From Phycicoccus sp. CSK15P-2 (GTDB lineage: Bacteria > Actinomycetota > Actinomycetes > Actinomycetales > Dermatophilaceae), in assembly GCF_016888005.1 (NCBI RefSeq), contig NZ_JAFDVE010000019.1, positions 62,001 to 126,000 on the forward strand: a DNA stretch of 64,000 nucleotides, written 5' to 3'. Below are positions 1-64,000 of the stretch, piece by piece (position 1 is the stretch's first letter; each line of letters starts with the position of its first letter). The notes under the pieces were generated by a model. It did no database searches, was not told the origin of the DNA, and worked only from the letters and a program-made list of their open reading frames with translations. The translations under genes and the position numbers were made by a program.

Positions 1-2
1 TC

Positions 3-500
3 GCGAACGACGTCTACTACAAGAAGATCAACCCGCAGGCCTCCGAGAAGCAGCAGCTGCTCGTCGGCCGGATCGCGATGGGCGCGGCGATCGTCGTCGC
101 CGGCTACCTCGGCATCAACCCGCCCGGGTTCGTCGCCCAGGTCGTCGCCCTCGCCTTCGGGTTGGCCGCGGCCAGCTTCTTCCCGGCGCTGGTCCTCGGG
201 ATCTTCTGGAAGAACTGCACGGCCATCGGCGCCATGACCGGCATGATCGTCGGCCTCGGTGTGACGTTCGCGTACATGCTGTGGACGATCCCGATCTACG
301 GCGGCTCCGACGGCATCCTCGGGATCCCCCCGACGGGTATCGGCACGATCGGCATGATCATCAACTTCGTCGTGACGATCGTCGTCTCGCAGGTGACGCC
401 GAAGCCCTCGCCCGAGATGCAGGAGCTCGTCGAGGAGATCCGCTACCCCGGCCGCACCAGGCTCGTCGCGGCCCACGCGGAGGGCAAGGACCTGCACTGA
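3..500 (+). CDS. actP: Cation/acetate symporter (SSS family), C-terminal part
   Basis: This is the last 165 residues of a sodium:solute symporter; the start lies before the window. The visible part begins ANDVYYKKINP, a cytoplasmic loop typical of ActP/PutP transporters. It then has four hydrophobic segments, including the conserved helix around LAFGLAAASFFPALVLGIFW, and ends in a charged tail (EEIRYPGRTRL). ActP proteins import acetate and other short monocarboxylates with a cation across the plasma membrane. The match to ActP rather than a proline or sugar member of the family rests on that helix and the tail. A strong hairpin follows directly, so this is probably the last gene of its transcript. 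Confidence 0.8.
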   Translation, partial: ANDVYYKKINPQASEKQQLLVGRIAMGAAIVVAGYLGINPPGFVAQVVALAFGLAAASFFPALVLGIFWKNCTAIGAMTGMIVGLGVTFAYMLWTIPIYGGSDGILGIPPTGIGTIGMIINFVVTIVVSQVTPKPSPEMQELVEEIRYPGRTRLVAAHAEGKDLH

Positions 501-519
501 CGGTCCCCCTCCCACGGCG

Positions 520-554
520 GACGGGCCGGTGACCTCGGTGGTCACCGGCCCGTC
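520..554 (+). terminator. Rho-independent-type terminator of the symporter gene
   Basis: A perfect inverted repeat has 15-nt arms (GACGGGCCGGTGACC and its complement) and a 5-nt loop, 20 nt after the symporter stop codon. There is no U-tract, as is common for actinobacterial terminators. The position and stem strength are seen; the function is inferred. Confidence 0.75.
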
Positions 555-560
555 GTCGCG

Positions 561-700
561 TGTGCGGCACGTCCGAACTTTCCGGCCCTGTGCGGCACGT
601 CCGAACTTTCCGGCCCTGTGCGGCACGTCCGAACTTTCCGGCGCGGTGCGGCTCGTCCGAGCTTTCCGGCGCGGTGCGGCTCGTCCGAACCTTTTCGCCT
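561..700. repeat. 28-bp tandem repeat, five head-to-tail copies
   Basis: Five consecutive copies start at 561, 589, 617, 645 and 673, and a partial sixth starts at 701. The first two are identical and the third differs only near its 3' end. The fourth and fifth diverge (cacgtccgaac becomes ctcgtccgagc or ctcgtccgaac). The core is CGTCCGAACTTTCCGG. The period is not a multiple of three, so it is not a coding repeat. It sits between the symporter terminator and the 3' end of the carboxylase gene. I do not recognise a function. Confidence 0.9.
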
Positions 701-713
701 GGTGCGGGAACCC

Positions 714-750
714 TCGGTCACGCACCCCGAAGTTCGGGGTGCGTGACCGA
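714..750. terminator. Perfect 18-bp-arm palindrome, probable terminator of the carboxylase gene
   Basis: The arms 714-731 (TCGGTCACGCACCCCGAA) and 733-750 are exact reverse complements around a single central base. This symmetry is far stronger than a usual terminator needs. It lies 50 bases beyond the stop codon of the leftward carboxylase gene, so a terminator is the simplest reading. The arms contain CCGAA and GTTCGG, echoing the core of the adjacent 28-bp repeats, so it may belong to the same repeat element. Confidence 0.6.
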
Positions 751-799
751 ACCTTCCGGCATGAGGCGAGAAAGTCGTGGCGGGTCGGTGGGCGGGCGC

Positions 800-3700
800 T
801 CAGACCCGAGCGGCGTCCGCGGCCGGGACCTCCCCGGGGTCGAGCTCGGCCTCCAGCGCCGCGATGATCCGCGGACGGAGCTCCTCGGGCGCGATGACGG
901 CGTCGACCGAGCCGACCTCCACCGCCCGGTGGATGTCGTGGACGCGGTCGAACTCGGCGGCCACGGTGCCGAGCATCTCGGCCCGCACGGCCTGGCGGAC
1001 GGTCGCGAGCTCGGTGGCGAGCACCGGACGCTCGGCGGCGTCGGCCTCGCGCAGCCGGGCCTCGAGGTCGCCGACCCTCGGGTCGGCCGCGGTGCGGGCG
1101 TCGACGTCGCGCGCGAAGACGACCGCCGCGGCCGGCGCCCCGCCGATGACCGACGCGAACGAGCCCTCGACGGCCAGCACCGTCATCCGCTCGTTGAGCG
1201 CCTTGGAGAACACGACGAACGCCCCGCCGTGGTAGCGAGAGACGACGACGAAGACGATCGGGCCCTCGAAGTTGACGATCGCCCGACCGATCTCGGCGCC
1301 GTACTCGAGCTGCAGGGCCCGCATCGACTCCGGTGAGCCGTCGAAGCCCGACAGGTTCGCGAGGACGACGAGCGGCCGGTTGCCCGACGCGGCGTTGATG
1401 GCCCGGGCGGCCTTCTTCGACGAGCGCGGGAAGAGCGTCCCGGCCGTGTAGGTGTCCGGGCCGTCCGTGGGTGGGAAGCCGCGCCTCGGCACCGACCTCG
1501 ACTCGATGCCGAGCAGCGCGACCGGCAGGCCACCGATCCGGGCGTCGAAGACGACCGCGGTCTCGGCGTCGGCCATGCCGGCCCAGCGCTCGAGCGTCCC
1601 GTGGTCCTGGTCGGCCACCGCGCGCATGAGCGTGCGGATGTCGAAGGCCTTCTTGCGGTCGGGGTTGGTCCGCGCCGAGAAGATGTCGCCGACGGTCGTG
1701 AAGTCGCTGCCGTCCATCGCGTGGGGGTACGTCGTGACGTCGCGGTCGACCGGGTCGCTCGTCGGGGCCCGCCGGGGGCCGGACTCCCCGGGCGCCACCC
1801 AGGTGGACTCGTAGTGCGCGAGGAGGATCCCGTAGGCGTCGGCGAGGTCCTTGGCCCAGTACTGCGCCTGGCCGTTCGGGCCCATGACGCGGTCGTAGCC
1901 ACCGATGCCGAAGTTGTCCTCGGCGCTGACCCCGCCGGAGAAGTCGAGCGACTGCTTGCCGGTGAGCACCATCGCCGAGTCGGGCGTCATGACGAGCACG
2001 CCGCGGGTGTGCATGAGCATCGTCGCCTCGGCGTTCCAGTACGGCTGGGCCCCGACGTTGATGCCGGCGACGACGACGTTGATCTCGCCGCCGGCCTGGG
2101 TGAACTCGACGATCCGCTTGAGCGCCTTGGCGACCCAGTCCATGTTCTCGGTGCCCGAGTCCATCGCGATCCGGGCGCCGGCCGACAGGGCGAACCACTC
2201 GACCGGCAGGCCGCGCTCCTCGGCGAGGTCGATCGCCGCGATGACCCGCCGGCACTCGGCCTCGGCCACCGACCCGAGCGACCGCAGCGGGTCGCCGCAG
2301 AGCAGCACCCGGGTGACGCCCTCGGGGTGCAGCGGGGTGGGCGTCGTGACGACGCCGCAGATCAGCCCGGCCGTGTTCTCGCCGTAGGGCCGGTCGACCG
2401 GGACGAGCCGGCCGGTGTCGTCGAGGTCGTACTCGACCGCCTCGCCCTCGCCGCCCGCGATCATCGACACGAGCTCGTACGGGTAGACCAGGCCGCGCCG
2501 GCGCGCCCGGACGACCTTCTCGTCGTAGGCGTCGAGCGGCCGCAGCCGCTCGGTCGGCGGCTGCTCGACGGTGAAGGTGACCCCCGAGCCCGGTTGGTAC
2601 ATGAACCGGGCGCAGATCGGGACGGTGTGCCCGTGGTCGCCGGCGATCGAGCCCTCGATCCGGACCTCCTCGACCCCGGCGCCGGCGGTGATCGGGGCCA
2701 CCTTGCCCTGGAGGGCGGTCAGCTGGTCGAGATCGGCCTCGACCGGCGGCCAGATGTGCAGCCACACGTGGTTCATGTCGAGACGTGCCCCGCCGCCGAT
2801 CGTCGCCCGGGCACGCCGCACCGCCTCCAGGCAGTTCGCGAGCGCCCGCTCGACGTGCGGCAGGGCGGCGACCCGGCCGTCCTCGCCCCGGACGACGGCC
2901 AGCTGGCGCACCTGGGCGAGCGCGACGAGCCGCTGGTCCTGCGGGTTGTCCCGGGCGACGGCGTGGATGAGGAGGACGTCGTCGGGCGCCTCCAGCCGCG
3001 AGATGTCGAAGTCGCGCAGCCGCCAGAGGTTGAGCCGTCGGCCGACCATCGGATGCACCCCGCGCACCGGGAGGTCCTCGAGGAGCGAGCCGTCCTCCTG
3101 GGCCCGGAAGGTGAAGTAGCCGACCTCGCGGTCGTCGTCCGGGACGACGCCGACGGCGACCCGGCGGCAGGCGTGGGCGAACGGCATCGCGGTGAGCCGG
3201 TCGCGCAGCGCCTCCGAGGCGGCCTCCGGATCCGACGGCATGTCGCCGTAGTGGAGGTAGAGGTCGACGACCACCTGGTGCCCCGGCTGCCGGGCGGCGA
3301 CGGCCCGTTCGAGCAGCCCGGCGAGCGGCCCGTCCGGCGTCAGCTCGTCGTAGGTCGCGACGGTGCTGACGAGGCGGGTGTCGCGCTCGTCGAGGCGGTA
3401 GTCGGCGACGACCACGCTGCGACCGTCGACGGCCTCCTCGTGCAGCCCGTCGAGGTGGTACTCGCGGTAGTGCCGCTTGACGAGCACCTCGAGCATCGGC
3501 TCGGCAGTCGTCACGCCCCGGGCGCGCAGCCGGTCGCCGAGGAAGCGGACGATGCGCTCGGGGATCGCGGCGAGGGCGTCGATCCGAGCCGTGCGGTCCG
3601 GGCCCGGGGGCAGGGCGTCGATCTCCTCGAGCTCGGCCTCGACCGAGCCCAGGACGGAGGCGCGATCGGCGTCGACGAGCGGCTGGTCGAACCACCGGAA

Positions 3701-6346
3701 CCGGACGCTGCGGGCGAGGTCGCCGACGATCGGGAAGCGCAGCTGGGTCGCGACGACGAGGCGGTCCAGAAGGTCGCGGACCTCGGCGTCCTCGGGCGGC
3801 TCGGGCGCCGGCTCGGCGAGCCAGCGGCGGAGGATGGCCGTCGCCATCGCGACCTCGGGCGTCGAGCGCTGTTGGGAGAGGAAGACCCGGAAGACCGCGC
3901 CCTCGAGGTCCGGCGTCCGGTCGAACCCGGAGACGCCGTGGTGGACGAGCACGCGCTCGAGCCGCGCGACGAAGTCCGCGGGCAGCCCGCCGCGCTCGGT
4001 GTCGAGGGTCTGGAGGAAGGTACGGAAGTGCTCCCGCGGGCTGTGCACCCGGTTCTCGACGTGGGTCTCCTGGCCGACCGGGCGGTTGCGCCCGAGCTCC
4101 GCGAGGTCGGCGAAGACGGTGAGCAGCGCGACCTCGTCCCTGACCGCGACGGCCCCGTCGCCCGCCAGCTCGTCCCGGGCCGCGAGGTAGGACTCCAACG
4201 CCCGGGACTCGTGCGCCGGGTCGAGGTCGTAGCCGAGGATCATCGCCGACAGGTCGGCGATCCCCCGTTTCGCGCGCTGGGCGGCGTCGCCGTCGCTGGC
4301 GGCCTCCGGCAGGTCGAGGTCGACCTCGGCGCCGGCCGGCGTGTCGGCCTCGGCGGCGTCCTCGACCGGCTCCAGGCGGACGAGCGGGGCGCCGGTCTCG
4401 ACCTGGCTGCCGGTGGCGACGAGCAGCTCCCTGACCCGTGCCGGGAAGGGCGCCGGCAGCACGGTCTCCATCTTCATCGACTCGAGGACGAGAACCGGGG
4501 ACCCGGCCGCGACCTCGCCGCCGACCGGCACGGGGGTGGCGACGACCAGGGCCGGTGCGGGCGAGCGGAGCACGCCGCCCTCGTCCCGGCTGACCCGGTG
4601 GGTGACGCCGTCGACCTCGACGAGCTGCACGGGTCCGCTGGCCGCGGTGACGAGCCGGTGGGTGCGGTCGCCCACCCGGAGCCGGCTGCCGTGCTGCCCG
4701 ATCCGCTCGAGCTCGGCCTCGACGGCGTGGCCGACGCCCGCGGGGTCGGCCACCGTGACCCGGAAGCGCGCCGGGCCGGTACGAAGCACGGTCACCTTGT
4801 AGGCCGTGCCGCGCAGGGTGAGGTCGACCGCTCGCCCCACGGCGTGCTGGACCTGCGGGCGACCGCCGCGCGCGGTCTCGAGGAGGCGGGCGCGTTCGAT
4901 GGCCTCGGCGTCGAGATAGGACTCGATCCCGGCGGCGACGAGCGCGACGCCGGAGTGCTCGGTGGCGACGAGCCGCCCCTCGGCCCGGACCCGGTCGATC
5001 CATCCGGTGTCGGCCGTGCCGTCGATGACCTCGGGCTGGGCGAGCAGGTCGAGGATGAACGACTTGTTCGTCGCGCCGCCGTCGATGACGACGGTCGTCT
5101 CGCGCATGGCCCGCCGCAGCCGGGCCAGCGCCTGCTCGCGGTCGGACCCGTACGCGATGATCTTCGCGATCATCGAGTCGAAGTCGGCCGGGATCGAGTC
5201 GCCTTCCGCGACACCCGTGTCGACGCGGATGCCGGGGCCGGCCGGGAGCTCGAGGTGGACGATCCGCCCCGGCGCCGGGGCGAAGTCGCGGTCGGGGTCC
5301 TCGGCGTTGAGGCGCGCCTCGACGGCGTGCCCGAGCTCGTCCGGGCGCTCGCCCTCGAGCCGGCCGCCCTCGGCGACGTGGATCTGCAGCCGGACGAGGT
5401 CGGTGCGGGTCACGACCTCGGTGATCGGGTGCTCGACCTGGAGGCGGGTGTTGACCTCGAGGAACGCGAAGAGCCGGTCGCCCGGGTGGTAGAGGAACTC
5501 GACGGTGCCGGCGCCGGCGTACCCGACGGCGACGGCGAGCCGCTCGGCGGACGCCTTGAGCTCGGCGGCCTGGTCGTCGTCGAGCAGCGGTGAGGCGGAC
5601 TCCTCGATGACCTTCTGGTTGCGGCGCTGCACCGAGCAGTCGCGGACCCCGATGGCCCAGGCCGTGCCCTGGCCGTCGGCGATGACCTGGACCTCGACAT
5701 GCCGGGCGCCGGTGACGAGCTTCTCGAGGAAGACGACGCCGGACCCGAAGGCGCGCTCGGCCTCGTCGCGGGTGCGCTGGTAGGCGTCCTCGAGCTCGGC
5801 GTCGGAGGCGACCTTGCGGATCCCGCGCCCGCCGCCGCCGGCGGTCGCCTTGAGCATCAGCGGGTAGCCGATCCGGGCCGCGGCGGCCTTCGCGTCCTCG
5901 AGGGTGTCGACGCCGCCCTTGCTCCACGGGGCGACGGGGACGCCGACCTCCTCGGCGATGAGCTTGGAGCCGATCTTGTCGCCGAGCTTGCGCATGGCCT
6001 CGGGGCTCGGGCCGATGAAGGTCACGCCGATGTCGCGGCACAGCTCGGCGAACTCGGGACTTTCGGCGACGAAGCCCCAGCCGACCCACACGGCGTCGGC
6101 CCCGGTCTCCAGCAACGCGGTCCGCAGCCGCTCGTGGTTCAGGTAGGGGCGCTCGGCCGCCGGGCCGAGGTCGTAGGCGAGGTCGGACTCGCGGACGAAC
6201 ATCGCCGTCCGCTCCCCCTCCGTGTGCAGGGCGACGACCTCGGTGCGCGGCTCCCCCGTTCCCCGCTCGGCGTTGAGGTCGCGCACGGCGTGCACGAGCC
6301 GCATCGCGGCCTCTCCTCGGTTGACGACGGCGATCCGCGAGAACAT
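800..6346 (-). CDS. Single-chain biotin-dependent acetyl-/acyl-CoA carboxylase
   Basis: This 1848-residue protein carries all parts of an acyl-CoA carboxylase in one chain. Residues 1 to about 450 are biotin carboxylase: a start like other family members (MFSRIAVVNRGEAAMR), the ATP-grasp glycine loop KATAGGGGRGIRK, and the EVNTRLQVEH motif. The biotinyl domain has ESMKMET with the modified lysine at 625. A long central region follows. The last 600 or so residues are a carboxyltransferase with two crotonase-like halves (for example GINVGAQPYWNAEA and ANLSGFDGSP). The enzyme would carboxylate acetyl- or propionyl-CoA to malonyl- or methylmalonyl-CoA in the cytoplasm. Most bacteria split these functions over several genes; the one-chain form resembles eukaryotic ACC and is known from some actinobacteria. 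The start used matches the conserved N-terminus. Confidence 0.92.
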   Translation of the reverse strand: MFSRIAVVNRGEAAMRLVHAVRDLNAERGTGEPRTEVVALHTEGERTAMFVRESDLAYDLGPAAERPYLNHERLRTALLETGADAVWVGWGFVAESPEFAELCRDIGVTFIGPSPEAMRKLGDKIGSKLIAEEVGVPVAPWSKGGVDTLEDAKAAAARIGYPLMLKATAGGGGRGIRKVASDAELEDAYQRTRDEAERAFGSGVVFLEKLVTGARHVEVQVIADGQGTAWAIGVRDCSVQRRNQKVIEESASPLLDDDQAAELKASAERLAVAVGYAGAGTVEFLYHPGDRLFAFLEVNTRLQVEHPITEVVTRTDLVRLQIHVAEGGRLEGERPDELGHAVEARLNAEDPDRDFAPAPGRIVHLELPAGPGIRVDTGVAEGDSIPADFDSMIAKIIAYGSDREQALARLRRAMRETTVVIDGGATNKSFILDLLAQPEVIDGTADTGWIDRVRAEGRLVATEHSGVALVAAGIESYLDAEAIERARLLETARGGRPQVQHAVGRAVDLTLRGTAYKVTVLRTGPARFRVTVADPAGVGHAVEAELERIGQHGSRLRVGDRTHRLVTAASGPVQLVEVDGVTHRVSRDEGGVLRSPAPALVVATPVPVGGEVAAGSPVLVLESMKMETVLPAPFPARVRELLVATGSQVETGAPLVRLEPVEDAAEADTPAGAEVDLDLPEAASDGDAAQRAKRGIADLSAMILGYDLDPAHESRALESYLAARDELAGDGAVAVRDEVALLTVFADLAELGRNRPVGQETHVENRVHSPREHFRTFLQTLDTERGGLPADFVARLERVLVHHGVSGFDRTPDLEGAVFRVFLSQQRSTPEVAMATAILRRWLAEPAPEPPEDAEVRDLLDRLVVATQLRFPIVGDLARSVRFRWFDQPLVDADRASVLGSVEAELEEIDALPPGPDRTARIDALAAIPERIVRFLGDRLRARGVTTAEPMLEVLVKRHYREYHLDGLHEEAVDGRSVVVADYRLDERDTRLVSTVATYDELTPDGPLAGLLERAVAARQPGHQVVVDLYLHYGDMPSDPEAASEALRDRLTAMPFAHACRRVAVGVVPDDDREVGYFTFRAQEDGSLLEDLPVRGVHPMVGRRLNLWRLRDFDISRLEAPDDVLLIHAVARDNPQDQRLVALAQVRQLAVVRGEDGRVAALPHVERALANCLEAVRRARATIGGGARLDMNHVWLHIWPPVEADLDQLTALQGKVAPITAGAGVEEVRIEGSIAGDHGHTVPICARFMYQPGSGVTFTVEQPPTERLRPLDAYDEKVVRARRRGLVYPYELVSMIAGGEGEAVEYDLDDTGRLVPVDRPYGENTAGLICGVVTTPTPLHPEGVTRVLLCGDPLRSLGSVAEAECRRVIAAIDLAEERGLPVEWFALSAGARIAMDSGTENMDWVAKALKRIVEFTQAGGEINVVVAGINVGAQPYWNAEATMLMHTRGVLVMTPDSAMVLTGKQSLDFSGGVSAEDNFGIGGYDRVMGPNGQAQYWAKDLADAYGILLAHYESTWVAPGESGPRRAPTSDPVDRDVTTYPHAMDGSDFTTVGDIFSARTNPDRKKAFDIRTLMRAVADQDHGTLERWAGMADAETAVVFDARIGGLPVALLGIESRSVPRRGFPPTDGPDTYTAGTLFPRSSKKAARAINAASGNRPLVVLANLSGFDGSPESMRALQLEYGAEIGRAIVNFEGPIVFVVVSRYHGGAFVVFSKALNERMTVLAVEGSFASVIGGAPAAAVVFARDVDARTAADPRVGDLEARLREADAAERPVLATELATVRQAVRAEMLGTVAAEFDRVHDIHRAVEVGSVDAVIAPEELRPRIIAALEAELDPGEVPAADAARV

Positions 6347-6371
6347 GCGCCCGAGCCTGCCACCGATCTCC

Positions 6372-6389
6372 CGTGACGCGCGAGTAACG
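6372..6389. promoter_or_regulatory. Imperfect 18-bp palindrome upstream of the carboxylase gene, possible operator
   Basis: On the minus strand CGTTACTCGCGCGTCACG reads as CGTnACnCGCGnGTnACG, symmetric at 14 of 18 positions and 25 bases upstream of the carboxylase start codon. Size and symmetry fit a TetR-type operator, a class that often controls acyl-CoA genes in actinobacteria. That assignment is inference only. Its presence suggests the carboxylase has its own control and is not simply the tail of the upstream operon. Confidence 0.35.
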
Positions 6390-6419
6390 GTCGCGCCCCG
6401 TGGTGTCGCCCCGACGCGG

Positions 6420-7148
6420 TCAGATCGCGAGGAGTCCCTTGACGACGGTCGAGAGCGCACCGAGCACCGCGAGCGCGAGTACGGCCCGCCCCGCGCGCTC
6501 GGCGCTGACCCGCCGCGAGAGGAGGTCGCCCGCGAGCAGCCCGACGGCGAGCGCGGCGAGGGCGACGAGGACGACCCGCGCGTCGAGCCCGCCGATCCCA
6601 CCCTTGGCGGTGAGCGAGGCACCGTTGACGAGAACCGAGTACAGCTGGAAGGTCGCGACGAACCGCCGGTGGTCCCAGCGCGTGCTCGTCGCGTACAGGA
6701 CCATCGCCGGGCCGCCGACCCCCGCCGTGACGTTCATGAAGCCGCTCGTCGCGCCGGCCGCCACGGCACCGGCAGGCCCGTGGCCGACCTCGACCCGGCG
6801 GGTGAGGTGGACGATCGCGAGCGCCACGAGGACGAGGCTGCCGACGAGGACGAGGAGCGGCGGTCCCGGCACGTTCCGGGCCACCCAGGCCCCGGCCGGG
6901 ATGACGACGAGGGCCGGGACGGCGAGCAGCAGGCCGCGCCGCCACTCGACCTCCCGCCAGGTCCGGGCGAGGACGACGACGCAGACGACCATCCCGAGGA
7001 GGTTGGCGAGGAGCACTCCCTCGAACGGGCCTGCCACGAGGACGAGGATCGGCGCGCTGACGAGGGCGAAGCCGACGCCCGTGACCCGCTGGGTCAGGGC
7101 GCCGGCGAGGACGCCGACCGGGAGCCAGACGAGGTGGTCGACGCCCAC
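6420..7148 (-). CDS. TauE/SafE-family membrane exporter, probable sulfolactate exporter
   Basis: This is a 242-residue integral membrane protein with about eight hydrophobic segments arranged as two similar halves. The first half carries LTQRVTGVGFALVSAPILV and the second SGFMNVTAGVGGPAMVLYA, the paired glycine-rich motifs of the TauE/SafE family. Members move sulfite, sulfoacetate or other C2-C3 sulfonates out of cells. It is the last gene of the ten-gene operon, 3 bp after the aldehyde dehydrogenase. TauE-like exporters are a recurring partner of sulfoquinovose genes in bacteria that excrete sulfolactate, so I infer that role here. The family is broad, and the substrate comes from context only. 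Confidence 0.8.
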   Translation of the reverse strand: MGVDHLVWLPVGVLAGALTQRVTGVGFALVSAPILVLVAGPFEGVLLANLLGMVVCVVVLARTWREVEWRRGLLLAVPALVVIPAGAWVARNVPGPPLLVLVGSLVLVALAIVHLTRRVEVGHGPAGAVAAGATSGFMNVTAGVGGPAMVLYATSTRWDHRRFVATFQLYSVLVNGASLTAKGGIGGLDARVVLVALAALAVGLLAGDLLSRRVSAERAGRAVLALAVLGALSTVVKGLLAI

Positions 7149-7151
7149 GGG

Positions 7152-8591
7152 TCAGAGGCCCAGCGCGACGTACCGGGTGTCCTGAAACTCCTCGAGCCCG
7201 GCGGCGGCCCCCTCGCGGCCGAGGCCGGACTGCTTGACGCCGCCCATTGGCGCGAAGACGACGGTGGGCAGCGCGTTGTTGGCACCGACGACCCCGACCT
7301 CGAGCCGTTCCGCCATCCGCCAGATCCGGGAAGAGTCGCGCGACCAGAAGTAGCCGGCCAGCCCCATCTCCGTCGCGTTGGCCCGCGCGAGGGCCTCGTC
7401 CTCGTCGCGGAATCGGAAGACGGCCGCGGCCGGGCCGAAGACCTCCTCGGTGCCGATCCGCGCCTCGTCGGGCACGTCGGCGAGCAGGGTCGGCGCGAGA
7501 TACGTGCCGGCGCCGGGCAGCTCCGCCTCGCGGGTGAGCCGGGTCGCCCCCGCCGCCAGGGCCTCGTCGACGAGGGCGGTGACGGCCTCGACCCGGCTGC
7601 CGTCGATGACCGGCCCGAGGTCGGGCAGCGGGTCGGCCAGGCCGTCCCCGACGGTCATCGCGTCGACGGCCTCGACCAGCCGGCCCGTGAACTCCTCGTA
7701 GACGCGCTCGTGGACGACAAAGCGGTTGGCGGCGATGCACGACTGACCGGTGTTGCGGAACTTCGCGAGGAGCGCCCCCTCGACGGCGGCGTCGAGGTCG
7801 GCGTCCTCGAAGACGACGAACGCCGCGTCCCCACCGAGCTCGAGGAGCGGGCGGACGACGCGACGAGCGGCGGTCGTCATGACCTCGCGCCCCACGCCGG
7901 TCGACCCGGTGAAGCTCACCGCGCGGACGGCCCGGTGCTCGAGCAGGGCGGTCGTCAGCTCGCGGGGCGGGCCGTGGACGAGGTTGACGACGCCGTCGGG
8001 GACGCCGGCGTCGACGAGGCACCGGACCAGCTCGGTGACGGCCAGGGGCGCCTTCTCGGACACGCGGGCGACGACGGTGCACCCGGCGGCCAGCGCGGGC
8101 GCGAGCTTGCGGGCCTGGATCGAGCACGGGAAGTTCCACGGCGTGAGCGAGGCGACCACGCCGACGGGACGTCGCACGGTGAGGTGGCGCCTGTCGGCGG
8201 CCTCGTGCGGCACGACGACGCCTTCGGGGCGGCGGGCCTCCTCGGCGAACCACCGGAGGTACTCGGCGGACGCAGTGACCTCGCCGACCGCCTCGGGCAG
8301 CCGCTTGCCGGCCTCGAGCGCGAGCAGCCGGCCGATGCTGTCGCGGCGCTCGAGCAGCAGGTCCGCCGCGTCGCGCAGGACGTCGGCCCGGGCCCGAGCG
8401 GTGCGCTCGCTCCACGCAGGCAGGGCGGCGGCGGCCGCGTCGGCGGCGCGGACCGCGTCGTCCGGCCCACCCCAGGCGACGTGTCCGGCGACCGAGCCGT
8501 CGGCGGGCGCCAGCACGTCGACGACGTCGTCGGACGGCTCCCACCGGCCGTCGACGAGGTGGTGGGCGGTGGGCAGGTCGGGTGCGGTCAT
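7152..8591 (-). CDS. Aldehyde dehydrogenase, probable sulfolactaldehyde dehydrogenase (GabD-like)
   Basis: This is a 479-residue NAD(P)-dependent aldehyde dehydrogenase of normal family length. Seen directly are the substrate-entry motif TPWNFPCS, the general base Glu251 in LELGGDAAF, the nucleophile Cys285 in NTGQSCIAANRF, and the C-terminal EVFGPAAAVFRF. It is closest in style to succinate-semialdehyde dehydrogenases (GabD). Sulfolactaldehyde dehydrogenases of sulfoquinovose pathways belong to this same group and oxidise 3-sulfolactaldehyde to sulfolactate. A sulfofructose-phosphate aldolase in the same operon would produce exactly that aldehyde, so this is the likely role. The start chosen matches family N-termini; the reading frame stays open further upstream. 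Semialdehyde oxidation of another sugar acid remains possible. Confidence 0.85.
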   Translation of the reverse strand: MTAPDLPTAHHLVDGRWEPSDDVVDVLAPADGSVAGHVAWGGPDDAVRAADAAAAALPAWSERTARARADVLRDAADLLLERRDSIGRLLALEAGKRLPEAVGEVTASAEYLRWFAEEARRPEGVVVPHEAADRRHLTVRRPVGVVASLTPWNFPCSIQARKLAPALAAGCTVVARVSEKAPLAVTELVRCLVDAGVPDGVVNLVHGPPRELTTALLEHRAVRAVSFTGSTGVGREVMTTAARRVVRPLLELGGDAAFVVFEDADLDAAVEGALLAKFRNTGQSCIAANRFVVHERVYEEFTGRLVEAVDAMTVGDGLADPLPDLGPVIDGSRVEAVTALVDEALAAGATRLTREAELPGAGTYLAPTLLADVPDEARIGTEEVFGPAAAVFRFRDEDEALARANATEMGLAGYFWSRDSSRIWRMAERLEVGVVGANNALPTVVFAPMGGVKQSGLGREGAAAGLEEFQDTRYVALGL

Positions 8592-8619
8592 CGGGTGCTC
8601 CTCGGGTCGGGGTCGGCGG

Positions 8620-9717
8620 TCAGGCCCGCACGAGGACGCCGGGGCGGGGTCGCCCGCCGACGTCGACGGTGGGCCACTCGGGGTCGTGGACGAGGAGGTC
8701 GGGGCCGTCGTCGCGGACGACGGCTGTGTCCTCGACCTTCCACCGGTCGGTGCTCGGGTTCCAGGCGAGGACCGACCCGCGGGGGACGGTCGCGTCGGAG
8801 CCCGGGTGGGCGGGGAACTCCCGCGGCTGCCAGCCGGTGAACCCGCCCTGGTGGTGGCGGTGCCACGCGTCGGGGTCGAAGCCCTCGGCGGCGTAGCCCG
8901 CGACCCCGGCGGACACCACGTCCCCGATCCGGGCGCCGGGGACGGAGGCGTCGAGGAATCGTTGCTCGACCCGCAGCAACCGGGTGTGGGCGTCCCGGTC
9001 CGCGGCGGACAACGGCGCGAACGACACCCAGCGGGTGACGCTCGCGACGAGGCCGTCCCGACGGGCGCAGCAGACGAGCATCGCCCGCGCACCCAGCGGC
9101 TCCCCCGTCGGCAGCGGGTGGCGGTGCCGGCCGCCGCGGTCGCCGCCCGCGACCATGAGCACGACCGGGTCGAGCCCGTCGGCCAGCAACGCGTCGGCGA
9201 GCCGGCCGGCGGCGCGGTACTCGGTGTCGTCGGGCGTCAGGGCGAGCGCGGCCCGGGTGGCCGCCGAGGCGGCGTCGTGGCACACCTGCGCGAGGGTGGC
9301 CTGCTGCTGGGCGTCGAGGACCCGTCGGAGGGCGGCGAGGTCGGCGGCCAGGGGGACGTCGTCCCCGCGGGGCCGGTCGGCGCCGACGTCCGGGCCGGTC
9401 GGCAGGCGCGCGTCGCGGCCCTCCCACCACGGGACGACGGCCCACTCGACGGGCAGGCCCGCCAGCTCCGTGTCGCGCAGCCTCGGCGCTTCGATGGCGT
9501 TCGTCACCACGACCGCGGTGGGTCCGGTCCCCGGGTCGCCGAGCTCCACGACGACGTCGAGGCACGCCGCGTCGAGGGTCTGGGGGACGTGGACCCGCGC
9601 CCCGAGCAGCCAGGTGAGCGCGGCCGGCTCGCGCAGCACGAGCCGACGGACGCCCGCGTGCCGGGCGAGGTCGTCGAGGGCCGCCAGCCGGCCGGCGAAG
9701 CCGGTCACATCAGCCAT
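8620..9717 (-). CDS. Creatinase/aminopeptidase P (M24-fold) homologue lacking metal ligands
   Basis: This 365-residue protein has an N-terminal creatinase-like domain and a C-terminal pita-bread fold like Xaa-Pro peptidases. The first metal-binding block (normally DxG...SDxTR) reads MLVCCARRDG...ASVTRW. Both metal aspartates are therefore replaced, by Cys216 and Ser226. The histidine block (HRHHQGGFTGW) and the late glutamate block (WKVEDTAVV) remain. Such a pattern fits a metal-independent hydrolase, as creatinase is, rather than a peptidase. It overlaps the upstream GH31 gene by 8 bp and precedes the aldehyde dehydrogenase, so it is an integral operon member. No role for such a protein in sulfoquinovose or related sugar use is known to me. 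Confidence 0.75.
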   Translation of the reverse strand: MADVTGFAGRLAALDDLARHAGVRRLVLREPAALTWLLGARVHVPQTLDAACLDVVVELGDPGTGPTAVVVTNAIEAPRLRDTELAGLPVEWAVVPWWEGRDARLPTGPDVGADRPRGDDVPLAADLAALRRVLDAQQQATLAQVCHDAASAATRAALALTPDDTEYRAAGRLADALLADGLDPVVLMVAGGDRGGRHRHPLPTGEPLGARAMLVCCARRDGLVASVTRWVSFAPLSAADRDAHTRLLRVEQRFLDASVPGARIGDVVSAGVAGYAAEGFDPDAWHRHHQGGFTGWQPREFPAHPGSDATVPRGSVLAWNPSTDRWKVEDTAVVRDDGPDLLVHDPEWPTVDVGGRPRPGVLVRA

Positions 9718-11983
9718 GCCGGACCGCGCCGTCGAGCCCGAGCTCGACCGGCGACCCGTCGAAGCCGACGAACCGACGCGGTCCCTCCGCGACGTCGCCG
9801 TAGGCGTGCAGGGTCCACGGGCGGTCGACGAGGTCGTCGGTCGAGCGGACGTCCGGGCCGACCTCGACGCGCGGCAGGACGGCACCGGCGCGCACGAGGA
9901 CGGGCATCTCGTCGAGCCGGACCTCCACCTCGTGGAAGCCGGGACCCGTGAAGGACCCTTCGCCGTCGAGCTCGCGCCACGTCCCGGCGGGGACGTAGAA
10001 CCGGCGCCGCACCGGGGCGGTCCCGTCGTCGAAGACGGGGACGACGAGGAGGTCGGAGCCGACCATGAAGACATCGTCGACCGACTGGGCCACGGGGTCG
10101 TCGGGGAACTCCAGCCCGAGCGGACGCAGGACCGGCCAGCCGTGGGCCAGGGACTCGTGGGCCACCTGCCACAGCGTCGGGAGCATCGCGTAGCGGAGCC
10201 GGACCCAGTGGCGCGCGGCGTCGAGCGCCTCGTCGCCGAACGCCCACGGCTCGCGCGGTCGGAGCCCGTGCGCCCGCATGAGCGGCGAGAACGCGCCGAG
10301 CTGGGTCCAGCGGACGTACAGGCCCGGGGTGAGCTCGGGGCCGAAGAAACCGCCGATGTCGTGGCTCCACAGGCCCGGGGCGCTCACGGCGTAGGACAGC
10401 CCACCGCGGACCGTCGCCTGCATCCCGGCGACCGTCGACTCCGCGTCGCCGCCCCACTGGCCGGGGTACCGGTGCGAGCCGGCCCAGCCGCTGCGGCCCC
10501 ACACGAGCGGAGCCCGGCCGGTCGCCCGGCCGATGACGTCGCTGACCGTGCGGTTGTAGACCAGCGGGTAGAGGTTGTGGGCGTACTGCGGCGGCGTGCC
10601 GTCGAAGAGCGCGACGTCGTCGGGCAGGGCCTCCCCGAAGTCGGTCTTGAAGACGGCGACCCCGTCGGCCAGGAACGGCTCGTGCATCTCCTGCCACCAG
10701 GCGCGGGCCTCGGGGTTCGTGAAGTCGACGAGAGCACGCATCCGGCCGTCCGGCGTCGGCGTCTTGCGGATGCCCGCGAGAGTGCCGTCGGTGTGCCGGA
10801 CGAGGTAGCCCTTCTCCTCGGCCTCGGCGAACCGCGGGCTCACCGGGTCGAGGTAGGGCAGCTCCCAGACCGACAGCCGCACACCGCGCTCGGCGAGCGC
10901 CTCGACGAACGCCCGCCGGTCGCCGAAGCGGGTCTCGTTCCAGATGAAGTCGCAGTTGAGCCGGTCGACCACGAGCCAGTCCGGGTCGAGGTGGAGCACG
11001 TCGAGCGGCACCTCGTGCCGGCGCATGGTGTCGGCGACCTCGAGCATCTCCGGCCGGTCGTGGTAGCGGCAGCGACCCATCCAGTAGCCGAAGGCCCAGA
11101 GCGGCGGCACCTCGCCCCGACCCGTGAGCGCGGTGTACTCGGTGAGACGCTCCTTCGGGGTCCCACCGACGACGAGGTAGAGGTCGAGGACCTCGTCGGC
11201 GACGGTGAGCCCGAGCACCGACGGGCGCTCGTGCCCGACGTCGGCGGTCAGGACGGCGCCGGTGTTGACGAAGGCGCTGTACCCGACGCTGGAGTGCCAC
11301 ACCGGGACGGGCTTGTAGGCGAGTCCCGTGCCAGTGCCGCACGCGTCCTCGCTGCGCAGCACGAGGCGCTGGCCCTGCTTGGCCAGCCGGCCGAACTGCT
11401 CGCCGAAGCCGAGGACGTCCTCGCCCGGTGCGATCTCGAGGTTGAGAGTGAGCCCGGCGTCGTCGGCGACGACCGTGGGTGCCGTCATGAGCCCGGCCAC
11501 CTGCCGCAGCCGGTGCGCCGAGCGCAGCACCGGCCGTCCGGTCGCGTCCTCGACGGCCAGCGAGAACGGCGCACGCCCCACCCGCAGCCGCGCCTCCCCC
11601 GTCGACACGACGACCTCGCCCTCGACCTCCTCGACGGCGAGGGCCGTGGCGTCGGGAGCGGGGTCGACGACGATCCCCATCCCGGTGCCGTCGTCCTCGA
11701 GCACGGGATGGCCTGCCGGTGCGACGGTGAGGCGCAGCACCGACGGCGTCGGGGCGCTCACCCGCAGCGTGTACGGCGTGACGTCGGCGTCGGGCAGCTC
11801 GAGGGTCGGCAGGTTCGGCATCTGCGTCTCGATGCCCTGCTCGAGGGGCGGCTCGCCGGTGAGCCAGCCGGGCATGATGCCCAGCTGGACGCCGCGCAGG
11901 GCGTCGACCTCGAGCGAGACCTCGGTCGCGTCGGGGGTGGCGTGCACCGCACGGAGCCGGCGTAGGAGGAGCGGGTGGGGCAC
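9710..11983 (-). CDS. GH31 family alpha-glycosidase (alpha-xylosidase-like; candidate sulfoquinovosidase)
   Basis: This 757-residue glycoside hydrolase has the GH31 layout: N-terminal beta-sandwich, (beta/alpha)8 barrel and C-terminal beta domains. The nucleophile is Asp448 in FKTDFGEALP and the acid/base is Asp513 in QWGGDAEST; LWSHDIGGFF is also conserved. There is no signal peptide, so it acts inside the cell on imported glycosides. In this operon it should release the sugar that the isomerase then handles, by context sulfoquinovose from sulfoquinovosyl glycerol. However, the sequence looks more like alpha-xylosidase YicI (KTDFGE) than YihQ (ADFGEYLP), and the Gln/Arg/Trp residues that grip the sulfonate in YihQ are not evident at VLHLDPDWL and CDFIWNETRF. 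GTG start. Confidence 0.88.
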   Translation of the reverse strand: MPHPLLLRRLRAVHATPDATEVSLEVDALRGVQLGIMPGWLTGEPPLEQGIETQMPNLPTLELPDADVTPYTLRVSAPTPSVLRLTVAPAGHPVLEDDGTGMGIVVDPAPDATALAVEEVEGEVVVSTGEARLRVGRAPFSLAVEDATGRPVLRSAHRLRQVAGLMTAPTVVADDAGLTLNLEIAPGEDVLGFGEQFGRLAKQGQRLVLRSEDACGTGTGLAYKPVPVWHSSVGYSAFVNTGAVLTADVGHERPSVLGLTVADEVLDLYLVVGGTPKERLTEYTALTGRGEVPPLWAFGYWMGRCRYHDRPEMLEVADTMRRHEVPLDVLHLDPDWLVVDRLNCDFIWNETRFGDRRAFVEALAERGVRLSVWELPYLDPVSPRFAEAEEKGYLVRHTDGTLAGIRKTPTPDGRMRALVDFTNPEARAWWQEMHEPFLADGVAVFKTDFGEALPDDVALFDGTPPQYAHNLYPLVYNRTVSDVIGRATGRAPLVWGRSGWAGSHRYPGQWGGDAESTVAGMQATVRGGLSYAVSAPGLWSHDIGGFFGPELTPGLYVRWTQLGAFSPLMRAHGLRPREPWAFGDEALDAARHWVRLRYAMLPTLWQVAHESLAHGWPVLRPLGLEFPDDPVAQSVDDVFMVGSDLLVVPVFDDGTAPVRRRFYVPAGTWRELDGEGSFTGPGFHEVEVRLDEMPVLVRAGAVLPRVEVGPDVRSTDDLVDRPWTLHAYGDVAEGPRRFVGFDGSPVELGLDGAVRHG

Positions 11984-11989
11984 GGAAAA

Positions 11990-12805
11990 CTATCCCTTCA
12001 CGGAGCCGGCGGTGAGGCCGGCGACGAAGTAGCGCTGGAGGAAGACGTACGCGACGACGAGCGGCGCCGACGCGACGATGACCCCGGTGAACAGGAGGGG
12101 GTAGTTCGTGAGGAACTCGCCCTGGAAGTTGAGCAGCGCGAGCGGCAGCGTGACCTTCGCCGGGTCGTGGATGAACAGCAGGGGGTACAGCAGGTCGTTC
12201 CACTGGATGACGAAGAGGAAGATCGCCGTCGCGGCGAGCGAGGGCAGCGACACCGGCAGCGCGATGGAGCGGTAGGTCCGCCACGGCCCCGCGCCGTCGA
12301 TCGAGCCGGCCTCGAACAGCTCGCGCGGCAGGGTCCGCATGAAGCCGGTGAGGATGAACACGGCGACGGGCAGCGTCGCGACGATCTCGACGAGGACCAG
12401 ACCGAGGCGGCTGTCGAGCAGACCGAGCCGCTGCCACAGGACGTACTGGGGGATCATGTTCGACTGTGCGGGGACCGCCATACCGAGGACGAGGAAGCCG
12501 TACAGCGCGAAGCCCTTCCACCCCGGGATCCGGGACAGGCCGTACGCGGCGAGGCTGCCGATGACGAGGGTGAGCGCGACCGCGGTCACCGTGACGACGG
12601 TGCTGTTGACGAAGGCCGTCCCCATGCTCGCGTCGGTGAGCACCGAGCCGTAGTTCGTCGGCGCCAGCGTGGACGGCGGCCCGAACGGGGCGTCGAACAG
12701 CTGCTCGGTCGTCTTGAACGAGCCGGTGAGCACGACGAGCAGGGGGATGATGATGAGGAGGGCGTAGACGCCGAGGACGACCCGGCGGCCGAGGGACCCG
12801 ACCAT
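11990..12805 (-). CDS. Carbohydrate ABC transporter permease (MalG type)
   Basis: This 271-residue inner-membrane permease has six predicted membrane helices. The ATPase-contact EAA loop reads EAGSIDGAGPWRTYRSIALP, the form typical of the MalG/CUT1 group. It ends AGLTAGSVKG, a common CUT1 permease tail. It pairs with the MalF-type permease 13 bp upstream and the lipoprotein binding protein before that. A ribosome site (AAAGGAG) precedes the ATG. No ATP-binding subunit lies in the operon, so a shared MsiK/MsmX-type ATPase encoded elsewhere is expected. Confidence 0.92.
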   Translation of the reverse strand: MVGSLGRRVVLGVYALLIIIPLLVVLTGSFKTTEQLFDAPFGPPSTLAPTNYGSVLTDASMGTAFVNSTVVTVTAVALTLVIGSLAAYGLSRIPGWKGFALYGFLVLGMAVPAQSNMIPQYVLWQRLGLLDSRLGLVLVEIVATLPVAVFILTGFMRTLPRELFEAGSIDGAGPWRTYRSIALPVSLPSLAATAIFLFVIQWNDLLYPLLFIHDPAKVTLPLALLNFQGEFLTNYPLLFTGVIVASAPLVVAYVFLQRYFVAGLTAGSVKG

Positions 12806-12818
12806 GGTGCTGCTCCTT

Positions 12819-13772
12819 TCAGGCGCCGTGCTGGGTGAGGCGCACGGCCCGCCGCTGGAGCAGGCTCACGACGGCGATGATGAGCATGAAGACGATCGAC
12901 TCCGCTGCGGCGTATCCGAACTTGGAGTTCGTGAACGTCGTGTAGATGCGGGTCGAGAGGATGTCGAGAGAGCCCTTCGGCGGGTTGCCGCCGAGGCCGA
13001 GGATGAGGTCGAACGCCTTGAACGACTGGATCGTCGTGTAGGCGACGACGATGGCCGTCGCCGGCGCGATGAGCGGCCAGGTGACGAAACGGAACCGCTG
13101 CCACTGACTCGCGCCGTCGAGCGAGGCCGACTCGTACAGCTCGGCCGGGATCTGCTGCAGCCCGGCGATGAAGATGACCATGAGCTGACCGGCGTGCGCC
13201 CACACCTGGGCCAGGGCGACCCAGAAGATGGCCTGGTCGGCGTTCCCGAGGAACGCGCTGCGCAGACCGTCCAGGCCGATGCCGCCCAGGACCTGGTTGA
13301 TGAGGCCGAAGTTCGGGTCGTACATGAACTTCCACACGAAGGCCACGGACACCGACGACAGGATCGCCGGCAGGAAGAACAGGGCCCGCAACGCCGTGGA
13401 GGACCGCGAGTTGCGCTGGAGGAGCACCGCGAGGAGCAGCGACAGCGCCGTCTGGGCGATGACGACGACGAAAAGGAACTTGAGGTTGTTGGTCAGCGCC
13501 CCGCGGAAGAGGTCGTCGTTGGAGACGATCGACCCGAAGTTCGAGGTGCCGACGTTCGCGAAGTCGGCGCTGAACCCGTCCCAGTCCGTCACGGAGTACT
13601 GGAAGGCCTGGAGGGTCGGTCCGGCGAAGAACACGAGATAGAGGAGGAGCGCCGGGACGGGGAAGAACCAGAGCCCCGGGTGCACCCGCCCGTGGGCGCC
13701 TCGGCGGCGCCCACGGCGGGGACGGTCGGCGGCCGGGGTGACCCCGGCACGGGTCTCGGTCGTGGCGGTCAT
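12819..13772 (-). CDS. Carbohydrate ABC transporter permease (MalF type)
   Basis: This 317-residue permease has a basic, cytoplasmic N-terminus (RRGRRRGAHGRVH), six or more membrane helices and an EAA loop reading ESASLDGASQWQRFRFVTWP, as in MalF/UgpA proteins of the CUT1 class. It forms the membrane channel with the adjacent MalG-type subunit. It lies 10 bp after the binding-protein gene and is co-transcribed with the isomerase, aldolase and kinase. By context the cargo is sulfoquinovose or its glyceryl glycoside; the sequence alone does not reveal it. Confidence 0.92.
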   Translation of the reverse strand: MTATTETRAGVTPAADRPRRGRRRGAHGRVHPGLWFFPVPALLLYLVFFAGPTLQAFQYSVTDWDGFSADFANVGTSNFGSIVSNDDLFRGALTNNLKFLFVVVIAQTALSLLLAVLLQRNSRSSTALRALFFLPAILSSVSVAFVWKFMYDPNFGLINQVLGGIGLDGLRSAFLGNADQAIFWVALAQVWAHAGQLMVIFIAGLQQIPAELYESASLDGASQWQRFRFVTWPLIAPATAIVVAYTTIQSFKAFDLILGLGGNPPKGSLDILSTRIYTTFTNSKFGYAAAESIVFMLIIAVVSLLQRRAVRLTQHGA

Positions 13773-13782
13773 CGTGGGCTGC

Positions 13783-15084
13783 TCACTGACCGCGCTGCTG
13801 GTCGACGACCCGCTGGGCCTCGGCGGCGGCGGCGTCCGGCGACTTCCCGCCGACGACGGCGATGCAGGCTCCCTCGACGGCCGTGCGGATGTCGAGGTTG
13901 TTGAACTGGAACCGCGGCGCGAGGAGCGTCTTGCGGGTCAGCCAGGGCGCGATCGCCTTGAGGTCGGGGTTGGTGTACTCCACGTCCTTGACGGTGACGT
14001 TCTGGCTCGTTCCGTTCGCGTACACCCCGGCGACCTCGGGCGTCGAGAGGTACTCGAGCCACGCCAGGGCGGCGGCCTGGTTCTTCGAGGCGGAGTTGAC
14101 GCCGAGGACGAACGTCGCGTTGTAGATGCCCTCGTACTTCGCCTCGTCCGCCGACACCGTGATCGGGGCGATGAGGTCCATGTCGAACTCCGCGCCGAGG
14201 GCCCGGACGGCCGCGATGTGGTAGCTGCCCGTGGCGAGCATCGCGGCCTTCTTCGTCGCGAAGATCTGCTGGCAGGGCTCCACCGCGGTGCCGGTGGCGT
14301 TGTCCTGGAAGTAGGGCTTGAGCTGGACGTACTGCTGGAGCGTCGTGAGGAACCAGTCGTCGGTGCACTTGTACTCGCCCGACTCGATCTTCGTACACAT
14401 GTCGTCGCTGGGGGCGTTGTTCATCACCATGGCGTTGAACAGCTGGCCGGCGTTGCCGGGGTCCCCGCCGGGCCAGGCGATCGGCACGACGCCCTGGGAC
14501 TTGAGGTCGTCGCACAACCCGAGGAAGCCGTCCCAGTCCTTGGGCGCCGAGCCGCCGCCGGCCTTGGACACGAGGTCGGCGTTCGTGACGGGCATGTTGA
14601 AGACGACCTGGTACGGGTAGCCGAACTGGGTGTCGTCCTGTTTCCCGGCCTCGATGAGCGCCGGGTCGAAGTTCTGGACGAAGTCCTGGTTCGAGACGTC
14701 GGTGTACAGCCCGGCCTCGACCATGTCGACGAACTGCGCGCCGCGGAAGGCGACGAACACGTCGCCGACCGAGCCGCCGCGGATCCGCTGGAGCGCGGAC
14801 GACTGGTAGTCGTTCGAGGGCGAGATGTCCTGGCGTACGGACACGTCGGGCGTCGTCGCGGCGAACTTCTTGATGAGGTCGTCGAAGACCTGCTTGTCCT
14901 CCGCCCGCCAGTGGGCGAACGAGATGTCTCCGGAGGCCTCGCCGCTGATCGACGCGGCGCCGGTGCTCGTGGAGCCACCGGTGCTGCCCGGGCCGGCGCA
15001 TCCGGCGAGGACGGCGCCGACGCCTCCGGCGCCGACGAGCTGGAGGGCGGCGCGGCGGCTGAAGCCTTGCTGACGCGTGTTCAT
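13783..15084 (-). CDS. ABC transporter sugar-binding lipoprotein
   Basis: This is a 433-residue extracellular solute-binding protein of family 1. The N-terminus combines a twin-arginine-like stretch (GFSRRAALQL) with a lipobox, AVLAGC, followed by a Gly/Ser/Thr-rich linker, so the mature protein should be lipid-anchored outside the cell. Periplasmic-binding-protein blocks are present (ISFAHWRAEDKQVFDDLIKK and VRQDISPSNDYQSSAL). It supplies substrate to the two permeases directly downstream and has a strong ribosome site (AAAGGAG). Context points to sulfoquinovose or sulfoquinovosyl glycerol, as with the Agrobacterium SmoF system, but sulfonate-binding residues cannot be read off by eye. Confidence 0.9.
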   Translation of the reverse strand: MNTRQQGFSRRAALQLVGAGGVGAVLAGCAGPGSTGGSTSTGAASISGEASGDISFAHWRAEDKQVFDDLIKKFAATTPDVSVRQDISPSNDYQSSALQRIRGGSVGDVFVAFRGAQFVDMVEAGLYTDVSNQDFVQNFDPALIEAGKQDDTQFGYPYQVVFNMPVTNADLVSKAGGGSAPKDWDGFLGLCDDLKSQGVVPIAWPGGDPGNAGQLFNAMVMNNAPSDDMCTKIESGEYKCTDDWFLTTLQQYVQLKPYFQDNATGTAVEPCQQIFATKKAAMLATGSYHIAAVRALGAEFDMDLIAPITVSADEAKYEGIYNATFVLGVNSASKNQAAALAWLEYLSTPEVAGVYANGTSQNVTVKDVEYTNPDLKAIAPWLTRKTLLAPRFQFNNLDIRTAVEGACIAVVGGKSPDAAAAEAQRVVDQQRGQ

Positions 15085-15087
15085 GGA

Positions 15088-16536
15088 CTACTCCTTTGGA
15101 TCCACGGGGGCGAACTCGATGACGGGGATGCCGAGCTGGTCGGCGGCGGTGCGGAGCGCGGGACGGACGTCGGTCCACGCGAGCACCGTGTGGTGCGGGA
15201 AGCCGTGGGTGACGAGGCTCTGGACGACCTCGGCCGCGGAGGCGTCGAGGCGGACGGCGGCGGTGTTGCCCTGGAACCGGTTCGGCTCCGGGAGGGACTC
15301 GCCGGAGGCGATGAGCAGACGCAGGCCGCCGCGCTCGGGGTCCTCGGTGAGCCGGGCCATGACGACCGGCCCCGTCCGCAGGGGGAAGTCGCCGGCGACG
15401 CCGATCTTGCGGTTGCAATGGATGCTCTGGGTCGCGTCGGCCGGGTCGGCCGCGAGCGAGGTCGCCGCGGCCCCGCAATGCCACAGCCGGACCAGGTTGG
15501 CCTCGGCGTCGAGGTCGACGGTGTCGACGAGGTACGTCGTCCCGGAGCCGAGCGCCTCGAGGAGGAGCATCGTCACCGCGCCGTAGACGTCGCGCTCGCA
15601 CGCGGTCGGCGTGCCCTCGTCCGCGAGCCGCGAGAGCGAGGAGCACGGACATACGCCGAGCGAGCCGGGGAACTCCGGCCAGCAGCGGATGGCCATCCCG
15701 GACAGCTCGCCGTCGTCGCGCCACGAGCGCATGGCCGTCGTCACCCCCGCCGAACGCGACACCTGGTCGGCGTCGACGGCGGCGAGCGAGGGCTGGGCGG
15801 CCGTCGCGGCGGCCCGCTCGGTCTCGCGCCGCTGCTCGTCGACGGCGCCCACCCGGCCGAACATGTCCTCGACGGAGATCTGCTGGACCTCGATGCCGAG
15901 GAGCGAGGAGAGGAGGTCGGCGTCGTACCGGCTGGGGGTGAACCCGGTCGGGGCGTCCCCGACGAGCCCGAGGGTGCGCCCGCGCAGCGTCCCCAGGGCG
16001 GAGGCGACCGCGTCGGGGTCCTCGGCCCGCGGGCCCGTCGTGGTGGGCAGGTCGGGGACGGCGGGCAACCGCCCAGCCAGCGCCTCCCTGATCACGTCGC
16101 GGACCCCGGGCTCGCCCGGGTCGCCGTACACGAGGCGCGGGGTGCGGCCCGCGTGGACGACGAGCGCGTGCCCGAAGAGGTTGGCGCCGCACAGGCTGTT
16201 GAGCCACAGCCGGTCGCCGACCGGGCCCGGCTCACGGAAGGACCACAGGAGGACGGGCGCCTCCAGGTCCGAGTACAGGCGCAGCGCCGGCGAGGCGTCC
16301 GAGAACGACGCGCACACGTTGACGACGAGGTCCGCGCCCTCGAGCGGCACCTCGGCGGCCGCGTCGAGGTCCTCGGGGGTCATGACGAGGTTCGTCGGGC
16401 CGACGACCTCGGCCCCGAGCTCCTCGAGCAGGGCCCGGGCCTGGGCGGCCCGTTCGGCGGCCACGTCGACCGCGAAGGTCGGCCGGGCCGTCGGGATGAC
16501 GACGACGCGAGGACGGCCGGTGGTCGCGGCGGTCAC
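15088..16536 (-). CDS. L-fucose/arabinose-isomerase-family sugar isomerase, candidate sulfoquinovose isomerase
   Basis: This 482-residue protein has the fold signature of L-fucose isomerase relatives. An N-terminal half carries the conserved VVNVCASFSD region. The C-terminal catalytic block has ACERDVYGAVTMLLLEA and LVDTVDLDAEANLVRLWHCG, which supply the metal-binding Glu, Asp and His. These enzymes interconvert aldoses and ketoses. The downstream partners act on sulfofructose, so the inferred reaction is sulfoquinovose to sulfofructose, replacing the unrelated E. coli YihS (acylglucosamine epimerase fold). An isomerase unlike YihS is reported for the sulfo-transaldolase route of Bacillus. 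The GTG start overlaps the aldolase stop as GTGA; an upstream in-frame extension would overlap the aldolase extensively and is rejected. Confidence 0.82.
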   Translation of the reverse strand: MTAATTGRPRVVVIPTARPTFAVDVAAERAAQARALLEELGAEVVGPTNLVMTPEDLDAAAEVPLEGADLVVNVCASFSDASPALRLYSDLEAPVLLWSFREPGPVGDRLWLNSLCGANLFGHALVVHAGRTPRLVYGDPGEPGVRDVIREALAGRLPAVPDLPTTTGPRAEDPDAVASALGTLRGRTLGLVGDAPTGFTPSRYDADLLSSLLGIEVQQISVEDMFGRVGAVDEQRRETERAAATAAQPSLAAVDADQVSRSAGVTTAMRSWRDDGELSGMAIRCWPEFPGSLGVCPCSSLSRLADEGTPTACERDVYGAVTMLLLEALGSGTTYLVDTVDLDAEANLVRLWHCGAAATSLAADPADATQSIHCNRKIGVAGDFPLRTGPVVMARLTEDPERGGLRLLIASGESLPEPNRFQGNTAAVRLDASAAEVVQSLVTHGFPHHTVLAWTDVRPALRTAADQLGIPVIEFAPVDPKE

Positions 16537-17423
16537 CGGGCCACCCCGGCGTCGACGATCTCGCCGAGCCGCTGCAGCCGCGGTACGGAGACCTCGCGCA
16601 GGTCGCGGGCGACGTCGTCGCTGCCGACGACCGAGGCCCAGACGGCGCGGCCGGCGAGGAAGCCGGAGGCACCCTCGGCGCAGGCGAGCTCGACGGCGCG
16701 GGGGAAGAGGTCGGCGGGGACGCCCGAGGACAGGACGACCCACGGGGACTCGACGGCGGCGGTGATGGCCGCGCAGCCTCGTCGGATCGCGGCCTCGTCA
16801 CCCTGGCCCTTCGACGGCACCTCGGCCTTGTAGAGGTCGGCCCCGAGGCCGCCGAGCTCCTGGGCGGCCTCGACGACGCAGGCGTCCCAGTCCCAGGCGC
16901 GGCCGTCCCGCGGCGCCTTGGCCACCGGCTCGATGATGCTGACGAGCCCGGCCGAACGGCAGCGCTCGACGAACCGACGGACCATCCCGACGCGCAGAGC
17001 GCCGTCCTGGTCGGGGCGGTGGATGACGAGGAGCTTCATCGCGACGGCACCCTGGTCGCGGACGGCTGCGGGGTCGACCGCCTCGTCGATCTCGACGTCG
17101 GTGACGTGCTCGCCGTTGCCGGCGACGAAGTGGTCGGCGGCGGCGATGAGGCCGCAGGAGGGGTCGACCGCCCCCTCCTCGACGACGGCGTCGAAGGCGA
17201 ACTGCTTGTCGACGAGGACGGCACTGGCGTACGGGGTGAGGACGCGGGCGGCCTCGACCTTGAACCGACGCAGCTGCTCGTCCGTGACGGGCTCGCTCTG
17301 GTGCTCGGCGAACATCGAACGCATCGCCTCGCGCTGGTCGACGGCGAGCATCGCGAAGCCGCCGCTCGGACGGGCGAGCCGGTCCAGGCCGATGGCGTTC
17401 GGGGTGGGGATCCTGCTGGTCAC
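16533..17423 (-). CDS. yihT: 6-deoxy-6-sulfofructose-1-phosphate aldolase (YihT-like, class I)
   Basis: This 296-residue protein matches E. coli YihT (292 residues) block by block from memory: SGGFAMLAVDQREAMR near the N-terminus, GLVSIIEPVAKAPR, GADLYKAEVP with the Schiff-base lysine at 199, and GASGFLAGRAVWASVVG with Arg259 in the sulfonate/phosphate-binding segment. YihT splits sulfofructose-1-phosphate into dihydroxyacetone phosphate and 3-sulfolactaldehyde. The related tagatose-bisphosphate aldolases (LacD) are longer and differ in these blocks. The GTG start has a good AGGAG site 7 bases upstream. It lies 27 bp after the kinase and overlaps the isomerase by 4 bp. This is the strongest single argument for sulfoquinovose as the operon's substrate. 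Confidence 0.88.
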   Translation of the reverse strand: MTSRIPTPNAIGLDRLARPSGGFAMLAVDQREAMRSMFAEHQSEPVTDEQLRRFKVEAARVLTPYASAVLVDKQFAFDAVVEEGAVDPSCGLIAAADHFVAGNGEHVTDVEIDEAVDPAAVRDQGAVAMKLLVIHRPDQDGALRVGMVRRFVERCRSAGLVSIIEPVAKAPRDGRAWDWDACVVEAAQELGGLGADLYKAEVPSKGQGDEAAIRRGCAAITAAVESPWVVLSSGVPADLFPRAVELACAEGASGFLAGRAVWASVVGSDDVARDLREVSVPRLQRLGEIVDAGVAR

Positions 17424-17450
17424 TGAAGGTCTCCTGGGGACGAAGGGGGG

Positions 17451-18380
17451 TCAGGCGTGGGCGGGGTCGTGATCGGGCAGGAGGGCGAGGACCCTCTCGT
17501 GGTCCGGGACCGCGGAACGCCCGTCCAGCCCCGTGCAGGCGAGCGCAGCGACGACGTTGGCGTAGGCGAGCGCGGCCGGGAGGTCGTCGGACCGCACGTG
17601 CGCCGCGAGCAGGGCGCCGTGGAAGACGTCACCGGCGCCGAGGGTGCTCAGGACGTCGACCGCGACGCCCGGTGCGTGGTGGGTCGGGCGCGAGGGGTCA
17701 GCGCCGTAGGAACCGCGCCCGCCGTCGGTGGCGACGACCCGGCGGGCCCCGTCGGCGTGGGCCGCCCGGAGGAGGTCCTCGACGGCGCGCTCGCCGTGGA
17801 CCCGGCGCAGGGCCACGACGGTCGGGACGAACAGGTCGACGCCGTCGGGGGCGAAGCCGGGGATCGGGTTCCCGGCGTCGACGGAGAGGCGCGGCCGGGT
17901 CGCGAGCGCGGGGTCGACGAGGGCGCGGACGGCCGGCCAGCCCAGGTGGTCGGCGTGGACCCATTCCGCGCCGCGGACGAGGTCGACCCCCCGCGTCGTG
18001 TCGACCGGCGGACCGGGGCGGGCGCTGATGGCGCGGGTGCCCCGCGAGCGGTCGACGACGATGACACTGGCCGCCGAGCGTCGTCCCGTGGCCACGGTGA
18101 CCCCGGAGACGTCGACGCCCTCGTCCCGCAGGTCGGCCAGGATGCGCTCGCCGTCGGCGTCGTCCCCCACCGTCCCGACGAACGCGGCCGGGACGCCGAG
18201 CCGGGCAGCGGTGACCGCCGCCGTCGCGGCCGGACCTCCGCCGGCGGACGTCAGCTCCTCGGCGAGGACGCGGTCGTCGGCGCCGGGGTAGCCGGGCACG
18301 AGAGCGATCGAGTCCATCGTCGCCGCACCGACGAAGACGACCGGGTGGCGTCCGGTCGGAGTGACGGCGGTGTCGCTCAT
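17451..18380 (-). CDS. yihV: PfkB-family sugar kinase, probable 6-deoxy-6-sulfofructose kinase (YihV-like)
   Basis: This 309-residue ribokinase-fold kinase is the first gene of the operon. Its N-terminal signature GGGPAATAAVTAARLG and C-terminal signature TLGAGDVFHGALLAAH (catalytic Asp in GAGD) follow YihV closely. The preceding G-A-A-T-M-D-S-I strand is typical of the group. It would phosphorylate sulfofructose at C1 with ATP, giving the substrate of the neighbouring aldolase. PfkB enzymes vary in substrate, so the call leans on the YihT-like partner as well as the motifs. The ATG has an AAGGAG site and faces the divergent DeoR gene across an operator-like sequence. Confidence 0.83.
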   Translation of the reverse strand: MSDTAVTPTGRHPVVFVGAATMDSIALVPGYPGADDRVLAEELTSAGGGPAATAAVTAARLGVPAAFVGTVGDDADGERILADLRDEGVDVSGVTVATGRRSAASVIVVDRSRGTRAISARPGPPVDTTRGVDLVRGAEWVHADHLGWPAVRALVDPALATRPRLSVDAGNPIPGFAPDGVDLFVPTVVALRRVHGERAVEDLLRAAHADGARRVVATDGGRGSYGADPSRPTHHAPGVAVDVLSTLGAGDVFHGALLAAHVRSDDLPAALAYANVVAALACTGLDGRSAVPDHERVLALLPDHDPAHA

Positions 18381-18442
18381 GGCATCTCCTTCGAGGCCCG
18401 ACGCGTCCGTGAGGACGACTGATGTAGCGACACTAACAGTGA

Positions 18443-18460
18443 ATGTTGGAAAGTCAACAT
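18443..18460. promoter_or_regulatory. Divergent promoter with inverted-repeat operator for the DeoR-family regulator
   Basis: ATGTTG-GAAAGT-CAACAT is a perfect 6-bp-arm inverted repeat in the 103-bp gap between the kinase and the regulator. This spot is unusually AT-rich for the window. On the minus strand it contains TTGACT, a good -35 box for the operon, with TAGTGT 16 bases downstream as a weak -10. On the plus strand TACTCT (18472-18477) ends six bases before the regulator ATG. A repressor bound here would block both genes. Confidence 0.6.
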
Positions 18461-18483
18461 CTTTCGTCGACTACTCTGCAGAC

Positions 18484-19320
18484 ATGGCGGATGAGGATGT
18501 GCGGTCCGACGACCCGACCGCGATGCGGTACACGAGCGCCCCGCACCGGCGGGCGTGGATCGTCGACCGGCTCCGTGAGACCGGGTTCATCTCCGTCGCC
18601 AGCCTGACGAGCGACCTCGGCGTCTCCGACATGACGGTGCGTCGCGACCTGCGGAAGCTGGAGGACCGGGGCGAGGTCCGAGTCGTCCACGGCGGGGTCA
18701 GCCTGCGGCACGGACCCTTGCACGACCCCGCGTTCGCCGGGCGCTCCGGCCTCCAGGCCGACGCCAAGGACGCCATCGCCCGCGAGGCGAGCCGGCTCGT
18801 CTCGCACACCGACATCCTCGCCGTCGACGCCGGGACGACGGCCTACGCCGTGGCCCGGGCCCTGCCGTCGGACTTCGCCGGGACGGTCGTCACCCACTCG
18901 GTGCCCGTCATCCAGCTGCTCCTGCGCCGCGACCGGGTCCGGGTCGTCGGCCTGGGGGGTGAGCTGCTCCACGAGAGCCAGGCGTTCGCCGGGCAGATGG
19001 CCGTCGACGCCATCCGCAGCCTGCGGGTCGGCACGCTCTTCCTCGGTGCGGCGGCAGTCGACGAGCGCGGGGTGTACGTCGCGACCGACAACGAGCGTCC
19101 GACGAAGCTCGCGCTCATCGACATCGCCGACCGGGTCGTGCTCCTCGCCGACCGGACGAAGTTCACCGCGGCCGCCCCGGTCCTGCTGTGCCCGTTGGAC
19201 CGGATCGACCTCCTCGTCACCGACGAGCCGCTCCCCGCGGACGCCCGCGACCCCCTCCGGGACGCGTCGATCCCCGTGCTCCACGCCCTGAGCGACACCG
19301 CGCGGACGGGTCGGGCCTGA
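18484..19320 (+). CDS. DeoR-family transcriptional regulator of the sulfoquinovose operon (CsqR/YihW-like)
   Basis: This 278-residue repressor-type protein has the DeoR layout. An N-terminal winged helix-turn-helix (RAWIVDRLRETGF...VSDMTVRRDLRKLED) is followed by a phosphosugar-sensing domain of the ribose-5-phosphate isomerase fold (AVDAGTTAYAVARALP and FLGAAAVDERGVY). DeoR proteins usually release DNA on binding a phosphorylated sugar intermediate; E. coli CsqR, which controls the yih genes, is of this family. It is divergent from the operon and separated by an inverted repeat. No ribosome site precedes the ATG, but a -10-like TACTCT ends six bases upstream, so translation may be leaderless. 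A longer in-frame start would reach into the operator and is not used. Confidence 0.85.
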   Translation: MADEDVRSDDPTAMRYTSAPHRRAWIVDRLRETGFISVASLTSDLGVSDMTVRRDLRKLEDRGEVRVVHGGVSLRHGPLHDPAFAGRSGLQADAKDAIAREASRLVSHTDILAVDAGTTAYAVARALPSDFAGTVVTHSVPVIQLLLRRDRVRVVGLGGELLHESQAFAGQMAVDAIRSLRVGTLFLGAAAVDERGVYVATDNERPTKLALIDIADRVVLLADRTKFTAAAPVLLCPLDRIDLLVTDEPLPADARDPLRDASIPVLHALSDTARTGRA

Positions 19321-19326
19321 CGCAAC

Positions 19327-19358
19327 GGACCCCCGGTCGTCGTGACGACCGGGGGTCC
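19327..19358. terminator. Bidirectional hairpin shared by the DeoR gene and tRNA-Tyr
   Basis: Perfect 15-bp arms (GGACCCCCGGTCGTC and its complement) flank a 2-base loop. The hairpin lies 6 bases after the regulator stop and 10 bases beyond the 3' end of the convergent tRNA. It probably ends both transcripts. Confidence 0.75.
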
Positions 19359-19368
19359 AGGCACTCGG

Positions 19369-19449
19369 TGGCAGGTGAAGGATTCGAACCTTCGAAGCTT
19401 TCGCGACGGATTTACAGTCCGCTCCCATTGGCCGCTCGGGCAACCTGCC
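19369..19449 (-). tRNA. tRNA-Tyr (anticodon GUA)
   Basis: Read on the minus strand, the 81-nt gene has a 7-bp acceptor stem (GGCAGGT paired with ACCTGCC) and the D-loop region CCGAGCGGCCAATGGG. The anticodon arm is GGACTGTAAATCC with anticodon GTA, followed by a long class II variable arm and the T arm GGTTCGAATCC. The discriminator is A. CCA is not encoded (CCG follows). A long variable arm with GUA anticodon identifies bacterial tyrosine tRNA. Confidence 0.95.
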
Positions 19450-19514
19450 GCGTGCGCATGGAAGGATAGCAAGCCGCATCCGCGCCGCCGAATCGAGATC
19501 CTGGAGGAACGGGC

Positions 19515-20009
19515 ATGGCCGACAGCAGCTTCGACATCGTGAGCCAGTACGACAAGCAGGAGGTCGCCAACGCGGTCAACACCGCCGCCAAGGAGATCGG
19601 GAACCGCTACGACTTCAAGGGCGTCGGCGCGAGGGTCGAGCTCGCCGGCGAGGTCATCCGGATGGAGGCGAACACCGAGGAGCGCTGCAACGCCGTCCTC
19701 GACGTCGTCCAGACCTGGCTGGTCAAGCGGAAGGTCTCGCTCAAGCACCTCGACGTCCCCGAGGCGGGCCCGCGCCTGTCCGGCAAGGAGTACAAGCTCG
19801 ACGTCCCGCTCAAGGAGGGCATCTCCTCCGAGAACGCGAAGAAGATCACGAAGGTCATCCGGGACGAGGGGCCGAGGTCGGTCAAGACCCAGATCCAGGG
19901 CGACGAGGTCCGGGTGACGAGCAAGTCACGCGACGACCTCCAGGTCGTGCAGCGGCTGCTCAAGGAGCAGGACCTCGACATTGCCCTGTCGTACACGAAC
20001 TACCGCTGA
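19515..20009 (+). CDS. YajQ family nucleotide-binding protein
   Basis: This 164-residue protein is of exactly the family's usual length. It starts MADSSFDIVSQYDKQEVANA and has the conserved NRYDFKG, the central KLDVPLKEGISSENAKKI and a C-terminal QRLLKEQDLDIALSYTNYR. YajQ proteins have two ferredoxin-like domains, bind nucleotides, and in some bacteria (XC_3703 of Xanthomonas) bind cyclic di-GMP as a transcription cofactor. The role in actinobacteria is unsettled. A clear ribosome site (GGAGGA) precedes the ATG. It is divergent from tRNA-Tyr and appears to be a single-gene unit. Confidence 0.93.
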   Translation: MADSSFDIVSQYDKQEVANAVNTAAKEIGNRYDFKGVGARVELAGEVIRMEANTEERCNAVLDVVQTWLVKRKVSLKHLDVPEAGPRLSGKEYKLDVPLKEGISSENAKKITKVIRDEGPRSVKTQIQGDEVRVTSKSRDDLQVVQRLLKEQDLDIALSYTNYR

Positions 20010-20050
20010 CCCGGGGGCGAGAGCCGCTCGCCGCTCGGATGACACGACCC

Positions 20051-20098
20051 GTGAAGCCCGGGTCCCATCTGTCATCACGCACGAAGCCCGGGCTTCAC
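20051..20098 (+). terminator. Inverted repeats downstream of YajQ, possible terminator
   Basis: GTGAAGCCCGGG at 20051-20062 is exactly complementary to CCCGGGCTTCAC at 20087-20098. The inner GAAGCCCGGGCTTC (20083-20096) is itself a 14-bp palindrome, and GATGACA/TGTCATC (20039/20070) nests with it. Several alternative hairpins are possible. The position 40 bases past the YajQ stop fits a terminator. Confidence 0.45.
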
Positions 20099-20166
20099 CG
20101 CTCGCCCCACGGGTCCCCGGACCGCGCAGCCGACGCCCACCGCTCGTCCGGGCCCGCGGCAGGAGC

Positions 20167-20316
20167 CCGGCGTCCAACCCACGGTCCTCACGCAGGAGCC
20201 GGGCGTCGAAGCCACGGCCGGGGGCAGGAGCCGGCGTCGAACCCGCCATGCCGGGGCAGGGACCGGCGTCGAACCCGCCATGCCGGGGCAGGAGCCGGCG
20301 TCGAACCCACCCTCCG
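20167..20316. repeat. 32-bp tandem repeat array, four full copies and a partial fifth
   Basis: Units begin at 20167, 20199, 20231 and 20263, each exactly 32 bp, with a truncated copy at 20295. A degenerate tail of an earlier copy (ending GGCAGGAG) lies before 20167. The consensus starts CCGGCGTCGAACCC and ends GGGGCAGGAG. The two central copies differ at one or two bases. The period is not divisible by three, so apparent reading frames through it are not real protein repeats. It fills most of the 345-bp gap between YajQ and the AAA+ gene. Function unknown. Confidence 0.9.
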
Positions 20317-20354
20317 ATCCCCCGAGTGCCGGAAGGCTGACGTAGCGTGAGGTG

Positions 20355-21779
20355 ATGAGCGACCTCACGGTCCCCGCGGCCACCACCCCGCGCACCTCCC
20401 CACCGTCCATCGCGACCGCCGGCGAGCTGCGCGCCTCGGGCCACACGGCCCGCGGCGTGCACACCGAGATCCGCGAGAACCTCCTCACCGCGCTGCGCGA
20501 GGGGCGCGACCCCTGGCCCGGCCTGCACGGCTTCGGCCGCACCGTCGTCCCCCAGCTCGAACGCGCCCTCATCGCGGGCCACGACGTCGTGCTCCTCGGC
20601 GAGCGCGGCCAGGGCAAGACCCGCCTGCTGCGCAGCCTCGTCGGCCTCCTCGACGAGTGGACGCCGGTCATCGACGGCTCCGACCTCGGCGAGCACCCGT
20701 TCGAGCCGATCACCACCGAGTCCCGGCGGCGGGCCGACGAGCTCGGCGACGCCCTGCCCGTGGCCTGGCGGCACCGCGACGAGCGCTACGCCGAGAAGCT
20801 CGCCACCCCCGACACCTCCGTTGCCGACCTCATCGGCGACGTCGACCCGATGCGGGTGGCCGAGGGCCGCCGGCTGGGCGACCCCGAGACCATCCACTTC
20901 GGGCTCGTGCCGCGCAGCCACCGCGGCATCGTCGCGATCAACGAGCTGCCCGACCTCGCCGAGCGCATCCAGGTGGCGATGCTCAACGTCATGGAGGAGC
21001 GCGACGTCCAGATCCGCGGGTACGTCCTGCGGCTGCCGCTCGACGTCCTCGTGGTCGCCTCCGCCAACCCCGAGGACTACACGAACCGCGGCCGGATCAT
21101 CACCCCGCTCAAGGACCGCTTCGGCGCCGAGATCCGCACCCACTACCCGCACGAGCTCGACGCCGAGGTCGCGGTCATCCGCCAGGAGGCCGACCTCGTC
21201 GCCACGGTGCCCGACGCGCTCGTCGAGATCGTCGCGCGCTTCACCCGCGGCCTGCGCGGGTCGAGCTCGGTCGACCAGCGCTCCGGGGTCTCGGCCCGTT
21301 TCGCCATCGCCGCCGCCGAGACCGTGGCCGCCGCGGCCCTGCACCGCGCGACGACGCAGGGCGAGGAGCACGCCGTGGCGCGGGTCGTCGACCTCGAGGC
21401 GGCCCTGGACGTCCTGCGTGGCAAGGTCGAGCTCGAGACCGGCGAGGAGGGGCGCGAGCGCGAGATCCTCGGCCACCTGCTGCGCACCGCCACGGCCGAG
21501 ACGGCACGCGCCCGCCTCGGCGGCGTCGATCTCGCGCTGCTCGTCGAGGCCATCGAGGACGGCGCGCTCGTCACGACCGGTGAGCAGGTGAGCGCCCGCG
21601 TGTTCCTGGACGCCCTGCCCGTGCTCGGCGAGTCCGACCTCTACGACGCCGTCGCCGAGCGCTTCGGCGCGACGAACGAGGGTGAGCGCGCCAGTGCCGT
21701 CGAGCTCGCGCTCGAAGGGCTCTACCTCGCGCGGCGGATCAGCAAGGACAGCGGCGACGGCGAGACGGTGTACGGGTGA
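20355..21779 (+). CDS. MoxR/magnesium-chelatase-like AAA+ ATPase
   Basis: This 474-residue cytoplasmic AAA+ protein has a Walker A loop LLGERGQGKTRLL. Its Walker B-like strand reads GIVAINELPDLA, with Asn-Glu where Asp-Glu is usual. Sensor region VVASANPEDYTNRGR and arginine-finger region PLKDRFGAEIRTHYP are present. It resembles the ChlI/BchI-type ATPases that work with a von Willebrand factor A partner, which is encoded directly downstream with a GTGA overlap. Such pairs act as remodelling or metal-insertion chaperones; the target is unknown. The ATG begins seven bases after a -10-like TAGCGT, suggesting a leaderless mRNA. A GTG one codon upstream is an alternative start. Confidence 0.85.
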   Translation: MSDLTVPAATTPRTSPPSIATAGELRASGHTARGVHTEIRENLLTALREGRDPWPGLHGFGRTVVPQLERALIAGHDVVLLGERGQGKTRLLRSLVGLLDEWTPVIDGSDLGEHPFEPITTESRRRADELGDALPVAWRHRDERYAEKLATPDTSVADLIGDVDPMRVAEGRRLGDPETIHFGLVPRSHRGIVAINELPDLAERIQVAMLNVMEERDVQIRGYVLRLPLDVLVVASANPEDYTNRGRIITPLKDRFGAEIRTHYPHELDAEVAVIRQEADLVATVPDALVEIVARFTRGLRGSSSVDQRSGVSARFAIAAAETVAAAALHRATTQGEEHAVARVVDLEAALDVLRGKVELETGEEGREREILGHLLRTATAETARARLGGVDLALLVEAIEDGALVTTGEQVSARVFLDALPVLGESDLYDAVAERFGATNEGERASAVELALEGLYLARRISKDSGDGETVYG

Positions 21780-23809
21780 GCCCGGCCTCTCGTCCCTCGC
21801 GCCGGTCCTCGTACGCGCGCTACGACGGCGGGCCCGACCCGCTCGCGCCCCCGGTCGACCTGCGCGAGGCGCTCGACGCCATCGGCGAGGACGTCATGGC
21901 CGGGTACTCCCCCGAACGCGCGATGCGCGAGCTGCTGCGGCAGGGCACCCGCGACCGCAGCGGGCTCGACGACCTCGCCCGGCGGGTGGCCGAGAAGCGC
22001 CGCGAGATGCTCCAGAGGCACGGCCTCGACGGCACGATGGAGCAGGTACGCAAGCTGCTCGACGAGGCCGTCCTCGCCGAGCGCAAGCAGCTGGCCCGCG
22101 ACCTCGACGACGACGCCCGCTTCGCCGAGATGCGCATCGAGGGCCTGCCGCCCACTCCGGCCGCGGCCGTCACCGAGCTGTCCGACTACCCGTGGCGCTC
22201 CTCGGAGGGCCGCTCGACGTACGAGCAGATCAAGGACCTCCTCGGCCGCGAGCTCCTCGACCAGCGCTTCGCCGGGATGAAGCAGGCCCTCGAGGGCGCC
22301 ACCGACGAGGACCGGGCAGCCGTCGAGGAGATGATGCGTGACCTCGGCGACCTCCTCGAGGCCCACGCCCGCGGCGAGGACACCGAGCAGCAGTTCCGCG
22401 ACTTCATGGACAAGCACGGCGACTTCTTCCCGGAGCAGCCGGAGACCGTCGAGGAGCTCGTCGACGCCCTCGCGCAGCGCTCCGCGGCGGCCCAACGGAT
22501 GCTCAACTCGATGTCGCCCGAGCAGCGCGAGGAGCTCATGCAGCTCTCCCAGCAGGCGTTCGGCTCGCCCGCGCTGATGGAGCAGCTCTCGCGGATCGAC
22601 GGCCTCCTCCAGGGGCTGCGCCCCGGCGAGGACTGGGGCGGCTCGGAGCGGTTCGAGGGCGAGCAGGGACTCGGCCTCGGCGACGGCACCGGCGTACTCC
22701 AGGACCTCGCCGAGCTCGACGCCCTCGCCGAGCAGCTCGCCCAGTCCCACCCGGGCGCGCGGATGGACGACGTCGACCTCGACGCCCTGGCCCGACAGCT
22801 CGGCGACGACGCCGTCGTCGACGCCCGGTCCCTCGCCGACCTCGAGAAGGCCTTGCGGGACAGCGGGATGCTCACCCGCTCCGCCGACGGCTCACTGCGG
22901 CTCTCCCCCAAGGCGATGCGCGAGCTCGGCAGGTCGCTGCTGCGCGACGTCGCCGGCCGGCTGAGCAGCCGCGGCGGTCAGCGCGACGTCCGGCAGGCGG
23001 GTGCGGCGGGCGAGCAGTCCGGCGCCACCCGGGCGTGGCAGTTCGGCGACACCGAGCCGTGGGACACGACCCGGACGATGACCAACGCCATCACCCGGGT
23101 GGCGTCCGAGGGGCGCCCGACGACGGGCGGCGTCCGGCTCGACATCCGCGACGTCGAGGTCACCGAGACCGAGGCCCGCACCCGGGCGGCCGTGGCGCTG
23201 CTCGTCGACACCTCGTTCTCGATGGCGATGGACGGCCGCTGGGTGCCGATGAAGCGCACCGCGCTCGCGCTGCACCAGCTCATCTCCACCCGGTTCCGCG
23301 GCGACCACCTGCAGCTCGTCTCGTTCGCCCGGTACGCGCAGACGATGGACATCGAGACCCTGACCGCGCTCGACGCCGAATGGGACAAGGGGACGAACCT
23401 GCACCACGCGCTGCTGCTCGCGAACCGGCACTTCCGGGCGCACCCGAACGAGCAGCCCGTGCTGCTCGTCGTCACCGACGGCGAGCCCACGTCGCACCTC
23501 GAGCCGGGCGGGTCGGTGTTCTTCGACTACCCCCCGCACCCGCGCACCCTGGCGCTCGCGGTCCGCGAGCTCGACACCGCGGCCCGGCTCGGCGCGCAGA
23601 CGACGTTCTTCCGGCTCGGCGAGGACCCCGGCCTGGCCAGGTTCGTCGACTCGATGGCCCGCCGTGCGGGCGGGAGGGTCGTCGCACCGGAGCTCGGCGA
23701 CCTCGGTGCGGCCGTGGTCGGGTCCTACCTCGGGGGCCGCACCGGTGGGCAGGCGGCGTTCGGCTCCTACCGCGACCTGTTCGGCGGCCGCGGCTTCTGG
23801 GCCGGCTGA
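21776..23809 (+). CDS. VWA-domain protein partnered with the AAA+ ATPase
   Basis: This 677-residue protein is highly acidic and helical for its first 400 residues (many Glu/Arg/Asp/Leu repeats, for example VEEMMRDLGDLLEAHARGED). It ends in a von Willebrand factor A domain. The metal-ion-dependent adhesion site reads LLVDTSFSMAM, with later TDGEP. This matches ChlD/CoxE-like partners of MoxR-type ATPases. No signal peptide or membrane segment is seen, so it should be cytoplasmic. The GTG start overlaps the ATPase stop codon, implying tightly coupled translation. The pair is common in actinobacteria and its client is not established. Confidence 0.85.
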   Translation: MSPASRPSRRSSYARYDGGPDPLAPPVDLREALDAIGEDVMAGYSPERAMRELLRQGTRDRSGLDDLARRVAEKRREMLQRHGLDGTMEQVRKLLDEAVLAERKQLARDLDDDARFAEMRIEGLPPTPAAAVTELSDYPWRSSEGRSTYEQIKDLLGRELLDQRFAGMKQALEGATDEDRAAVEEMMRDLGDLLEAHARGEDTEQQFRDFMDKHGDFFPEQPETVEELVDALAQRSAAAQRMLNSMSPEQREELMQLSQQAFGSPALMEQLSRIDGLLQGLRPGEDWGGSERFEGEQGLGLGDGTGVLQDLAELDALAEQLAQSHPGARMDDVDLDALARQLGDDAVVDARSLADLEKALRDSGMLTRSADGSLRLSPKAMRELGRSLLRDVAGRLSSRGGQRDVRQAGAAGEQSGATRAWQFGDTEPWDTTRTMTNAITRVASEGRPTTGGVRLDIRDVEVTETEARTRAAVALLVDTSFSMAMDGRWVPMKRTALALHQLISTRFRGDHLQLVSFARYAQTMDIETLTALDAEWDKGTNLHHALLLANRHFRAHPNEQPVLLVVTDGEPTSHLEPGGSVFFDYPPHPRTLALAVRELDTAARLGAQTTFFRLGEDPGLARFVDSMARRAGGRVVAPELGDLGAAVVGSYLGGRTGGQAAFGSYRDLFGGRGFWAG

Positions 23810-23827
23810 CCGTATCCCGCGACGGGC

Positions 23828-24250
23828 TCAGGACCTCGACCCGATGAAGAAGGCCGTCGCCCGGTTGGTCCACAGCATCTCCACGACGGCGAGCGCGAGG
23901 ACGATGTCGATCAAGGACTCGGCCGCGGCCTGCAGGCCGATCGTGAGGAGGCCGTAGACGGCCGCGGCGAGCCGCAGGGTCATGCTCGCCGTGACGAGCA
24001 CCCGGGCCACCCGCGAGCCACGGGCGAGGGCCACCCCGACGGCGACGGTCACGAGACCGAGGGACACGAAGACCGCCGCGATCGCGCTGATCGTGTCGTG
24101 CGCCATCCCCGTGGGCTCCCGGAACTCCGCGTCGTCCGCCAGGAACCACAGCGCCCCTCCGACGAAGACGTCGAAGAGGCCGGCCAGATAGGTGAGCACG
24201 AGGACGACGGTGACCGTGACCGGGCGTTCCGGCGTGTGCGACGACGACAT
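23828..24250 (-). CDS. Small four-helix membrane protein of unknown function
   Basis: This 140-residue protein has about four hydrophobic segments: VTVVLVLTYLAGLFDVFVGG, ISAIAAVFVSLGLVTVAVG, a third around LVTASMTLRLAAAVYGL, and LIDIVLALAVVEMLW. The N-terminus is short and polar (MSSSHTPERP). The start used has a GGGAG site; a longer in-frame form exists but lacks one. I do not recognise a named family. It lies convergent to the VWA gene (18 bp apart) and just downstream of the CPBP protease gene, 14 bp away, so the two may be co-transcribed. Confidence 0.7.
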   Translation of the reverse strand: MSSSHTPERPVTVTVVLVLTYLAGLFDVFVGGALWFLADDAEFREPTGMAHDTISAIAAVFVSLGLVTVAVGVALARGSRVARVLVTASMTLRLAAAVYGLLTIGLQAAAESLIDIVLALAVVEMLWTNRATAFFIGSRS

Positions 24251-24264
24251 GGCTGCTCCCTCAC

Positions 24265-25143
24265 TCAGGACCGGACGAGGTGTGGGTCGGACGCGGCCGG
24301 GTGCCGCAGGTGCCACTGCGCGGTGAGCACGCCGAGCACGAGCATCGTCGCGGCCGCGACCCAGCCGAACTCGCCGAGGACGGTCTGCGGCCCGGTGAAC
24401 AGCTGTGCGTCACCCCGGAACGGCGGGCAACCGGATGTCGCGCACTCCGGGACTGCCGAGCCGAGCGAGGCCGCGAAGCCCGTGGCGACCGTCCCGTTCC
24501 AGGCGCCGTGCGCGAGGACGCCGGCCCAGACCCCGTGGCTGCGTTCGGTGAGCACCCCGACGAAGAGGACGAACCCGCTGGTCGCGACGGTGAACGCCGG
24601 GAGCCCGCCGACGAAGCCGTAGCCCCACCAGAGCACGGCCGGCAGGTGGTAGACCCACCACACCGGGACGATGACCGCGGCCGAGAGCCAGAAGCCCCGG
24701 TGGCGCCGGAGCAGCGGCCAGAGGAACCCCCGCCACCCGACCTCCTCGCCCACGGCCGTCAGCGACCCGGAGAGCGCGAGGACCGGGGTGAGGACGAGGA
24801 GCGAGCCGAGCACGCCCGGACGGACCTCGACCCCCGAGACCGCGGCGAGGACCCAGGTGACCGCGAGGACGACGGCCGGGGGCAGGAAGGCGAGCAGCAG
24901 GTGCCGCGTCGGACGCCCCAGCCGGACCCGGCCACCGGCGAGGAGGACGGCCGCGAGCGCACCGACGGCCGGAGCGAACATCACCGGGACCGCGATCCGA
25001 CCGAGGTCGCCCGGCCCCGGACGCAGGACGAGGACGGCTCCCCCGTAGAACGCCACGAGGGCCAGGACGAAGACGACGACCCGGCGGCGGTCCCGGACCG
25101 GGTTCTCCCGCGCGGTCGCGGCCTGCGACGGCGACGTCGCCAC
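24265..25143 (-). CDS. CPBP-family intramembrane metalloprotease
   Basis: This 292-residue polytopic protein has about eight hydrophobic segments. It carries the CPBP/Abi motif block EEVGWRGFLWPLL, where the paired glutamates and Arg are catalytic or structural. Later motifs are VYHLPAVLWW (His) and LAHGAWNG (His, Asn). CPBP proteins are Rce1-related membrane proteases; bacterial members act in peptide or bacteriocin self-protection and signalling, and most have no known substrate. The GTG start has an excellent GGAGG site six bases upstream. The gene heads a leftward pair with the small membrane protein. Confidence 0.85.
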   Translation of the reverse strand: MATSPSQAATARENPVRDRRRVVVFVLALVAFYGGAVLVLRPGPGDLGRIAVPVMFAPAVGALAAVLLAGGRVRLGRPTRHLLLAFLPPAVVLAVTWVLAAVSGVEVRPGVLGSLLVLTPVLALSGSLTAVGEEVGWRGFLWPLLRRHRGFWLSAAVIVPVWWVYHLPAVLWWGYGFVGGLPAFTVATSGFVLFVGVLTERSHGVWAGVLAHGAWNGTVATGFAASLGSAVPECATSGCPPFRGDAQLFTGPQTVLGEFGWVAAATMLVLGVLTAQWHLRHPAASDPHLVRS

Positions 25144-25297
25144 GGTGCACCTCCGTTCGGCCCGGGACGCGTCGCCCGCTCGCCGGCGTCCCTGCCGCCT
25201 ACTGTCCGCCTGTCGCGTGCGCCTCGCCACCCCGCCGGCACGCCATCCCGGTCAAGGCTGCGTGCTCGCCGAGTGACGGGCCCCGAGGTGAGCCGAC

Positions 25298-25372
25298 ATG
25301 ACCGCACCCCAGGACGCGGCGGCCCTGCTCGCGCACCGTCGTCGGCGTGCGGAGGGCGCGATCGCTGGCTAG
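25298..25372 (+). CDS. Possible 24-residue small protein
   Basis: ATG is preceded by GAGGTGAG, a reasonable ribosome site, and opens MTAPQDAAALLAHRRRRAEG before a TAG stop. The peptide is half helical-looking and then strongly basic. It lies in the 275-bp gap between the divergent CPBP and secreted-protein genes. Its stop codon overlaps TAGCGT, a likely -10 box for the secreted-protein gene. It could be a real small protein, a leader peptide or chance. Confidence 0.25.
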   Translation: MTAPQDAAALLAHRRRRAEGAIAG

Positions 25373-25418
25373 CGTCGGACCACACCCGGCCGGCCGGCCC
25401 CGTCCCGAGGAGCAGCCC

Positions 25419-25982
25419 ATGTCCCGTCGCCACGTCGTGCTCGCGCTCCTCGCCGCAGCCCTCCTCGGCCTCGGCTCCGTCGGCCCGGCGTCGGCCGCCC
25501 CGACCGGCTGCACGACGACGACCGAGTGGGTCCACGAGGGCAGCTCGCACTACTACGGCCGCGGCAAGGTCACGTGCACCACCGGCCGGTACACGGTCAA
25601 GCTCCAGTGCCGCAACCAGCAGACCGGGGTCGGCTACGTCCGCTACGGGGGGTCCGCCGTCGACGCGCCGTCGACCGCGACCGCCACATGTCTCAGCGGC
25701 AACGTCGCCGAGCAGGTGCAGGCCGCCGAGGACCCGCGCCCGACGACGGTGGCCGGCTGTGTCACGTGGATGGAGTGGGTCCACTCGGGCAGCACCCACT
25801 ACTACGGTCGCGGCCGGGCGCAGTGCGACGGCGGCACCTACCGGGCGCAGATCCAGTGCCACGACCTGCAGAGCGGGCGGACCTACCTCGCGTACGGCAC
25901 GACCGTCACCGCGCCGGCCACCTCGACCGGTCTGTGCCGCAGCGGCAACGTCGCGGGGACCGTGACCGCGGCCCCACGCTGA
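25419..25982 (+). CDS. Secreted cysteine-rich protein with an internal duplication
   Basis: This 187-residue precursor has a clear Sec signal peptide (MSRRHVVLALLAAALLGLG...ASA). The mature part consists of two copies of a module of about 70 residues. Each copy has tryptophan-valine-His followed by HYYGRG, and four cysteines, and ends in C-x-S-G-N-V-A. The copies read TEWVHEGSSHYYGRGK and MEWVHSGSTHYYGRGR at matching places. Cysteines at equivalent positions suggest two disulfides per module. I do not recognise the family; a small extracellular binding or inhibitor protein is one possibility. A GAGGAG site precedes the ATG and a TAGCGT -10 lies 44 bases upstream of it. Confidence 0.8.
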   Translation: MSRRHVVLALLAAALLGLGSVGPASAAPTGCTTTTEWVHEGSSHYYGRGKVTCTTGRYTVKLQCRNQQTGVGYVRYGGSAVDAPSTATATCLSGNVAEQVQAAEDPRPTTVAGCVTWMEWVHSGSTHYYGRGRAQCDGGTYRAQIQCHDLQSGRTYLAYGTTVTAPATSTGLCRSGNVAGTVTAAPR

Positions 25983-26013
25983 CCTGCGCCGACCCGTGAC
26001 GCCCCCCGCCACG

Positions 26014-26151
26014 ATGCGGGCCGTCGCGCTCACCCGGCACGGGGGCCCGGAGGTGCTCGAGGCTCGCCGGGCCCCGCTGGAGGAGGCGGCTCGCGCCCCG
26101 GAGGAGCTGGAGACCCGCCGCCACGTCGGCGGGCTCGTCCTCGTCCCCTGA
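26014..26151 (+). pseudogene. Relic of a zinc-type quinone oxidoreductase (both ends kept, middle deleted)
   Basis: The 45-codon frame starts MRAVALTRHGGPEVLEARRA, the classic N-terminus of NADPH:quinone reductase-like MDR proteins. After a junction near EEAARAPEELETRRH it ends HVGGLVLVP, the classic C-terminus of the same family, then stops. About 280 residues of cofactor- and substrate-binding core are missing while the frame is preserved. This is best read as an in-frame internal deletion of a once complete gene. It is squeezed between the secreted protein and pepN. Confidence 0.7.
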
Positions 26152-26172
26152 CGCGCCCGCCCGCCGCGCGGC

Positions 26173-28665
<2,493 letters not shown>

Positions 28666-28764
28666 CGGGCCATTGCACCAGACCCGCGGTGGGGCCGTGC
28701 GCACGAGGCGCTCTGTGCGCTCCGCACCCGTGGCTCGCGGGCTGCCGTCGCTAGGGTTTCGGGC
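28666..28764. promoter_or_regulatory. Divergent promoter region between pepN and the alcohol dehydrogenase
   Basis: The gap is 99 bp. Rightward, TAGGGT (28752-28757) ends seven bases before the dehydrogenase ATG. Leftward, TGCAAT (28672-28677 on the complement) ends six bases before the pepN ATG. Neither gene has a convincing ribosome site, so both may be leaderless. No operator-like symmetry was seen. Confidence 0.45.
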
Positions 28765-29886
28765 ATGCGTGCGGCCGTGCTCCAGTCCATCGGCGCGACA
28801 GCCCCCTTCGTCGCGTCCACGCCCCTCGTCGTCGAGGACCTCGAGCTCGACGAGCCGGGCCCGGGCGAGGTCCTCGTCCGGGTGGAGGCCGCGGGGCTGT
28901 GCCACTCCGACCTCTCGGTCGTCGACGGCACCCGCCCCCGCCCCGTCCCGATGGCCCTCGGCCACGAGGGCGCCGGCGTCGTCGAGGCGCTCGGCGCCGG
29001 CGTCGACGACCTCGCCGTGGGCGACCGCGTCGTCACCGTCTTCGTACCCAGCTGCGGCGCCTGTCCGCCGTGCGCCGAGGGTCGTCCCGCCCTGTGCGAG
29101 CCGGGCGCCGCGGCCAACACGGCGGGCACGCTCACGGGTGGGAACGTCCGGCTGCGGCGCCCCGACGGGACCCCGGTCCACCACCACCTCGGGGTCTCCT
29201 GCTTCGCGGAGCACGCCGTCGTGCACCGCCGCTCGCTCGTGCGGGTCGACCCCGAGCTCCCCCCGGAGCACGCCGCACTGTTCGGCTGCGCGGTGCTCAC
29301 CGGGGTTGGCGCCGTCGTGACGACCGCGCAGGTCAGGGCCGGTGAGTCCGTCGCTGTCGTGGGTCTCGGCGGGGTGGGGCTGGCCGCGCTCCTCGGCGCG
29401 CTCGCCGCAGGCGCCCGCCGGGTCGTGGCGATCGACCTCGACCCCGCCAAGCGGGACCTCGCGCTCGAGCTCGGCGCGACGGACACCTACGACGCCGCGG
29501 ACCCCGAGTGCGTGGCGCAGGTCCGCGCCGCGACCGGTGGCGGGGTCGAGCACGCCGTCGAGACGGCGGGCGCGGTCGCCGCTCTCGAGACCGCCTACGC
29601 GGTGACCCGCCGCGGCGGCACGACGACCACCGCGGGCCTCTCCCACCCCGACCGGACGATGGCCCTCCAGCACCTCTCGCTCGTCGCCGAGGAGCGCACG
29701 CTCAAGGGCAGCTACGTCGGGGGCGCGGTGCCGGTCCGGGACGTCCCCCGCTACGTCGAGCTCTTCCGGCGTGGCCGGCTCCCGGTCGACCGGCTGCTCG
29801 CCCCCAGCCGTCCGCTCGGCGAGGTCAACGCCGCCCTCGACGACCTCTCCCACGGCCGCGTCGTCCGCCAGGTGCTCGTGCCGTGA
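28765..29886 (+). CDS. Zinc-dependent alcohol dehydrogenase (MDR superfamily, class III-like)
   Basis: This 373-residue medium-chain dehydrogenase has catalytic zinc residues in AGLCHSDLSV and MALGHEGAG. The structural zinc lobe has four cysteines (PSCGACPPCAEGRPALCE), and the NAD-binding fold carries VVGLGGVGLAALLGAL. LFGCAVLTGVGAV supplies the third catalytic cysteine in the class III manner. The natural substrate cannot be told; primary alcohols or thiol-linked aldehydes are typical. The stop overlaps the start of the thioesterase gene as GTGA, so the two are co-translated and may handle one metabolite. A leaderless start is likely. Confidence 0.88.
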   Translation: MRAAVLQSIGATAPFVASTPLVVEDLELDEPGPGEVLVRVEAAGLCHSDLSVVDGTRPRPVPMALGHEGAGVVEALGAGVDDLAVGDRVVTVFVPSCGACPPCAEGRPALCEPGAAANTAGTLTGGNVRLRRPDGTPVHHHLGVSCFAEHAVVHRRSLVRVDPELPPEHAALFGCAVLTGVGAVVTTAQVRAGESVAVVGLGGVGLAALLGALAAGARRVVAIDLDPAKRDLALELGATDTYDAADPECVAQVRAATGGGVEHAVETAGAVAALETAYAVTRRGGTTTTAGLSHPDRTMALQHLSLVAEERTLKGSYVGGAVPVRDVPRYVELFRRGRLPVDRLLAPSRPLGEVNAALDDLSHGRVVRQVLVP

Positions 29887-30329
29887 GCCTCGACGACGTC
29901 CCCCGGGAGCGCGGCTCGTACGTCCGGTTCACCGACTTCCGCACCCGCTGGGCCGACAACGACCAGTTCGGCCACCTCAACAACGCCCTCTACTACGGGC
30001 TCTTCGACAGCGCCGTGAACCTCGCCCTCACCGAGGAGACCGGGTTCGACCCGCTCGCCGACCCCGAGGTCTTCTACGTCGTGGAGAGCGGGTGCCGCTA
30101 CCACGCCGCGCTCGCCTACCCCGGGGTCGTCGAGGTCGGCGTGCGCGTCACCCGGCTCGGCGGCAGCAGCGTCACCTACGACGTCGCGGTGTTCGGGCCG
30201 GACGAGCAGCTCGCGGCGGCGACCGGACGGTTCGTCCACGTGCACGTGGACCGCCGCACCGGGCGGCCCGCGCCGCTCGCCGGCGAGCGGCGTGCAGCCC
30301 TGGCGCGCGCGTACGGAGTCGAACCCTGA
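29883..30329 (+). CDS. Acyl-CoA thioesterase, hot-dog fold (4-hydroxybenzoyl-CoA thioesterase type)
   Basis: This 148-residue single hot-dog-domain protein has the active-site segment RWADNDQFGHLNNALYYGLF, whose Asp, His and Asn match the 4HBT/YbgC family. Near the C-terminus it has AAATGRFVHVHVDRRTGRP. Members hydrolyse short or aromatic acyl-CoA esters. Translation starts at GTG, overlapping the dehydrogenase stop. With the upstream dehydrogenase it forms a two-gene unit; the substrate is unknown. Confidence 0.87.
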   Translation: MSLDDVPRERGSYVRFTDFRTRWADNDQFGHLNNALYYGLFDSAVNLALTEETGFDPLADPEVFYVVESGCRYHAALAYPGVVEVGVRVTRLGGSSVTYDVAVFGPDEQLAAATGRFVHVHVDRRTGRPAPLAGERRAALARAYGVEP

Positions 30330-30384
30330 CGCCCGCGGCGAGGCCGCCAGGTCACGATCCGGTCACGACTCTTGCGGAGATTTA

Positions 30385-30403
30385 GTTAGTAACCTTTACT
30401 AAC
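30385..30403. promoter_or_regulatory. ROK-repressor operator overlapping the promoter
   Basis: GTTAGTAA-CCT-TTACTAAC is a perfect inverted repeat with 8-bp arms, a striking AT-rich island in a 73% GC context. It ends five bases before the regulator ATG. TTGCGG (30372-30377) and TTTACT (30395-30400), 17 bases apart, give a plausible promoter that the operator covers. Autorepression by the downstream ROK protein is inferred. Confidence 0.7.
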
Positions 30404-30408
30404 CGCTC

Positions 30409-31530
30409 ATGAACGCCCCGCGCCGCGTCCGCACCTCTGCGGCCGTCCTGCCCGCGGACGGACGGCGGCAGAACCTCTCGCTCGTGCTGCAGACCCTGCG
30501 CCGGCTCGGTCCGAGCAGCCGCGCGCAGCTGGCCCGCGAGGTCGGGGTCACGAAGGTGACGATGTCCGACCTCGTCGCGGAGCTCATCTCCGAGGGCCGG
30601 GTCCGGGACGCGGGCACCGCGGCCCAGCAGGGCCCCGGCAAGCCCGCCACGCTCGTCGACCTCGACCCGGCCGGGCTCCTCACCGTCGCCGTCGACCTCT
30701 CGGTGCCCGCCCGGCTGCAGGCCGCGGTCGTCGACATCACCGGCGAGATGCTCCACCTCGAGGTGCGCGAGGCCGCCGTGGACACCGAGAGCGGACGGGG
30801 GGTCGACCCCGGCGTCGTCGTCGAGCTCGTCCGGAGCGTCCTCGCCACCGCCCCCCACCCGGTCCTCGGGATCGGCATCGGCACGCCGGGCGTCGTCGAC
30901 GCCCGGGGCTCGGTCCGCACGGCACCGAACCTCGGCTGGACCGACGTCGCCCTGCACGACCTCGTGAGCGACGCCACCGGCCTGCCGGTCCTCGTGACGA
31001 ACGACTCCGACGCCGCGACGCAGGCCGAGCTCAGCTCCTCCCCCGGCAGCGAGGACCTCGTCCTCGTGCAGGTCGGACGCGGCGTCGGCTGCGGCATCGT
31101 CAGCGGCGGCCGCCGGGTCGTGGGCGCGCACCACGCCGCCGGTGAGATCGGGCACGTCACCGTGGGCACCGACGTCGGGGAGCCCTGCTCCTGCGGGCGG
31201 CGCGGCTGCCTCGAGACGTGGCTCTCCGTCCCCCGTCTGCGCGCCGCGCTCGACGCCGCCGACCCCGACGACGTCGTCACCGTCGGCGGCCGCCGCCTCG
31301 CCGTCGCCCTCGCACCGCTCGTCGCCGCGCTCGACCTCTCGGAGGTCGTGCTCGCCGGGCCGCCCGAGCTCCTCGAGCCCCTCGTGCCGGTCGTCGCCGA
31401 CGGCCTGTCCGAGCGGCTCCTGCCCAGCCCGGACGGGCCCCTCGTCGTCCGTCTCGCCACCCACCCGGACGACATCGTCCTGCGTGGCGCGGCGGCACTG
31501 GTCCTCTGGGACCGGCTCGGGGTCGTCTGA
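30409..31530 (+). CDS. ROK-family transcriptional repressor of the amino-sugar operon (NagC-like)
   Basis: This 373-residue protein has an N-terminal winged helix (SSRAQLAREVGVTKVTMSDLV) fused to a ROK sugar-binding domain. The latter has GIGIGTPGVVDARG, the zinc-binding block GEIGHVTVG...CSCGRRGCLET, and a degenerate ATP-binding site. NagC/XylR-type regulators of this class bind a sugar or sugar phosphate and leave the operator. It is the first gene of a rightward cluster for amino-sugar uptake and breakdown. A perfect inverted repeat sits immediately before the start codon, and no ribosome site is visible. The inducer is probably GlcNAc, GlcNAc-6-phosphate or an oligosaccharide. Confidence 0.88.
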   Translation: MNAPRRVRTSAAVLPADGRRQNLSLVLQTLRRLGPSSRAQLAREVGVTKVTMSDLVAELISEGRVRDAGTAAQQGPGKPATLVDLDPAGLLTVAVDLSVPARLQAAVVDITGEMLHLEVREAAVDTESGRGVDPGVVVELVRSVLATAPHPVLGIGIGTPGVVDARGSVRTAPNLGWTDVALHDLVSDATGLPVLVTNDSDAATQAELSSSPGSEDLVLVQVGRGVGCGIVSGGRRVVGAHHAAGEIGHVTVGTDVGEPCSCGRRGCLETWLSVPRLRAALDAADPDDVVTVGGRRLAVALAPLVAALDLSEVVLAGPPELLEPLVPVVADGLSERLLPSPDGPLVVRLATHPDDIVLRGAAALVLWDRLGVV

Positions 31531-31583
31531 CCCCTCCCCAGGGGGCCACCCGGCCCCGCCACCACCCGAAAGGAACCATCGAG

Positions 31584-32936
31584 ATGCTCCGGCGCCTACC
31601 CCTTGTCGCTCTCACCGGCGCGGCCCTCGTTCTCTCCGCCTGCTCGGGCGGGACCGACGCAGCCACGCCCGACCCCACCGACACCGCCGCCAACGCGGAC
31701 AAGACCGTCACGATGTGGGTCGCCGGCGGCGACACCCCGGACGAGCTGCGCACCTACCTCACGGACACCTTCAAGGAGCGGACCGGCGCGACGCTGGCCA
31801 TCGAGGAGCAGTCCTGGGGCGACCTCATCCCCAAGCTGACCACCGCCCTGCCCGACGCCGACAACACCCCTGACGTCGTCGAGGTCGGCAACACCCAGAG
31901 CCCGACGTTCACCAACGTCGGTGCGTTCATGGACCTCACCGACATGTACGACGAGCTCGGGGGCGACAAGCTCCTGCAGTCCTTCGTCGAGGCCGGCTCG
32001 GTCGACGACACGAAGTACGCGCTCCCCTACTACTTCGGCTCGCGCTACATGTTCGTCCGCAAGGACCTGTGGAAGGAGGCCGGCGTCGCGGAGCCCACCT
32101 CGCTCGACGAGTTCAACAGCGCCGTCGCCACGATCGCGCAGGACAACCCGCGGGACATCAAGAACTTCTCCGGCTTCTTCATCGGCGGCCAGGACTGGCG
32201 CAACGGCATCTCCTGGATCTTCGCCAACGGCGGTGACCTCGCCAAGAAGGAGAACGGCCAGTGGGTCTCGACCCTCGCCGACCCGAGCTCGGTGAAGGGC
32301 CTGGAGCAGCTGCAGAAGATCTACCAGGACGCGAGCCAGGCCCCGGCCGACGCCAAGGACCAGTCGCCGTGGCTGTACATCAACGACAGCGACACCATCA
32401 CCGACGACAACGGTGAGGCCGCCGGCAAGACCTCCCTCGCCGCCGCGACGATCATGGCCCCGGGCTGGGCGCACTGGTCGATCGGCGAGCTCGCCGAGAA
32501 GGACGGCGAGCAGGTCCGCGAGTGGGACGACTCCACCTTCGGCGTCTTCCCGCTGCCCGGCACGGACGGCAACCCGGCCCCGGTCTTCGCCGGTGGCTCG
32601 AACATCGCGGTCTCGGCGCAGACGAAGAACCCCGAGCTCGCCAAGGAGCTCATGCGGATCATCTTCTCCGAGGAGTACCAGAAGATGCTCGGTGGCGCCG
32701 GCCTCGGCCCGGCCAACTCGGACTACGTCAGCTCGCTCGGTGACGACGAGTTCGCCCAGGCGCTCATCGACTCGGCGAGCAACTCGAAGCTGACCCCGGC
32801 CGCTCCGGGCTGGGCCGCGGTCGAGTCGGCGCTGGTCCTCGAGGAGTTCTTCGGCAAGATCCGCGACGCGAAGGACCTCACGGCCCTCGCGCAGGAGTAC
32901 GACGCCAAGATCACCCCGATGCTCAACGCCCAGTGA
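31584..32936 (+). CDS. ABC transporter sugar-binding lipoprotein (amino-sugar/chito-oligosaccharide type)
   Basis: This 450-residue extracellular solute-binding protein has a signal peptide and lipobox, LVLSAC, followed by a Gly/Thr/Asp-rich linker. Family-1 blocks include VTMWVAGGDTPDEL and TPDVVEVGNTQSPTF, with aromatic residues that stack on sugars (YALPYYFGSRYMF). An AAAGGAA site precedes the ATG. It is followed by two permeases, a GH3 glucosaminidase, a kinase and NagB, so the cargo is most likely N,N'-diacetylchitobiose or a GlcNAc-containing saccharide, as for the Streptomyces DasA/NgcE systems. Its codon use matches its neighbours. Confidence 0.9.
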   Translation: MLRRLPLVALTGAALVLSACSGGTDAATPDPTDTAANADKTVTMWVAGGDTPDELRTYLTDTFKERTGATLAIEEQSWGDLIPKLTTALPDADNTPDVVEVGNTQSPTFTNVGAFMDLTDMYDELGGDKLLQSFVEAGSVDDTKYALPYYFGSRYMFVRKDLWKEAGVAEPTSLDEFNSAVATIAQDNPRDIKNFSGFFIGGQDWRNGISWIFANGGDLAKKENGQWVSTLADPSSVKGLEQLQKIYQDASQAPADAKDQSPWLYINDSDTITDDNGEAAGKTSLAAATIMAPGWAHWSIGELAEKDGEQVREWDDSTFGVFPLPGTDGNPAPVFAGGSNIAVSAQTKNPELAKELMRIIFSEEYQKMLGGAGLGPANSDYVSSLGDDEFAQALIDSASNSKLTPAAPGWAAVESALVLEEFFGKIRDAKDLTALAQEYDAKITPMLNAQ

Positions 32937-33058
32937 GCCGCTCCCCGGTGCCGGTGACCGCTCCCGGCACCGGGGACGCCCCGGGCGTGGCCACCGCGCC
33001 CCCGGACCGACGCCCCGGTCAGCCCACCCGCCCCCGTACCGACCGAGGGAACCCCACC

Positions 33059-33952
33059 ATGTCCTCGCGGAGCTCTCGCCGCCTCCCCTACCTCCTCACC
33101 CTGCCGACCCTCGTCCTGCTGCTCGCCGCCCTCGGCTACCCCGTCGCGTGGCAGCTCGTGACCAGCCTGCGCCGGTACGGGCTCATGCAGCAGTTCGGCG
33201 CACCGGCCCCCTGGGTCGGTGTCGACAACTACGTCGCCCTGGTCACCGACCCCTCGCTGTGGACCGTCGTCGTCCGCTCGGTCGTGTTCTGCGTCGTCAC
33301 CGCGCTGGTCAGCGTCGTGGTCGGCGGGCTCATCGCCCTCCTCATGGACGCCGTGCCCCGCTGGGCCCGGCTCGTGCTCCAGGTCTGTCTGCTCGTCGCC
33401 TGGGCCATGCCGATCGTCGCCGCGATGACGGTCTGGGTGTGGCTCGTCGACTGGCGCCGCGGCGTGCTCAACTGGCTCCTCGTCGAGGTGGGTGTCGAGA
33501 GCGCCTACGGCCACAACTGGCTCGCCCAGCCGACCTCGTTCTTCGTCATCGCCTCGGCGATCGTCGTGTGGATGAGCGTGCCGTTCATCGCGCTCAGCGT
33601 CTACGCCGGGCTGACCCAGCTGAGCCCCGACGTCCTCGAGGCCGCCCAGCTCGACGGTGCCGGGTGGTTCCGGCGGCTGCGGCACATCGTGCTCCCCCTC
33701 GTCGCCCCGGTCATCTCGATCGTGCTGCTGCTGCAGCTCATCTGGGACCTGCGGGTGTTCACCCAGATCAAGATCCTCCAGGACGCCGGCTCCGTGGCGA
33801 GCGAGACCGACCTGCTCGGCACGTACGTCTACCGGCTCGGCACCGGCACCGGCGACTTCGGGACGGCGAGCGCGGTCAGCGTCCTCATGCTCGTCCTCAC
33901 CATCGCCCTCAGCTGGTACTACGTCCGCTCCCTCATGGCCCAGGAGTCCTGA
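33059..33952 (+). CDS. Carbohydrate ABC transporter permease (MalF type)
   Basis: This 297-residue permease has six membrane helices and the EAA loop LEAAQLDGAGWFRRLRHIVLP, slightly altered from the MalF norm. The start used has a GAGGGA site. A GTG overlapping the binding-protein stop would add a 42-residue proline-rich extension, but it has no ribosome site. The protein forms half of the membrane channel with the next gene, whose start overlaps its stop codon. No ATPase subunit is encoded nearby. Confidence 0.9.
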   Translation: MSSRSSRRLPYLLTLPTLVLLLAALGYPVAWQLVTSLRRYGLMQQFGAPAPWVGVDNYVALVTDPSLWTVVVRSVVFCVVTALVSVVVGGLIALLMDAVPRWARLVLQVCLLVAWAMPIVAAMTVWVWLVDWRRGVLNWLLVEVGVESAYGHNWLAQPTSFFVIASAIVVWMSVPFIALSVYAGLTQLSPDVLEAAQLDGAGWFRRLRHIVLPLVAPVISIVLLLQLIWDLRVFTQIKILQDAGSVASETDLLGTYVYRLGTGTGDFGTASAVSVLMLVLTIALSWYYVRSLMAQES

Positions 33953-34791
33953 TGCGCCGCCACCGCACCTCCCGGGTGCTCCTCTCCGTCCTCGCCCTCG
34001 TCGTCTCGCTCGTCTGGGCCTTCCCCGTCTACTGGATGCTCAACTCGGCGTTCCTGCCGAACGTCGTCCTGCAGAGCACGACCCCGACCTTCGTGCCGTT
34101 CGGCGGCTCGCTGCGCAACTTCTCCGCCGTGGTCGACGACCCCGCCTTCCTCAGGGCCCTCGGGGTGTCGCTCGTCGTGACGCTGACGACGGTCGTCGCC
34201 GCGATCGTCGTCGCCTTCTTCGGGGCGCTCGCGATCAGCCGGTTCCGGTTCCGCGGACGCTCCTCGTTCGTCCTCGCCCTGCTGCTCATCCAGATGCTCC
34301 CCGCCGAGGGCCTCTTCATCGCGCAGTACAAGATGATGTCCTCGCTCGGGCTGCTCAACCACGCCCTCGGGCTCGCCGTGCTGTACACCGCGGCCGTCGT
34401 CCCGTTCACGATCTGGATGCTGCGCGGGTTCGTCGCCGGGGTACCGGCCGAGCTCGAGGAGGCCGCGATGGTCGACGGCCTCTCCCGCACCCAGGCGTTC
34501 CTGCGGATCACCTTCCCCCTCCTCGCGCCGGGGCTCGTCGCGTCCGGTGTCTACGCCTTCCTCCAGGCGTGGAACGAGTTCACCGTCGCCCTCGTCGTCA
34601 TGACCGCCGAGGACTCGCGCACCCTGCCGCTCTGGCTGCGCGGGTTCGTCCAGGCCAGCGCGACCCGGGAGACCGACTGGGGCCAGGTCATGGCGGCCTC
34701 GACGCTCGTCGCGGTGCCGGTCATCGTCTTCTTCCTCGTCGTGCAGGGCCGGATGAGCAGCGGCCTCGTCGGAGGGGCGGTCAAGGGATGA
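33952..34791 (+). CDS. Carbohydrate ABC transporter permease (MalG type)
   Basis: This 279-residue permease has six membrane helices. Its EAA loop ELEEAAMVDGLSRTQAFLRI and the tail GLVGGAVKG are typical of MalG/CUT1 subunits. The ATG overlaps the preceding permease stop by one base. The stop overlaps the GH3 gene start as ATGA, tying import directly to hydrolysis of the imported sugar. It must borrow an ATPase from elsewhere (MsiK type). Confidence 0.92.
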   Translation: MRRHRTSRVLLSVLALVVSLVWAFPVYWMLNSAFLPNVVLQSTTPTFVPFGGSLRNFSAVVDDPAFLRALGVSLVVTLTTVVAAIVVAFFGALAISRFRFRGRSSFVLALLLIQMLPAEGLFIAQYKMMSSLGLLNHALGLAVLYTAAVVPFTIWMLRGFVAGVPAELEEAAMVDGLSRTQAFLRITFPLLAPGLVASGVYAFLQAWNEFTVALVVMTAEDSRTLPLWLRGFVQASATRETDWGQVMAASTLVAVPVIVFFLVVQGRMSSGLVGGAVKG

Positions 34792-36191
34792 GCCTCGCCG
34801 AGGACGTCACCGCGACGCTCCAGCCGGGGTTCGCGGGGACGCAGGTCCCCGACTGGCTCGTCGCCGCCCGCGACGACGGCCTGCGGTCGGTGTGTCTCTA
34901 CGGCCACAACGTCGGCCCCCACGGCGGCGTCGAGGAGGTATGCGCCTCCCTGCGCGAGACGCTGCCCGGCGTGCTCGTCGCAGCGGACGAGGAGGGCGGC
35001 GACGTCACCCGCGTCCACTACCCCCAGGGGTCGACCGCCGTGGGCAACGCCGTCCTGGGCCGCATCGACGACCCCGCCGTCACCCGTGCCGCGGCGGCCG
35101 CGATCGGCGCCGAGCTCGCCGCGCTCGGCATCGGCCTGGACCTCGCACCGGTCCTCGACGTCAACTCCTCGCCGCAGAACCCGGTCATCGGGGTGCGCAG
35201 CCTCGGCGCCGACCCCGCGCTCGTCGCCCGGCACGGGGCCGCCTGGGTCGAGGGGCTCCAGGGCACGGGCGTCGCCGCGTGCGCCAAGCACTTCCCGGGG
35301 CATGGGGACACCGTCGCCGACTCCCACCACGACCTGCCGTCGGTCACGGCTCCCGCCGAGGTGCTGCGCGAGCGCGAGCTCGCCCCGTTCCGGGCGGCCG
35401 TGGACGCCGGGGTCGCGGCGGTGATGACGTCGCACATCGTGCTCACCGCCCTCGACCCAGACCGGCCGGCGACGTTCTCGCCCACCGTCCTCGGGCTGCT
35501 CCGCGAGGACCTCGGCTTCTCCGGCGTCGTCGTGAGCGACGCCCTCGACATGGCGGGGGCGAGCGCCGAGACCGGTATCCCCGAGGCCGCGGTCCGGGCC
35601 CTGGCCGCCGGGGTCGACCTCCTCTGCCTCGGCCCGGACACCGGCGGGGAGCTGCTCGAGCGGACCCGGTCCGCCGTCCTCGAGGCCGTGCGCTCCGGCC
35701 GGCTGCCGGGTGAGCGGGTCGAGGAGGCAGCCGCCCGGGTCCGCGCCCTCGCCCTCCGCTGGCGTCCCGAGCCCGCCCCGCATCCCGCCGGCACCGGACC
35801 GGCCGTGCCGGACGCCGCCGTCGCCGCCACCTTCGCGACCTCCCCGGCCGTCGCCGACTTCGTCGACGACCCGGCACCCCTCGCCGTCGTCCAGGTCGAG
35901 TCCCGTGCCAACCTGGCCGTCGGCACGGTGGCCTGGGGTCCGGCCGCCCTCGGCCGGACGGTCGCCGAGGCCGACGTCGCGCAGGGTGCCAAGGTCGCCG
36001 TCGTCGGCCGCGGCCTGGGTCCGGACCACCACGCGCACGGCACGGTGGCACGGCTCCGGGAGTCCGGCCACCGTGTGCTCGTCGTCGAGTCCGGCTGGCC
36101 CCGTGGCGGAGCCGACGTCGAGACCTGGGGCGGCAGCCCCGCCGTCGCCGAGGTGCTCCTCGGCATGCTCGGTGGGAAGGTGTCCGGATGA
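34788..36191 (+). CDS. GH3 beta-N-acetylglucosaminidase (NagZ-like) or phosphorylase
   Basis: This 467-residue GH3 enzyme has the NagZ-type signature KHFPGHGDTVADSHHDLP. In it the Asp178/His180 dyad serves as the general acid/base, and the nucleophile is Asp251 in VVVSDALDMAGAS. There is no signal peptide, so it works on imported substrate. It would split terminal beta-N-acetylglucosamine from chitobiose or muropeptides. His-dyad GH3 enzymes of the Cellulomonas Nag3 type can use phosphate and yield GlcNAc-1-phosphate, so a phosphorylase is a real alternative. The C-terminal 120 residues form an extra domain beyond minimal NagZ (about 340 residues). Confidence 0.88.
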   Translation: MSLAEDVTATLQPGFAGTQVPDWLVAARDDGLRSVCLYGHNVGPHGGVEEVCASLRETLPGVLVAADEEGGDVTRVHYPQGSTAVGNAVLGRIDDPAVTRAAAAAIGAELAALGIGLDLAPVLDVNSSPQNPVIGVRSLGADPALVARHGAAWVEGLQGTGVAACAKHFPGHGDTVADSHHDLPSVTAPAEVLRERELAPFRAAVDAGVAAVMTSHIVLTALDPDRPATFSPTVLGLLREDLGFSGVVVSDALDMAGASAETGIPEAAVRALAAGVDLLCLGPDTGGELLERTRSAVLEAVRSGRLPGERVEEAAARVRALALRWRPEPAPHPAGTGPAVPDAAVAATFATSPAVADFVDDPAPLAVVQVESRANLAVGTVAWGPAALGRTVAEADVAQGAKVAVVGRGLGPDHHAHGTVARLRESGHRVLVVESGWPRGGADVETWGGSPAVAEVLLGMLGGKVSG

Positions 36192-37096
36192 GGCTCGGCA
36201 TCGACATCGGGGGGACGAAGACCGCCGCCCTCGTCCTGGGCGAGGACGGGGCCGTCCTGACCCATGCCTCCTCACCGTCCGGGAAGGGGCCCACCGAGAC
36301 CCTCGCGACCGCCGTCGCCGTCGCCGACGAGGTCGCCTCCGCCGTGGGCGGCTGGGGCGCAGTGACGAGTGTCGGGGCGTGCATGCCCGGCCTCGTCGAC
36401 CCCGGCTCCGGCGTCGTCCGGCACGCGGTCAACCTCGACGTCGCGACGCTCGACCTCGCCGGGGGGATCCAGGCGGCCACCGGCCGCCGGCCCAGTGTCG
36501 ACAACGACGTCAAGGCCGCGGCGCTCGGCGCGCACCACGTCGTCCGGCCGGGCACCGGTGCGGCGACCACCGCCTACCTCAACGTCGGGACCGGCCTGGC
36601 CGCGGCGATCGTCCACGACGGCTCGGTCATCCGGGGTGCCGGTGGCGCGGCCGGGGAGATCGGCCACCTGCCGGTCGGGTCCGGCGAGCCGTGCTCGTGC
36701 GGGCAGACCGGCTGCCTCGAGACCGTGGCCTCCGGCCGGGCCCTGTCCCGGATGTGGTCGCGCCCCGCTGCCGAGCTCTTCCCGGCGGCCGAGCAGGGTG
36801 ACGAGGCCGCGTGCCGGGTCGTCGCGACGCTCGCGCACGGCATCGCCCTCGCCGTCCAGGTCCTCGTCCTCGCGGGCGCCGAGCTCATCGTCGTCGGCGG
36901 GGGGCTGACCCGCGACGCGTCCGCGCTCGGCAGCGCCGTCCGGTCCGACATCGAGGAGCGCGCCGCGACGTCCCCGTTCCTCGCCCGGCTCGGGCTGGCG
37001 ACGCGGTTCCGCCTGCTCGACCACGAGACGCCCGTCGCGGCCGTCGGTGCGGCGCTGCTGCCCCCGCCGGTCACGGCCGACCTCGCGACCGCGTAG
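36188..37096 (+). CDS. ROK-family sugar kinase (probable N-acetylglucosamine kinase)
   Basis: This 302-residue kinase has the phosphate-binding loop MRLGIDIGGTKTAALVLG and the ROK zinc motif GEIGHLPVG...CSCGQTGCLET. The catalytic Asp lies in the SVDNDVKAAALG region. Unlike the ROK regulator at the start of the cluster it lacks a DNA-binding domain. Between a glucosaminidase and NagB, the expected reaction is ATP-dependent phosphorylation of GlcNAc at C6. Glucokinase or N-acetylmannosamine kinase activity cannot be excluded. The start overlaps the GH3 stop as ATGA. Confidence 0.87.
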   Translation: MRLGIDIGGTKTAALVLGEDGAVLTHASSPSGKGPTETLATAVAVADEVASAVGGWGAVTSVGACMPGLVDPGSGVVRHAVNLDVATLDLAGGIQAATGRRPSVDNDVKAAALGAHHVVRPGTGAATTAYLNVGTGLAAAIVHDGSVIRGAGGAAGEIGHLPVGSGEPCSCGQTGCLETVASGRALSRMWSRPAAELFPAAEQGDEAACRVVATLAHGIALAVQVLVLAGAELIVVGGGLTRDASALGSAVRSDIEERAATSPFLARLGLATRFRLLDHETPVAAVGAALLPPPVTADLATA

Positions 37097-37106
37097 AGGG
37101 GTTCGG

Positions 37107-37892
37107 ATGGAGGTTCTCGTCAGCAGCACCCCCGACGAGGCGGCGTCGCGCGCGGCCGAGGTCGTCCTCGAGGGGCTGGCCGGCGCCGACGGCGACCCGG
37201 TGCTGGGGCTCGCCACCGGCTCCTCGCCGCTCGGGCTCTACCGCGAGCTCGGGCGGGCCGTGCAGGAGGGCCGAGCCGACTTCTCCCGGACGCACGGCGT
37301 CGCCCTCGACGAGTACGTGGGCCTGCCGCCCGGCCATCCGGAGGGCTACCGGCAGGTGCTGCTGCGCGAGGTGTGCGACGTCGTCGGCCTCGACCCGGAG
37401 CGGCTCGCCGTGCCGGACGGGACGGTGCCCGACCTCGCGGCGCTGCAGCGGGCCGCGGCCGCGTACGAGCAGCGGATCCGCGAGCTCGGTGGGGTGGACG
37501 TCCAGGTCCTCGGGATCGGCGCGAACGGCCACCTGGGCTTCAACGAGCCCGGTTCGGCGCTCACCTCACGGACCCGGGTCAAGCGGCTCTCGCAGCGGAC
37601 CCGGCAGGACAACGCGCGGTTCTTCACCGGCCTCGACGACGTCCCCACGCACTGCCTCACCCAGGGGCTGGGGACGATCCTCGCCGCGCGGCGGCTCGTC
37701 CTCGTCGCGACGGGCGAGGCGAAGACGGAGGCCGTCGCGTCCGCGCTCGAGGGCGCGCTCACCGCGTCGGTCCCGGCGTCGGTCCTCCAGTGGCACCCGG
37801 ACACCGTCGTGTGCCTCGACGAGGCGGCCGCGGCCGGGCTGCGCAACCGGGCGTACTACGACGACGCCGCGGCCGGGCTGCCCGAGCGCTGA
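37107..37892 (+). CDS. nagB: Glucosamine-6-phosphate deaminase
   Basis: This 261-residue enzyme is of family length. It has the phosphate loop GLATGSSPLGLY, the catalytic base Asp68 in ALDEYVGLPPGHPEGY, and the active-site segment GIGANGHLGFNEPGS containing His142. It converts glucosamine-6-phosphate to fructose-6-phosphate and ammonia, linking amino sugars to glycolysis. The start has a GAGGGG site, 10 bp after the kinase. The deacetylase NagA, needed between the kinase and this step, is not in the window and must lie elsewhere or be shared. Confidence 0.95.
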   Translation: MEVLVSSTPDEAASRAAEVVLEGLAGADGDPVLGLATGSSPLGLYRELGRAVQEGRADFSRTHGVALDEYVGLPPGHPEGYRQVLLREVCDVVGLDPERLAVPDGTVPDLAALQRAAAAYEQRIRELGGVDVQVLGIGANGHLGFNEPGSALTSRTRVKRLSQRTRQDNARFFTGLDDVPTHCLTQGLGTILAARRLVLVATGEAKTEAVASALEGALTASVPASVLQWHPDTVVCLDEAAAAGLRNRAYYDDAAAGLPER

Positions 37893-37905
37893 AGGCCCGG
37901 GCAGC
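37877..37905. terminator. Hairpin between convergent nagB and htpX
   Basis: GCTGCCCG (37877-37884) pairs with CGGGCAGC (37898-37905) across a 13-base loop that includes the nagB stop codon. It lies between two convergent genes 20 bp apart, so it may end both transcripts. No U-tract. Confidence 0.4.
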
Positions 37906-37912
37906 GGGCGCG

Positions 37913-38797
37913 TCAGGGCTCGATCCGGTGGCCGTAGGCCATCTGCTCGAGGCGGGCGATGCGCTCCGCCATCGGCGGGTGGGTGGACATCAGCCGCGAG
38001 ACGTCCTGGGCGCGGAACGGGTTGGCGATCATCATGTGGCTCGCGTTGACGACCTTCTGGGTCGGGGCGAGCGGTGCCCTGGCCACGCCGAGCTCGAGCT
38101 TGCGCAGCGCGCTCGCGAGGGCGAGCGGGTCGCCGGTGAGCCGGGCGCCGTCCTCGTCGGCGTCGTACTCGCGGGTGCGGGAGATGGCCATCTGCACGAC
38201 GAGCGCGGCGATCGGGGCGAGGAGCGCGAGGGCCAGGCCCGCGATGGGGTTGCGGTCCTCGTCGCTGCCGCCGCCGAACATCGCGCTGAACATGAAGAAC
38301 TGGCCGATCGAGGAGATGACGCCCGCGATCGCCGCCGCGACCGAGCCGGTGAGGATGTCGCGGTTGTAGACGTGCATGAGCTCGTGGCCGAGCACGCCGC
38401 GCAGCTCACGCTCGTCGAGCAGCCCGAGGATGCCCTCGGTGCAGCAGACGGCGGCGTTCTCGGGGTTGCGCCCGGTGGCGAAGGCGTTCGGTGCCTGGGT
38501 GGGTGAGACGTACAGCCGCGGCATCGGCTTGTTCGCGCTCGTGGAGAGGTCGCGGACGATCCGGTACATCGCGGGCGCCTGCGCCTCGGTCACGGGGTAG
38601 GCGTGCATCGCCTTGATGGCGAGCTTGTCCGAGTTCCAGTAGCCGTAGAACGTCGTGCCCACGCCGATGAGCGCGAAGACGAGGATGAACACGCTGCTCC
38701 CGGTGCCCTGGGCGAGGAACCAGCCGATCGCGAGCAGGAGGGCCCACAGGCCGCCGAGGAGCGCGGCGGTCTTGAGGCCGTTGAAATGGTTGTGCAT
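37913..38797 (-). CDS. htpX: Membrane zinc protease HtpX
   Basis: This 294-residue M48 protease has two N-terminal membrane helices ([17 protein letters not shown] and [19 protein letters not shown]), then [18 protein letters not shown]. The zinc motif is [10 protein letters not shown] with His138, Glu139 and His142. Two more hydrophobic segments follow, then a third-ligand region EYDADEDGA. HtpX degrades misfolded membrane proteins with FtsH in envelope stress. Length and motifs are standard. It is transcribed in the same direction as the nuo operon and 40 bp beyond it, so partial read-through from nuoN is possible. Confidence 0.95.
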
Positions 38798-38837
38798 GCC
38801 CGGTCAACGCTCCCGATGCGCCCGGTAGTTCCGTGAG

Positions 38838-40298
38838 TCAGGAGGCGGACGCGAGGAGGACGTGCGGCAGGGCGCTGGTCACGACGAGGACGACCCCGCC
38901 GAGGACGAGCACGACCACCGAGGACCGGCGCCGCCCCGTCCCCGGCTCCTCGAGCGCCGTCGGGGTGGTGCCGGCGCCGAGCAGCACCGCCACCCACCGC
39001 AGGTAGACCGCGATGCCGAGCACGACGGCGAGGACCCCGGCGAGCGCGACCGGCCAGACACCCGCGGTCACCGGCGCCGAGAGGGCGAGGATCTTGGTCA
39101 CGAGGCCGATCACCCCCGGCGGCAGCCCGGCGAGGACGAGCAGCGCGATCAGCAGCGCCCCGCCGGCCAGGGGTTCGCGGCGCAGGAGCCCGCGGGTCGC
39201 CTCGAGCGTGCGGGCGCCGGTGCGGGACAGGACGGCGAACGCGACGGCGGACGCCGCGGCGTAGGCGAGCACGTAGGCCGCGGCCGCCCGGGCACCGGCG
39301 TCCGAGAGCGCCGTGAGGGGGACGAGCACCCATCCGGCCTGGGCGATCGTCGACCACGCGAGGAGCCGGACGGGGTCGTCCTGGCGGAGTGCGACGACGG
39401 TCCCGAGGAGCAGCGAGGCCACGGCGGGCAGCCCGAGGACGAGGACGACCGGGGTGGTGGCGCCGCCGAGGTCGACGAGCGCCCCCGCGACGACGAGGAG
39501 CGCGGCGACGGCGGACAGCTTCGAGGCCGTCGCGAGGAAGAGCGCCGTGCCGAGGTCGGTCGTCGCGTAAGCCTGGGGGGTCCACGCGTGGAAGGGCACG
39601 AGGGAGAGCTTGAAGCCGAGCCCGGCGACGAGCACGGTGACCGCGAGGAGGAGGACGGCCCGCTGTTCGGGCACGGCCCACGCGGCCGCCGCGCTCGGCC
39701 TGGAGAACGCGGCGTCCCCGGTGGCGGTGAGCCACAGCGCGGCGCCGAGGACGAGGAGCGCGAAGGACGCCAGGGACGTGACGAGCAGGCTGAGCGCCCC
39801 GTGGACGGCCGGCCGGCTGCCCCGCAGGGCGACGAGGGCGACCGCGGGCACGGTGGCCAGCTCGAGGGCGACGAGCCAGGTGCCGAGGTCACGGGCGGCC
39901 GCCACCGCCACGCCACCCGTCGTCGCGGCGAGCAGCAGCGTCGCCGTCACCGCACCGTCCCGGGGCCGCGGCCGGCCGTCGTGCAGCAGGGCCAGGCCGG
40001 CGGCCGCCGCGAGCAGCACCGCCGCCTGCAGGGTGCTCGTGCGCGGGCCGGCGGTCCAGAGGCAGGCGCCGTCCGGCGCGGGGAGGCAGAGCGTGCGCAG
40101 CGGCGCGTCGGCCCCGGCGACGGTGCCGCGGAGCGCGAGCCCGGCTCCCACGACGAGCGTCACGGCCGCGAGGGGCAGGGCCCAGCGACCGGCCCGTCCC
40201 CCCGCGAGCGCGTCGCCCGCGAGGACGAGGACGACCCCCGCAGCGGGGGCGAGCGCCGGGGCGAGGACGAGCCAGTCGACCGAGACGAGCGCGCTCAC
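38838..40298 (-). CDS. nuoN: NADH-quinone oxidoreductase subunit N (antiporter-like)
   Basis: This 486-residue membrane subunit of complex I has about 13-14 hydrophobic segments. The proton-channel block FKLSLVPFHAWTPQAYATTD and the following lysine region (FLATASKLSAVAALL) mark it as NuoN. It is the last gene of the partial nuo operon. The GTG start overlaps the nuoM stop as GTGA. In the complex it forms one of three proton-pumping modules in the plasma membrane. Confidence 0.9.
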   Translation of the reverse strand: MSALVSVDWLVLAPALAPAAGVVLVLAGDALAGGRAGRWALPLAAVTLVVGAGLALRGTVAGADAPLRTLCLPAPDGACLWTAGPRTSTLQAAVLLAAAAGLALLHDGRPRPRDGAVTATLLLAATTGGVAVAAARDLGTWLVALELATVPAVALVALRGSRPAVHGALSLLVTSLASFALLVLGAALWLTATGDAAFSRPSAAAAWAVPEQRAVLLLAVTVLVAGLGFKLSLVPFHAWTPQAYATTDLGTALFLATASKLSAVAALLVVAGALVDLGGATTPVVLVLGLPAVASLLLGTVVALRQDDPVRLLAWSTIAQAGWVLVPLTALSDAGARAAAAYVLAYAAASAVAFAVLSRTGARTLEATRGLLRREPLAGGALLIALLVLAGLPPGVIGLVTKILALSAPVTAGVWPVALAGVLAVVLGIAVYLRWVAVLLGAGTTPTALEEPGTGRRRSSVVVLVLGGVVLVVTSALPHVLLASAS

Positions 40299-41770
40299 CG
40301 GGCCCCCACCACCCCGGCGACGGCGTCGGCCGTCACCGACATCACGAGCATCGGTGCGACCCCGAGGACGACGACGGCGAGCGCGAGGGCGGCGAGGATC
40401 CAGCGCTCCATCCCGCTCGTGTCGGGGGTCCGGGCGACGTCCGGGTCGGGCCGGTCCCCGACCCACACGATGCCCGCCACCCGCAGCGAGTAGGCCGCGG
40501 CGAGGGCCGCCCCGACCGCGGCGACGACGGCACAGACGACGAGGACGACGCGGGGCCGGTCGTCCGCCGGGGCCCAGGCCGCGTACACCGCCAGCACCTC
40601 GCCCCAGAACCCGGCGAGGCCGGGCAGCCCCAGGCTCGCGGCGAGCCCGAGGACGAGGACGAAGCCGAGCCGCGGCGAGGTCTCGCGCAGGGCCGGCCGG
40701 GGCACGGCGAGGTCGACGTCCCCCCACCGGTGTTTGAGCCCGCCGACGAGCACGAAGAGCAGGGCAGAGACGACGCCGTGCGCGACGTTGCCGTACAGCG
40801 CGGCCTGGAGCCCGGTCTGCGACCCCGCGGCGAGCGCGAGGACGACGAACCCCATGTGCGCGACGGACGAGTACGCCACGAGCCGCTTGAGGTCGCGCTC
40901 GACGAGGCAGACGAGCCCGCCCCAGACGACCCCGACCGCGCCGGCGACCGCGAATCCCGGGGCCAGCACGCCGAAGCCCTCCGGGACGCTCGCGACGGGC
41001 AGCCGGACCAGGCCGTACGTGCCCATCTTGAGCAGCACCGCGGCGAGGAGCACCGACCCGGCGGTGGGAGCCGTCGTATGGGCGGGAGGCAGCCAGGTGT
41101 GCAGCGGGACGACGGGCACCTTGACCGCGAGCCCGACGACGAGGAGCACCGCGACCCCGAGCTGGACACCCGTGCCGAGCCCGGCCCCACCGGCGAGCGC
41201 GCGCAGGTCGGCCGTGCCGGCCGAGGCGACGAGGAGCAGGATGCCGAGCAGCATCGTCGTCGACCCCACCGCCGTGTACAGGACGAAGCGCTGGGCCGCC
41301 TCGGTGCGGGCCCGGGGGTCGTGCGGGTCCCCGTAGCGTCCGACGAGGACCCACATCGGGACGAGCACGACCTCGAAGGCGACGAGGAAGAGGACGGCGT
41401 CGCGCGCGGCGAAGGTCGCGAGGGCCCCGGCCTCGACGACGAGCAGGCAGCCGAGGAAGGTCGCCGGGGAGCCCCCGGCCGGCACCTCGACCCACGCGTG
41501 CAGCGCGACGAGGAGCCCGATGCCCGCCGTGAGGAGGAGCAGCGGCGTCGAGACGCCGTCGACGCCGAAGGACCACCGGACCCCGAGCTCGGGCAGCCAC
41601 GGCCGGTCGACCTCGGCGCCGAGCACCACGACCGCCACGGCGAGGCCGAGCGTCAGCGCGGCCGTCACCGCGGTGAGCAGCCTCGCGGGTCGGACTCCCA
41701 GGGCGCGTCCCCCGCTGACCAGCCACAGCCCGGCCGCGGCCGGGAGCGCGAGGAGCAGGCTCACGACCAC
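40295..41770 (-). CDS. nuoM: NADH-quinone oxidoreductase subunit M
   Basis: This 491-residue antiporter-like subunit has about 14 membrane helices. The family blocks are seen: VALHAWVEVPAGG, FEVVLVPMWVLVG (the buried glutamate), VKVPVVPLHTWLPPAHTTAP and LLKMGTYGLVRL (the channel lysine). It forms the middle proton channel of the membrane arm. GTG start with a G-rich site; a second GTG two codons later would overlap the nuoL stop as GTGA, the pattern used elsewhere in this operon. Confidence 0.92.
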   Translation of the reverse strand: MVVSLLLALPAAAGLWLVSGGRALGVRPARLLTAVTAALTLGLAVAVVVLGAEVDRPWLPELGVRWSFGVDGVSTPLLLLTAGIGLLVALHAWVEVPAGGSPATFLGCLLVVEAGALATFAARDAVLFLVAFEVVLVPMWVLVGRYGDPHDPRARTEAAQRFVLYTAVGSTTMLLGILLLVASAGTADLRALAGGAGLGTGVQLGVAVLLVVGLAVKVPVVPLHTWLPPAHTTAPTAGSVLLAAVLLKMGTYGLVRLPVASVPEGFGVLAPGFAVAGAVGVVWGGLVCLVERDLKRLVAYSSVAHMGFVVLALAAGSQTGLQAALYGNVAHGVVSALLFVLVGGLKHRWGDVDLAVPRPALRETSPRLGFVLVLGLAASLGLPGLAGFWGEVLAVYAAWAPADDRPRVVLVVCAVVAAVGAALAAAYSLRVAGIVWVGDRPDPDVARTPDTSGMERWILAALALAVVVLGVAPMLVMSVTADAVAGVVGAR

Positions 41771-43641
41771 AGGACCACCCCCAGGCCGCCGAGGACGACG
41801 ACGGCCCCGAGGACGAGACCGACCCCGGCGCTCGGCCGCTCGCCACGGTGCAGACGTTCACCGGCCCAGCCGGTGGCACGGGTGGCGACGGCGGAACCCC
41901 GGACGTAGGCGTCGACGACCTCGGTGTCGACGAAGGCGACGACGCGGGCCAGACGCAGGACCGGGCGGGCGACGAGGCGGCGGTAGAGGGCGTCCGCCCC
42001 GAGGCCGCGGTCGGCCACGGGCACGAGGCGCCGGGCGAGGACGTCGGCCGGGTCGCGGTCGAGACCGCCGCGCAGCGCGACCGCGACGCCGACCCCGACG
42101 ACGAGGGTCGTCAGGAGCAGCCACAGGAGGGAGATGGGGGCCAGCCGGAACGCCCCGGTGACGACGACGAGACCGCCGAGGACGGACAGCCCGACGAGCA
42201 GCCAGAGCACCACGGTCACCGCGACCGGCACCCGTCCGGCGCTGGGGCGCTGCCGGGTGTGCACGGTGAGGACGAGGTAGCCCCGGGTGCTGTAGGCGGC
42301 GGTGACGGCCGAGGTGAGGACGAGCGCGACGAGCACGAGCAGGCCGGGGCCGTCGACCGCCACGGCGCCGTCCCAGACGGTGGCGAGCACGTGCTCCTTG
42401 GACTGGCCGCCCACGACGAGCGGCACACCGGCGAGGGACAGGAACCCGGCGGCGAAGGCGACCCGCAGCACCGGCGCCGCACCGGCGGCACCGCGCAGCG
42501 CGACCGCGAGCGTCCCGCCCGCGGCGAGCGCGGCCCAGCCGACGGCGAGGAAGAGGAGGGACTTGAACAGGGCGTGCGCCCAGAGGTGGAACAGCCCGGC
42601 GTCCGGCCCCGCCTCGGCGGGTGCGGCCGCGACGCCCGCGAGCATGACGGCGACCTGGCTCACGGTGGACCACGCGAGCATCCGCTTGAGGTCGCTCTGC
42701 GCGAAGGCGAGCAGCGCCCCGAGCAGCATGGTCACCGAGACCGCGAGGCCGAGGAACCACCGGGCGGTCGGGCTGTCGGCGAACACCGGGTAGACCGAGG
42801 CGAGGACGACCGTGCCGGCCGCGACCATCGTCGCGGCGTGGATGAGGGCGCTCGCCGGGGTCGGGCCCTCCATCGCGTCGGCGAGCCAGTCCTGGAACGG
42901 CACCTGCGCCGACTTGCCGAGGACCCCGATGACGAGCAGGACGAGCAGGAGCGCCCGGACCCGGGCGTCCGGCGCCTCGCAGGCGGTCAGCGCGGCCCCC
43001 ACGGTCGAGCCGTCGGCCAGTGCTGCGTCGACGCACGCGTCCGGGCGGTCCCACGCGGCGAGCACGGCGGCGAGGGAGGTGGTCCCGGCTCCGGCCGCGA
43101 GCCCGACGACGCCGAGCACGAAGCCGATGTCCGCGACCCGGGTGACGAGGAACGCCTTGAGCGCGGCCCGCCGGGCGCTCGGCCGCCGGGACCAGTGCCC
43201 GACGAGGAGGTAGGAGCACCACCCCATGACCTCCCACCCGACGACGGTGAGGAGCAGGTCGCCGGAGTGGACGACGAGCAGCATCGCCGAGGTGAAGAGC
43301 GAGACGGTGGCCGCGAACTGGCCGTACCGGTCGTCCGTGGCGAGGTACCACGTCGAGTAGACCTGCACGGCGAGCGCGACGAGCACGACCACGGTCGCGA
43401 GGGCTGCGCGGGTGGGGTCGCTGAGGAGGTCGAGCGGGACGAGCAGCTCCCCCGCGCGCAGCCGCGGCCCCGGGGAGACGGTGGTGGGACGCCCGGCGAG
43501 GCCCCACGCGATGCCGGCGAGGAGCAGCGTGACGGCAGCGGCACCGACGGCCACCGCGCCGGCCAGGCGGTCGTCGCGCCGCACCGCGACGCCGAGCACC
43601 GCGGCCAGCGCCGGGAGCCCGACGACGAGCCAGGGCGTCAT
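41761..43641 (-). CDS. nuoL: NADH-quinone oxidoreductase subunit L
   Basis: This 626-residue subunit is the largest antiporter-like member, with about 16 hydrophobic segments. Typical NuoL blocks include VVGWEVMGWCSYLLVGHW (buried glutamate), SAQVPFQDWLADAMEGPTP and ALIHAATMVAAGTVVLASVYP. The C-terminal region should form the long lateral helix that couples the pumping modules. The ATG overlaps the nuoK stop (ATGA). Motifs and length are intact, so the pump half of the complex appears functional although the NADH module is missing. Confidence 0.93.
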   Translation of the reverse strand: MTPWLVVGLPALAAVLGVAVRRDDRLAGAVAVGAAAVTLLLAGIAWGLAGRPTTVSPGPRLRAGELLVPLDLLSDPTRAALATVVVLVALAVQVYSTWYLATDDRYGQFAATVSLFTSAMLLVVHSGDLLLTVVGWEVMGWCSYLLVGHWSRRPSARRAALKAFLVTRVADIGFVLGVVGLAAGAGTTSLAAVLAAWDRPDACVDAALADGSTVGAALTACEAPDARVRALLLVLLVIGVLGKSAQVPFQDWLADAMEGPTPASALIHAATMVAAGTVVLASVYPVFADSPTARWFLGLAVSVTMLLGALLAFAQSDLKRMLAWSTVSQVAVMLAGVAAAPAEAGPDAGLFHLWAHALFKSLLFLAVGWAALAAGGTLAVALRGAAGAAPVLRVAFAAGFLSLAGVPLVVGGQSKEHVLATVWDGAVAVDGPGLLVLVALVLTSAVTAAYSTRGYLVLTVHTRQRPSAGRVPVAVTVVLWLLVGLSVLGGLVVVTGAFRLAPISLLWLLLTTLVVGVGVAVALRGGLDRDPADVLARRLVPVADRGLGADALYRRLVARPVLRLARVVAFVDTEVVDAYVRGSAVATRATGWAGERLHRGERPSAGVGLVLGAVVVLGGLGVVLWS

Positions 43642-43955
43642 CGGCCCGCGTCCCCGGCGGCGCCCGGGAGGTCGAGGTCGATGGACCCCCGCCGACGGAA
43701 GACGGCGAGGACGACGGCCAGCGCGACGACGACCTCGGCCGCCGCGATGGTGATGACGAAGAGCGGGAGCACGCTGCCGGCCGCCCAGCGGTCGCCGCCG
43801 GAGGCCTGCGCGGCGACGAGCAGGACGAGGCCGCCGCTCAGGACGAGCTCGACGCCCACGAGGACGAGGACGGCGTTGCGGCGCACGGCGACGCCCGCGA
43901 CGCCGGTGCCGACGAGGACGGCGGCGAGCAGGTACGGACCGGCGAGGTGGATCAC
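43638..43955 (-). CDS. nuoK: NADH-quinone oxidoreductase subunit K
   Basis: This 105-residue protein has three membrane helices and the conserved buried glutamates: one in LVLVGVELVLSGG and one in VITIAAAEVVVALAVV. These take part in proton relay at the junction of the arm. GTG start overlapping the nuoJ stop; the end overlaps the nuoL start. Confidence 0.92.
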   Translation of the reverse strand: MIHLAGPYLLAAVLVGTGVAGVAVRRNAVLVLVGVELVLSGGLVLLVAAQASGGDRWAAGSVLPLFVITIAAAEVVVALAVVLAVFRRRGSIDLDLPGAAGDAGR

Positions 43956-44491
43956 GGGACCTCCCCGGCGGCCTCCCCGGCGGCTGCGCCGGACGGCGCG
44001 GGCCGGGACCGGGCGACGGCGAGTGCGCCGACGAGGGCCGCGAGCAGGAGGAGCGACAGCAGCTCGAACGGCCACACCCAGGTGCCGAAGAGCTGTTCGG
44101 CGACGGCGGAGGACGGCACGTCCGCGACCGCGACCGTGCCGTCCGCGAGCGGGACGAGCACCGTCGCGAGGAGCCCGGCGGTGGCGGCGCCGAGGGCGGC
44201 GGCGCCGGCGGCGCGCCACGGTCCGGCGGCGTGCGCGCGGTCCGGGCCGATCGGCGCGCGGGTCAGCATGAGCGCGAAGAGGACGAGGACGACGACCGCG
44301 CCGACGTACACGAGGACGAGGACGAGCGCGACGAGCTCGCCGCCGAGCACGAGCAGCGCGCCGGCCACCCCGAGCAGGGCGACGACGAGCCACAGCGCGG
44401 CCCGGACGACGTGCCGGGTCGAGACCGCGAGCACGCCGCCGACCACGGCGAGCAGCCCGCAGGCGGCGAACGCGACGTCGAGCGGGGTCAC
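43952..44491 (-). CDS. nuoJ: NADH-quinone oxidoreductase subunit J
   Basis: This 179-residue membrane subunit has five predicted helices. The conserved third-helix block [19 protein letters not shown] contains the tyrosine and the small-residue pattern seen in NuoJ. A polar, alanine-rich C-terminal tail ([16 protein letters not shown]) is presumably cytoplasmic. GTG start overlapping the nuoI stop. Confidence 0.92.
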
Positions 44492-45039
44492 GGGCGCCCT
44501 CCCCGGGCACCCCGCGGCGGGCGGCTCGCGGCGGTGACCTCGGCCGGCGGCGCGGAGCCCTCGTCGAGGGCCGGCGGGGGCGGGACGGTCGCCATCCAGC
44601 CGCCGAGCCGGTCCTTCTCGTGGAGCAGGTCGCGGATGTCGACCTCGGCGTACTCGAACTGCGGGCTCCAGAAGAGGGCGTCGAACGGACAGACCTCGAT
44701 GCAGATGCCGCAGTACATGCACAGCGAGAAGTCGATGGCGAAGCGGTCGAGGACGTTGCGCTGGCGCTCTCGGCCGCCGGGGGTCGTCGCCGGGACCGTC
44801 TCCTTGTGCGAGTCGATGTAGATGCACCAGTCCGGGCACTCGCGCGCGCAGAGCATGCACGAGGTGCAGTTCTCCTCGAGGAGCGCGATGACGCCGCGGC
44901 TGCGCGGAGGCAGGGACGGCGCGACGTCCGGGTACTCGGCGGTGTGGCTCGGCCGCATCGCGGTGCGCGCAGTGGTCGCAAGCCCCTTGAGGACGCCCGG
45001 CAGCCCGCCGCGGCCCCGGCGGTCGTCGGCGGTCACCAT
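44488..45039 (-). CDS. nuoI: NADH-quinone oxidoreductase subunit I (2 x 4Fe-4S)
   Basis: This 183-residue iron-sulfur subunit has two complete cluster motifs, [12 protein letters not shown] and [12 protein letters not shown], which bind clusters N6a and N6b in complex I. The block [16 protein letters not shown] is typical. It passes electrons from the input module to NuoB. In a complex without NuoE, F and G, these clusters would be the natural docking point for reduced ferredoxin. The ATG overlaps the nuoH stop by 7 bp; a GTG one codon later is an alternative. Confidence 0.93.
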
Positions 45040-45989
45040 CCCGCCACCACCCCGGCGCCGGTGAGCACGAGCTGGAGCAGCGCGAGCGGCACGAGCCACA
45101 CCCAGGCCAGCCGCTGCAGCTGGTCCTCGCGCAGCCGGGGCCAGGCCACCCGCACCCAGACGACGACGAGCGCGACGACCAGCCCCTTGAGGAGGGTCCA
45201 CAGCCAGCCGAGCGCCTCCGGGAGGGGGCCGTGCCAGCCGCCGAGCCAGAGGACGGCGAAGAGCAGCGACATGACGACGATCCCGGCGTACTCGGCGAGC
45301 AGGAAGAACGCGAAGCGCAGCCCGGTGTACTCGGTCCAGGCGCCCATGACGATCTCGGCGTCGGCGACCGGCATGTCGAACGGTGGGCGCTGCAGCTCGG
45401 CGACGGCCGCGACGAGGAACACGACCGCGCCCGGGAGCTGCCAGAGCAGCCACCACGGCGTCCAGGCGTCCGCGAGGCCCAGCAGCGAGAGCGAGCCGCC
45501 GGCGAGCGCGACCGAGGCGACCGCGAGCACGATCGGCAGCTCGTAGGAGACGAGCTGGGCCGCCGCCCGCAGGCCGCCGATGAGCGAGTACTTGTTCGCG
45601 CTGGACCAGCCGGCCATGAGCGTGCCGAGGGCGCCGACCGAGGTGGCCGCGAGGACGAGGACGACCGACCCGGGGACGTCGGCCGCGGCGACACCGGGGT
45701 GCACCGGCACGGTCGCGAGCGCGACGAGGTACGGGACGAGGGCCACGGCCGGGGCGAGCCGGAAGACCCAGCGGTCGGCGGCCGCGGGCGTGAGGTCCTC
45801 CTTCTGCACGAACTTCACGCCGTCGGCGACGAGCTGGGCCCAGCCGTGGAAGCCGCCGGCGTACATCGGGCCGAGCCGGCCCTGCATGTGCGCCATGACC
45901 TTGTGCTCGGCCTGCCCGACGAGCAGCGGCAGGACGAGGAACGCCGCGAGGGCGGCCGCGGCCCGCAGGGCGGCCTCGAGGAGGGTCAT
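45033..45989 (-). CDS. nuoH: NADH-quinone oxidoreductase subunit H
   Basis: This 318-residue membrane subunit has eight helices that line the quinone entry channel. Family blocks include [31 protein letters not shown] and [20 protein letters not shown], the last rich in the acidic residues of the coupling channel. All look intact. The ATG overlaps the nuoC stop directly, at the place where nuoD, E, F and G would normally lie. Confidence 0.94.
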
Positions 45990-46507
45990 CGCGGACCCCA
46001 CTCCGGCGGCGGCACGCCCGGGGCCTGGACCCGCCTGCGGCTCGGCGAGCGGGCGGAGTCGTGCCCCTCCCCGGGCTCCTTGCCGCCGGGCCACGGCTTG
46101 CTCGCCCGGGCCGCGAGCCGGAAGGACTTGCGCAGCGGGGTGCCCTCGAAGCCGTCGGGCAGGAGGAGCGGCCGCAGGCCGAGACCGGTGCCGTCGTCGA
46201 AGCCCTCGACCGGGATGCCGAACATCTCGTGCGTCTCGCGCTCGTGCCAGGCCGCACCCGGGAAGACGCCGGTGAGGGACGGGACCGGCTCGCCGTCCGC
46301 CACCCGGGTCGTGAGGAGGAGCCCGCGCAGGGCGCCGGGGGTGCCGACGTCGAGCAGGTGGCACACGACGTCGAAGCCCGGTGCGGCGTCGTCGTCGGTG
46401 TGGTCGACGGCCGTGACCCAGTCCAGGAACGCGAAGCCCTCGTCCCGCGCCGCGGCGACGGCCTCCCGCCACCCTCCGGGCGGGGCCTCTCGCGTCTCGT
46501 CCGTCAC
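45986..46507 (-). CDS. nuoC: NADH-quinone oxidoreductase subunit C
   Basis: This 173-residue NuoC (30-kDa subunit) protein has the signature [16 protein letters not shown] and a C-terminal [18 protein letters not shown] basic tail follows, ending [12 protein letters not shown]...RRRVQAPG. It is the first gene of the operon. NuoC normally sits beside NuoD near the quinone site, but no NuoD is fused to it or follows it. The GTG start (VTDETREAP) is the only reasonable one; no strong ribosome site is visible. Confidence 0.88.
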
Positions 46508-46675
46508 GCCCGGCAGCCTAGCGATCCGGCGCGGTGATGCCCGGTGGCGAGGACGTCCGTCCGCAGCCGTCCACGAGCCGCACGGCCACCGGGCACCCCG
46601 AACCCGCCTCGTCCGGACCCCGCCGTCGGTAGAGTCCACCCCCGGCGGACGAGGGACCCGAGGAGAGGCCTGACG
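46508..46675. promoter_or_regulatory. Divergent promoter region of the nuo operon and a small proline-rich protein
   Basis: The gap is 168 bp. Rightward, TAGAGT (46630-46635) is a good -10 box and AGGAGAGG at 46661-46668 a good ribosome site for the next gene. The leftward nuoC promoter was not identified. No operator-like repeats were seen. Confidence 0.35.
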
Positions 46676-47104
46676 GTGGTGGACGACGACCCGGAGGTGG
46701 ACGCCGACACCATCCCGCGGTCCCGGCTCAGGGCGGTGTGGGGACCACACGGCCCCACCGAGGCGCCGCGCCTGGTCCCCGGGCCCCCGGAGCCGGTCCG
46801 GCCGGCTAACCGGCGGGTCTCGACCGGGCTCGAGGAGCGGGTCCGGTCGTGGGCACCGCCCGCGGCCGATCCCGAGCCGGCACCGCAGACGCAGACCATC
46901 CGCATCACGCTCCCGCCGCGGGCCCCGGAGCCCGATCCCTCCCCGACGCCCGCTCCCGCTGTCGCCCGGCCACCCGACCGGCACCGCGGCTACGCGCCGG
47001 CCGCGGGCGCGGTGGACCTCGCCCCCGAGCGGCCGACCCCGTTCACCGAGCCACCTCGGCGCCGGTGGTTCGGACGGCTGCGGCGCCGCGGCTCAGCGGG
47101 CTGA
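46676..47104 (+). CDS. Proline-rich hypothetical protein
   Basis: This 142-residue protein has no membrane segment or signal peptide. It is acidic at the start (VVDDDPEVDADTIPRS), then rich in Pro/Arg/Glu (for example PPRAPEPDPSPTPAPAVA). It ends in a basic tail (RRRWFGRLRRRGSAG) that could touch membrane or nucleic acid. It looks intrinsically disordered. The start is one of two adjacent GTG codons behind a strong ribosome site. Its last 12 bases overlap the convergent transglutaminase-like gene. I do not recognise a family; a real promoter and ribosome site support expression. Confidence 0.55.
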   Translation: MVDDDPEVDADTIPRSRLRAVWGPHGPTEAPRLVPGPPEPVRPANRRVSTGLEERVRSWAPPAADPEPAPQTQTIRITLPPRAPEPDPSPTPAPAVARPPDRHRGYAPAAGAVDLAPERPTPFTEPPRRRWFGRLRRRGSAG

Positions 47105-49414
47105 CCGGACGGCGACGAGCCGTCCGGCGTGGATGCCCGACGGCACCCGCAGCCGGACGCCCGCCCGCTCGGGCAGCAGCGAGGCCAGGCTGACGTGCCG
47201 GCGCCAGCGGGTGCGCCACCCGACGCGCTCCGCGAGGTCGCTACGCACCCGCGCGGCGTGGGTCCACGCCCGCCGGGCCACGGTGTCGTCGGCGTCGGCG
47301 GGTCCGTAGGTGGCGACGTCCACGGCACGCGCCGCGTCCGCGACGGCCTCGCCGCCCACGGCCCGGGCGACCTCGCGCCGGGTGTCCCGCAGGGACACCT
47401 CGTACCCGGCGTCGCGCAGGGTCCCGACGACGTCCCGCCAGGCCGCTGCCGCACGCACGGCCGGGGGGCCGCGCCGGGACCGCACCGCCCGGCGCCCGGC
47501 CTTGCCGAGGACGAGCAGCGCGGTCCACAGGGCGGCGGCCAGGGCGGGTCCGCCCACGGCGCCGAGCGCCACCTGCGCCCACACCGGGAGCTCGGGCCCG
47601 ACCTCCGGCGCCGTCGTGCGGCTCCGCCCGTTCGTGGACTCGTCGAGCGAGAAGCCGTCCTCGCTGCTCGGGGGGCGCTGCGCGAGCGGCGGGGGCACCG
47701 CGGCGGCCCGGCTGCGGTCCTGCTCGCGGACGGCCCGCGGCGACGGCTTCCGGTCGCGTGGGGGGACGAACTCGTCGGGCGCGAGGAGGGTCCAGGTGCC
47801 GCCCTCGTGGACCTCGACCCAGGCCCGGACGTCCTGGCCGCGGACCACGCCGTCACTGCCCGGCACGGCTCCGAGGACGACCCGGGCGGGCATCCCGAGG
47901 TAGGCCGCGGTGAGTGCCAGCGTGGCGGCGAACTGCTCGTCGTTGCCGGCCGGCTCGCGCTCGGCGACGAACGTCGCGAGGCGTCCGAGGGAGTGCCCCG
48001 GGAGGATCGTCTCCTCGCCCGGCCCTCCGTCGCTGTACGCACCGGTCGTGCGCAGCCGGGTCGCCACGGCACGCAGCTGCGCCAGCGGGTCGGTGCCGGC
48101 CGGGCCGGACGCCGCGACGAGCCGCGCGGCGGTCTGGGCGAGGACGGGGTCGACCGGCGGGGTGGCGGGCGGGACGGCCGCCGGGGCACCGAGCTGCTCG
48201 TCGAGGACGTAGGTCTCGCCCGTCTCGAGCCCGCCGGGCATGACGGCGCTCCCGGTGTCGAGGTTGTAGCGCAGCTCCTCCTCGCGGTCCTGGGCCTCCG
48301 GGCCCCGGAAGGCGATCCGGGTCTCGCCACCGAGGGTCGGGAGCCAGACCCGCAGGTCGCGGCGACCCGCCCACCCCGGGCCCACGGTGACCCGTGCGCT
48401 GGCCGCCTCCCCGCCGTCCGGGCGGGGGATACGCGCCCCGACCCGCAGGAAGCCGCCGGACGATCCCGGGGACCCGGGAGCGGCGTCCCCGGCCGCCCAG
48501 ACCGTGCCGGAGTACGTGTCGACCGTCGCGAGCCGGAGGAGCGTGCCCGGCGGCAGGCCGGTGACCCGCACGAGCTCGAGGTTCGCGAGGTCGTCCGCCA
48601 CGGGCCGGAAGGACCGGAAGGCCGCGAGCGGGCTCGGGCGGTCGGTGGTCGCGAGCGGAGGGACGACGTGCTCGCGCAGGACGGTGCGGCGCTCGGTGCC
48701 GAGCGCCGGGGTCGCGGCCAGGACGACGACCGAGGCGACCGTGAGGAGCAGGCCCGCCGTGGCGAACCGCTCGAGATGCGCCCCGCTGTGCGTGGTGACC
48801 GACCGCCGGGCCCGCACCGACCCCCAGACGACCCCGGCGACGAGGACCGCGACGCCGCGGACGGCCACGCCGGACGGGGTGAGCACCCCGAGCGCGGCGG
48901 CGACGACGAACACCGCGGCCGGGACGGCCATCGGGCGGTACGCGGCCGTGCTGCGGAGGGCGAGCAGCGTCGTCGCCGCACCGCCGACCAGGGCCAGGAC
49001 GAACGGCAGGAGGCTGAGCGGGCCGGCGCCGTCCAGCGGTGGCAGGGTCGTGAGCAGGCGCTGCCAGCCCTCGGTGAGGGTCTCGCCCAGGGCGGCCCAC
49101 GCCGAGGGCGTCGGCAGCGCGCCGGCAGCCGTGCCGCGCAGGGTCAGCGGCGGCGCGGCCACGAGCACGACAGCGGCGAGGACGGGGGGGAGCAGGAACC
49201 ACGGGAGCCGCAGCCGGTCGACCGCGGCCCCGGACACGACACCCACGCCGAGCCCGACCGCGGTCGTCACGACCCAGGCCGGGCCGTCGAACGTGCCCAC
49301 GAGGACGCTGAGCGCGGCACCGAGGAGCACGGTCGCGCCCGCGGCGTCGACGGCGAGGTCGAGCGGGCGGCGCCGGAGGCGCGCCCGCTCCCGGCGGGTC
49401 GTCGGCGTGCTCAC
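47093..49414 (-). CDS. TgpA-like membrane protein with a catalytically degenerate transglutaminase domain
   Basis: This 773-residue protein has six or seven N-terminal membrane helices (DUF3488/TgpA type), then an extracytoplasmic transglutaminase-like domain. A further membrane helix (VWAQVALGAVGGPALAAALW) and a cytoplasmic basic tail follow. The core block reads GNDEQFAATLALTAAYLGMP, where the catalytic Cys is Asp492. The next block reads VRAWVEVHEGG, where the catalytic His is Arg530. The fold seems kept but the chemistry lost, so a structural or binding role is likely. It overlaps the DUF58 gene by 4 bp; the MoxR-DUF58-TgpA trio is a recurring actinobacterial envelope cluster of unknown exact function. 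Confidence 0.85.
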   Translation of the reverse strand: MSTPTTRRERARLRRRPLDLAVDAAGATVLLGAALSVLVGTFDGPAWVVTTAVGLGVGVVSGAAVDRLRLPWFLLPPVLAAVVLVAAPPLTLRGTAAGALPTPSAWAALGETLTEGWQRLLTTLPPLDGAGPLSLLPFVLALVGGAATTLLALRSTAAYRPMAVPAAVFVVAAALGVLTPSGVAVRGVAVLVAGVVWGSVRARRSVTTHSGAHLERFATAGLLLTVASVVVLAATPALGTERRTVLREHVVPPLATTDRPSPLAAFRSFRPVADDLANLELVRVTGLPPGTLLRLATVDTYSGTVWAAGDAAPGSPGSSGGFLRVGARIPRPDGGEAASARVTVGPGWAGRRDLRVWLPTLGGETRIAFRGPEAQDREEELRYNLDTGSAVMPGGLETGETYVLDEQLGAPAAVPPATPPVDPVLAQTAARLVAASGPAGTDPLAQLRAVATRLRTTGAYSDGGPGEETILPGHSLGRLATFVAEREPAGNDEQFAATLALTAAYLGMPARVVLGAVPGSDGVVRGQDVRAWVEVHEGGTWTLLAPDEFVPPRDRKPSPRAVREQDRSRAAAVPPPLAQRPPSSEDGFSLDESTNGRSRTTAPEVGPELPVWAQVALGAVGGPALAAALWTALLVLGKAGRRAVRSRRGPPAVRAAAAWRDVVGTLRDAGYEVSLRDTRREVARAVGGEAVADAARAVDVATYGPADADDTVARRAWTHAARVRSDLAERVGWRTRWRRHVSLASLLPERAGVRLRVPSGIHAGRLVAVRSAR

Positions 49415-50610
49415 GACGCCTCCACGACGCGGACGAGCCGGGCGAGGTCCGCGAGCGAGCCCATCGTGAGGTACGTGACGCCGAGGACGGTGGACGTCGA
49501 GCTCCGCTCGCCCGGCGCCACCCGCAGGACGTGCAGCCGGACGTGACCCCCGAGATGGCCCACGACCCGCTGGACCTCGGAGAACGGGGTGTCCGGACCG
49601 GTCACGACGACGGCGATGCTCGTCCCGGGTGCGAGCCCGTGCAGCCGGGCCGCGAGGTTGGGCAGGGCCGTGCGGTCGGGCTCGACCCGGGAGAACCCGT
49701 CGAGGGTGCGGGCCACCCCGGCCCGGTCGACCGCGTGCGCGCCGGCGACGACCGTCACGTCCATCTCGTCCCGCAGGGCCCGCACGGCGATGGAGGCCGC
49801 GGCGGTGACGGCCTCCTCGAACGTCTCCTCGTCCGGGTACCGGGCGGAGCGGGCGTCGAGGAGCACGCCGACGTGCGAGCGCCGGGTGTCGGTGTACCCC
49901 TTGACCATGAGGGTCGTCGACCCGGCGGCCGCCGACACCCGCGCCGAGGACTGCCAGTGGATGTGGCGGCGGTCGTCGCCCGGCAGGTACTCGCGCAGCG
50001 TGTGGAAGTCGAGGTCCGACACGGACGGGTCCGAGGTGGGGGTCCCCTCGAGGTCACGGACGAGCCCCGCGTCGAGCGAGGGGAGCGGGACGACGACGGG
50101 GTGGACGAAGAGCTCGAGGACCCGCGAGGCGTTGATCGTGCGCCGGGCGAGCCCGAACGGGTCCCCGAGGACTGTCGTCACCGGGCCCACGACGATGACC
50201 CCGCGCCGCTCGGTGCGGATGGTGAAGGGGAAGCTGAGCCGCAGGCCCGGGCCGAGCCAGGGCATCCGGAACGCCTCGAGCCGCTCGCCCACCGGGACCT
50301 CGAGGTCGGCCGGGGGCACCCGGCGGCTGCGGCCGTTCGTGACGACGAGCGAGCCGTCGGCGTCGGCCCCCGGACGGACCCGCCCCGGCCGGACGTCGAG
50401 CTCGAGGCCCACCCGCGAGCCGCCCGCGGCCATGAGCATCCCGAGGGCGAGCAGCACGAGCAGGCCGAGCCCGAGGACCCGCAGCTCGCCCCACCCGAGG
50501 AGCCACCCGGTGACGAGGGCGGCGACACCGACGAGCGCGGCCCACCATCCGGTGGCGGTCACGACGGACCGCTCCCGGAGGAGGTCGAGCAGGCGGCGCA
50601 GGTCGGTCAC
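49411..50610 (-). CDS. DUF58 domain membrane-associated protein
   Basis: This 399-residue protein has two N-terminal membrane helices (residues about 20-65). The DUF58 core follows, with the signature FHTLREYLPGDDRRHIHWQSSAR, where D-D-R-R-I-H-W is diagnostic. The C-terminal part has a von Willebrand A-like arrangement (HVGVLLDARSARY). DUF58 proteins are regularly encoded beside MoxR ATPases, which are thought to act on them. GTG start, 4 bp after moxR. Confidence 0.9.
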   Translation of the reverse strand: MTDLRRLLDLLRERSVVTATGWWAALVGVAALVTGWLLGWGELRVLGLGLLVLLALGMLMAAGGSRVGLELDVRPGRVRPGADADGSLVVTNGRSRRVPPADLEVPVGERLEAFRMPWLGPGLRLSFPFTIRTERRGVIVVGPVTTVLGDPFGLARRTINASRVLELFVHPVVVPLPSLDAGLVRDLEGTPTSDPSVSDLDFHTLREYLPGDDRRHIHWQSSARVSAAAGSTTLMVKGYTDTRRSHVGVLLDARSARYPDEETFEEAVTAAASIAVRALRDEMDVTVVAGAHAVDRAGVARTLDGFSRVEPDRTALPNLAARLHGLAPGTSIAVVVTGPDTPFSEVQRVVGHLGGHVRLHVLRVAPGERSSTSTVLGVTYLTMGSLADLARLVRVVEAS

Positions 50611-50614
50611 GTCG

Positions 50615-51592
50615 TCAGCGCTCCCCCGCCGGCAGGGTGACGGTCTCGAACAACTCGTCGATGACGTCCAGCACCGTGACGCCGTCGAACTCGGCGTCGG
50701 CGTCGAGGAGCAGCCGGTGCTGCATGACCGGCACGGCGATGTCCTTGAGGTCGTCGGGGACGACGTAGTTGCGGCCCTGGCCCGCCGCCCAGGCCTTGGC
50801 GGCGTGCACGTAGCCGAGCAGCCCGCGCACGGAGAGCCCGAGCCGCACGTGCCGGTGTGCGCGGGAGGCCTCGGCGAGCTCCTGCGCGAACAGCAGCAGC
50901 GGACGCGACACGTGGACCGAGCCCGCGACCTCGCGCATCCGCAGGACCTGGGCCCCGTCGATGACCTCCCGGACCGCGGCGGCGCGGTCGCGCACGGCGA
51001 GGCCGGAGAGGACCTCGACGGTCGCGTCCGCGTCCGGGTAGCCGATCGCGGTCTTCATGAGGAAGCGGTCGAGCTGGGCCTCGGGCAGCCGGTAGGTGCC
51101 GGCCTGCTCGATCGGGTTCTGGGTCGCGATGACCATGAACGGGTCCGGCACGTCGTGGGTCACGCCGTCGACGGTGACCCGGCCCTCCTCCATGACCTCG
51201 AGGAGGGACGACTGGGTCTTCGGCGAGGCGCGGTTGATCTCGTCGGCGAGGACGACGTTGGCGAAGACCGGTCCGGGCCGGAACTCGAAGACCTGCCGGC
51301 GCGGGTCGTAGATCGACGCGCCGGTGACGTCGCTCGGCAGGAGGTCCGGGGTGAACTGGATGCGCTGGTGGCTGCCGCGGACCGAGCCGGCGAGCGCCCG
51401 GGCCAGGCTCGTCTTGCCGGTGCCCGGCACGTCCTCGAGGAGGAGGTGCCCACCCGCGGCGAGACAGGCGACGGACAGCTGGACGACGCGCCGCTTGCCG
51501 ATGAGCGCCTCGCCGACGGTGTCGACGATGGTCGCGAAGGTCTCGCCGAACCAGGCGATCTCGTCGGCGTGCGCCAGGGTCTGCGTACTCAT
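50615..51592 (-). CDS. MoxR family AAA+ ATPase
   Basis: This 325-residue AAA+ protein has Walker A EDVPGTGKTSLARALAG and Walker B VVLADEINRASPKTQSSLLE. Sensor 1 is MVIATQNPIEQAGTYRLPEAQLDR, shortened here to its key Gln-Asn-Pro-Ile, and an arginine finger follows. MoxR proteins are cytoplasmic remodelling ATPases that mature or activate VWA/DUF58 partners. All catalytic residues look intact, unlike the transglutaminase-like member of the same operon. It follows the giant Ig-like gene by 31 bp. Confidence 0.95.
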   Translation of the reverse strand: MSTQTLAHADEIAWFGETFATIVDTVGEALIGKRRVVQLSVACLAAGGHLLLEDVPGTGKTSLARALAGSVRGSHQRIQFTPDLLPSDVTGASIYDPRRQVFEFRPGPVFANVVLADEINRASPKTQSSLLEVMEEGRVTVDGVTHDVPDPFMVIATQNPIEQAGTYRLPEAQLDRFLMKTAIGYPDADATVEVLSGLAVRDRAAAVREVIDGAQVLRMREVAGSVHVSRPLLLFAQELAEASRAHRHVRLGLSVRGLLGYVHAAKAWAAGQGRNYVVPDDLKDIAVPVMQHRLLLDADAEFDGVTVLDVIDELFETVTLPAGER

Positions 51593-51623
51593 CGGGTCCT
51601 CGGGGGTCGGGGGCGTCGGAGGG

Positions 51624-54600
51624 TCATGGGGCGGTCCAGTCCGTCGTCACGGGGCTGTCCGGGGAGGTGCCGTCGTCGCACGAGATGCCGTACCTCGTCC
51701 CGGACGGCGCGGTGAGCTCCGCGGCGGGGATGGTGCGGCTGCCGTTGCCGGACGCGTTGCTCGGGACCTCGAGGGTCGTGCTCGAGCCGCCGCCCTCCTC
51801 GGCGACGACGCACCGCAGCGTCGCGCTGGGCGAGAGGTTCTGCACGGTGAGGCCGAGACCGGCGTCCCCGGACGCCAGCGACCGACCGGTCGCGGTGACG
51901 CGGCCGGACCGGGTGGTGGCCGAGGCCGTCCCCCTCGAGTCGTCGCCGTCGCGGCTCGCGGTCGCGGTGATGCCGAGGTCGCGGTCGTGGCCGACCTTGC
52001 GGGTGTACTCGCGGCTGAACGCGCCGCGACCGGTCGTGTCCTCGATCCGGACCTGGCCGGCGACCCCGCCGGAGATCGTGACGTCGAGGGCGGCCTCGCG
52101 GCCGTTGGGGTCGACGGTGACCGTGAACGTCACGTAGGGACCGACGGTGGAGGTGACGGCGACGTCCACCCGGCCGAGCGGGCCGTGGACGACGTCGGAG
52201 GTGATCTGCGTCGAGGACGACGTCGCGCCGGAGTTCGTGGCGGTCAGGGTGATCGTGTACGTGGAGCCGTTGGCGGGGACCGAGATGACCTCGTCGAAGT
52301 CGGTGGGGTCGCTCGGCGCGTCCCACTCCCCGCAGGACGAGCCGTCGACCCGACAGGTGACGGTCAGCGAGTCGTCCCGGGCCGGCGGGCTCGTGAACGC
52401 CAGGCGCACCCTGCGGTCGTCGCCCGTCGAGGTGGCCGAGACGCCGGTGAACTCGCCGGGCGTGCCGATGGCGTCCTGGGCCGTCGGCGGGCCGGGCGCG
52501 GACTCGTAGAGCTCGTTCGCGGCGACGACCCGGTACTGGTAGGTCGAGCCGTCGTTCTCGACGGCGGCGGCGTCGCAGCGGGTCGCCGTCGTGCGGCAGA
52601 CGGTGGCCGTGCCGTCCGGGCCGGTGCGGCTCACCGTGTAGCGCGTGTCGCCGGGACCGTTCGGGGGGACCGCGCCCCACTCGACGACGACCGTCTGCCG
52701 TGCGCCGCCGGCGACCTCGGTGGCGTCGAGCCGCGGGGCGCCCGGGGGCTGCGGCGTCCCGGCCGACTGGCCCTCGACCGTGACCGGCGGCCCCCAGCCG
52801 GCCTCGTTGTGCGCCTTGACCGTGAAGGGCGTCGTCACGCTGTTGTCCAGGCCGGCGGCCCGCACGGTGGTCGACGTGGTCTCGGCCCGGCCGCCGGGCC
52901 AGGTGACGAGGTACTGGTCGACGGCGCTGCCGTTCGTGGGGGCCGCGGACCACGTCACGGTGACGGCGTGGTCCTCGGGCTCGACGACGCGCAGGTCCGC
53001 CGGTGCACCCGGGACCTCGTCGGAGACGACGGGCCCGGAGGCCGGGCTCGGCGGGCCGAACCCGACCGCGTTGCGGGCCCGCACGGTGAACCGGTTGGGG
53101 ACCGCGTTGCGCACCCCCGTCACGACGCACGGCGTGGCGTCGCACAGCTGGCTGCCGCCGTCCCAGGAGACCTCGTAGACCTCGATGGGCAGGCCGTTGT
53201 CGGGCGGCACCCGCCAGGTGAGGCGTGCGGACTCGCTGAGCGTCGGCCCGGTCTGCACCGGGGCGCCGGGTGCGCCCGGGACCCCGAGGACGTCGACGGT
53301 GAGCGTGCCCGTGGCCTGCCGGTCGCGTCGGGCCGTGGAGTCGACGTCGGTGATGGTCACCCGGAAGGTGAGCCGCCCGGTGGCCTGCGCGGACGGGGTG
53401 ACCGAGAGCGTCGTCGGACCCTCCCGGCGGACGGAGGCGGAGGCCCCGGAGACCTGGTCGACCCCGATGACGGAGAACTGCGGGTCGCCCAGCTGCGAGG
53501 ACAGGTAGCCGTCGATGTTCACGGTCGCGCTGGTGCCGGCGCGCACGCCCGGGAGCGTGACCGGAGCCATCGACGGCGGCTGGGCCGGCGCGACCCGGAC
53601 GGGCAGGACCGCGGGTGCGGCCTCGGTCCCGACCGCGCGGACGACGAGGCGGGCCATCGACCCCGGCACGGCGGCCGAGGAGGCGGCGACGAGGAGGGTC
53701 CCCGGGTCCCGGTTCGAGACCGTGAGCCCCGCGACGGCCTCCTCGAGCTCCCCGGTGAAGGTCAGCTCGTCCAGCTGCTCCGGCCGGGAGGTCCACACGT
53801 GGCACAGCTCGGGGACGGACAGTGGCCGGGACAGACCGCCGACGACGACGTCGACCGCGGTCTGGGGGCAGCGCAGGACCGGCGTCTCCGGCCCCACCTG
53901 GACCGGGACGGTGAGGAACGCGCGCCGGCCCGGACCGTCGGCGGTCTCCCCGGCGGTCGTCACCTCGAAGGCGATGGCTGCCGGCCCGACGTAGTCGGCG
54001 AGGCCGGTCACCCGCAGCCGGGACGGGCCGTCGGTGGCGACGCGCAGCTGACCGGCGGGCGACGCGGCGAGCCGGTCGCTCGTCGTCAGCGTGAGGTCGC
54101 GGCCGCTGGGGTCGACGACGACGTCGTCGAGGTCGACGGTCGTCGTGCCGTTCCGGTCGACCCGCACGAGGGCGTCCGGCCGGACGCTGGGGGCGCCGGT
54201 GCCGCCGGCGGGAACGTGGACCAGCCCGAGCGCCGCCGCACCGTCCGCGTCGAGCACCTCGAAGGAGAGCACCTGCGGGACGTCCGCGACGGGCAGGGTG
54301 ACCGTCCCGCCGTCGAGCCGGGCGTCCGGCGCCCCGAAGACCCGGCTGACCTGCAGCACGCCGTCCGGGTCGTCCGGGTCGACCGCCCCCGCGAGGAGGT
54401 CGACGTCGACCGCCGTGGCCCGTGGGCCGGGCTGGGCCAGGGCGTTGCGCGGCACCGGCGGGAGGTTGACGCCCGCGCGGCCCCGCAGCCGGATCGTCGC
54501 GGTCGACGGCTCGCCGCTGGCGCCGACGATGGAGTACCGGATCGAGCGCGGCCGGTCCGGCTCGGGCACGGTGACGGCGACCTGGCCGGAGCCGGGGACG

Positions 54601-57600
54601 AGCGCGGCGTCGTCGCCGAGCTCGGGGTTGAGCGGACCGAGGGGCTGGACCTCGGCGCGTTCGCCGATGGGCTGGATGTCGTTCGCGAGGACGTCGACGA
54701 CGAGCGGCGCGCCCGGGGCGGCGGTGACCTCGTCGTCGACCGCGACGACGGGCTGCGGGTCGCCGGGCGGTGCGACCGCGATCCGCACGGTGCCCGTGCC
54801 GACCTTCCCGTACCGGTCGCCGAGGAGGTACGTGAAGTCGTCGGTGCCGCCGCTCGTCGGGTAGGCCTGGTAGGTGATGGAGGACGGCGTCACCGCGAGG
54901 ACGCGTCCGAGCGAGGGGGCCGAGTCCAGCGCCACGAGCGTCGTGGAGTCGCCGTCCGGGTCGGCGCCCGAGCCGGCCACCGAGACCGTGATGGTGTCGC
55001 CGGCCACGACCCGTCCCTCGAGCGTCGCCGGGGCCGGCGCGCGGTCCGGACGGTCCGGCGACGGCGGCGGGACGACGGTGACCCGGACCGTCCCCGCCGC
55101 ACGGTCGCCGGAGGAGTTCTCGACGACGTAGGAGATGGTCACGGTCCGCTGGGCCGTGACCTCCGGGGCCTGGTAGCGCACGACCGACCCCGCGGCGTAG
55201 GCCGCGCCGAGCGGCTCGCCGCTGGGCCCGCCGTCCGGTCCGCCGAGCGGCAGCGTGCCGCTGCGCAGCGCGCCCTCGACGCGCGGCGAGAGACGCAGCG
55301 GCGAGCCGCCGGGGTCGATGTCGTTGTCGAGCACGGGGATGGAGACATGGTCGCCGGAGCGGACGGTGGCGGTGTCGTCCGTGACGACCGGCGTGGTGTC
55401 GGCCGGGGCGGGCAGCTGGAGCACCGAGACGTCGCCCGTCGCGGTCTTCCCCGTGCCGTTGGTCACGGTGTACCGGACGAGGACCGGGTTGGGACGCAGC
55501 TCGGGGCGCCGCGCGGTGATCCGCAGCCACCGGCCGCGGAGCACCGCGACCTCGACGGCGTCCGAGGCCTCGGTCTCGGTGCCCTGGACCACGAGGAGCC
55601 CGCCGGACGGGTCGACGTCGTTCGCGAGGACGTCGACGATCGTCGCGGTCTGTCCGTGGACCACCGCCTGGTCGGGCATGGCGGTGATGTCCTCGGGCCG
55701 CTCGGTCGCGGCGCGGACGTCGACCCGGATCGCCCCGCGGGCGAACGGCGCCTCGCCGTACCGGACCGTGTAGGCGAGGAGGTAGGTGCCCGGCGCGCCG
55801 GCGGTCACCGACACGGTGCCCGCCTCCACGCTCGTCTCGACCGTGGTGCCGTCCGGCGCGACGACGTCGCCGGCGAGCTGGAGACGGGCCGCCGGGCTCG
55901 TCGGGTCGGTGCCGGGGACGTCGTTCTCCAGGGGACGCAGCACGACCGGCTTGCCGACCTCGCCGCGGCCGACGTCCGGCAGCGGCGTGGCCGCCGTCGG
56001 CGTCGTCGAGTCCTCGTCGAGCACGGTGACCGACAGCGAGCCGCTGCTCTCGGCGGTGCCGTCGGACACCGTGTACTCGAGCGTGCGCACCCCGGCCTCG
56101 CCCGGCGAGGTGTACCGCAGCCGGCCGTCGGGGGTCACCCCGACCGGGGTCTCGCCGTCGACGGCGCCGGTGACCGCGACGGGGTCGGAGTCCGGGTCCC
56201 GCCAGTCCCCGACGACGGGCACCGTCAGCGAGCCGCGGTTCGTCACGCTCCGGGTCGTCGGCTCCAGCCCGGGGCGCAGGACCGGCGCACCGTTCTCCGA
56301 GGGCCCACGGGCCGTGACGGCCACCCGGGCCGACGAGCTGTTGCCGCGACCGTCGTCGATGACGTACTGGAAGTGCGCGCTCTCGGCGGTCGCCGACAAC
56401 GTGAGCTGGACCGTCTGGCCGTCCGGCGAGATCGCGACCGACCCGGTCGAGCTCGGGACGGACGAGACGGAGGTGATCGACAGCACGGCGCCCGACGGGT
56501 TCGAGTCGTTGTCGAGGACGTGGAGGACGCTCGTGCGCCCCGGCCGGGCGCCGACGTCGTCGTCCCGCGCCTGCGGCGGCTTGGAGCTGCGGTCGACGGT
56601 CGACGACGGCTCGGTCTCGTCCGGCGGGGTCTCCGAGGAGGGCGGCGCGACGGCGTCCCAGTCGTCCAGGCGACGCCCGTCGAGCGACCACACCGCTCCG
56701 CTGGCGGAGTCGTTGAGCGCCACGGAGCGGTGGTTGAGCCGCAGGTGGGGCGAGAGCAGCGACGTCGCGCGCTCGAGCTGGACGTCCTCGGCCGGGGCCC
56801 CGCCGCAGGAGCTCACCGCACGGCCGGGGCTGCCGGACCACACGGCGTAGACGCACCCGTCGAGGACGACCGGCGCGGCGGCCGGCCCCGTCCCACCCGT
56901 GACGAGCGTCGAGGCCTCACCGGTCGTGAGGTCCAGGGACACGAGGGCGCGCGGGGTCGCGACGAGGAGGGAGCCGTCGACCGGGCCGTCCTGCAGCACG
57001 CCGTCCTCGAGGCTCTCGCCGGTGACCGCGGTCCGCGAGCCGTCCGGACGGGCGATGACGCCACCGACGGTGTCGACGACGACCGGGCCGCCGTCCGCGA
57101 GGACGACGTGGACGTCCTGGAGCGCGCCCCCGAGCGCGGCGGTCTCGGTCGTGAAGCGGCCGTCGCCGGTGGGGGCGAGCGTCAGGAGCCGTCCGCCCGA
57201 GCCCGCGACGAAGGCCGTGCCCCGCGCGTCGACCGCCGCGTCGACGGGCCGTGCGTCGCCCGTGACGTCGGGTGCGAGCGGCACGGTCGCCGTGGCGTCG
57301 ACCTGCGGGGACAGGCCGTCCACGGCGGCGAGGGTGTCGGCGGTGGACGTCGCCGCACGCACCTCGCCGCTCTCGGGGTCGGCGACGACGGTCGTCCCGC
57401 CGCCGACGGCCAGGGGCGCGGTGGGCGGCAGGGTGACGGCGCGGTCGGTGACGAGGGTGCCCGCCCGCACGTCGACCGGGGCGACCCGGCCGGTGACGCG
57501 GTCCCGGGTCAGCACGGCGGAGCCGGACTGGACGACGTCGAGCTGGTAGGTCTGGCTGGTGTCCTCACCGGGCGCGAAGGCGGCGTCCAGGTGGGCGGCC

Positions 57601-57857
57601 GGGGCGTTGAGCCGTCCGAACAGGCCCACCCGGTCGTTCGTCACCCACAGGGTTCCGTCGTTGGCCTCGACGTGGTCGGTGGTGTACCCGGGGCTGCGGG
57701 TGACGGCCCAGCCCATCGCCCCGGCCCCGAGGGCCAGCACCGTCGCGGCGGCGACCCCGACGGAGGGCAGCCGACGTCGACGGGGGGTCGCCTGTCGCGC
57801 CCGCACCCTGCGTCGCTCCTGCTCCATGGTCCTCGGACTCGCCCTGCCGTCATCCAT
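51624..57857 (-). CDS. Giant membrane-anchored surface protein with Ig-like/cadherin-like and Fn3 repeats
   Basis: This 2077-residue protein starts with a very basic cytoplasmic stretch (RRRVRARQATPRRRR) and one membrane helix at about 29-51 (VGVAAATVLALGAGAMGWAV). Residues about 60-400 look like a beta-propeller of short repeats. Residues about 440-1350 carry some ten tandem Ig/cadherin-like modules marked by DVLANDVDPSGG-type motifs. About 1500-1850 has fibronectin type III modules (VTWSAAPTNGSAVDQYLVTW), and the C-terminus has further beta repeats. It is probably a type II surface adhesin or scaffold. It heads the operon with MoxR, DUF58 and TgpA-like genes. An ATG ten codons later (MEQERRR) is an alternative start with a nearby GAGG. 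Confidence 0.87.
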   Translation of the reverse strand: MDDGRASPRTMEQERRRVRARQATPRRRRLPSVGVAAATVLALGAGAMGWAVTRSPGYTTDHVEANDGTLWVTNDRVGLFGRLNAPAAHLDAAFAPGEDTSQTYQLDVVQSGSAVLTRDRVTGRVAPVDVRAGTLVTDRAVTLPPTAPLAVGGGTTVVADPESGEVRAATSTADTLAAVDGLSPQVDATATVPLAPDVTGDARPVDAAVDARGTAFVAGSGGRLLTLAPTGDGRFTTETAALGGALQDVHVVLADGGPVVVDTVGGVIARPDGSRTAVTGESLEDGVLQDGPVDGSLLVATPRALVSLDLTTGEASTLVTGGTGPAAAPVVLDGCVYAVWSGSPGRAVSSCGGAPAEDVQLERATSLLSPHLRLNHRSVALNDSASGAVWSLDGRRLDDWDAVAPPSSETPPDETEPSSTVDRSSKPPQARDDDVGARPGRTSVLHVLDNDSNPSGAVLSITSVSSVPSSTGSVAISPDGQTVQLTLSATAESAHFQYVIDDGRGNSSSARVAVTARGPSENGAPVLRPGLEPTTRSVTNRGSLTVPVVGDWRDPDSDPVAVTGAVDGETPVGVTPDGRLRYTSPGEAGVRTLEYTVSDGTAESSGSLSVTVLDEDSTTPTAATPLPDVGRGEVGKPVVLRPLENDVPGTDPTSPAARLQLAGDVVAPDGTTVETSVEAGTVSVTAGAPGTYLLAYTVRYGEAPFARGAIRVDVRAATERPEDITAMPDQAVVHGQTATIVDVLANDVDPSGGLLVVQGTETEASDAVEVAVLRGRWLRITARRPELRPNPVLVRYTVTNGTGKTATGDVSVLQLPAPADTTPVVTDDTATVRSGDHVSIPVLDNDIDPGGSPLRLSPRVEGALRSGTLPLGGPDGGPSGEPLGAAYAAGSVVRYQAPEVTAQRTVTISYVVENSSGDRAAGTVRVTVVPPPSPDRPDRAPAPATLEGRVVAGDTITVSVAGSGADPDGDSTTLVALDSAPSLGRVLAVTPSSITYQAYPTSGGTDDFTYLLGDRYGKVGTGTVRIAVAPPGDPQPVVAVDDEVTAAPGAPLVVDVLANDIQPIGERAEVQPLGPLNPELGDDAALVPGSGQVAVTVPEPDRPRSIRYSIVGASGEPSTATIRLRGRAGVNLPPVPRNALAQPGPRATAVDVDLLAGAVDPDDPDGVLQVSRVFGAPDARLDGGTVTLPVADVPQVLSFEVLDADGAAALGLVHVPAGGTGAPSVRPDALVRVDRNGTTTVDLDDVVVDPSGRDLTLTTSDRLAASPAGQLRVATDGPSRLRVTGLADYVGPAAIAFEVTTAGETADGPGRRAFLTVPVQVGPETPVLRCPQTAVDVVVGGLSRPLSVPELCHVWTSRPEQLDELTFTGELEEAVAGLTVSNRDPGTLLVAASSAAVPGSMARLVVRAVGTEAAPAVLPVRVAPAQPPSMAPVTLPGVRAGTSATVNIDGYLSSQLGDPQFSVIGVDQVSGASASVRREGPTTLSVTPSAQATGRLTFRVTITDVDSTARRDRQATGTLTVDVLGVPGAPGAPVQTGPTLSESARLTWRVPPDNGLPIEVYEVSWDGGSQLCDATPCVVTGVRNAVPNRFTVRARNAVGFGPPSPASGPVVSDEVPGAPADLRVVEPEDHAVTVTWSAAPTNGSAVDQYLVTWPGGRAETTSTTVRAAGLDNSVTTPFTVKAHNEAGWGPPVTVEGQSAGTPQPPGAPRLDATEVAGGARQTVVVEWGAVPPNGPGDTRYTVSRTGPDGTATVCRTTATRCDAAAVENDGSTYQYRVVAANELYESAPGPPTAQDAIGTPGEFTGVSATSTGDDRRVRLAFTSPPARDDSLTVTCRVDGSSCGEWDAPSDPTDFDEVISVPANGSTYTITLTATNSGATSSSTQITSDVVHGPLGRVDVAVTSTVGPYVTFTVTVDPNGREAALDVTISGGVAGQVRIEDTTGRGAFSREYTRKVGHDRDLGITATASRDGDDSRGTASATTRSGRVTATGRSLASGDAGLGLTVQNLSPSATLRCVVAEEGGGSSTTLEVPSNASGNGSRTIPAAELTAPSGTRYGISCDDGTSPDSPVTTDWTAP

Positions 57858-57914
57858 CGCCTGTCGCGCCCATTGTGAGGCATGGGGACAGGCGGTATCC
57901 CACGGTTGGGAGAG

Positions 57915-57934
57915 GCGGCCGGGTCACCGGCCGC
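57915..57934 (-). terminator. Hairpin terminator after the PhoX-family gene
   Basis: GCGGCCGG-GTCA-CCGGCCGC is a perfect 8-bp stem with a 4-base loop, 49 bases beyond the stop codon of the leftward PhoX gene and upstream of the Ig-like gene. Strong stem, no U-tract. Confidence 0.55.
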
Positions 57935-57982
57935 ACGGCGGGACCGGGCGAGGCAGGGACCCGCCCGGCGCCGGCAGGTCCC

Positions 57983-60022
57983 TCAGGCGCGGTGGACCTG
58001 CACGACGCTCGGCCGGGGCCCGCCCCAGTCCCCGTCGCGCAGCGAGCCCGGCTCGGCGTAGTCGGGGAAGTAGGAGTGCTGGTCCTCCCACGAGCCGTCC
58101 TCGCCCGGGTGCTGGACGCAGACGAAGACCATCCCGTCCTGGTCGTGGATGACCGGCCCGCACGTCTCGGCCTCGGTCGGCACGGCGAGGAACTGTTCGA
58201 CCTTGCCGCGCTCCCGGCCGCTCAGGGTGACCCGGTGCAGGGCGTCGTCGAGCCCCAGGGTGCCGGGCTGGCCGTCCGTGGAGATCCACAGCGCTCCGGT
58301 GGAGTCGAAGGCGACGTTGTCCGGGCAGGAGATCGGCGAGACCGGGCCGTCGTAGCCGCCGAAGTACGTCCCGGCGCTGTCCGGGTCGCCGCAGACGAGG
58401 AGCAGGGTCCACGCGAAGCGGGTCGACGTCGGGTCGTTCCGGTACTCGGTGATCTCCAGGACGTGCCCCTCGCGGTTCGTCGTCCGCGGGTTCGCCTCGT
58501 CGGCCGGGGGGTTCGAGCCGACCCCGCGGTTGGTGTTGTTCGTCAGGGCCGCGTAGACCTTGCCCGTCACCGGGTTGGGCTGGATGTCCTCGGGCCGGTC
58601 CATCTTGGTGGGACCGACCTTGTCGGCCGCGAGGCGGGTGTGGACGAGCACCTCGGCCACGCTCATCCCGGGGACCTTCGAGCGGCCGTTCTCGACGAGC
58701 GGCAGCCACCGGCCGGAGCCGTCGAACGCGCCGTCCGAGGGGACCGTGCCGGTGCCGTCGATCTCGGCGGCCGGGCTGTCCCCGGTGAGCCGCGCCACGT
58801 AGAGGTCACCGTCGGAGAGCAGGCGCTTGTTGTGCGCCTTGGCCCAGCGGCTGCTCCCCCTGACCATGCGGCGGCTCGAGACGAACTTGTAGATGTAGTC
58901 GAAGCGCTCGTCGTCCCCGGAGTAGGCGACGACCCGCCCGTCCCGCGCGACGCGGATGTTGGCGCTCTCGTGCTTGAAGCGGCCCATCGCCGTGTGCTTG
59001 ACCGGGGTGGAGTGCGGGTCGTCCGGGTCGATCTCGACGACCCAGCCGAACCGGTTCACCTCGTTCTCGTAGCCCGGCCGGCGGGCGTCGAACCGCGGGT
59101 CGACCGTCCACCACGCACGCCCGCCCTCGGTCGAGGAGATGCCGTAGCGCGCGTTCTCGGGGGTCGGGTTCGCGACGAAGTACTGGTTGAAGTTCTCCTC
59201 CCCGGACAGCACCGTGCCCCACGGCGTCGTCCCCCCGGAGCAGTTGTTGAAGGTCCCGAGGACGGTCCGGCCGACCGGGTCGTCCTGGGTCCGCAGCAGC
59301 GGGTGGCCGGCCGCCGGGCCGTCGACGGCGAAGCGGGTGTGGCTGTGGATGCGGCGGTTGTGGCGGCTGCCCCGCACGTACTCCCACGGGGTGCCCGGGG
59401 CCTTGCGGCGCAGCTCGACGACCGAGAGCCCGTGCGCCGCCATGGCGACCTTCTTCACGGTCTCCTCGTCGGTGTCCGGCGGGAACATGAGGTTCTCGTT
59501 GGTGTACTCGTGGTTGACCACGGCGAGCGCGCGGCGGCCACGGCGGCCGTCCGTGGGGATGACGTCGAGGTAGTCGCAGTTGTAGCCGAACTGGGCGCGC
59601 TGCGAGGCCTCGGTCTGGGCCGACGGGTCGAACTCGGGGCTGTCGGCGAAGAGCGGGTCGCCCCACCGGATGACGGGCGTCCAGGTCCAGCCCTTCGGCA
59701 CGGTCACCGTGTCGACGTCGGCGGGGACCGGGGCGATCGGGTCGAAGCGCAGCCCGCGACCGGACCCGTGGCCGGAGCCCGCGGCAGCCGGCGCGGCCGG
59801 GGCCAGCGCCAGCGCGAGGGCTCCCCCGCCCACGCCGCCGAGCATCCGGCGCCGGGTGAACGCCGCGCTCGCGACGTCCCGGAAGTACTCGTTCGAGCTC
59901 GTGTTGGGCACCGGGTGCGCGCACTGGTCCCCGCACTTGAGGGCGCAGGTCACGGCGCTGCGCTTGCCGCGCGCGTGGGGAGCGAGAGGGAGCAGGCGGC
60001 GCTGCTCGGGCGCGATGGTCAC
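57983..60022 (-). CDS. PhoX family (DUF839) Tat-exported phosphatase
   Basis: This 679-residue protein has an unusual N-terminal stretch with a small Cys cluster (CALKCGDQCAHP), then a twin-arginine signal (FTRRRMLGGVGGGALALALAPA), so it should fold inside and be exported by Tat. The body has DUF839/PhoX features: ALAVVNHEYTNENLMFPP, GTVLSGEENFNQYFVANP and MDRPEDIQPNPVTGKVYAALTNNT, with acidic residues that bind Ca and Fe in PhoX. PhoX is a phosphate-starvation alkaline phosphatase. GTG start with a GAGGAG site six bases upstream. No Pho box was recognised. It is a single-gene unit. Confidence 0.9.
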   Translation of the reverse strand: MTIAPEQRRLLPLAPHARGKRSAVTCALKCGDQCAHPVPNTSSNEYFRDVASAAFTRRRMLGGVGGGALALALAPAAPAAAGSGHGSGRGLRFDPIAPVPADVDTVTVPKGWTWTPVIRWGDPLFADSPEFDPSAQTEASQRAQFGYNCDYLDVIPTDGRRGRRALAVVNHEYTNENLMFPPDTDEETVKKVAMAAHGLSVVELRRKAPGTPWEYVRGSRHNRRIHSHTRFAVDGPAAGHPLLRTQDDPVGRTVLGTFNNCSGGTTPWGTVLSGEENFNQYFVANPTPENARYGISSTEGGRAWWTVDPRFDARRPGYENEVNRFGWVVEIDPDDPHSTPVKHTAMGRFKHESANIRVARDGRVVAYSGDDERFDYIYKFVSSRRMVRGSSRWAKAHNKRLLSDGDLYVARLTGDSPAAEIDGTGTVPSDGAFDGSGRWLPLVENGRSKVPGMSVAEVLVHTRLAADKVGPTKMDRPEDIQPNPVTGKVYAALTNNTNRGVGSNPPADEANPRTTNREGHVLEITEYRNDPTSTRFAWTLLLVCGDPDSAGTYFGGYDGPVSPISCPDNVAFDSTGALWISTDGQPGTLGLDDALHRVTLSGRERGKVEQFLAVPTEAETCGPVIHDQDGMVFVCVQHPGEDGSWEDQHSYFPDYAEPGSLRDGDWGGPRPSVVQVHRA

Positions 60023-60073
60023 GAAGTACTCCTCGACAAGGGCGACACGGTCGGGACCGACGCTACGAAGGGC

Positions 60074-60095
60074 GCGGACCCGGTGGGCGGTCCGC
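60074..60095 (-). terminator. Possible hairpin after nuoB
   Basis: GCGGACC (60074-60080) pairs with GGTCCGC (60089-60095) across an 8-base loop in the 132-bp gap between nuoB and the PhoX gene. A modest stem; could end the nuoAB transcript. Confidence 0.3.
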
Positions 60096-60154
60096 AGGAC
60101 GAACGCTGGGTGACGGTTCGGCCAGCGCCCGGTGACGCGAGGGAGTCGGCGCGG

Positions 60155-60736
60155 TCAGGGCTTCGCGACGAGACCGCGCGTGACGTCGGCGGCCGTCGCG
60201 GTGCGGTGGCCGGCGAAGCGGCCGGCCCGGCGGGCCGCGATGGCCCCGCCCGAGACCCGCTCGTCGGCGATCGACTCCTGGAGCGTCAGGATGCCCTGGA
60301 GCAGCGCCTCGGGCCGCGGCGGGCAGCCCGGGACGTAGACGTCGACCGGCACGACCTGGTCGACCCCCTTGGTCACCGAGTAGCTGTCCCAGTAGGGCCC
60401 GCCGGAGTTGCTGCACGCCCCGAACGAGATGACGTACTTCGGCTCCGGCATCTGGTCGTAGAGGCGGCGGATCGCCGGCGCCATCTTGTCGGTCACGGTG
60501 CCGGAGACGACCATGAGGTCGGCCTGCCGCGGGCCGGGGGCGAAGGGGATGACCCCGAGCCGGATGAAGTCGTGCCGGCCCATCGACGTGGCGATGAACT
60601 CGATGGCGCAGCAGGCGAGGCCGAAGTTGAACACCCACAGCGAGTAGCGGCGGCCCCAGTTGAGGACGACCCGGACCGGCTTGGGCGCGTAGGTCGCGAC
60701 CGGGCCGACCCTCGGCGTCGGGAGGTCGACGCTCAC
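60155..60736 (-). CDS. nuoB: NADH-quinone oxidoreductase subunit B
   Basis: This 193-residue subunit carries terminal cluster N2. The tandem cysteines are in [19 protein letters not shown], the third in [13 protein letters not shown] and the fourth in [17 protein letters not shown], so the 4Fe-4S site is intact. It hands electrons to quinone. The GTG start overlaps the nuoA stop (GTGA); an upstream in-frame extension runs into nuoA and lacks family similarity. It is separated from the other nuo genes by 14 kb. Confidence 0.94.
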
Positions 60737-61098
60737 GTGAGGTCCCAGCGGAGCAGCCCACGCCGCGCGGCATGCACGAGACCGAGGAGGACGACCCCGA
60801 CGAACACGAGGACCTCGACGAGGGACGCGAGGCCGAGGCCGGGGTCGCGCAGGACGAGCGCCCAGGGGAAGAGGTAGACCGCGTCGACCGCGAAGACGAC
60901 GTAGAGGAAGGCGAAGGACAGGTACCGCACCTGTGACTGCGCCCATCCCCCGCCGACCGGGTCGACCCCGGACTCGTAGGTGGCGCGGGCCGCGGGGGTC
61001 GCCGCCCGCGGGGCGAGGAGCCGCCGGACGAGCATCGCCGCGGTGACGAGGAGCACCCCGGCGAGCACGACGGCCGCGACGGCGAGGTAGCCCTCCAT
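60733..61098 (-). CDS. nuoA: NADH-quinone oxidoreductase subunit A
   Basis: This 121-residue membrane subunit has three helices and the conserved loop [13 protein letters not shown] (the quinone-site loop, normally YECG, here YESG), then [22 protein letters not shown]. It is the first gene of the nuoA-nuoB pair. It is divergent from korA, with only about 150-220 bp between the starts, so both units may respond to the same signals. Confidence 0.92.
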
Positions 61099-61241
61099 GG
61101 CCGGTCAGCCTAGCCCCGCACCGGGGTCAGGACGAGGCGCCGCCGTCCTCGAGGGAGCGGACACCCGGACGGACGGGGAGCACTCCCCCACGGGGTACGC
61201 CCGCCCTCCGGGCGGCCTCCGGCCTCGCCCGGGCCGCCACG

Positions 61242-61247
61242 TACGAT
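61242..61247 (+). promoter_or_regulatory. Likely -10 box for korA-korB
   Basis: TACGAT is a good actinobacterial -10 element; no clear -35 is seen. It overlaps an in-frame ATG at 61246, so that codon is unlikely to be the korA start. The transcript would begin near 61254. Confidence 0.45.
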
Positions 61248-61314
61248 GGTGGACGCTGTGGCCACGCGCCTCGCGTCGGCCCGGCCACCGACCTCCCCGA
61301 CCCTTGGGACCACC

Positions 61315-63176
<1,862 letters not shown>

Positions 63177-63180
<4 letters not shown>

Positions 63181-64000
63181 CCACCGTGGAGCTCGGGATG
63201 CCCACGACCGGGCTGCGGCACGTGCCGCAGCTGCCGGACGACGCGCAGCCCCAGACCAAGAAGGACTTCACCTCGGACCAGGAGGTGCGCTGGTGCCCGG
63301 GCTGCGGCGACTACGTCATCCTCGCCGCGGTCCAGTCCTTCCTCCCGCAGCTCGGGCTGCGCCGGGAGAACATCGTCTTCGTCTCGGGGATCGGCTGCTC
63401 GTCGCGCTTCCCGTACTACCTCGACACCTACGGGATGCACTCGATCCACGGCCGGGCGCCGGCGATCGCCACCGGGCTCGCGACGTCCCGTCCCGATCTC
63501 TCGGTGTGGGTCGTCACGGGCGACGGCGACGCGCTGTCGATCGGTGGCAACCACCTGATCCACGCGCTGCGGCGGAACGTCAACCTGACGATCCTCCTCT
63601 TCAACAACCAGATCTACGGGCTCACCAAGGGCCAGTACTCCCCCACGTCGCGCACCGGCACGGTCACGAAGTCGAGCCCCGTCGGCTCGGTGGACGCGCC
63701 GTTCAACCCGGTCTCGCTCGCGCTCGGGGCCGAGGCCACGTTCGTCGCGCGGGCCATGGAGTCCGACCGGGCCGAGCTCACGGCCGTGCTCAAGGCCGCC
63801 GCCGAGCACCGCGGTGCCGCGCTCGTCGAGATCTACCAGAACTGCCCGATCTTCAACGACGGCGCGTTCGAGGTCCTCAAGGACCGCGAGCAGCAGGCCG
63901 CCCGGATCGTCCGGCTGCGCTCCGGCGAGCCCGTGACCGTCGGGCCCGAGGACGACCGGCGGGTGCTCGTGCGGGTGCGCGGCGGCAGTGCCGAGTTCGT
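63177..64000 (+). CDS. korB: 2-oxoglutarate:ferredoxin oxidoreductase, beta subunit (3' end beyond window)
   Basis: The first 274 residues are visible. RWCPGCGDYVILAAVQSF gives the cluster- and thiamine-binding CPGCG motif. VVTGDGDALSIGGNHLIHAL and LLFNNQIYGLTKGQYSPTS form the Mg-thiamine diphosphate site. IGCSSRFPYYLDTYGMH adds another conserved cysteine segment. Together these match KorB of the actinobacterial KorAB type. The GTG start overlaps the korA stop (GTGA). The 3' end lies beyond the window; normal length is about 350 residues. Confidence 0.94.

Follow-up and report, generated by a model that had tools for sequence, protein, structure and literature searches.

Ten genes in the window (the whole 64,000-nucleotide stretch of DNA that was analysed) very probably form an operon for the catabolism of glycosides of sulfoquinovose (SQ), a sulfosugar of plants, by a hybrid sulfo-EMP pathway with export of sulfolactate, an assignment made apart from the mutarotase proposal below. 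It is based directly on gene families, conserved gene order, two predicted folds and a conserved site, from which we infer the reactions and their regulation. Two parts of the operon are unusual: a GH31 glycosidase nearer YicI than YihQ, and an M24 'peptidase' without metal ligands, the latter gene being the most novel part.

The ten co-directional genes occupy positions 6420-18380 of the minus strand (Table 1), with gaps of at most 28 bp (27, -4, 3, 10, 13, 6, -8, 28 and 3 bp from the kinase to the TauE gene; start codons here and for the DeoR gene are our choice), and a DeoR-type gene faces them. These coordinates confirm the ten-gene leftward operon and divergent regulator described in a first-pass annotation, Pfam families bear out its gene-family names, and the EMP-type sulfoglycolysis ending in sulfolactate that it put forward appears well supported by family and context; its gene list held as to layout and lacked the M24-like gene and the family of the isomerase. 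Named genomes from other genera show the same gene order again, so it did not come about by chance.

Table 1. Features of the putative SQ operon and its upstream region
Feature	Position	Strand	Basis
TauE/SafE family transporter, proposed sulfolactate exporter	6420..7148	-	Pfam TauE
Aldehyde dehydrogenase, proposed sulfolactaldehyde dehydrogenase (SLADH)	7152..8591	-	SSADH/GabD type
M24-like protein lacking the metal ligands, putative sugar mutarotase	8620..9717	-	Pfam Peptidase_M24, 30 bits
GH31 glycosidase, YicI-like clade, candidate sulfoquinovosidase without YihQ signature	9710..11983	-	Bit scores, residues
ABC permease 2	11990..12805	-	Pfam BPD_transp_1
ABC permease 1	12819..13772	-	Pfam BPD_transp_1
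ABC solute-binding protein (SBP)	13783..15084	-	Pfam SBP_bac_1
SftI/SqvD-family isomerase (FucI/AraA fold), proposed sulfoquinovose isomerase	15088..16536	-	NF048012, Fucose_iso_C
Class I aldolase of YihT type, proposed to act on sulfofructose-1-phosphate	16533..17423	-	PDB matches; Pfam DeoC/LacD
PfkB-family kinase, proposed sulfofructose kinase (YihV-like)	17451..18380	-	Pfam PfkB; best PDB match 7ag6
Conserved 16-bp operator-like site TGTTGGAAAGTCAACA	18444..18459	.	Between DeoR and kinase genes
DeoR-family regulator, divergent	18484..19320	+	NCBIfam DeoR-type matches under their cut-offs

In the proposed route, the SBP and two permeases would import an SQ glycoside. A Pfam search found no ABC ATPase among the ten genes, so the importer's ATPase must be encoded elsewhere. 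The GH31 enzyme would free SQ from the glycoside, the isomerase would convert it to sulfofructose, the PfkB kinase would form sulfofructose-1-phosphate, and the aldolase would split this into DHAP and sulfolactaldehyde. Oxidation to sulfolactate by the aldehyde dehydrogenase and its export by TauE would complete the sequence.

The DeoR protein may control the operon at the 16-bp site. Of 12 related regions between DeoR and kinase genes, 8 have the site unchanged, a ninth has it with one change and two lack it; the twelfth (L007), where the gap is too long, was left out of the count. The operon's copy is the sole site with at most two mismatches in the 3.9 Mb genome, which rules out a wider operator regulon.

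Enzymes of the predicted pathway

By sequence the aldolase is plainly YihT-type. It matches YihT structures (7ag7, 1to3 and 7ag1) at 297-300 bits, and its K199 and R259 correspond to K193 and R253 of YihT, both kept in 25/25 aligned rows, YihT included. The grouping with tagatose enzymes that would count against this pathway was not seen (7ag7, 300 bits vs. 69 for tagatose aldolases).

The isomerase belongs to the SftI/SqvD family and is not of YihS type. Its sole NCBIfam match is the sulfoquinovose isomerase model NF048012, at 289 bits against a cut-off of 700; this model also matches (139 bits) the isomerase of a locus with a quite different gene set (L096), so the assignment holds at family level only. 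The AF2 model (pLDDT 91.8) resembles L-arabinose and L-fucose isomerases in Foldseek (query TM 0.52-0.57). The operon gene carries Fucose_iso_C, and no YihS match (E 1e-6) was found in 58 related loci.

The kinase appears weakly nearest to YihV (118 bits to the sulfofructose kinase 7ag6), slightly ahead of other sugar kinases (111 bits to the 'sugar kinase' 2rbc, 82 to ribokinase). At the aligned places of YihV K27, N109 and R138, which we take to be its sulfonate ligands, it has R, A and a gap.

The GH31 glycosidase scores 354 bits against the alpha-xylosidase YicI and at best 138 against the sulfoquinovosidase YihQ. The YihQ signature comprises Gln262, Gln288, Arg301, Trp304 and Tyr508; the operon enzyme has Y/D/R/C/F at these places, and YihQ-like genes of other loci have Q (8) or H (1) at 301 (n=9). 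These scores and the signature rule out a YihQ-type SQase. Both Asp at the places of YihQ D405 and D472, presumably the catalytic pair of retaining GH31 glycosidases, are kept.

Neither the kinase nor the GH31 enzyme is thus clearly of a characterised SQ type, and relatives of the M24-like protein are common in galactose operons. Re-use of SQ enzymes for another 6-sulfo sugar, such as sulfofucose, for which a pathway exists (PMC12421959), or for an unsulfonated hexoside is nevertheless quite improbable: the aldolase is of YihT type, the isomerase matches only the SQ isomerase model, and the sulfofucose route, in the part of that account available to us, is ED-like, its lysate having no detected isomerase activity.

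Read by eye from sequence against part of the published text, R161, R279, E251 and C285 of the dehydrogenase stand at the places of RlGabD R171, R289, E261 and C295, and the two proposed sulfonate arginines of SLADH are retained. As far as the text available goes, human succinate-semialdehyde dehydrogenase carries both as well, so they do not discriminate.

Related loci and the predicted fate of sulfolactate

Across 35 related loci, GH31 occurs in 13 and a gene termed GH188-like (by its Gfo/Idh/MocA family and a link to Jannaschia, with no characterised SqgA in the comparison) in 12, never together; TauE occurs in 11 and a SuyB-like gene in 10, again never together. Both exclusions count in favour of the SQ operon reading; they run largely along clade lines, with GH31/TauE in high-GC genomes and GH188-like/SuyB-like in small ones. 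Clear independent swaps are seen in L007 (GH188-like with TauE) and L008 (GH31 with SuyB-like). Further support comes from Jannaschia, where 11/11 loci that encode a relative of the isomerase (34-37%) carry a GH188-like gene and 10/11 a GabD-like gene, and J. faecimaris (L042) is listed as a GH188 bearer in the part of PMC10755693 available.

The small-genome relatives (1.1-2.0 Mb) are labelled Nanopelagicaceae or uncultured actinobacteria, which we take to be freshwater organisms. In nine of their loci, SuyB-like (sulfolactate-lyase-like) genes stand in place of TauE. One (L026) also has genes typed as SuyA-like, 2-hydroxyacid-dehydrogenase (SlcC-like) and Ldh_2 (ComC-like), the last at 205 bits to the L-sulfolactate dehydrogenase model (cut-off 500). 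These genes tie the pathway to sulfolactate, and suggest a complete route from SQ to sulfite in these relatives. No paper linking SQ catabolism with Nanopelagicales was recognised among the matches listed from open-licence PMC literature, which is not proof of absence.

The M24-like protein

The only Pfam match of this protein is Peptidase_M24, and its AF2 model (pLDDT 92.1) has the pita-bread fold of M24 proteins. M24 metallopeptidases bind metal through five ligands (D, D, H, E, E). In a weak alignment with PepE (E 0.061), the first Asp falls in a deletion, the second is Ser, the first Glu is Asn, the last Glu is retained and the His is ambiguous. Across the M24-like alignment the Asn is invariant (28/28 rows), and Asp stands at the second ligand place in 0/28. 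The missing ligands rule out an ordinary peptidase. Family members have so far been filed as 'M24 family metallopeptidase'.

Relatives occur in five phyla, in contexts including galT-galE-galK, xylA-xylB, arabinofuranosidase and malQ genes, and the gene is present in 25/35 related loci. The DMSP lyase DddP is also an M24 member; a similar C-S lyase role was dropped, as the M24-like gene accompanies TauE in some loci and SuyB-like genes in others, and is also found in operons for galactose and xylose.

No YihR-family match was found among the ten operon genes. In galactokinase-bearing Actinomycetota, M24-like relatives tend to occur where PF01263, the classical mutarotase family, is absent. On this pattern and on gene context, the likeliest role, proposed tentatively, is that the M24-like protein interconverts SQ anomers, standing in for YihR or SqvB. 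For Deinococcota the sole hint of a like pattern is Thermus composti, whose genome, among 14 controls, is listed with the galactokinase-signature matches (their cut-off status not given) and not with the PF01263 matches.

A metal-free sugar hydrolase, for example a lactonase on a side product or oxidative branch, is an unlikely alternative that draws on relatives adjoining DHDPS/MR_MLE/ALDH genes, Gfo/Idh and SDR genes in Thermus, or GMC oxidoreductase and SDR genes in Pantoea, and on the closeness in fold of creatinase, itself a metal-free hydrolase; yet a lactone is not expected in galT-galE-galK operons or near malQ and arabinofuranosidase genes. About equally unlikely is the view that the protein has degenerated into a bystander or binding protein with no catalytic function. 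The loss of metal ligands and the lack of a copy at E 1e-20 in nine genomes with an SQ isomerase would fit this, but eight polar residues (R79, H200, H288, Q290, R299, N320, K327 and E329) are invariant in 24 members from five phyla, so the protein is hardly a dead relic. R229 is likewise invariant in that set and present in 26/28 rows of the larger alignment, and the motifs RHP, HHQGG, WNP and K.E(D/E)T are near-invariant.

Extending the mutarotase reading, the M24-like proteins may be a new family of metal-free, pita-bread-fold aldose mutarotases, with the YicI-like GH31 a second, independently evolved GH31 sulfoquinovosidase; we hold this joint proposal at somewhat less than even confidence. 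The family would then span Actinomycetota, Deinococcota, Halobacteria, Cyanobacteriota and Pseudomonadota, and serve catabolism of sulfoquinovose, galactose, xylose, arabinose and maltodextrin/glucose. To our knowledge, mutarotase activity is not known on this fold, and no claim connecting M24 or pita-bread proteins with sugars or SQ was found among the matches listed from open-licence PMC literature, which is not proof of absence. If the family does consist of mutarotases, 'peptidase'-annotated proteins in members of five phyla would acquire a function, gene sets for galactose, xylose and arabinosides would in several cases become complete, and the activity would have arisen on a fold new to it. 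Pathway surveys rely on marker genes, and YihQ/GH188 and PF01263 markers would score this operon as lacking sulfoquinovosidase and mutarotase; SQ production is put at ~10 billion tons per year in the part of PMC12890257 available.

Comparison with known systems

GalM/YihR-type mutarotases and the M24-like protein share the proposed reaction and operon partners (galK, isomerase); the former belong to PF01263, whereas the latter matches Peptidase_M24 with a predicted pita-bread fold. Its fold is like those of the M24 peptidase PepE (4ege) and creatinase (1chm), at TM about 0.75; unlike them, it lacks the metal ligands and carries the four motifs given above.

The first-pass annotation had mentioned an actinobacterial EMP variant. 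The pathway of Arthrobacter AK01/AK04 is the nearest published one, also from Actinobacteria and with YihV/YihT-type enzymes (the YihV likeness of our kinase being weak), an SLA dehydrogenase (proposed here) and an ABC importer; TauE is shared with AK04, and sulfolactate, predicted here, is the measured product there. The two are not identical, because the Arthrobacter pathway is described as using an isomerase of YihS type and as lacking a gene for an SQase; the description also includes an IolG homologue, and its available part names no M24 gene, which our operon has (PMC8873060).

Sulfo-EMP2 of Bacillus urumqiensis, in the part of its account available, shares an SqvD-family isomerase and the same intermediates, but uses SqiK (PfkA family) and a class II SqiA in place of a PfkB kinase and a class I YihT-type aldolase (PMC9594981); by Pfam the operon lacks both, having PfkB and DeoC/LacD. 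Hybrid sulfo-EMP/EMP2 clusters, in Actinobacteria among others, are already in print and likewise mix EMP and EMP2 enzymes (PMC10599462, PMC12890257, PMC9594981), making the operon a variation on a published type; the available parts of those accounts do not contain its gene set, its YicI-like GH31 or its M24-like gene.

Operon architecture and core enzymes

Ten genes, spaced –8 to 28 bp apart, lie on the minus strand of the window, divergent from a DeoR-type regulator gene, and none of the ten encodes an ABC ATPase. The host genome comprises 3.9 Mb in 45 contigs. The operon looks accessory within the genus, since the M24-like gene, the only operon gene used in this search, was found in 3 of 12 genomes, its own included. 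The DeoR–kinase intergenic region contains TGTTGACTTTCCAACA, which among 12 related loci, all but L007 compared, is exact in eight, carries one change in a ninth (L034), and is absent from this interval in L005 and L015. Allowing two mismatches, the host genome holds a single copy. A large GH116-family glycosidase gene lies near the operon regulator in three related loci (L006, L012, and L013).

Features of the window and of two related clusters, with coordinates
Feature	Record	Position	Strand	Remark
Operon	window	6420-18380	-	From the promoter: PfkB kinase, DeoC/LacD aldolase, fucose-isomerase-like isomerase, solute-binding protein, two ABC permeases, GH31, M24-like, aldehyde dehydrogenase, TauE
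M24-like gene	window	8620-9717	-	Eighth operon gene
TGTTGACTTTCCAACA	window	18444-18459
DeoR-type regulator gene	window	starts 18484
tRNA-Tyr (gta)	window	19367-19449	-	Immediately past the DeoR gene
AT-skew maximum of the window	window	40001-44000		AT skew 0.40 at 77% GC
M24-like cluster	L096 (low-GC genome)	2279-8168
M24-like cluster	L110 (Deinococcus peraridilitoris plasmid pDEIPE01)	88886-101607

The aldolase scores 297–300 bits against solved YihT structures, versus at most 69 bits against tagatose aldolases. The positions of YihT lysine 193 and arginine 253, which we take to be functional residues, are conserved in 25 of 25 aligned rows, YihT among them. YihV is the best match of the kinase (118 bits), followed by the “sugar kinase” 2rbc (111) and ribokinase (82); given these scores and the change at the YihV sulfonate-ligand positions, the substrate cannot be deduced from the kinase by itself.

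The isomerase matches a single NCBIfam model, NF048012 for sulfoquinovose (SQ) isomerase, where it scores 289 bits (cut-off 700), and has no match among PDB sequences. The structure predicted for it by AF2 (pLDDT 91.8) resembles those of L-arabinose, D-arabinose, and L-fucose isomerases with a TM-score (query length) of 0.52–0.57, and R18, W98, G107, G117, C285, W286, C313, E314, D316, D338, W352, H353, and R395 are identical in all 60 aligned relatives. Two of these rows belong to loci whose gene content differs (L104 and L096), and NF048012 also matches the L096 isomerase at 139 bits, so the family is broader than proven SQ isomerases. The aldehyde dehydrogenase is of the SSADH/GabD type, and its R161, R279, E251, and C285 align with R171, R289, E261, and C295 of RlGabD, positions taken from PMC10599462; the arginines do not discriminate, because human SSADH has such arginines as well.

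Glycosidases and pathway ends in related loci

A scan for the isomerase in genome contigs of 84,980 species yielded 58 loci, including an actinobacterial set of 35 (L001–L034 and L058). The operon is common to high-GC genera such as Pedococcus, Nostocoides, Phycicoccus, Humibacillus, Kribbella, Pseudonocardia, and Actinomadura. Other loci come from small-genome actinobacterial MAGs (1.1–2.0 Mb), presumably freshwater organisms from their names, and contain isomerase, kinase, and permease genes, with M24-like and mostly GH188-like genes where the contig extends that far.

The window GH31 scores 354 bits with the alpha-xylosidase YicI and at most 138 bits with YihQ. At what we take to be the YihQ sulfoquinovosidase signature (Q262, Q288, R301, W304, and Y508) it carries Y, D, R, C, and F, and 13 GH31s of related loci have these residues or T replacing C; all related-loci GH31s have a DRLN stretch at the place of AFQW in YicI. 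In nine YihQ-like genes next to distant relatives of the isomerase, both Gln residues and the Trp are retained, position 508 is Y or F wherever it could be aligned, and position 301 is never Arg (Q in eight, H in one), so this signature is not universal even among YihQ-like genes.

Of the 35 actinobacterial loci, 13 contain GH31, 12 a GH188-like gene, none both, and ten neither, the last being mostly incomplete stretches except for L018 (21 kb). GH188 is described in PMC10755693 as an NAD-dependent sulfoquinovosidase family; our label for these Gfo/Idh/MocA genes derives from the homolog in the J. faecimaris locus named there, not from direct comparison with characterized SqgA. The mutual exclusion, which tracks clades with the exception of L007, fits a sulfoquinovosidase role for the window GH31.

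TauE is present in 11 and SuyB-like genes in ten of the 35 loci, and in none do they occur together. SuyB-like genes are found in nine small-genome MAG loci. L026 combines SuyB-like and SuyA-like genes with a 2-hydroxyacid-dehydrogenase (SlcC-like), Ldh_2, and PF03601 genes; its Ldh_2 scores 205 bits against the L-sulfolactate dehydrogenase model (cut-off 500), and parts of this set, SuyB-like aside, recur in other loci. No YihT-type aldolase was found nearby in six loci (L022–L024, L026, L027, and L058), leaving a gap in the route there. In L016, L019, and L022–L028, the SQ isomerase accompanies SuyB-like and, in part, GH188-like, SuyA-like, SlcC-like, ComC-like, and PF03601 genes; these clusters, several lacking a nearby YihT-type aldolase, are candidates for an SQ-to-sulfite route.

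The M24-like family as a candidate sugar mutarotase

The M24-like protein scores 30 bits with Pfam Peptidase_M24, and its AF2 model (pLDDT 92.1, pTM 0.90) resembles PepE, prolidases, and creatinase (TM about 0.7–0.76). Ligand positions were placed using the M24 metal-ligand pattern. Against PepE, with which the protein aligns weakly (E 0.061), the first of the ligand Asp residues falls within a deletion and the second is replaced by Ser; Asn stands in place of the first Glu, the last Glu is retained, and the His cannot be surely placed within HHQGG. The Asn is invariant across a 28-row alignment, in which no row has Asp at the second-Asp place and R229 is kept in 26. Invariant in 24 members of five phyla are W36, R79, W97, R194, H200, G222, R229, H288, Q290, G291, G292, G295, R299, A318, N320, P321, K327, E329, and T331.

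The gene is present in 25 of the 35 actinobacterial loci; in the L022 genome it sits on a different contig, and no copy was found at E 1e-20 in nine isomerase-bearing genomes, two Jannaschia genomes, and one spirochaete. Eleven actinobacterial SQ copies cluster in the tree (96/94), which has several long branches, and the Deinococcus copy is separate.

In a phylum-wide sample of 296 genomes, each scored for six first-look candidates, at least 31 had a match at E 1e-10, 23 above 150 bits and the other eight below 65. Among 20 larger stretches around relatives, 11 contain a galK-cluster gene and ten a galT-cluster gene; one (L094) has the Pfam-typed order permeases, GH43, galT, galE, galK, M24-like. 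In one class of 39 genomes, 16 have the gene, which lies within 3.1 kb of a galactokinase signature in 13; the signature is absent from the remaining three. Elsewhere it adjoins DHDPS-family, MR_MLE, and ALDH genes (L080 and L083), and five loci (L082, L084, L086, L097, and L099) offer no nameable context. In L096 it accompanies an SftI-family isomerase, a class II aldolase, two UroD-family genes, and a DeoR-like gene, which may form a sugar pathway of unfamiliar kind.

Plasmid contexts were taken from 11 places picked by organism among 31 and 37 matching records. Three Thermus plasmids have xylA-xylB-M24. L110 combines solute-binding protein, permease, SftI-family isomerase (139 bits), PfkB kinase, DeoC/LacD aldolase, YicI-like GH31, GabD-like, M24-like, and AEC transporter genes, possibly a cluster for SQ or another sulfosugar in a phylum other than Actinomycetota. 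Arabinofuranosidase genes lie near the M24-like gene in four haloarchaea (GH2 confirmed by Pfam in one), malQ overlaps it in Nostoc, GMC oxidoreductase and SDR genes accompany it in Pantoea, and a glucoamylase gene three genes off is its sole sugar-related neighbor in Gloeothece.

PMC5902678 and PMC9594981 report that YihQ-type glycosidases release alpha-SQ, that spontaneous SQ mutarotation is slow, that SQ mutarotase accelerates anomer exchange of SQ, galactose, and glucose, and that yeast galactokinase uses alpha-galactose. Judged by these neighborhoods, all the sugar contexts that could be named would be compatible with a mutarotase family for SQ, galactose, xylose, arabinosides, and maltodextrins; a lactonase or peptidase role would not suit them all. 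Putative catalysis would involve an invariant His and Glu within a metal-free pocket.

The classical mutarotase family PF01263 is present in 5 of 23 M24-like-bearing genomes (three SQ-type, two of DHDPS context) and was not found in the other 18, some of them incomplete. When the 296 genomes are restricted to galactokinase bearers, it occurs in 2/15 with the M24-like gene versus 75/114 without, three SQ-type genomes excluded (Fisher p = 1.3e-4), or 5/18 versus 75/114 with these included (p = 0.0035); in the single class the counts are 1/13 versus 6/8 (p = 0.003), and the difference is weaker across all 39 genomes regardless of galactokinase (1/16 versus 8/23, p = 0.056), all four tests taking no account of relatedness. 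Since both genes are missing from 39 of the galactokinase bearers in the 296-genome sample, lack of PF01263 need not be compensated. SQ genomes contain PF01263 in 22 of 27 cases, including 14 of 14 high-GC ones; among the 13 with small genomes, the family is missing from five, matched at only 26–45 bits in seven, and strongly matched in one (L028). In the host genome, which has two PF01263 genes, a classical mutarotase could thus also serve.

For a specialist, the M24-like family is above all the unexpected part, ahead of the GH31 clade, itself unexpected. The pathway represents a variation on known sulfo-EMP types, hybrid sulfo-EMP in Actinobacteria being already described in PMC10599462, PMC12890257, and PMC9594981.
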